Positions 1 to 23,310 of a stretch of 23,310 bases of DNA are shown in pieces. The stretch comes from a virus. The position numbers and the translations under genes were made by a program. Numbering within the stretch: the first letter of the stretch is position 1; every line of letters starts with the position of its first letter. The DNA lies in the IMG/VR virus record IMGVR_UViG_3300042309_001150, positions 1-23,310 of that record. The stretch is one strand, 5' to 3'. The notes beneath the pieces were generated by a model. The model was given only the letters and a program-made list of their open reading frames with translations. It did no database searches and was not told the origin of the DNA.

Positions 1-774
1 TAACATCGCTTGAGCATTACCTTCAGCAGTCGCCACTTTAATTTTTGCCTCCGCTTCCGCTTGTTTAACTTTATTTTCAGCCATCAACGCGCCTTGTACT
101 GCATTGTTTTTGGCTTCGATCGCTTTCTTGAATGTTTCGGGGTAAACTAAGTTTGATGTTAATTGATTAATTATGAACCCTTCTGGTAGTAAACTAGCGT
201 CTAATGTTGCTCTCACTTTTGTTTCAAATAGTTGTCTATTGCTAATTAATTCTTCAGCAGTATAATAATTGGCTGTCATTCTAAACGCATCGTAGATGTT
301 TGTTTTTAAAAACCCATCTTCAATCTCGCCTAAACTTCTACGATATTTGGCGAAAATTTGTGGCACCTTCTCTCGTTTTACTGAATAGTTAACGATTGGT
401 GAAATATGAAACTCACTACCATCTTTACTGTTCACTATAAATGCATTTTCCCCGCTATATTCTTTATGTTGAATATAAGTTGGGAATTCATAAATCTGAT
501 GAGTAATTGGGTTAAAGAACACCATACCCGTTACTTCGGTTACATCACTAACGCCTTTATTATCCCCATAAAGGTTCACTTTAACACCCACGTGTCCTGC
601 GTCAATCCTTTCGCAAGATTTAAAAAGAAATACTAATAGGAATAAACCTAAGATACCTGCACTTACTAATTTTGTCATTTGTTTAAATATTAATTGTTGT
701 TCTAATTTTTTTTGTTGTAATTGTTTCTCGCGCTCTTCCATCTGACGCGCATACCTTTCCTCGAATGATTCCAT
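1..774 (-). CDS. SPFH/prohibitin-like membrane protein, 3' end outside window
   Basis: An open frame starts at the ATG complementary to 772-774 and runs 258 codons to the left edge without a stop, so the C-terminus is missing. The protein has a charged, Gln/Glu-rich N-terminal stretch (residues 1-33), one hydrophobic segment (about 34-51) and then an SPFH-type body beginning IDAGHVGVKVNLYG. It ends in an Ala/Glu-rich helix (AEAEAKIKVATAEGNAQAM) typical of prohibitin, HflC and stomatin proteins. Family members form large ring or cage assemblies on membranes and often modulate AAA+ proteases such as FtsH. The start lies one base after the stop of the upstream membrane-protein gene, so the two are probably cotranscribed. 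The fold assignment is strong. The phage role is unknown; modulation of host membrane proteolysis or envelope remodelling are inferences. Confidence 0.85.
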   Translation of the reverse strand, partial: MESFEERYARQMEEREKQLQQKKLEQQLIFKQMTKLVSAGILGLFLLVFLFKSCERIDAGHVGVKVNLYGDNKGVSDVTEVTGMVFFNPITHQIYEFPTYIQHKEYSGENAFIVNSKDGSEFHISPIVNYSVKREKVPQIFAKYRRSLGEIEDGFLKTNIYDAFRMTANYYTAEELISNRQLFETKVRATLDASLLPEGFIINQLTSNLVYPETFKKAIEAKNNAVQGALMAENKVKQAEAEAKIKVATAEGNAQAML

Positions 775-775
775 G

Positions 776-1147
776 TTATTTTGTTTTTTTAGTTACTGAT
801 TTCTTTCTTGTCTTTACAAAAGGTTCATCGCTTTTAACACCATCAAATTGTTTAGAATTTGGTTTTTTATTTTTTGGGTTTACAAAAGGTTCATCACTTT
901 TAACACCATCAAATTGTTTGGGATTTTGTTTTTCTTCTATTTTTAGAAAAACATCATCAACCTTTAAATAATAAAATAAAATAACCGCAAGTAAAATACC
1001 CGCAACTCCGCCGAATATATTACGTATGGTGCTGGCAGCAGTTAAGAGTGGATAGATAGCATATTCAAGTGCTATTAAACAAAAAAACCCAACAACAATT
1101 GGCCCCAGTGCTTTAGACGATTTTATTTTTGTTAAAACTTCTTTCAT
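776..1147 (-). CDS. Two-helix membrane protein with tandem-repeat tail
   Basis: The protein has 123 residues. I chose the start MKEVLTKIKSS at 1147 because the in-frame ATG at 1195 would overlap the preceding gene, while 1147 follows an A/T-rich leader five bases after that gene's stop. Two hydrophobic segments are visible, at about residues 13-36 and 44-61, followed by a Lys-rich soluble tail. The tail carries the 13-residue element KQFDGVKSDEPFV twice (about 77-89 and 99-111), a 22-residue period. It lies in a close minus-strand series between a CxxC protein and the SPFH-like protein. The topology resembles a small inner-membrane protein. A holin-like role is conceivable but nothing specific supports it, and I do not recognise the family. 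Confidence 0.75.
   Translation of the reverse strand: MKEVLTKIKSSKALGPIVVGFFCLIALEYAIYPLLTAASTIRNIFGGVAGILLAVILFYYLKVDDVFLKIEEKQNPKQFDGVKSDEPFVNPKNKKPNSKQFDGVKSDEPFVKTRKKSVTKKTK
813..919 (-). repeat. Direct repeat, two 41-bp copies with 66-bp period
   Basis: Copies at 813-853 and 879-919 differ at one of 41 bases (g/a in the middle), with a 25-bp spacer between them. Both are in frame and encode KQFDGVKSDEPFV. Near-identity at DNA level points to a recent duplication or gene conversion inside the tail-coding region of the two-helix membrane protein. Confidence 0.9.
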
Positions 1148-1151
1148 ATTA

Positions 1152-1394
1152 TTAATTTTTATCAGTATAATGATCCCAGTAAAATTTTCTAACAACAGAA
1201 CCTAATTCGGCGTTATTAGGATACATGTTAATGTATTTTCTTGGTATAGTTATGTGCGCATTATCGTTTATGTTTTCATAACAATTTTCACATAATTGTC
1301 CCGCACCTTCGATGTAACCAGTTCTTGTGTCTATATGATCTTCAAGATCATGTGGTGTTTCTTTACCACACATAACACATGTATCTTTTCCCAT
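1152..1394 (-). CDS. Small zinc-ribbon-like protein (CxxC...CxxC)
   Basis: The protein has 80 residues. Two cysteine pairs are seen, CVMC near residues 6-9 and CENC near 35-38, about 25 residues apart, the usual layout of a small zinc ribbon or treble-clef knuckle. Between them lies an acidic and His-containing stretch (PHDLEDHIDTRTG). The C-terminal half (ITIPRKYINMYPNNAELGSVVRKFYWDHY) has no domain I recognise. The start at 1394 follows an A/T-rich leader just downstream, in the minus direction, of the lipoprotein's terminator. The gene therefore probably begins a new unit with the membrane protein and the SPFH protein. Zinc binding is inferred from the cysteines; the function is unknown. 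Confidence 0.7.
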   Translation of the reverse strand: MGKDTCVMCGKETPHDLEDHIDTRTGYIEGAGQLCENCYENINDNAHITIPRKYINMYPNNAELGSVVRKFYWDHYTDKN

Positions 1395-1420
1395 AATTTA
1401 AAATTTATAAAATAAAAAAG

Positions 1421-1441
1421 GTTGGGCCATTACAGCCCAAC
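1421..1441 (-). terminator. Rho-independent terminator of the lipoprotein gene
   Basis: A perfect 7-bp GC-rich stem (GTTGGGC/GCCCAAC) with a 7-base loop is followed on the minus strand by CTTTTTT. It lies four bases beyond the lipoprotein stop codon. Confidence 0.85.
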
Positions 1442-1444
1442 ACT

Positions 1445-1627
1445 TTATTTTACTGTTGTAGAATCAGTTGGAATTTTTGCTACAGTAGTATCATTACCAC
1501 TTACAGCACCACTATCAACCGCTACAGCAGTAGTTGAATCTGTTTGTTCAGTTGTGGCAGATCCTGAGCCACAAGATGCGATAGTCATTGTGATTACCGC
1601 AACTAGAAAATACGTGTATTTTTTCAT
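1445..1627 (-). CDS. Short predicted lipoprotein
   Basis: The protein has 60 residues. I chose the start MKKYTYFLVAVITM at 1627 rather than the in-frame ATG at 1672, because the upstream extension lies over a terminator hairpin and the 1627 start gives a textbook lipoprotein signal. That signal is a positive N-terminus, a hydrophobic core and the lipobox IAS-C, with Cys near residue 19. The mature part is only about 40 residues, rich in Ser, Thr, Val and Asp, and looks disordered. The gene sits alone between two terminators. A TATATTTG box at 1632-1639 is four bases before the ATG, so the transcript could be leaderless. Small lipoproteins in phages can act in superinfection exclusion or lysis; no motif here chooses between these. 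Confidence 0.75.
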   Translation of the reverse strand: MKKYTYFLVAVITMTIASCGSGSATTEQTDSTTAVAVDSGAVSGNDTTVAKIPTDSTTVK

Positions 1628-1631
1628 TAAC

Positions 1632-1639
1632 CAAATATA
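1632..1639 (-). promoter_or_regulatory. Bacteroidetes-type -7 box of the lipoprotein gene
   Basis: TATATTTG on the minus strand matches the Bacteroidetes primary-sigma -7 consensus TAnnTTTG exactly. Only GTTA separates it from the ATG at 1627. I see no TTG at the usual 17-23 base distance upstream; the nearest is 27 bases away. Confidence 0.6.
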
Positions 1640-1660
1640 CGAAAAATTTTTGAAATAAAA

Positions 1661-1686
1661 AAACCCCAACAAGGATGTCGGGGTTT
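1661..1686 (-). terminator. Rho-independent terminator
   Basis: The stem AAACCCC/GGGGTTT continues through one A-C mismatch into ACA/TGT around a 4-base loop, and is followed on the minus strand by a run of T residues. It insulates the lipoprotein gene from any minus-strand transcript arising upstream. Confidence 0.75.
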
Positions 1687-1697
1687 AAGGTCTTTCG

Positions 1698-1713
1698 GTG
1701 GGTTCAACCCCAC
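1698..1713. other. Small hairpin GTGGG-N6-CCCAC
   Basis: A 5-bp GC-rich stem with a 6-base loop, TTCAAC on the plus strand. It superficially resembles a tRNA T-arm, but the loop is one base too short and no cloverleaf fits around it. Confidence 0.5.
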
Positions 1714-1820
1714 TTGATTTTAAAACGAAAAGGTAATCGGCAAAGAGAACCTCTGAGAGTATAAATATATAAATTTTAACAAAAAGTTTGGTTTTTTTTA
1801 TTAATTTCAAGAAAATATTC

Positions 1821-1828
1821 TATATTTG
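1821..1828 (+). promoter_or_regulatory. Bacteroidetes-type -7 box of the peptidase gene
   Basis: TATATTTG matches TAnnTTTG exactly and lies 20 bases before the ATG at 1849, leaving a leader of about 15 bases that ends in an A-rich stretch. The nearest TTTG (1787-1790) is 30 bases upstream, too far for a canonical -33 element. Confidence 0.6.
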
Positions 1829-1848
1829 CACTCTAAAATAATATAAAA

Positions 1849-2646
1849 ATGGAAAATTACGTGAATATGTGTCTTATAACTGATTTATTATCAGTACCTT
1901 CTGAGACATTTGATGAATGGGATATGGTTTTTTTCTTGTCCAAATATTTGGACAAAATGGATTATGATTATGATGTCGATGAATATGGTAACATTTTTGT
2001 AACAAAGGGGGGTGCCTCTAAAAAACCATTAGTGTGTGCTCACATTGATACTGTACATAAAAAAACCACAATTAATATTCGTGAGGTTTGGTTACCTAGA
2101 ACTAGTTGTTATGGTCAAAAATATGACCAAAACGAGACACTACTATGTTTAAAGGGTTATGGTGATGATGGGAATGAAACCGGCTGTGGTGGTGATGATA
2201 AATGCGGAATCTACGTATGTTTAGAACTTTTAAAACGAGTTGAGAACATTAAAGTGGCGTTCTTCGTTTCTGAAGAAATTGGTTGCATTGGTTCGAGTAA
2301 ATGTGATGCTGATTTTTTCAATGATGTAGAATACGTAGTATCGTATGATGGCCCTGGAAATAGATTAGTTACTGAAATATGTAACGGAGTTAGGGTGTTT
2401 GATAGAGACAGTAAGTTTTTTGAAGTTGTTTCGAAAACATTTGACGAAATCAATTACGAACCAGTATATGGAAATCACCCATATACTGACATTTACATGA
2501 TCAAAAAACGATTTAATATTGATGGTGTTAATTTATCTTGTGGCTATTATAATATGCACTCACCTTCAGAATATGTTTGTGTCGACGACTTAAATAAAGC
2601 CATCGACACGGGATTAAATTTAATCAGAAATCTTAGCGAGAACTAA
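1849..2646 (+). CDS. M20-type zinc peptidase, PepT-like, compact
   Basis: The protein has 265 residues. The di-zinc site of the M20/M28 clan can be followed: AHIDTVH (His65, Asp67), GGDDKCG (bridging Asp near 116), SEEIG (Glu142/Glu143, catalytic base and ligand), SYDG (Asp167) and NMHSPSE (His237). The pattern is closest to tripeptidase T, a cytoplasmic aminopeptidase that releases the N-terminal residue of tripeptides. At 265 residues it is much shorter than PepT (about 400), consistent with loss or reduction of the dimerisation (lid) domain that normally splits the catalytic domain. Its 3' end overlaps the convergent ClpC-like gene by 27 bases. A role in recycling peptides from the neighbouring unfoldase, or in cleaving an amide in another small molecule, is inference. 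Confidence 0.85.
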   Translation: MENYVNMCLITDLLSVPSETFDEWDMVFFLSKYLDKMDYDYDVDEYGNIFVTKGGASKKPLVCAHIDTVHKKTTINIREVWLPRTSCYGQKYDQNETLLCLKGYGDDGNETGCGGDDKCGIYVCLELLKRVENIKVAFFVSEEIGCIGSSKCDADFFNDVEYVVSYDGPGNRLVTEICNGVRVFDRDSKFFEVVSKTFDEINYEPVYGNHPYTDIYMIKKRFNIDGVNLSCGYYNMHSPSEYVCVDDLNKAIDTGLNLIRNLSEN

Positions 2647-4638
2647 CATGTTTTTTCGATAAACTAATTTGTAGTTTTTATTTTCTTTGATGGTACCTCT
2701 TAGTATTTCATCACTTAAATAATCTTCACATAAAGATTGGATAATCCTTTTAACAGGTCTAGCACCATATTCTTCTTGCTTATTTCTATTTAGAATCTCT
2801 TCAATTACACTATTGTCAAATTTGATGTTATAGTTTTTGTCGTTTAATCGTTTTGCTAATTTTGAAATTTCTAAACTAATAATTGATTTTAAGGATTCTT
2901 CATTTAGTTTATTGAATAAGATAACGTCATCAACTCTATTTAAAAATTCTGGATTGAACTGTTGTTTAAGGGCTTTTTGTATCATCGTTTTTCTGACCTC
3001 ATACTTTTGTTCTTCACTTGAGTTTGTTGAAAACCCAACACCATTACCAAATTCAGAAACTCTTTTGGCCCCAACGTTTGATGTCATTACAATTAACGTG
3101 TTAGTGAAATTTACTTTTCTACCAAACGAATCAGTAACATGTCCCTCATCTAAAATTTGTAATAGGATGTTGAACACATCTTTATGTGCTTTTTCAATTT
3201 CGTCAAATAAAATAACCGAAAATGGATTGTTCTTAACTTTTTCAGTTAATTGACCGCCCTCATCATAACCAACATAACCTGGAGGAGCACCAACTAATCT
3301 TGAAACAGCATGCTTCTCCATGAACTCACTCATATCAATTCGAATAACTTTATCCGCAGATCCAAATATCAATTCGGCCAATGTTTTAGCAAGGTACGTT
3401 TTACCAACACCTGTTGATCCCATAAATATGAAAGAACCAATAGGTTTTTGACCATCTTTAATACCCACCCTATTTCTTCTGATTGCTTTTGATATTGTTG
3501 CGATTGCTTCTTCTTGACCAATTACTCGTTCAGATAATTTAGTTTCTAAATTTAATAAGTTTTGGGTTTCTTTATCATCTAATTTAGATATTGGTACGCC
3601 TGTCATAAATGTAACCATTTCATAAACATCATCAACAATAACAGGAATTCTATTATCCCTTTGACTTTCGGCCCACTTTTCTTTTTCGGTGTCCAGTTTT
3701 TTCATCACCTTCCTTTCTTCGTCTCTAAGTTTTGCCGCTTGTTCGTAATTTTGTGTTTTAACTACTTCTAGTTTTTTATCACGAATATTGTCAACGTCTT
3801 TTTTTAATTTTTCAATTGCCTCAGGAACTTTAGTGATAACTCTTTTTTCTGAACCCAATTCATCTAAGATATCGATTGCTTTATCTGGGAATTGTCTATC
3901 CGTAATATATCTACTAGCCAGTTTAACAACAGTTTCAACAACATTTTCACCATATGATACTCTGTGATAATCTTCATATGAAGATTTTAAATTTTTTAAT
4001 ATTTCAATTGTTTCGTTTTCAGTTGGTTCCTTTAAAATTATTTTTTGAAACCTTCTTACTAATGCACCGTCTTTTTCAATGTGTTTTTTAAACTCATCAA
4101 AAGTCGTTGCACCAATACATTGAATTTCACCTCTAGCCAATGCTGGTTTTAATATATTGGCGGCATCCATTGATCCGGAAGCGTTTCCTGCACCAACCAT
4201 TGTATGTAATTCGTCAATAAAAAGAATTACTTGTGGGTTCTCAGACAATTCATGTAATATTGCTTTTACTCTTTCTTCAAACTGGCCACGATATTTTGTG
4301 CCAGCAACTAAAGATGTTAAATCTAATGATACCAATCTTTTATCTAAAAGGTTTGTTGGACAATTTCCTTTTGTAATCATTAATGCTAATTTCTCAACAA
4401 GCGCCGATTTACCAACACCAGCATCACCAACAATAACCGCGTTATTTTTTTTCTTCCTAGATAAAATTTGTGCAATTCTTTTTACCTCAACATCTCTACC
4501 AACAATAGGGTCTATTTTACCTTCTTCCGCTAGTTTGTTTAAATCTCTTGAAAAGTTATCAAGAATAGGTGTTGTTGAATTGTTTTTTTTGTTCTTAGGG
4601 TTTGTTTTGGGACCGTCCTCAAAAAAATCTACTGACAT
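2620..4638 (-). CDS. clpC: ClpC-like AAA+ unfoldase lacking the N-domain
   Basis: The protein has 672 residues. The first AAA+ module has Walker A GDAGVGKS (71-78), Walker B VILFIDE (137-143) and an RRF arginine-finger region (about 195-197). A short coiled insert follows with a UVR-like motif (about 297-322, NYEQAAKLRDEERKV). The second module has Walker A GSTGVGKT (407-414), Walker B SVILFDE (474-480), NRVD (567-570) and GARPVKR (625-631). The tripeptide VGF at about 534-536 lies where ClpC proteins carry their ClpP-docking loop. The repeat N-domain of ClpA/B/C (about 150 residues) is absent; residues 1-25 are only a charged leader. The protein should hexamerise, unfold proteins with ATP and possibly feed host ClpP, without adaptors that use the N-domain. 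A box at 4654-4661 probably drives it. Confidence 0.9.
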   Translation of the reverse strand: MSVDFFEDGPKTNPKNKKNNSTTPILDNFSRDLNKLAEEGKIDPIVGRDVEVKRIAQILSRKKKNNAVIVGDAGVGKSALVEKLALMITKGNCPTNLLDKRLVSLDLTSLVAGTKYRGQFEERVKAILHELSENPQVILFIDELHTMVGAGNASGSMDAANILKPALARGEIQCIGATTFDEFKKHIEKDGALVRRFQKIILKEPTENETIEILKNLKSSYEDYHRVSYGENVVETVVKLASRYITDRQFPDKAIDILDELGSEKRVITKVPEAIEKLKKDVDNIRDKKLEVVKTQNYEQAAKLRDEERKVMKKLDTEKEKWAESQRDNRIPVIVDDVYEMVTFMTGVPISKLDDKETQNLLNLETKLSERVIGQEEAIATISKAIRRNRVGIKDGQKPIGSFIFMGSTGVGKTYLAKTLAELIFGSADKVIRIDMSEFMEKHAVSRLVGAPPGYVGYDEGGQLTEKVKNNPFSVILFDEIEKAHKDVFNILLQILDEGHVTDSFGRKVNFTNTLIVMTSNVGAKRVSEFGNGVGFSTNSSEEQKYEVRKTMIQKALKQQFNPEFLNRVDDVILFNKLNEESLKSIISLEISKLAKRLNDKNYNIKFDNSVIEEILNRNKQEEYGARPVKRIIQSLCEDYLSDEILRGTIKENKNYKLVYRKNMLVLAKISD

Positions 4639-4653
4639 GCTTTAATATTTTAA

Positions 4654-4661
4654 CAAACATA
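4654..4661 (-). promoter_or_regulatory. Bacteroidetes-type -7 box of the ClpC-like gene
   Basis: TATGTTTG on the minus strand fits TAnnTTTG and lies 15 bases before the ATG at 4638, predicting a leader of about 10-12 bases. No TTG is seen at the usual -33 spacing. Confidence 0.5.
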
Positions 4662-4727
4662 ACTAAATTTTTCGATAAAAAAAAGATAACGACAAAAAGA
4701 CATTTTAATTAAAAAAAACATGTCAAC

Positions 4728-4759
4728 TTGTCTAAAGTAATTGTTTGGTAAATTTTTTG
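4728..4759 (+). promoter_or_regulatory. Possible weak promoter of the small heat-shock gene
   Basis: TTG (4728-4730), 21 bases, then ATTTTTTG (4752-4759), a near match to TTG-N17-23-TAnnTTTG. If used, transcription would begin close to 4764, which favours translation from the second ATG at 4785. Confidence 0.3.
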
Positions 4760-4784
4760 ATAAATGTATAAAAAAATATATATT

Positions 4785-5147
4785 ATGATTTACGGAAATT
4801 CAATCGACAGGATTTTTGATTCACTTATTCCTAAAACAGTTACTACTAGTTCTAACAACTCAACTAGATTAGTAACAACAGAAAGTGAATATAAAGTTTT
4901 AATTGCTGTTCCAGGTTTAAAAAAGGATGACGTTAAAATATCAACCAAAGAAGGTATTCTAACAATACAATACGAGCGTTCATCAGACCTAGAGTTTAGT
5001 TTTGTGGAATCATTTAAAAAATACTACACGCTCCCAGATGATTCCGACGAAAAAAATATAACTGCTAAGGTTGAAAATGGTATATTAGAAATAGTGTTAC
5101 CAAAGAGTAAGAAAAAACAAATTGAAAGATTGATTACGGTATATTAA
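4785..5147 (+). CDS. hsp20: Small heat-shock protein (Hsp20/alpha-crystallin)
   Basis: The protein has 120 residues from the start MIYGNSIDRIFDSL at 4785. An in-frame ATG at 4764 would add MYKKIYI; I prefer 4785 because 4764 sits almost on the predicted transcript start. The alpha-crystallin domain spans about residues 32-108, with the signature VPGLKKDDV and the diagnostic AKVENGILEIVLPK. The C-terminus carries an I-x-V motif (ITV at 117-119) of the kind that links dimers into oligomers. sHSPs hold unfolding proteins in a refoldable state without ATP. Hsp20 genes are known in other T4-like phages, notably cyanophages. It diverges from the ClpC-like gene across a 146-base gap, so a holdase and an unfoldase lie side by side. 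Confidence 0.9.
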   Translation: MIYGNSIDRIFDSLIPKTVTTSSNNSTRLVTTESEYKVLIAVPGLKKDDVKISTKEGILTIQYERSSDLEFSFVESFKKYYTLPDDSDEKNITAKVENGILEIVLPKSKKKQIERLITVY

Positions 5148-5197
5148 TTTTCTTTTTCGATTTTTTTTTCGTATATTATGGTTATTAAAATAAAATT

Positions 5198-5443
5198 ATG
5201 GCTATAGTATCAGAAAGTATCGAAGGTAAAATTATTAATGTCGCAATTAGTTCTACAAACTTAAAATCGGCTTCTTATAATACGGAAACGTCGGTTTTAA
5301 CTGTAAATTTCAATAATGGAGGTATTTATGAATACCAAAACGTGCCTTGGGAACTCTTTACAAAATTCCGTATGAGCGATTCTCAAGGTAAGTTTCTTAA
5401 TCAAAAGATTAAGGGTACTTATCAACATACCAAGATTAAATGA
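5198..5443 (+). CDS. KTSC-domain protein
   Basis: The protein has 81 residues, almost all of it a KTSC domain. The pattern is seen in order: INVAISSTNLKSASYN, then VLTVNFNNGGIYEYQNVP, then GKFLNQKIKGTYQHTKI. KTSC is a small beta-rich domain first described at the C-terminus of some lysyl-tRNA synthetases and is common as a stand-alone phage or bacterial protein; its activity is not established, and RNA binding has been suggested. The start follows an A-rich leader. The last codon overlaps the nucleotidyltransferase start as ATGA, which implies translational coupling and a joint role. There is no clear promoter box or terminator in the 50 bases after hsp20. Confidence 0.85.
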   Translation: MAIVSESIEGKIINVAISSTNLKSASYNTETSVLTVNFNNGGIYEYQNVPWELFTKFRMSDSQGKFLNQKIKGTYQHTKIK

Positions 5444-6243
5444 ATATAAAGACATTAATAGAACAATTAATAGAGAAGTCAAATCCGGAAACAGACGATA
5501 AAATCGTTAAATCTTTCCAGATGAAAGATGAATTATCTTCTGAAATTTTTGATAAATCTGGAGATTCTTACAAAATGAATAAGGGTGTTAGGGATAAACT
5601 AATGGATATCTCTAACGCCTTTTTAGATTTTATTGATATTGATTTTTTTGTTCATGATATTGTTTTAACCGGTTCATTAGCCAATTATAATTGGTCTGAA
5701 TTTTCAGATGTTGATTTACATATACTAATTGATTTAGATGAAGTTGATGGTGAAAAGCAGTCGGATTCACTTAAATTACACACAATAATTAAAGAATTCT
5801 TTGATTTAAAAAGACAAGCATGGAATGGTGCTCATGATATTAAAGTTAAAGGATATGATGTTGAGGTCTATGTTCAAGATATAGATGAGAAGCATTTATC
5901 AACCGGAGTTTATTCTATTTTACATAATAAATGGGTCGTAGAACCAAAAAAAATCGAATCTGCTTTAGATCTTGATGAAAAGAAAATTAAAGAAAAAGCA
6001 GAAGATTTCGTTGATTTAATTGATCAATACGAAGAAAGACATAAAAATGGTGAAGACATAACTGTTGAAATAGACAATCTAAGAAAGAAACTTAAAAAAT
6101 TCAGACAAAGTGGTCTAGATGACGGTGGGGAGTACTCCTACGAGAACCTAGTTTTCAAATTATTGAGAAGAAACGGGTATATCGGGAAGATGTTGGAACT
6201 AAAAAACTATTCAATCGACAAGAAATTATCCGTAGAGCAATAG
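5440..6243 (+). CDS. Pol-beta-type nucleotidyltransferase
   Basis: The protein has 267 residues. The minimal nucleotidyltransferase core is clear: LTGSLANYNWSEFSDVDLH gives the GS motif (78-79) and the D-x-D pair (Asp90, Asp92). A third carboxylate is likely Glu142 in YDVEVYV. The enzyme class moves a nucleoside monophosphate from an NTP to RNA, protein or a small molecule; the substrate here cannot be told. The C-terminal half (about 165-250) is helical and charged with likely coiled coil (KIKEKAEDFVDLIDQYEERHK). The start overlaps the KTSC gene by four bases (ATGA). No HEPN partner is adjacent, so a classic MNT/HEPN toxin-antitoxin pair is not supported. Confidence 0.8.
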   Translation: MNIKTLIEQLIEKSNPETDDKIVKSFQMKDELSSEIFDKSGDSYKMNKGVRDKLMDISNAFLDFIDIDFFVHDIVLTGSLANYNWSEFSDVDLHILIDLDEVDGEKQSDSLKLHTIIKEFFDLKRQAWNGAHDIKVKGYDVEVYVQDIDEKHLSTGVYSILHNKWVVEPKKIESALDLDEKKIKEKAEDFVDLIDQYEERHKNGEDITVEIDNLRKKLKKFRQSGLDDGGEYSYENLVFKLLRRNGYIGKMLELKNYSIDKKLSVEQ

Positions 6244-6260
6244 TTAACGCTATTTTTTTG
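6239..6260 (+). terminator. Weak hairpin terminator after the nucleotidyltransferase
   Basis: The stem AATAG/CTATT (6239-6243, 6250-6254) with a 6-base loop overlaps the stop codon and runs into T residues. The stem is short and AT-rich, so efficiency is doubtful. Confidence 0.4.
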
Positions 6261-6271
6261 CTTTTCTTTTG

Positions 6272-6279
6272 TATTTATA
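6272..6279 (+). promoter_or_regulatory. Candidate late-promoter octamer TATTTATA
   Basis: TATTTATA lies 34 bases before the first gene of the late block. The leader between them contains a small inverted repeat (ATAAG at 6282-6286, CTTAT at 6293-6297). The same octamer precedes the terminase, portal, protease and scaffold genes. Confidence 0.45.
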
Positions 6280-6313
6280 GGATAAGAATAACCTTATATA
6301 TAATTTAAAAAAA

Positions 6314-7573
6314 ATGGGAGATTTAAAACCTCTAGGTAGTGAAAAACTTCAAGGAGACAACAAATTAAAAAGAATACTTGAACTTACATACTACAATGAA
6401 AGTAAGAATAACGCCACAACATCAAACAAGCCAGAATTAGTAAAGGAAGGTAAGAACGGTGTTTATGGTATAGTTAAAGAAAAAGACGGATACCACGTAA
6501 AGAAGGGGTTAACCGAATCTACTCTTGATTATATCGGAGGTATGTTCATGAAAAATAAAAATAAATTTAATTCATATGCTGAAGCATTAAAGAGATTAGA
6601 ACTTATCAAATCTCAAGAATTGCAAGAAGCAACAAACTATGTTTTAAAAACAAATAAACCTAAAACTGAAGCCCCGATGCCAGCACCTTCTTTTGATAGT
6701 GCACCAGCACCGTCAGCAGGTGAACCTGCTCCTGCGCCAGCACCCGATGCTGCGCCAGCAAGAGAAGAAGAACCGGCTTTACCGCCTTCGGATTCTGAAG
6801 AAACTGGTGACGAAGCGCCAGAAGGCGATATGGGTGGTGAAGGAGGTCCTGAACACATGAAAGAGGTTCAGAGATTAAGTGGTAAACTTGGTCAAGCGAT
6901 CAGAGAAGTTCAAGACGACATGGAAAGTGACGACGTTAAATACGTTATTAACATGTTGTTGTCTGCTGTTAATTTAGAAAAATTATCTGAAGAAGATAAA
7001 GAAGAAATTGTTGACAAGTTTGAACCAGAAGAAGGTCAACCTGGTGACGAAACATCTTACGGTGACGAAGAGGAGTTTAAAGCAGAAGAAGAACCGATTC
7101 CAGCACCAGAAGGTGAAATGGACGAAACAATGAGTAGTTTAGAAGAATTAATTAATACCGATTTTGACCTAAGTGGTGACAAATCTGATATGGACGAATA
7201 TTTTTACTTCGATCCAGAAAATGAAACTGGTGATGAACCTGTTGCTCCTAGATATAAATCAGTTAGTGGTGATGATATGCCAAATAGATTAACTACAAGT
7301 TCTAAAATGAACGGTACATGGTATAACGATAAAGATGACGCGTATGGTGATTTTGATGGCGCTGATTATGATGAAGAAGATTTTGATGATCATGATTCTT
7401 ATATGAGTAAGCACGGTGATTCAAATGTGGATTTGAGATATAAACCTGACTTTGAAAGACATAAACCTATTAAAGTTAGAACACTAAAGAAAAAGGACGA
7501 TCTTGACATTACTCCAGAATTAACTGAAATTAATGAAGCGATCAAAACAACATTAAGCAAATACTTTGAATAA
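6314..7573 (+). CDS. Acidic, Pro/Ala-rich probable virion-associated protein
   Basis: The protein has 419 residues. The N-terminal part (about 1-115) looks folded and basic to neutral, with a beta-rich module NGVYGIVKEKDGYHVKKG at about 49-66. A Pro/Ala-rich linker follows (about 120-155, repeated PAPAP). The rest is very acidic, with a helical island (about 180-245, EVQRLSGKLGQAIREVQDD). The C-terminus turns basic (RTLKKKDDLDI). It heads the plus-strand late block behind a TATTTATA box and is followed after two bases by the next gene. I do not recognise the family. Composition and position suggest a capsid-interior, scaffold-like or assembly protein, but that is inference. Confidence 0.7.
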   Translation: MGDLKPLGSEKLQGDNKLKRILELTYYNESKNNATTSNKPELVKEGKNGVYGIVKEKDGYHVKKGLTESTLDYIGGMFMKNKNKFNSYAEALKRLELIKSQELQEATNYVLKTNKPKTEAPMPAPSFDSAPAPSAGEPAPAPAPDAAPAREEEPALPPSDSEETGDEAPEGDMGGEGGPEHMKEVQRLSGKLGQAIREVQDDMESDDVKYVINMLLSAVNLEKLSEEDKEEIVDKFEPEEGQPGDETSYGDEEEFKAEEEPIPAPEGEMDETMSSLEELINTDFDLSGDKSDMDEYFYFDPENETGDEPVAPRYKSVSGDDMPNRLTTSSKMNGTWYNDKDDAYGDFDGADYDEEDFDDHDSYMSKHGDSNVDLRYKPDFERHKPIKVRTLKKKDDLDITPELTEINEAIKTTLSKYFE

Positions 7574-7575
7574 TA

Positions 7576-7977
7576 ATGTATCTACTTTACATCAATGAAC
7601 TAGGTGAAGATTATAAAGGCCAGAGACAATATGAGTTTATTTTTGGCGAAGATCCTAGTGTTTTGATGGAAGAGTGGTTTCATATCCCATCATCAGGACG
7701 GGCGATACCACCAGAATTAGAATTTATAGATCTAGTTGGTTTATTAAAAAATTCCGACTTAAAACTAGATTTAGTTCAAAATTCTGACTATTTTGGTGTC
7801 ATCGATGCTGTTGATGGGATTATTGCGTTAGGTTGGGAATCATTTGATCTAAATGCAGAAGAAAGACCTGTAAGGGTCTGTTTTCATTTTGGTGAAGAGT
7901 TAGACAGTGTTACTCAGAAGTTAGCATCAAAAGGGTTAAGATTAATAAATGAAGAAATTAAATACAAATTGAAATAA
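7576..7977 (+). CDS. Uncharacterised late protein
   Basis: The protein has 133 residues, is mildly acidic, and has alternating hydrophobic strands (MYLLYINELG, YFGVIDAVDGIIALGW, RPVRVCFHFG) suggesting a compact mixed alpha/beta fold. There is no signal peptide, membrane segment or catalytic motif I recognise. It starts two bases after the preceding stop and ends one base before the next start, so it is part of one tight operon upstream of terminase. The leader is AATAATA, with no Shine-Dalgarno sequence. Confidence 0.75.
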   Translation: MYLLYINELGEDYKGQRQYEFIFGEDPSVLMEEWFHIPSSGRAIPPELEFIDLVGLLKNSDLKLDLVQNSDYFGVIDAVDGIIALGWESFDLNAEERPVRVCFHFGEELDSVTQKLASKGLRLINEEIKYKLK

Positions 7978-7978
7978 A

Positions 7979-8734
7979 ATGAAAAGAATTGATCTAGTTC
8001 AACAATTAGTTAAGGAAGGTATGTCTGAAAAAACATTAGTTAATTTCAGCGATAAACAATTAAAAATGCTTTCTGAAAGATTGCAAGTAAAAGCGAGTAA
8101 TTTAAAAGCAAAACCAGAACTACAAGCGATGGCTAAAGATCCTGCGATCGATATGGAAGTGATGGAAAAGAAAGAAGGATTAAAAGGAAATCAAAAGAAG
8201 TTAGATAAAAATCATAACGGCAAAATTGATAGTCAGGATTTTAAAATATTAAACGGAAAGAAGAAAACAAAAGTTACAGATAAGGACGAAAAAAAATCTA
8301 CGGTAAAGAAAAAAACTAAGGTTGACCAAAAAGAAAAAATGGATTTGAATTTAAAAAATTTAAACGAATGGGTTGACACATTAGTTGAAAAGTCGTATCA
8401 TCCTTTAACAACTAAAGGTGATATGATGGAAGCGATTATGAGTAAAATTAAAACAGCGGCAATACCAATGCCTGCTTCTAAACCAAAAAAAGGACACAAT
8501 GGTGTTGCTGAGTTTATGGAATATAATAATCCAGAACCAGAAAAACAAGAACCAGATATAGAAACATTACCTGCGGAGCCAGATACTAAACCTAGAGAAA
8601 GGCCAAAGCATCCAGGACAAAGACCAAACGATAACCCTGATCCGGCGCCAAAAGCAAAGGCGAAACAAAAGATTTCACCTAAAGAAGCAAAATCTAAAGT
8701 TATAGGATCGATACATAAATTACTTTCTAAATAA
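7979..8734 (+). CDS. Lys-rich protein with an EF-hand loop
   Basis: The protein has 251 residues. The N-terminus (VQQLVKEGMSEKTLVNFSDKQLKMLSERL) is helical. At residues 76-87 lies a complete 12-residue calcium-binding loop, DKNHNGKIDSQD, with acidic or Asn ligands at positions 1, 3, 5, 9 and 12, Gly at 6 and Ile at 8. Only one loop is present, as in dockerin-like or single EF-hand repeats. A Lys-rich stretch follows (about 93-120), then a helical part and a Pro-rich disordered region (about 180-225). Calcium binding is predicted from the motif. It is embedded between two acidic late proteins with one-base or zero-base spacing, so a structural partner role is plausible, not shown. Confidence 0.75.
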   Translation: MKRIDLVQQLVKEGMSEKTLVNFSDKQLKMLSERLQVKASNLKAKPELQAMAKDPAIDMEVMEKKEGLKGNQKKLDKNHNGKIDSQDFKILNGKKKTKVTDKDEKKSTVKKKTKVDQKEKMDLNLKNLNEWVDTLVEKSYHPLTTKGDMMEAIMSKIKTAAIPMPASKPKKGHNGVAEFMEYNNPEPEKQEPDIETLPAEPDTKPRERPKHPGQRPNDNPDPAPKAKAKQKISPKEAKSKVIGSIHKLLSK

Positions 8735-10072
8735 ATGAAGAAAAATAAATTAAGGGAGGATATCGATTACGGTAACTACCCAGAAAGAATGGGTAGGTCT
8801 ACCGAAAGAGCGGCCGCTGATCCAAATAGTTTATACGCCACAAATCCAGCAATGAAAAGAGGTGCTGCTGATGTTGAAAAACTTATCGGGAATAGATTTA
8901 AAAAAGTGGTTGATTATTTAAGACAAGTTACAAATATTCAAGATTTAAGTTCTAGACAAGTTCAAGGAATGTTATTTAATGAAATGATGTCGAATCTTGT
9001 TCCTAGTGTAATTCAAATCGAAGATAACCATAAAGAAGAGATTCAACAATTGGCTATCGAAGCATCATTAGATGAAACCGAGGTTCCTGCTAATTGGTAT
9101 GAAATTGAAGCCCAATTAATCAGAGCCCCGATTGACCCTAATGAGTTTAGAATGCAACCAGACGATGATGAGGAAGATCAAGATCAAGAAGACGATCAAG
9201 AAGATGATGATAATAATGAACAACCAGAAATACCTTCTTTTGATATTGAAGATCTAACACCTGATGAACAATTAGAGTTAGAAAAACACAAAAGAAATAT
9301 TATAAATGCATTAATACAAGGTGCAGCAAAAAAAGGTCATCACATTTATGATAAACCATGGGTTAAAGAAAGATTAGATCAGATAGATCCAAATTTACAT
9401 GCAATGTATAAGAAGATCATGGCTATAACTGATTTCAATTATTTTACTATGGATGACGCCATTGACGCAATGAGTCAATCTGGATCAGGTATTGCCGGTA
9501 TGAATAAATTAAGTAATCCAGACGAAGATGGTGGTGATGAAGGTGGTGGTGATGAAGGTGGTGGTGGAGAACCGAAACCAGATACTAAAATAACTGCTTT
9601 AGGTTTGTTTTTCCCAATACTTTGTCACGAAATTGTTAAAGGAATTAAAGAAGCATCAGGAAGACATGGTTTACCAAATGATCCTGAAATGTCACAAAAG
9701 ATCAGAGGAAAAACAGATGTTTTAAGTAATGAACCAATGCAATTGAGAGTTGGTCCTGAATTATTTGAAAAATTAAGATTTTTATTACCAGACGAAATGT
9801 TTGACGAATCAAATAAAGGTCTAACTCCTTGGTTTGAAATGGTTTTATACCAAATACCTGCTCAAGAGTTTTTAACAATTATTGGTAACATAGTTACAGA
9901 TGATGAAAGAAAAAATAATTTAGTTAAAACTAGATTCAGAGAGGTGATGAGAGAAGCAATGAATCTTAAATCAGAATACGACGATTACAAAGAAGATAAC
10001 AATATCCCACCAGACAGCGATGATAAATTAGGCGACTGGCTTAATAGTATGGGTATTGATTTACCTAGTTAA
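8735..10072 (+). CDS. Uncharacterised late protein just upstream of terminase
   Basis: The protein has 445 residues, and the start directly abuts the previous stop (TAAATG). The N-terminal third is folded-looking (helices around KKVVDYLRQVTNIQDLSSRQVQG). Two acidic low-complexity linkers follow, at about 143-162 (Asp/Glu/Gln) and 265-280 (a DGGDE/GGGDE/GGGGE repeat). The C-terminal domain (about 285-445) contains FFPILCHEIVKGIKEASG and WFEMVLYQIPAQEF. It ends with a strong terminator before the terminase gene, so it closes the first late operon. The position could suggest a small-terminase or head-completion function, but no helix-turn-helix is evident and I do not recognise the family. Confidence 0.75.
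   Translation: MKKNKLREDIDYGNYPERMGRSTERAAADPNSLYATNPAMKRGAADVEKLIGNRFKKVVDYLRQVTNIQDLSSRQVQGMLFNEMMSNLVPSVIQIEDNHKEEIQQLAIEASLDETEVPANWYEIEAQLIRAPIDPNEFRMQPDDDEEDQDQEDDQEDDDNNEQPEIPSFDIEDLTPDEQLELEKHKRNIINALIQGAAKKGHHIYDKPWVKERLDQIDPNLHAMYKKIMAITDFNYFTMDDAIDAMSQSGSGIAGMNKLSNPDEDGGDEGGGDEGGGGEPKPDTKITALGLFFPILCHEIVKGIKEASGRHGLPNDPEMSQKIRGKTDVLSNEPMQLRVGPELFEKLRFLLPDEMFDESNKGLTPWFEMVLYQIPAQEFLTIIGNIVTDDERKNNLVKTRFREVMREAMNLKSEYDDYKEDNNIPPDSDDKLGDWLNSMGIDLPS
9527..9571 (+). repeat. 15-bp tandem repeat encoding a GGGDE linker
   Basis: Three consecutive 15-bp units of the type GGTGGTGGTGATGAA, with changes in the first and last, encode DGGDE-GGGDE-GGGGE. This is a flexible acidic linker and a likely site of length variation by slippage. 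Confidence 0.8.
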
Positions 10073-10078
10073 AATAAC

Positions 10079-10106
10079 AAAAGTGGTCAATTTAGACCAC
10101 TTTTTT
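10079..10106 (+). terminator. Strong Rho-independent terminator upstream of terminase
   Basis: A 10-bp perfect stem AAAAGTGGTC/GACCACTTTT with a 6-base loop AATTTA, ending in six T. It separates the first late operon from the terminase unit, whose TATTTATA box begins three bases later. Confidence 0.9.
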
Positions 10107-10108
10107 CA

Positions 10109-10116
10109 TATTTATA
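10109..10116 (+). promoter_or_regulatory. Candidate late-promoter octamer TATTTATA before terminase
   Basis: The octamer lies between a strong terminator and the terminase ATG at 10120, with only three bases to the ATG. A new transcript must arise here if the terminator works, and it would be leaderless or nearly so. Confidence 0.55.
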
Positions 10117-10119
10117 TAT

Positions 10120-11895
10120 ATGAGTCAAAAAATTGAACAATTAAAAGAATATGCTCGTATTATAAAAGATACGCCATATGCTCTTAGGACATATCTACAA
10201 ACGTTTGATAATACCCAAAAGAAATTTGTACCATTAGAATTGTTTCCTGATCAAATACAACTGTTAAAAGATTACGAAACGTTTAATGAAAATATTACTA
10301 GAAAATATAGACAAGCGGGTGTCACCACAGTAACTGCAGCATGGTTGTCAAAAAAATTACAATTAGCAAAACCAGATAACCCTGAAAGGGTTCTGATCAT
10401 TGCAAACAAACGTGATACCGCAATTGAGATGGCTAACAAAGTTAGACATTTCTTAGAGCAGTGGCCGGAATGGTTAAATGTTGGGTTTTCTCCCGATAAA
10501 AACTCCGAGAGTAGATTTAGGTTAAATAATGGTTCTGAAGTAAAAGCGGTTGCAACATCTGCGGATGCTCTTCGTGGTTTTACACCTACAGTACTTGTGT
10601 TTGATGAGGCCGCGTACATTGAAGCAGGCGAAGATTTTTGGGCTGCGTCAATGGCGTCATTGTCAACGGGTGGTAAGATTATATTAATCTCAACACCAAA
10701 TGGTTATGACCCAATTTATTGGGGTGTTTATGACCAAGCAATAAGGGGTATTAATGATTTTCATATTACCGATTTAAGATGGTTTAAAGATCCGCGTTAT
10801 ACAAAAGATTTAGTTTGGATAAAAGTTCCAGATATTGTTCATTACATGTTGAATAGAGAACAATATAATGACGATGATGTAGTATTAAAAGAATTTGATC
10901 TTTTAAAATATCAAGAATTAATGGACCAAGGTTATCAACCATATTCAAGTTGGTTTGAATCTATGTCTAAAAAATTCAAATATGATAAAAGAAAGATTGC
11001 TCAGGAATTGGAATGTGATTTCTTAGGTTCTGGTGATAGTGTTATTCCTTCTGAAACAATGGAAAGAATTGCTAAAACAATGATCAAACAACCTAAAGAA
11101 AAGTACATGCAAGGTACTTTGTGGTTATGGAAAGAGCCAGAACAAGGTCATAGATATATAATGGGTGTCGACGTTAGTAGAGGGGATAGTGAGGATTTCT
11201 CATCAATAAACATTATTGATTTTGATGCAAGAGAACAGGTTATGGAATACATCGGTAAAATACCTCCTGATGATTTAGCGGCTATAGCGTATAAATGGGG
11301 AGTATTATATGACGCATTTATTGTTGTGGATATAACTGGTGGTATGGGGGTTGCGACATCCAGAAAACTACAAGAAATGAATTATAAAAATTTATTCATT
11401 GACGGTATTAACACAAAAAATATCTGGGAGTACAATGCTAAAGCAATGGAAAAAATCCCTGGAATTAATTTTAACAACAAAAGAACACAAATAGTAGCAT
11501 GTTTTGAAGAACAATTAAGACATGATTTTATAGTTAGATCCAATAGATTATTAAATGAATTGAATACGTTCGTTTATCTAAATGGCAAACCAAATCATAT
11601 GAAAGGCGCTCATGATGACGCTATTATGAGTATGGCTATTGCACTATATGCTGGGGATATCTCTTTTACACAACTAACAAGAAATGAAAATCAAGCAAAA
11701 GCGATGGTTGACTCTTGGATGTTAGCGGAAAGAACATACGACTCAGGTAAAGGTTTTTATTCATACGGTACATCGTTTGACGGCGTTGGATCAATGCAAA
11801 TGGATCAATCGCAGTACGGTAATCAGCAAACGCAACCTTCAAAACAACTTTATCAAGAATATGGGTGGTTATTTGGTGGCAAAAAGGGTTCATAA
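10120..11895 (+). CDS. terL: Terminase large subunit (T4 gp17-like)
   Basis: The protein has 591 residues. ATPase domain: a deviant Walker A RQAGVTT (64-70), in which the usual lysine before Thr is Val and Arg64 probably substitutes, as in many phage terminases; Walker B VLVFDEAA (158-165, catalytic Glu163); coupling motif STPNG (191-195). Nuclease domain with the RNase H-like fold: GVDVSRGD (Asp351), IVVDITGG (Asp404) and AHDDAI (Asp499/500). It docks on the portal, pumps DNA into the prohead and cuts headfuls. In T4, gp18 and gp19 (sheath, tube) lie between gp17 and gp20; here the portal follows directly after 48 bases. Identification is firm. Confidence 0.97.
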   Translation: MSQKIEQLKEYARIIKDTPYALRTYLQTFDNTQKKFVPLELFPDQIQLLKDYETFNENITRKYRQAGVTTVTAAWLSKKLQLAKPDNPERVLIIANKRDTAIEMANKVRHFLEQWPEWLNVGFSPDKNSESRFRLNNGSEVKAVATSADALRGFTPTVLVFDEAAYIEAGEDFWAASMASLSTGGKIILISTPNGYDPIYWGVYDQAIRGINDFHITDLRWFKDPRYTKDLVWIKVPDIVHYMLNREQYNDDDVVLKEFDLLKYQELMDQGYQPYSSWFESMSKKFKYDKRKIAQELECDFLGSGDSVIPSETMERIAKTMIKQPKEKYMQGTLWLWKEPEQGHRYIMGVDVSRGDSEDFSSINIIDFDAREQVMEYIGKIPPDDLAAIAYKWGVLYDAFIVVDITGGMGVATSRKLQEMNYKNLFIDGINTKNIWEYNAKAMEKIPGINFNNKRTQIVACFEEQLRHDFIVRSNRLLNELNTFVYLNGKPNHMKGAHDDAIMSMAIALYAGDISFTQLTRNENQAKAMVDSWMLAERTYDSGKGFYSYGTSFDGVGSMQMDQSQYGNQQTQPSKQLYQEYGWLFGGKKGS

Positions 11896-11930
11896 TCCAG
11901 TAAAATTTGTTTACATTAACAAAGGAAAAG

Positions 11931-11938
11931 TATTTATA
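11931..11938 (+). promoter_or_regulatory. Candidate late-promoter octamer TATTTATA before the portal
   Basis: TATTTATA is five bases before the portal ATG at 11944, again implying a leaderless or very short leader. A purine stretch AAAGGAAAAG (11921-11930) lies just upstream of the octamer, too far from the ATG to act as a ribosome binding site. Confidence 0.5.
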
Positions 11939-11943
11939 TCAAT

Positions 11944-13770
11944 ATGGCAGATCAAAATTTAACAATATTTCAAAGGTTAACGAAAATATTCGGGTTTCAA
12001 GGTCAAGTACCTCAGCCACCGTCCTTTAATTTTTCAAAAGAAGAACTTCTTAGGACTGACGATCCTGCTGTTTTTGAAAAAGAAAAATTACAACGTCAGC
12101 AAAGCCAATATCTTTTTGATAAATGGACTAAATTAGATAATTCATTATACAATCAATCGGTTTATTATGAACCTAATAGAATTGCTGCATACTATGACTT
12201 TGAATCAATGGAATTCACACCAGAGGTTTCAGCAGCATTAGACATTTATGCTGAAGAGTCAACAACAGTTTCAGAAAAGGGACATATTTTAGAAATTTAC
12301 TCTGAATCAAAAAGGGTAAAAAATATATTAATTGACTTATTTGAAAATAAATTAGACATTAACACAAACTTACAAATGTGGGCAAGAAACATGTGTAAGT
12401 ATGGTGATAACTTCTTGTACTTAAAAGTTGATCCAGAAGATGGTAAAGGTGTTGTTGGATGTCAACAATTACCAAATATTGAAATTGAAAGATTAGAAGG
12501 AGCGTTAAACGCTAGTCCACAACAAAGGGACGCAAAATTACCCGCTAAAGAACTTAGGTTTAGATGGAAGAATAAAGATTTAGAATTCCAAGCGTGGGAG
12601 ATTGCTCACTTTAGAATTATGGGTGACGATAGAAAATTACCTTATGGTACTTCTATGTTAGATAAGATCAGAAGAATTTGGAAACAACTTTTACTTGCTG
12701 AAGATGCTATGTTGATATACAGAACATCGAGAGCACCGGAAAGACGTGTGTTCAAAGTATTCGTAGGTAACATGGATGATAAAGATATCGAACCGTATGT
12801 ACAACGTATTGCGAACAAGTTCAAAAGAGATCAAACAGTGGATGCTAGAAATGGTCAGGTAGATATGCGTTATAATCAAATGGCTGTTGACCAAGATTAT
12901 TTCATTCCTGTTCGTGATCCAGCAACCCCAAACCCAATTGAAACATTGGCTGGGGCACAAAACTTAGGTGAGATTGCGGATATTGAATATATTCAGAAAA
13001 AATTATTAGCGGCACTTCGTATACCTAAGGCATTCTTAGGTTTTGAAGAAGTTGTTGGAGATGGTAAGAATTTAGCATTAATGGATATCCGTTTTGCTAG
13101 AACAATCAATAGAATTCAAAAATCATTAATACAAGAACTTAATAAAATTGCATTGATCCACCTTTACATGTTGGATCTAGAGGATGAGTTAGATAATTTC
13201 TCATTAGGTTTAAGTAACCCTTCTGCACAATCAGATTTATTAAAAATTGAAAGTTGGAAAGAAAAAGTTACACTATACAAGGATGCAACGTCAGATCAAT
13301 CACAGGTTGGTATCTTACCAGTGTCACACACTTGGGCTAAGAAGAATATCCTTGGATTTAGCGATAACGAGGTTTTACTTGATTTACAACAACAACGTCT
13401 TGAAAGAGCGATGGGATTTGAATTAACAAACACTCAAAATATTATTAAACGTTCAGGTATATTTGATGAGGTTGACTCTAAGTATGGTATACCAGAAGAA
13501 GAAAGAGAAAAGGCACAAGAAGCCGCTGATGCTGGTGGAGAAGATGGTGGAGGTATGGGTATGCCACCATTAGGCGGAGGCGGAGGTTCTTCAGCCCCAG
13601 AACCAGACGCAGGCGGAAGCGAACCATTGAGTGAGGGCAAAAAAGATAAAAAAAGAAAATTACTTTCATTATTGGAAAGTGAAGATAATCATGATTTATT
13701 CAACATGGAAAAGGCACAAAAGAATATTTATGAAATAGAAAATAAACTAAATAATTTACTAAACGATTAA
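11944..13770 (+). CDS. Portal protein (T4 gp20-like)
   Basis: The protein has 608 residues. The gp20 family is recognised from the N-terminal YEPNRIAAYYDFESMEF and SAALDIYAEEST, the central DRKLPYGTSMLDKIRRIWKQ and RAPERRVFKV, and the crown region RFARTINRIQKSLIQELNK. Twelve copies form the ring at the packaging vertex, through which DNA enters and to which the neck attaches. The C-terminal tail (about 530-608) is unusual: a Gly/Pro-rich linker with GGGGG, a basic KKDKKRK patch and a final helix. It may project into the prohead and interact with the acidic scaffold (inference). The next gene begins two bases after the stop. Confidence 0.95.
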   Translation: MADQNLTIFQRLTKIFGFQGQVPQPPSFNFSKEELLRTDDPAVFEKEKLQRQQSQYLFDKWTKLDNSLYNQSVYYEPNRIAAYYDFESMEFTPEVSAALDIYAEESTTVSEKGHILEIYSESKRVKNILIDLFENKLDINTNLQMWARNMCKYGDNFLYLKVDPEDGKGVVGCQQLPNIEIERLEGALNASPQQRDAKLPAKELRFRWKNKDLEFQAWEIAHFRIMGDDRKLPYGTSMLDKIRRIWKQLLLAEDAMLIYRTSRAPERRVFKVFVGNMDDKDIEPYVQRIANKFKRDQTVDARNGQVDMRYNQMAVDQDYFIPVRDPATPNPIETLAGAQNLGEIADIEYIQKKLLAALRIPKAFLGFEEVVGDGKNLALMDIRFARTINRIQKSLIQELNKIALIHLYMLDLEDELDNFSLGLSNPSAQSDLLKIESWKEKVTLYKDATSDQSQVGILPVSHTWAKKNILGFSDNEVLLDLQQQRLERAMGFELTNTQNIIKRSGIFDEVDSKYGIPEEEREKAQEAADAGGEDGGGMGMPPLGGGGGSSAPEPDAGGSEPLSEGKKDKKRKLLSLLESEDNHDLFNMEKAQKNIYEIENKLNNLLND

Positions 13771-13772
13771 AA

Positions 13773-14528
13773 ATGAACAATAAAGTAGGGGTTTTAAAAA
13801 CTAAAATACTAAAGAAACTTACAGAATCTTATACATCTGAGAATAAATCAGATATGAAGAATATTCTTAAACTTATAAAAGAAAACAAAGATTTTAAAGA
13901 AATGTATTTGTTTTATGAAGAAATTGAAAATAAACATATTTCAGATAAAGAAACAGCAAAATTATATGTTGAGGGTTTGAGCGCAATGTTAAATCATCAA
14001 ATGTTAAAAGGAAGTAAAAATAGTTTAGACGTGTTTTGTGAATCATTAAATAAAACAATTGGTGATGTTTCAATAGAACAAAATGATTTATACGAATCTT
14101 TAGATACTCTAACCGAGAACGATACTCTGTCAAATATAGAAAAGAAAGTCATAGCAAAAAGGAAATTGGTTGAACATTTGACAACCAAAAAGGAAATATT
14201 GGAATCTAAGGAATCTGTTTTGGTCCCTAATGAAAATTTATTAAATGCAATTTTAACAAATAACTTTAATACATTATATTCAAACACACTGTCTGAATCT
14301 GAAAAAAATGAATTAAAAAATATTCTAGCAATACCTTACAGTGAAATTGAAGAGAAAACAGTAGAATTAAAAGAATCTATTGTAAACCAAGTTTCCACAC
14401 TTATAAATGAATCAAGCGATAATGATTTATTAAGTAAATTAAACACAGTAAAAGATGAGGTAAATCAGATGAAACCATCTAGGTACAACTACTTCAGATT
14501 AAACGAATTAAAAAATGGACTTAATTAA
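13773..14528 (+). CDS. Helical protein in the position of T4 gp67/gp68
   Basis: The protein has 251 residues, almost wholly predicted helical, rich in Lys, Glu, Asn and Leu, with no Trp and one Cys. There are no motifs I recognise. It begins two bases after the portal stop, so it is cotranscribed and probably coupled. In T4 the genes after the portal are 67 and 68, small prohead-core proteins; the position and composition fit a prohead-core component, but sequence homology cannot be claimed. Its last codons lie in a perfect 24-bp palindrome shared with the convergent bS21 gene, so both proteins end in Asn-Gly-Leu-Asn. Confidence 0.75.
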   Translation: MNNKVGVLKTKILKKLTESYTSENKSDMKNILKLIKENKDFKEMYLFYEEIENKHISDKETAKLYVEGLSAMLNHQMLKGSKNSLDVFCESLNKTIGDVSIEQNDLYESLDTLTENDTLSNIEKKVIAKRKLVEHLTTKKEILESKESVLVPNENLLNAILTNNFNTLYSNTLSESEKNELKNILAIPYSEIEEKTVELKESIVNQVSTLINESSDNDLLSKLNTVKDEVNQMKPSRYNYFRLNELKNGLN

Positions 14529-14536
14529 GTCCATTT
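14513..14536. terminator. Bidirectional terminator: perfect 24-bp palindrome over both stop codons
   Basis: The sequence reads identically on both strands (half-site AAATGGACTTAA, centre TTAATTAA at 14521-14528). It is followed by CTTTTTT on the plus strand and by TTTTT on the minus strand. It contains the stops of the upstream plus gene (14526-14528) and of bS21 (14521-14523). Confidence 0.85.
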
Positions 14537-14712
14537 CTTTTTTGTTCAATATAGATCGCTTTTAATTTTTCGTCCCTTTTCTTTACTGAAGGTTTAATAT
14601 AAACCTGTCTATCCCTCAACTGCTGGATTTGTTTGGTTTTTTGAACTTTGTTTTTATAAGTTCTTAATGCGGTTTCTATACTTTTTTCTTTTGATAGATC
14701 AATAATAATCAT
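14521..14712 (-). CDS. rpsU: Phage-encoded ribosomal protein bS21
   Basis: The protein has 63 residues, the normal length of bS21. The family pattern is clear: MIIIDLSKEKSIETALRTYK, then QLRDRQVYIKPSVKKR and KAIYIEQKR, with the YIKPSVKKR segment and the basic helices typical of Bacteroidetes bS21. bS21 sits on the 30S platform next to the 16S 3' end. In Flavobacterium, bS21, bS18 and bS6 sequester the anti-Shine-Dalgarno sequence; as I recall, Tyr54 is a contact residue, and Tyr is at position 54 here. bS21 is among the commonest ribosomal proteins in phages. This is the only minus-strand gene in the 5198-19405 block. Upstream is AAAGAG nine bases before the ATG, at most a weak Shine-Dalgarno sequence. 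Confidence 0.88.
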   Translation of the reverse strand: MIIIDLSKEKSIETALRTYKNKVQKTKQIQQLRDRQVYIKPSVKKRDEKLKAIYIEQKRNGLN

Positions 14713-14818
14713 AAAGGATTTCTCTTTATTTTAAATATATACAAAATTTTGGAATTTTAAAAAATTTTCTTTATTTTTATACTTAACACCATTAAAATAT
14801 AATAATATGAAGATATAA

Positions 14819-15247
14819 ATGAAATTTGGTAAATTTATTCACTTGGGTGAATATGAAGAAATTAAAATTGGTTACGGTACCGTAGATTTTAGAAACTTAA
14901 AAACCGTGTATGTAAAATTAAACTCCTGGGTTATGCCAACAGATGAAATGGCTGATTTCGATAAAACAATTTTAAGGAGTAGAAAGAAAATTAAAGATAC
15001 AATAAGAGAACATAACTTAAATAATTTATTTAAAAAAGAAAGCATTGTTGATCTAGATATAAGAACTAAGGGAATAAAGTTAGATAAAAAATCCTTTATG
15101 AACCTAGAAGTAACACTATTCGCTGAAAATCAATTTGATATAAAAAGTAAGGAAATTAAAAATACACTTAAAAATTTGATTGAATGTATCGTTGATAACT
15201 GCTTAATTGATAGATCCTTATTTAATTTCAGTAAAACTAAGTTTTAA
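14819..15247 (+). CDS. Uncharacterised protein between portal and protease genes
   Basis: The protein has 142 residues, is basic, and has an N-terminal beta-rich stretch (KFGKFIHLGEYEEIKIGYGTVDF) and C-terminal helices (SKEIKNTLKNLIECIVDNC). There is no signal peptide or known motif. It lies divergently from the bS21 gene across 106 bases, and 37 bases separate its stop from the protease start. TTTTTATA (14774-14781), one base off the late octamer, may be its promoter. A three-codon frame (ATG at 14807, stop at 14816-14818) ends directly before its ATG. The location in a T4-like head operon suggests a prohead or head-assembly role (inference). Confidence 0.75.
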   Translation: MKFGKFIHLGEYEEIKIGYGTVDFRNLKTVYVKLNSWVMPTDEMADFDKTILRSRKKIKDTIREHNLNNLFKKESIVDLDIRTKGIKLDKKSFMNLEVTLFAENQFDIKSKEIKNTLKNLIECIVDNCLIDRSLFNFSKTKF

Positions 15248-15261
15248 ACGTTAATGCGTAA

Positions 15262-15269
15262 TATTTATA
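15262..15269 (+). promoter_or_regulatory. Candidate late-promoter octamer TATTTATA before the protease
   Basis: TATTTATA is 15 bases before the protease ATG at 15285, giving a predicted leader of about 10 bases (GTAAAAACTATAA region). Confidence 0.5.
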
Positions 15270-15284
15270 ATGTAAAAACTATAA

Positions 15285-15971
15285 ATGCGCATTTTAGGAC
15301 CAAAAGAAGTTGGAAAGGGGATTTTAATAGAATACGACGCAGGTCATATATCACCTAGCGAAAACAAACATATTTTAAAAGAGATGGAGAATAAGGATAC
15401 CGATCAGGACTTTATTCTCTATGCTGTTTTACAAAAATTCGATACACCGAACAAAAACGGTAGAATCTATCCTGAAAGAATTCTTAAAAGAGAAAATGAC
15501 AAGTACCAACAAGTCATGAAAAATGGTTCAGCATTAAATGAACTAAATCACCCGTCATCATCACTTATCGATTTAGATAGAGTTTCCCATTCAATTCTTG
15601 AAACATGGTGGGAGGGTAGAATGTTAATGGGTAAAATTAAATTATTTACTTCTCCGGGTTGGAGAAAAATGGGTATAGTATCTACAAAGGGCGATCAAGC
15701 CGCTATGCTTCTTTTAAACGGCGCTACTTTAGGTATATCATCTAGAGGTGTTGGATCATTAAAATCAGAGAAGGGACAGAATGTTGTCCAAGACGACTTT
15801 GAATTAGTTTGTTTTGATTTAGTGTCGTCACCATCTACGCCAGGCGCGTATATTTTCCAAGATCTATCAGACAGAGATAAATTTCAAGAGTCAGTTCAAG
15901 AAGAAAAACCAATTGAAAATAACAGGGTTTTAAAATTAATGGGAAAACTAGATTCTTTCCTTACCAAATAA
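15285..15971 (+). CDS. Prohead core protease (T4 gp21-like)
   Basis: The protein has 228 residues, close to T4 gp21 (212). Conserved features of this serine protease family (herpesvirus-assemblin-like fold) are the N-terminal LQKFDTPNKNGRIYPERIL, NELNHP with the likely catalytic His89, LLLNGATLGISSRGVG with the likely catalytic Ser152 or Ser153, and FELVCFDLVSSPSTPGAYI. It is packaged in the prohead, activates after assembly, digests the scaffold and trims the capsid protein before DNA packaging. It stands directly upstream of the scaffold and capsid genes as in T4, and is closed by its own terminator. Confidence 0.93.
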   Translation: MRILGPKEVGKGILIEYDAGHISPSENKHILKEMENKDTDQDFILYAVLQKFDTPNKNGRIYPERILKRENDKYQQVMKNGSALNELNHPSSSLIDLDRVSHSILETWWEGRMLMGKIKLFTSPGWRKMGIVSTKGDQAAMLLLNGATLGISSRGVGSLKSEKGQNVVQDDFELVCFDLVSSPSTPGAYIFQDLSDRDKFQESVQEEKPIENNRVLKLMGKLDSFLTK

Positions 15972-15980
15972 TGACTTTAT

Positions 15981-16013
15981 TTAGGTTTTCAATATAAAAA
16001 CCTAACTTTTTTT
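15981..16013 (+). terminator. Rho-independent terminator after the protease
   Basis: A 9-bp stem TTAGGTTTT/AAAACCTAA (15981-15989, 15997-16005) with a 7-base loop, followed by C and seven T. It separates the protease gene from the highly expressed scaffold-capsid unit. Confidence 0.85.
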
Positions 16014-16024
16014 GAAAATCACAC

Positions 16025-16032
16025 TATTTATA
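16025..16032 (+). promoter_or_regulatory. Candidate late-promoter octamer TATTTATA before scaffold-capsid
   Basis: TATTTATA sits 12 bases after a terminator's T-run and 20 bases before the scaffold ATG at 16053. It is the only candidate promoter I see for the scaffold and capsid genes. Confidence 0.55.
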
Positions 16033-16052
16033 TATTAAATCGATCATAACAA

Positions 16053-17267
16053 ATGACAGAAAAATCCATTTTAGAACAAGCGTTACTTCAAATCAACACA
16101 CTTGAAGAAGCAGTAAAGCAAAATGCAAAAGGTATCCTTGGATCAGTAATGAAACAAGAACTAAACGATTTGCTTAAAGAATCTATGGAAGAAGAGGATG
16201 AAGTTCCAGTAGACGGAACTGAACCTGAAGAAAAAGAAGAGGATATGCCAAATCCAGATGAACAAACAGAACAACCAGAAGACGAAGTTGGTGACGAAAC
16301 CGATGACGAAGATTCTGAAGATGTTTCTGATGAAGATTCTGAAGAAGGAAATGAAGAAGGTGATGACTTACCATCATTAGAGGACGAACCAACCAAAGGT
16401 ATCGATTCAGAAGATTCAGCAGAAGATGATTTATCATCATTTGGTGATGCTGGTATGGATGACATGGGCGGTGAAGACGAAGATGTTTTAGATATGACTG
16501 GCGCTCCACATGATGAAGTTGTTAAGGTATTTAAAGCAATGAAAGACGAAGACGGTATCATCGTTAAAAAAGATGGTGAGAACGTTGAGTTTAAAGATGG
16601 TGATGAAGAGTACATCATTAAATTAAACGAAGAAGAGGAGTTTACTCCTGACTCGGAAGAAGAATCTGACGAATTTTCTCAAGAAGAAATGTCTGAAGAT
16701 TGGAACGAAGAAGAGGAAAACGTTTATGAAATTGAGTTAGGTCAAGATGATGAAGACGAACCAGTTAAAAAAGTTGAGGCAACGGAAGCAAAAAGAACTA
16801 AATCTAATCCACACGGTAACAAAAACGGTATGAATAGATCTGGTTTACCTAGTAAGAAAACTTACAAGGCGGGTTCTGGTATCAACGAAGAAGTTCAAAC
16901 TTTGAAAAAACAAAATGCTGAATACAAAAAGGCGTTAGTTATGTTCAAGGATAAACTTAACGAGGTTGCAGTATTCAACGCAAATCTTGCATATGCTACA
17001 AGATTATTTACAGAACATTCAACTACAAAAACTGAAAAAATGGAAATTTTAAAAAGATTTGATACCATTTCTTCAATAACTGAATCAAAAAATCTTTACA
17101 CTGCAATTAAAACTGAATTAGGTTCTAAAAAGACAGTAACTGAATCAGTTGCAGAAAAAATAACCTCATCTCCTTCAACATCTTCTAGCGAAGTGCTTGC
17201 TGAATCAAAAGTTTATGAAGCACCTCAGTTTGCAAGAATGAAAGATTTAATGAGAAAAATAAAATAA
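16053..17267 (+). CDS. Prohead scaffold protein (T4 gp22-like by position)
   Basis: The protein has 404 residues. It begins with a helix (ILEQALLQINTLEEAVKQNAKG), then a very acidic Asp/Glu/Ser region (about 46-160), a folded-looking insert (about 150-190, DEVVKVFKAMKDEDGIIVKKDG), another acidic run, a basic linker (about 245-272), a long coiled coil (about 277-310, EEVQTLKKQNAEYKKALVMF) and a helical C-terminus (FARMKDLMRKIK). Acidity, coiled coil and position between the protease and capsid genes match a core scaffold that is degraded by the protease during maturation. Direct similarity to gp22 is not visible, so the call rests on architecture and synteny. It is cotranscribed with the capsid gene, 25 bases downstream. 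Confidence 0.85.
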   Translation: MTEKSILEQALLQINTLEEAVKQNAKGILGSVMKQELNDLLKESMEEEDEVPVDGTEPEEKEEDMPNPDEQTEQPEDEVGDETDDEDSEDVSDEDSEEGNEEGDDLPSLEDEPTKGIDSEDSAEDDLSSFGDAGMDDMGGEDEDVLDMTGAPHDEVVKVFKAMKDEDGIIVKKDGENVEFKDGDEEYIIKLNEEEEFTPDSEEESDEFSQEEMSEDWNEEEENVYEIELGQDDEDEPVKKVEATEAKRTKSNPHGNKNGMNRSGLPSKKTYKAGSGINEEVQTLKKQNAEYKKALVMFKDKLNEVAVFNANLAYATRLFTEHSTTKTEKMEILKRFDTISSITESKNLYTAIKTELGSKKTVTESVAEKITSSPSTSSSEVLAESKVYEAPQFARMKDLMRKIK

Positions 17268-17292
17268 AAATTAAAAAACAAATATTTTAAAA

Positions 17293-19020
17293 ATGGGAGC
17301 ATTATTAGAATCAGGTATGGTTGGTAACATCGGTCTTAAGCACCTTCGTGTTATCAAAGAAGATACCATCAAAAAATGGGATGACTTAGGTTTCTTAGAT
17401 AACCTTGAAGGTCACCAAAAAGATAATATCGCGCAATTGTATGAAAACCAAGCGTCATATTTGATCAACGAAGCAGCGGTAGCGGATTCTTCAGGTTCTT
17501 TCGAAACTGTAGTTTTCCCTATTATCCGTCGTGTATTCTCTAAATTACTTGCTAACGATATCGTATCTGTGCAAGCAATGAACTTACCTATCGGTAAATT
17601 ATTCTTCTTCATTCCTAAAATTCAGGAAAGAGGCGGAACTAACGATAGCCAACACCACCACCCTTATGGATGGCCTAACACAAACGGTAACCCAACAACT
17701 GGTTATACTGGTGTAAACCTTTACGATCGTTTCTACGAAGCAGATGATTCTTTATCAAGTGGTCTTTTTGATTACTCTAAAGGTCAATTCTCTGGAGTAA
17801 CTTTAGCAGGTGCATCTTATGTAACTTTCTCTAACGGTGCTGTAACTGAAGTTGCAAACTCTGCAATGACAGGTTTAACTAAGAGTGATGTTGTTATCAA
17901 ATTTAGTGGTTTCACTAAAGATGGTCAAGGTAAATTAATCGGACCTAACGGTAACGTAATGGATACTGAAGAGTTCTTAGCATCTTCTACAGTAACTTTC
18001 TCTGGTTCTTCTAGATCATTCAATGTTGTAACTCAACAATATGGTAAAGGAATCGTTGCTTACGGTGCTAAATCACCTGCTGCTGGTTATCCTTCTGGAA
18101 ACTATAACGATATCTGTGATGAGAATGGTGTAATTTACATTAAAGTAGATTTACAAGATTATTCTTCAACTTCAGGTTTCTCTAGTCCAGTATTGGCTGC
18201 TGACGCGTTAGCATCTGCTTTCGTATTAAACTACAGAGTTTACGATACTTTAGAATTCGAAGATGAAATCGGTGAGGTTTCTTTCGACCTTTCTTCTGTA
18301 ACAGTTTCTGTAACTGAAAGAAAATTAAGAGCATCTTGGTCTCCAGAACTTGCTCAAGACGTTAGTGCATTCCACAACATCGATGCTGAAGCGGAATTAA
18401 CTGCTTTATTATCTGAGCAAATCGCTGCTGAGGTTGACCGTGAAATTTTACGTGACCTTAGAAGAGGTGCTGCATGGTCTCTTAAATGGGATTATAACGA
18501 GTGGAAATACGGTGGTGCGTCTGGTGCAACTTTACAAGGTTACACTCAAAAAGATTGGAACCAAACATTGATCACTAAGATCAACCAATTATCTGCTCAA
18601 ATCCATAAAACAACCTTGAGAGGTGGTGCAAACTGGATCGTTGTATCTTCAGAAGTTTCTGCAGTATTCGATGATTTAGAGTATTTCCACGTTTCAAATG
18701 CAGGTGCTGAACAAGATCAGTACAACATGGGTATTGAGAAAGTAGGTACTTTAGCAGGTAGATACCAAGTTTACCGCGATCCTTACTTCCCACCAAACAA
18801 GATCTTAATTGGTCATAAAGGTAAATCATTATTAGACGCAGGTTATATCTACGCTCCATATGTGCCTTTACAATTAACTCCAACAATGTACAATCCTTTC
18901 ACTATGACACCTATCAAAGGTATCATGACTAGATACGCTAAGAAAATGGTTAACAACCGTTACTATGGTACTATCGACGTAAAAGGTATCCAAACATTTG
19001 ATCTTGGATCTTTAAGATAA
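17293..19020 (+). CDS. Major capsid protein (T4 gp23-like)
   Basis: The protein has 575 residues, against about 521 in T4 gp23. The HK97-fold gp23 family is recognised by FPIIRRVFSKLLANDIVSVQAMNLPIGKLFF, by ERKLRASWSPELAQDV with DAEAELTALLSEQIAAEVDREIL, and by AGYIYAPYVPLQLTP. The N-terminus (to about Glu60) probably forms the delta domain removed by the prohead protease: INE-AAVADS resembles the gp21 cleavage pattern, and T4 gp23 is cut after Glu65. An extra Gly/Ser/Thr-rich region at about 120-310 may form an insertion domain on the capsid surface. Codon choice shifts to C-ending codons (AAC, TTC, ATC), as expected of very high expression. A strong terminator follows. Confidence 0.95.
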   Translation: MGALLESGMVGNIGLKHLRVIKEDTIKKWDDLGFLDNLEGHQKDNIAQLYENQASYLINEAAVADSSGSFETVVFPIIRRVFSKLLANDIVSVQAMNLPIGKLFFFIPKIQERGGTNDSQHHHPYGWPNTNGNPTTGYTGVNLYDRFYEADDSLSSGLFDYSKGQFSGVTLAGASYVTFSNGAVTEVANSAMTGLTKSDVVIKFSGFTKDGQGKLIGPNGNVMDTEEFLASSTVTFSGSSRSFNVVTQQYGKGIVAYGAKSPAAGYPSGNYNDICDENGVIYIKVDLQDYSSTSGFSSPVLAADALASAFVLNYRVYDTLEFEDEIGEVSFDLSSVTVSVTERKLRASWSPELAQDVSAFHNIDAEAELTALLSEQIAAEVDREILRDLRRGAAWSLKWDYNEWKYGGASGATLQGYTQKDWNQTLITKINQLSAQIHKTTLRGGANWIVVSSEVSAVFDDLEYFHVSNAGAEQDQYNMGIEKVGTLAGRYQVYRDPYFPPNKILIGHKGKSLLDAGYIYAPYVPLQLTPTMYNPFTMTPIKGIMTRYAKKMVNNRYYGTIDVKGIQTFDLGSLR

Positions 19021-19038
19021 TCTAAACGACTATCAATA

Positions 19039-19068
19039 AAAAAACCCTCGAGAAATCGGGGGTTTTTT
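19039..19068 (+). terminator. Strong Rho-independent terminator after the capsid gene
   Basis: A 13-bp stem, AAAAAACCCTCGA pairing with TCGGGGGTTTTTT (one G-U pair), is closed by a GAAA tetraloop. The final T-run merges with the -33 element of the next gene's promoter. Confidence 0.92.
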
Positions 19069-19095
19069 GTTTTCTAGAATTTTTCTTTATATTTG
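19066..19095 (+). promoter_or_regulatory. Bacteroidetes-type promoter of the SAP-like gene
   Basis: TTTG (19066-19069), 18 bases, then TATATTTG (19088-19095), a full match to the Bacteroidetes primary-sigma promoter at standard spacing. The ATG at 19100 follows after CATT, so the predicted start site coincides with the start codon. It is the best host-type promoter in the window. Confidence 0.8.
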
Positions 19096-19099
19096 CATT

Positions 19100-19405
19100 A
19101 TGTCTGAGGTTGATTATAATAAACTAAGATTAGACGTCCTTATTAAATTAGCGGACGAAAGGAATATTGAATGTAAGCCCAAAAAAGATGAAATAATAAA
19201 ATATCTTAAATTGGATGATGACGACAAATACATTAAAGAAACCACATATACTAGGGATAATAATGGATATATAGTTGGCGTCGACATTAAGAATAAAAAT
19301 CACATGACACAAATGGGTGCGTTAATTCTTAAAAAAGAAGCGAGGGCTTTAAATAGGTATTGTGATAATAGGATACAATATTGGGCTCAACAGAAACTAG
19401 TTTAA
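19100..19405 (+). CDS. Small SAP/HeH-like protein
   Basis: The protein has 101 residues. The start MSEVDYNKLRLD at 19100 is preferred over the in-frame ATG at 19067, which lies inside the terminator and promoter. The N-terminal 40 residues (LRLDVLIKLADERNIECKPKKDEIIKYLKL) have the helix-extended-helix pattern of SAP/HeH domains, which usually bind nucleic acid. The rest (YTRDNNGYIVGVDIKNKNH, then RALNRYCDNRIQYW) is unknown. The gene has a host-type promoter and is likely expressed separately from, and probably earlier than, the capsid operon. Its stop overlaps the convergent minus-strand gene by four bases. A DNA-binding or regulatory role is inferred. Confidence 0.7.
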   Translation: MSEVDYNKLRLDVLIKLADERNIECKPKKDEIIKYLKLDDDDKYIKETTYTRDNNGYIVGVDIKNKNHMTQMGALILKKEARALNRYCDNRIQYWAQQKLV

Positions 19406-19884
19406 TCTCTATCCGAATAAGATATGAAAAAATCTTTAAACGCTTTAATAACCGCTCTTTCGTTTTCTTGTGTTATTTTTAATATTTCTTTGTGATTCTC
19501 TTCAAACTCCGATAAATCATCAGTTAAGTCACCATCTTCAGTAAGGTGTTTTGTAAAAAATAAAATACCATCATCTTCTAGTGATTCATAACTACCAGAA
19601 GGATGGTATCTACGAAAACTAGTGGGTCCGTCTTCATCATAATCATATTCCCAAGATCCTACAAAATCGTCTGAATAGTATTCATTTGTTATCATGTCGA
19701 CGTTAACTAAGTAATTTGTTTTAGTTTCATTATTTAAAACTAATGCCAAATCATGTCCATCAGACCAGAACAATAAATAATAGTTTCTAACGTCTTCGCT
19801 ATCTTCAAATTGTCCAATAAGGCCTCTGTAACCATCCTCGTCTTCTTTTAATAACTGTTTGAGTATGTTATGCAGTTTAAACAT
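19402..19884 (-). CDS. Small acidic uncharacterised protein
   Basis: The protein has 160 residues. The frame is open up to an ATG at 20034, but that would overlap the preceding gene by 149 bases. The start at 19884 (MFKLHNILKQLLKED) lies one base after that gene's stop and matches the close-packed style of this strand, so I use it. The protein is rich in Asp and Glu with aromatic strands (VRNYYLLFWSDGHDLALVLNN, YYSDDFVGSWEYDYDED). I recognise no family. It is the last gene of a minus-strand series of probable virion proteins. Confidence 0.7.
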   Translation of the reverse strand: MFKLHNILKQLLKEDEDGYRGLIGQFEDSEDVRNYYLLFWSDGHDLALVLNNETKTNYLVNVDMITNEYYSDDFVGSWEYDYDEDGPTSFRRYHPSGSYESLEDDGILFFTKHLTEDGDLTDDLSEFEENHKEILKITQENERAVIKAFKDFFISYSDRD

Positions 19885-19885
19885 T

Positions 19886-20653
19886 TTACCAGGTTTTACA
19901 AGCCCAATAACGTGGTTTCCAACGTGGACCTGGGTTTTCACAATTATGTCTTGCTCTAAATGATTTACGTCTTTCTGGGTTGTCTTTTTTAATAACCATT
20001 CTTTTACCTTTTGCAGATTTACCACCAAAACCAAAGTTTACCTTAACAACTTTACCTTTATCATTTTTAACATAAACTTTAAATTTCTTAATATCTCCTT
20101 GCATTATTTTACCAAGTTTAACTTTACGCCCTTGGTATTCTGCTTCATTTAATAAATCATTAGCAATAAAATCGGTTTCCTCTACTGAACCGTCTTCATC
20201 TTCATAGATGAAAACAGATTCTTTTATTGGAACACAATTTGGGACTTCTTTTCCGTTTTTCATTTTTTTTCCAACCATTTCATACCCATCCCAGCAAGGG
20301 TCTTCTCCCTTCATCTTTTCCTCACTAAATTCTTGAGGTAATCCAGCATCTCTTTTTATGAAATCTTCATCTTCGTATCTGTTTACAGTTTCGTAATCAT
20401 TTGCGCTATTCATTATAAAATTAAAAACCTCTTCAATGTCATCTTTAGAGGTCGCTAAATGGTTTACAGCCCATTCATGTTCTTGCATCATGTCTCTGAC
20501 CGCTTGTTGCATTTTTTCATCTTGCATTAGTTTAATGATCTTAGATAGTTGACCATGCATGGTTTGGATATCTTGAATAAACATGTACCCGCCTTCCTTT
20601 TCTTCGGCTATTTCGTTTAATTTTAACTTTATAATTTGATGTAAGTTTTTCAT
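19886..20653 (-). CDS. Phage protein with CWxGY and FRARHNC modules
   Basis: The protein has 255 residues. After a helical N-terminal part (about 1-85), it has the module DPCWDGYEMVGKKMKNGKEVPNCVP (about 118-142) and, at the C-terminus, KKDNPERRKSFRARHNCENPGP followed by RYWACKTW. Both Cys-containing modules recur in T4-like phage proteins. The paired Cys residues with aromatic and basic residues suggest small metal- or disulfide-stabilised folds, but no function is established to my knowledge. The intervening part (KVKLGKIMQGDIKKFKVYVKN) looks beta-rich. Genes on both sides abut it by one base, so it belongs to the same operon as the large virion candidates upstream. Confidence 0.75.
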   Translation of the reverse strand: MKNLHQIIKLKLNEIAEEKEGGYMFIQDIQTMHGQLSKIIKLMQDEKMQQAVRDMMQEHEWAVNHLATSKDDIEEVFNFIMNSANDYETVNRYEDEDFIKRDAGLPQEFSEEKMKGEDPCWDGYEMVGKKMKNGKEVPNCVPIKESVFIYEDEDGSVEETDFIANDLLNEAEYQGRKVKLGKIMQGDIKKFKVYVKNDKGKVVKVNFGFGGKSAKGKRMVIKKDNPERRKSFRARHNCENPGPRWKPRYWACKTW

Positions 20654-20654
20654 A

Positions 20655-22025
20655 TTATTTTTCTGATATTATTTCAAATTTTATTATTTCTTTATGATGA
20701 ATTTCTTCATTATGTGTCTTACCTTTTATTTCTAACCAGTATTCCCTGGGAATCATTATTGACGTATCTAGAAAAAACGAATTTTCATTTGTTTTATCCA
20801 TTTGAGTCCAGTCAAAAACAATAACCTGAGTTCTACCTTCTTTTATAAATATCCTGTAATATACCTCATCAAATAAAACCGATTTAGGTAAATCTAAAGA
20901 TCTAAAGGTTACTACTATTTTTCTTTTTTCGCCTCTTTTTACTTTTTCATTTAAATTGATGCCATAGAACTGAGTAGAATATCTTTGTAACTCTACTGGA
21001 TTTGTCCCAACAGTAAAAAGTGACGTATATTGGTTTGGTACAAATTTTTGTTTAACATTAGGTATTGAAATACCATCTAATGATAATCCTTTCCAGTTAT
21101 CGAAATAAAACCTCTTTCCGTCGCATAATTGGCCGCTTAGTCCAAAAGTAACCTTGTATATCCCTTTTCTTATTTTAGTCGTTGTAAGGCCCTGTAAACC
21201 GTTAACAATACTATTATTATAATCCAATATATCTACAGTGGGTAAATTATCTAAATCGTAGTAATTTGAACCCTTTGTTACGTATAGGTAAAGGTTTTGT
21301 TGTACTTCAGCAATAAAATTATCCCTATCATCATCGATCCTGTCTTCAAAAACGGTCTCTACGAATGGTTCAAAGAATGTTTGAGTATATTTTGTGAAGA
21401 AAGAGACCGATTGATCCACATCTTCTTTAAGGTCTTGGTAGACAACAGCAAACGCCAACCCTAAACCGTGATTAGTGTTCCCGTTAACTATAATACCGTT
21501 TACATAATTTGTAATGTCAACATCAATGTTTTCATTTCCATTGTCAAAATGAATAGTGTTAACAATAATTGGGTTAGTTGAGTACACGCCCTCTGCTGAC
21601 CAAGCGTCTAAAGTTGTTCTATTGAACCAGTTTGATGGTCTTTCGTCGTATGTTTCGTTACCGGTTGTAAAATCGTAACCTTGTTCATAATCGAAACCAA
21701 CACCTTCATCCCAGAATTGGGGTACTTTGAATAAAATTAAATCAAATGATGTTGTCCTATCTCTACCGGTCCCCTTTTTTTGGCCAACAAATGATTCGTC
21801 GCCAAATATGGTGTTAGTCATTTTTAAATAATGTTTAGTATCATTATTAACAACATACTCACCATTATCTATTTTTGCTTTCAGTTCTGTAAAATCAACT
21901 TTAAAGATGAATTTAGAGAAACTAGAACCATAAAATATCTCAGTATTTGGGTTTTTGGCCGTGTTTACAACGGATTTCTTAAGAATTGTATTGTTTTTCT
22001 CAAAATACGAACGAAAATAAGACAT
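20655..22025 (-). CDS. Probable virion (baseplate/fibre-type) protein
   Basis: The protein has 456 residues, is beta-rich with many aromatic, Asn and Asp residues, and has no signal peptide or membrane segment. Segments such as RTTSFDLILFKVPQFWDEGVGFDYEQG, NWFNRTTLDAWSAEGVY and VDITNYVNGIIVNGNTNHGLGLAFAVVY look like jelly-roll or beta-sandwich modules common in phage structural proteins. The last third (FGINLNEKVKRGEKRKIVVTFR-like strands) is similar in character. It starts 23 bases after the upstream gene; TATTTATT (22036-22043, minus), one base off the late octamer, lies in that gap. The virion assignment is from composition and context; a tail or neck location is a guess. Confidence 0.65.
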   Translation of the reverse strand: MSYFRSYFEKNNTILKKSVVNTAKNPNTEIFYGSSFSKFIFKVDFTELKAKIDNGEYVVNNDTKHYLKMTNTIFGDESFVGQKKGTGRDRTTSFDLILFKVPQFWDEGVGFDYEQGYDFTTGNETYDERPSNWFNRTTLDAWSAEGVYSTNPIIVNTIHFDNGNENIDVDITNYVNGIIVNGNTNHGLGLAFAVVYQDLKEDVDQSVSFFTKYTQTFFEPFVETVFEDRIDDDRDNFIAEVQQNLYLYVTKGSNYYDLDNLPTVDILDYNNSIVNGLQGLTTTKIRKGIYKVTFGLSGQLCDGKRFYFDNWKGLSLDGISIPNVKQKFVPNQYTSLFTVGTNPVELQRYSTQFYGINLNEKVKRGEKRKIVVTFRSLDLPKSVLFDEVYYRIFIKEGRTQVIVFDWTQMDKTNENSFFLDTSIMIPREYWLEIKGKTHNEEIHHKEIIKFEIISEK

Positions 22026-22035
22026 GTTTTTATTT

Positions 22036-22043
22036 AATAAATA
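22036..22043 (-). promoter_or_regulatory. Variant late octamer TATTTATT
   Basis: It matches the late octamer at seven of eight positions, in a 23-base gap between two minus-strand genes and ten bases before the ATG at 22025. The AT-rich context makes chance occurrence possible. Confidence 0.3.
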
Positions 22044-22048
22044 TCAAA

Positions 22049-23310
22049 TTAGTTGATTCTAAGTGAACTATTTACCATATCTTCTTTCATTCTGTTTTTT
22101 AAGTCGTTAATTTTCTCTTTTAACTCCTTTGGCCATTTAGGTGGCGTAACTATACCATGTTTGTGACCCAATAACATATCAACGATCAATTCAAGTATTT
22201 CGATTAATTTTTCACCGCGAACCAAAGCAAACGTGCTTGGGTCTATTTTTTCCAAATAGTCCGTTTGATTAAGTTCATATTTTGTAAGATTAGGGAAGTC
22301 GACCCTTCTATCACCTAGACCATTTTTTTCACTAGAAAGGATATAAAATTTGTCAGAAATAACAGAACCGATACTTTGCTCGATAAAATCTTCCCTAATA
22401 ATTTTATTATTTCTATCTAAGGTTATATGTTTATTTCTAACAACATTAACTTCTTTAATTCTTTGGAATTCTGTTGGTTCTGCGGAATCTTTATCAAAGA
22501 ACAAACCATGATTATCTCTAATTGAAACTTTAATGTTGGTTAAAAACTTATTTTTATTTTCTATTTCCAGCGCTGTTATCGCAGCCCTCTCAACCAAAGA
22601 ATTTGGTTCAATAACCGGTCTAAAATAAAAAGGGTGAGCATAAGTTTCTGGTAGAGTTGTTGATGTAACAGACATTTTATCATTATCTAATGTTGATATG
22701 AAATTTCTAACCGTAACATACGCCTCTTCGATACTTGATATTTCAATAGTATCGCTATATATTTGTTCAGTATTGCCAGAAATGTTGTATGTTCTAGAAT
22801 CGAATTTATCTGTTTTAAATTTTTCACCTTCAGGACCTTTTACTTTATAGATGTTTAAGGTTACACCAGTCGGATTAGCAAAATCATTTATGTCATATTC
22901 AACAATATGTGCTAAATCAGATCTATTGATTCCGTTGATTACGCTTCTTTCTTTAACTAATTCAGCAGTAAATGGGAATTTCTTCAAAGATAATTTTGAT
23001 ATTGTTTTACCCCTATATGGGTAATTACTTAATTTATCTTTAATGCTTTTACTTTTTGTTTCTTTGGTTACAAATTTACCTGCTCTTAATTGTGCACCAT
23101 TTTCTGTTAATAATAAATCAGAGCCATAATTTCCATAAACCGCTATGTCCCCTGTTTTTGCCATTGTGCCAACCGAATTGGCCTCAACATAATTGTCTTC
23201 AAATGTTATTTTAGAGTTACTAAAATCTTTAACGTTTGGTCCAGGCATAGAATCTATACCGTAAGATGTAAAAGTTAATTGTGTTTTAAAAACTTGGTTT
23301 TTAAAATCAT
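22049..23310 (-). CDS. Probable baseplate/virion protein, 5' end outside window
   Basis: The first in-frame ATG is at 23248 (399 residues), but the frame stays open from there to the right edge with protein-like sequence (KTQLTFTSYGIDS before MPGPNV). No A-rich leader precedes 23248, so I treat it as lacking its N-terminus. The product has many beta strands, a region FYFRPVIEPNSLVERAAITALEIENKN, and a C-terminal helical hairpin (KLIEILELIVDMLLGHKHGIVTPP, then LKEKINDLKNRMKEDMVN) of the sort found in phage baseplate and wedge proteins. The LGHKHG segment could bind metal. It is not identified beyond a likely tail-structural role. Confidence 0.65.
   Translation of the reverse strand, partial: DFKNQVFKTQLTFTSYGIDSMPGPNVKDFSNSKITFEDNYVEANSVGTMAKTGDIAVYGNYGSDLLLTENGAQLRAGKFVTKETKSKSIKDKLSNYPYRGKTISKLSLKKFPFTAELVKERSVINGINRSDLAHIVEYDINDFANPTGVTLNIYKVKGPEGEKFKTDKFDSRTYNISGNTEQIYSDTIEISSIEEAYVTVRNFISTLDNDKMSVTSTTLPETYAHPFYFRPVIEPNSLVERAAITALEIENKNKFLTNIKVSIRDNHGLFFDKDSAEPTEFQRIKEVNVVRNKHITLDRNNKIIREDFIEQSIGSVISDKFYILSSEKNGLGDRRVDFPNLTKYELNQTDYLEKIDPSTFALVRGEKLIEILELIVDMLLGHKHGIVTPPKWPKELKEKINDLKNRMKEDMVNSSLRIN

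Follow-up and report, generated by a model that had tools for sequence, protein, structure and literature searches.

A reverse-strand bS21 gene in a phage head-gene cluster retains Tyr54 and lacks the extended Shine–Dalgarno sequence of Flavobacterium-group rpsU

A virus record of 23,310 bases from IMG/VR, belonging to a virus of Bacteroidota-type bacteria, analysed over its whole length and called the window below, encodes a homologue of ribosomal protein bS21 within its head genes. The locus is real, well conserved and previously described. New are its wider reach and the contrast between its leader, which has no extended Shine–Dalgarno (SD) sequence, and the leaders of host rpsU genes. No other ribosomal protein is as common in phages as bS21, whose benefit to the phage is unproven. 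In Flavobacterium, as in few other bacteria, a specialised-ribosome circuit has been demonstrated; it runs through bS21, and the absence of an SD from the phage gene makes the known takeover idea testable in a laboratory host.

A phage bS21 on the reverse strand, with Tyr54 and a proposed substitution into ribosomes, has already been published (Chen et al., 2022; PMC9723584). These authors described 47 phage genomes, with Bacteroidetes predicted as hosts, in which bS21 is reversed within the region encoding the large terminase (TerL), portal, protease and major capsid protein (MCP). All of their phage bS21s have Tyr54 or another aromatic residue. The gene was highly transcribed late, its transcripts being abundant alongside those of structural genes, and phage bS21 was proposed to substitute into host ribosomes at the late stage and to select phage transcripts. 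The first-pass annotation of the window had suggested that host bS21 could give way to the phage copy, to the advantage of phage mRNAs. This is not a new proposal, as Chen et al. made it for the equivalent gene at the equivalent position. Their paper does not discuss the SD-less leader, and the leader contrast between phage and host is the part that goes beyond it. For the host protein, McNutt et al. (2023; PMC9976891) reported a stacking contact between Tyr54 and A1534 in the 16S 3′ tail, by which the tail is redirected to the bS18/bS6 pocket; this bears out the first-pass description of Tyr54 as a contact residue. Autoregulation of rpsU was demonstrated experimentally in Flavobacterium johnsoniae, where the gene is translated by bS21-lacking ribosomes via an extended SD; rpsU pairing energies below −13 kcal/mol are typical of Bacteroidota (PMC9976891).

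The bS21 gene is the sole minus-strand gene from position 4764 to 19020 (about 14.3 kb) according to ORF layout and family hits, and it sits between the portal and prohead protease genes of a T4-like head cluster (Table 1). Both points had been claimed before (a single minus-strand gene in about 14 kb of plus-strand genes, in the portal–protease interval) and are confirmed, with Portal_T4, Peptidase_S77 and Gp23 matches flanking bS21. The gene is opposite in strand to TerL, portal, protease and MCP and lies between two hypothetical genes, as in the locus of Chen et al. The description 'antisense in the head operon' stands as far as the opposite strand is concerned. bS21 is not antisense to any gene body: it overlaps its convergent neighbour by 8 nt (ttaattaa), at the stop codons only. 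The word 'operon' is doubtful, as Chen et al. reported, on the basis of RNA reads, that no single operon covers the region (PMC9723584). The window shares with their clades a–e, from huge Bacteroidetes phages, the reverse-strand bS21 in the TerL/portal/protease/MCP block, the two hypothetical flanks, Tyr54, and a diverged N-terminal half that includes positions 21, 23 and 28; the comparison of this 23-kb fragment with them covers gene layout and bS21 residues. For the 142-aa divergent partner, AlphaFold2 predicts a strand-rich alpha/beta fold (pLDDT 87). A fold search with this protein gave weak matches only (best E = 0.016), and profile comparison against the PDB found no match and no solved relative.

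Table 1. The bS21 gene of the window and its surroundings.
Feature	Position	Strand	Remarks
Large terminase (TerL)	10120..11895	+	Terminase_6N E = 1e-9; phrog_2 E = 1e-36
T4-like portal protein	11944..13770	+	Portal_T4 E = 1e-71
Convergent neighbour, 251 aa	13773..14528	+	3′ end overlaps bS21 stop, 8 nt
Phage rpsU (bS21)	14521..14712	−	63 aa, ATG start, Tyr54; Pfam PF01165
Divergent regulatory gap, 106 bp, with the SD-less bS21 leader inside	14713..14818		Conserved blocks and length in relatives
Divergent partner, 142 aa	14819..15247	+	Probably bS21_CN (fam498) of Chen et al., by position
Prohead protease	15285..15971	+	Peptidase_S77 E = 5e-21; phrog_207 E = 6e-42
Major capsid protein (MCP)	17293..19020	+	Gp23 E = 2e-73

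The protein product, MIIIDLSKEKSIETALRTYKNKVQKTKQIQQLRDRQVYIKPSVKKRDEKLKAIYIEQKRNGLN, matches the Ribosomal_S21 profile (E = 1.1e-12; 47.9 bits versus a curated cut-off of 27) and PHROG 21469, 'ribosomal protein S21'. It further matches F. johnsoniae bS21 (PDB 7jil chain z; E = 4e-10) over residues 1–62. The alignment has no gaps, and residue 54, a Tyr, is in register with Tyr54 of the F. johnsoniae protein; the two proteins also share the KPSV core, and their identity is 41–46%. An aromatic residue at position 54 is a mark of Bacteroidia-type bS21, the type linked to sequestration of the anti-SD. The AlphaFold2 model (pLDDT 87) consists of helices 12–36 and 41–61, the two-helix fold of bS21. 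A Foldseek search with the model returned zero PDB matches, the fold being too small for such a search to be informative. The earlier identification of a 63-residue bS21 homologue with a Tyr at position 54 withstood both the profile search and the structure prediction.

Close loci were defined as the best 80 of 137 IMG/VR stretches encoding a bS21 relative. Tyr54 is kept in all 80 of these phage relatives (best 80 of 137) and likewise in 80 of 80 Flavobacterium-group hosts. Among the close loci (best 80 of 137) there are 39 distinct relatives of the phage bS21, 70–98% identical. By the Nei–Gojobori method, dS and dN against two of the nearest relatives are 0.31 and 0.007 (L004) and 1.08 and 0.058 (L006). 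The resulting dN/dS of about 0.02–0.05 against the nearest relatives indicates strong purifying selection. Whether a phage copy would preserve or alter the masking of the anti-SD had been left open; invariant Tyr54 in the close relatives (80/80, best 80 of 137) and purifying selection favour preservation. A scan of genome contigs with the phage bS21 found no bacterial relative, and the best bacterial matches listed from 395 class-level genomes are 37–52% identical to it.

The gene order is equally constant. The close loci (best 80 of 137) have in common a divergent gene of 141–142 aa, a gap, bS21 and a convergent gene of about 250 aa, and the same layout was found in every one reaching far enough, with a stop overlap of usually 8 nt. 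The divergent partner was matched in 76 of the 80 (best 80 of 137), always divergent, the four misses being contig ends; the convergent gene was matched in all 80 (best 80 of 137), always convergent. The gap between bS21 and partner measures 98–106 bp in relatives and contains conserved blocks, TATATTTG towards bS21 in most relatives and CACCATAA towards the partner. Searches with other bS21 proteins yielded 63 further viral loci, termed distant. Both neighbours are present in unchanged orientation in 47 of these and the divergent partner alone in six more (partner total 53/63), with partner identities of 36–41% in the examples listed. Chen et al. reported that the arrangement is no longer seen below about 70% TerL identity (PMC9723584). 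Ten distant records that were tested keep the locus at a TerL identity to the window of 59–64% (MCP of the distant records tested, 69–76%), and the locus therefore extends past this limit. Judged by these identities, its wider reach is new relative to Chen et al.

The leader of the phage gene sets it apart from host rpsU. As SD score we used the best uninterrupted pairing of the 22–24 nt before the start with 16S positions 1532–1544 (UCACCUCCUUUCU), computed with Turner stacking energies and without bulges; a pairing below −13 kcal/mol was taken as an extended SD. All 80 of 80 Flavobacterium-group host rpsU leaders have an extended SD (−20.8 to −23.8 kcal/mol), as has the autoregulated gene of F. 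johnsoniae. The bS21 leader of the window reaches only −5.5 kcal/mol and thus has none. An extended SD was also sought in 40 distinct close phage leaders and found in none of them (median −1.75 kcal/mol; strongest −8.8 kcal/mol, in L004). Distant loci that share this gene context provided 21 distinct leaders, of which 20 are without a strong SD. The exception, L309, lies on a 166-kb contig with the gene order of the window and has the strong SD AAAGGAGG (−14.55 kcal/mol). The same SD with the same energy precedes bS21 of the 735-kb phage LR756501 (L245), where it is stronger than that of its other ORFs. The LR756501 protein is 52% identical to that of the window and retains Tyr54, but its gene has another context, with neighbours on the same strand. 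These two SDs, one of them in the gene context of the window, show that the character changed within phages or was regained. L309 and L245 offer a natural comparison for the feedback model set out below.

An SD-less leader, as far as these comparisons go, is no proof that an SD was lost in the phage. In a wider sample of bacterial rpsU genes of the Tyr54 or His54 type, 9 of 14 have a strong SD and five have none; among 16 chosen because they resemble the phage protein, three have the strong SD and 13 lack it. As some Tyr54-type bacteria lack a strong rpsU SD, the SD-less state of the phage gene could come from the donor. The bS21 tree places the phage proteins (27 rows from close and 13 from other phages; support 99/95) within a part where most bacterial rows have a strong SD, a placement which, on 64 columns with long branches, is a lean and not a result.

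The best explanation of these data, and on balance a probable one, is that phage bS21 joins the host 30S subunit, keeps the anti-SD masked, escapes the feedback on host rpsU and could shut off the latter. Incorporation into 30S and an effect on translation are inferred. Late in infection, phage bS21 would take the place of host bS21 in 30S subunits. A precedent for such entry is bS21 of pelagiphage HTVC008M, which is incorporated into E. coli 70S ribosomes (PMC6375957). Its Tyr54 would keep the anti-SD tail tucked away, and the ribosomes would stay competent for the SD-less phage mRNAs. Lacking an SD, the phage bS21 message would itself be translatable by bS21-replete ribosomes. Host rpsU, through its extended SD, depends on bS21-lacking ribosomes; by filling the vacant subunits, phage bS21 would thus switch off host rpsU and convert the ribosome pool to its own form. 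Following a suggestion of Chen et al., the many substitutions fixed in the N-terminal half may confer an extra preference for certain mRNAs. A stronger version, which we put forward only tentatively, holds that the lineage shed a host-type autoregulatory SD and kept Tyr54. The gene would then be free of feedback and would repress rpsU by filling bS21-lacking ribosomes, the pool being converted without degradation of host bS21. McNutt et al. suggested that autoregulation restoring host bS21 is a possible counter-defence (PMC9976891). If the phage gene escapes and represses the rpsU loop, this counter-defence would be blunted. A search of one literature collection found no paper on a phage bS21 that escapes and represses the host rpsU loop.

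The leader can also be read more simply. Phage bS21 may top up or replace the host protein once its synthesis breaks down late in infection, with mRNA choice and host feedback unaffected, and the SD would be absent merely because the phage uses SD-less leaders for all its genes. The latter agrees with the first-pass statement that the phage mRNAs lack SD sequences, which proved correct: the best of 22 other window genes checked (portal) scores −7.8 kcal/mol, within the range of control stretches. The genes of relatives are mostly SD-less too, with 3 of 74 below −9 kcal/mol, and Tyr54 and the C-terminal core are retained. The N-terminal half, however, is odd for a stand-in. Phage and Flavobacterium bS21 have no common residue at 19 positions, of which 15 are within residues 5–30, although divergence of the donor could explain part of this. 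Chen et al. named Arg21, Phe23, Asp25 and Thr28 as divergent positions (PMC9723584). Positions 21, 23 and 28 of the window protein are Asn, Val and Gln where Flavobacterium has Arg, Phe and Thr, and the Flavobacterium Asp aligns in our numbering at position 24, which is Gln in the phage. We regard simple replacement as rather unlikely.

The same N-terminal unlikeness would suit a protein that, once in ribosomes, lowers the translation of host messages as an inhibitor and not as a selector for phage messages. E. coli ribosomes with bS21 of pelagiphage HTVC008M kept about 5% of their activity in vitro (Mizuno et al., 2019; PMC6375957), which could reflect inhibition rather than selective translation. 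That protein is a phage bS21 homologue like ours, likened here by description, but was acquired, according to Mizuno et al., from an alphaproteobacterial host, and the test in E. coli spans distant species. Moreover, neither host mRNAs nor those for the phage head have an SD, so that a general inhibitor made together with the structural proteins would hurt the phage; we consider inhibition improbable. Least probable of all, and hardly to be expected given that residues common to ribosomal bS21 including Tyr54 are retained, is a non-ribosomal role in which bS21 and its divergent partner are packaged or act in head assembly or RNA binding, despite their constant pairing with each other and with head genes in 80 close loci (best 80 of 137) and up to 53 distant contigs and despite virion packaging having also been raised by Chen et al. 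(PMC9723584).

The head genes of the window have a candidate late promoter. The sequence TATTTATA occurs seven times in the window, five times within 50 nt upstream of a gene: at 6272, 10109, 11931, 15262 and 16025 (+) it lies 8–42 nt ahead of a 419-aa gene, TerL, portal, protease and a 404-aa gene, respectively. In relatives it was found upstream of 39 of 86 ORFs (2.2 expected), and it may be the late promoter of the phage group. A shared late promoter of this kind for bS21 and its partner is not supported: their upstream regions in the window score 1.8 and 1.2, and 95% of random stretches score below 2.8. Many relatives have a conserved TATATTTG box ahead of bS21 that looks like a Bacteroidota −7 element, but the window copy is degenerate (TATATTTA), and the window shows no excess of TAnnTTTG (34 occurrences against 37 expected). 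Chen et al. found matching RNA levels for bS21 and its opposite-strand neighbour (PMC9723584). The lack of a good TATTTATA copy at bS21 and partner, together with their shared conserved gap of about 100 bp, is compatible with these matching levels and with the non-operon transcription reported there.

Three further genes lie upstream of the head cluster. A ClpA/ClpB-type AAA+ protein is encoded at 2620–4638 (−; phrog_4871 ATP-dependent protease, E = 1e-235); that phages of this kind might produce a protease directed at host bS21 was a speculation of McNutt et al. (PMC9976891). An Hsp20 small heat-shock protein, which Chen et al. repeatedly found near phage bS21, is encoded at 4764–5147 (+; Pfam E = 1e-17). 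Hsp20 and Clp-type genes are also found nearby in the published relatives. An M42/M20-type peptidase is encoded at 1849–2646 (+; phrog_4191, E = 1e-43), with a Bacteroidota-like TATATTTG box ahead of it at 1821.
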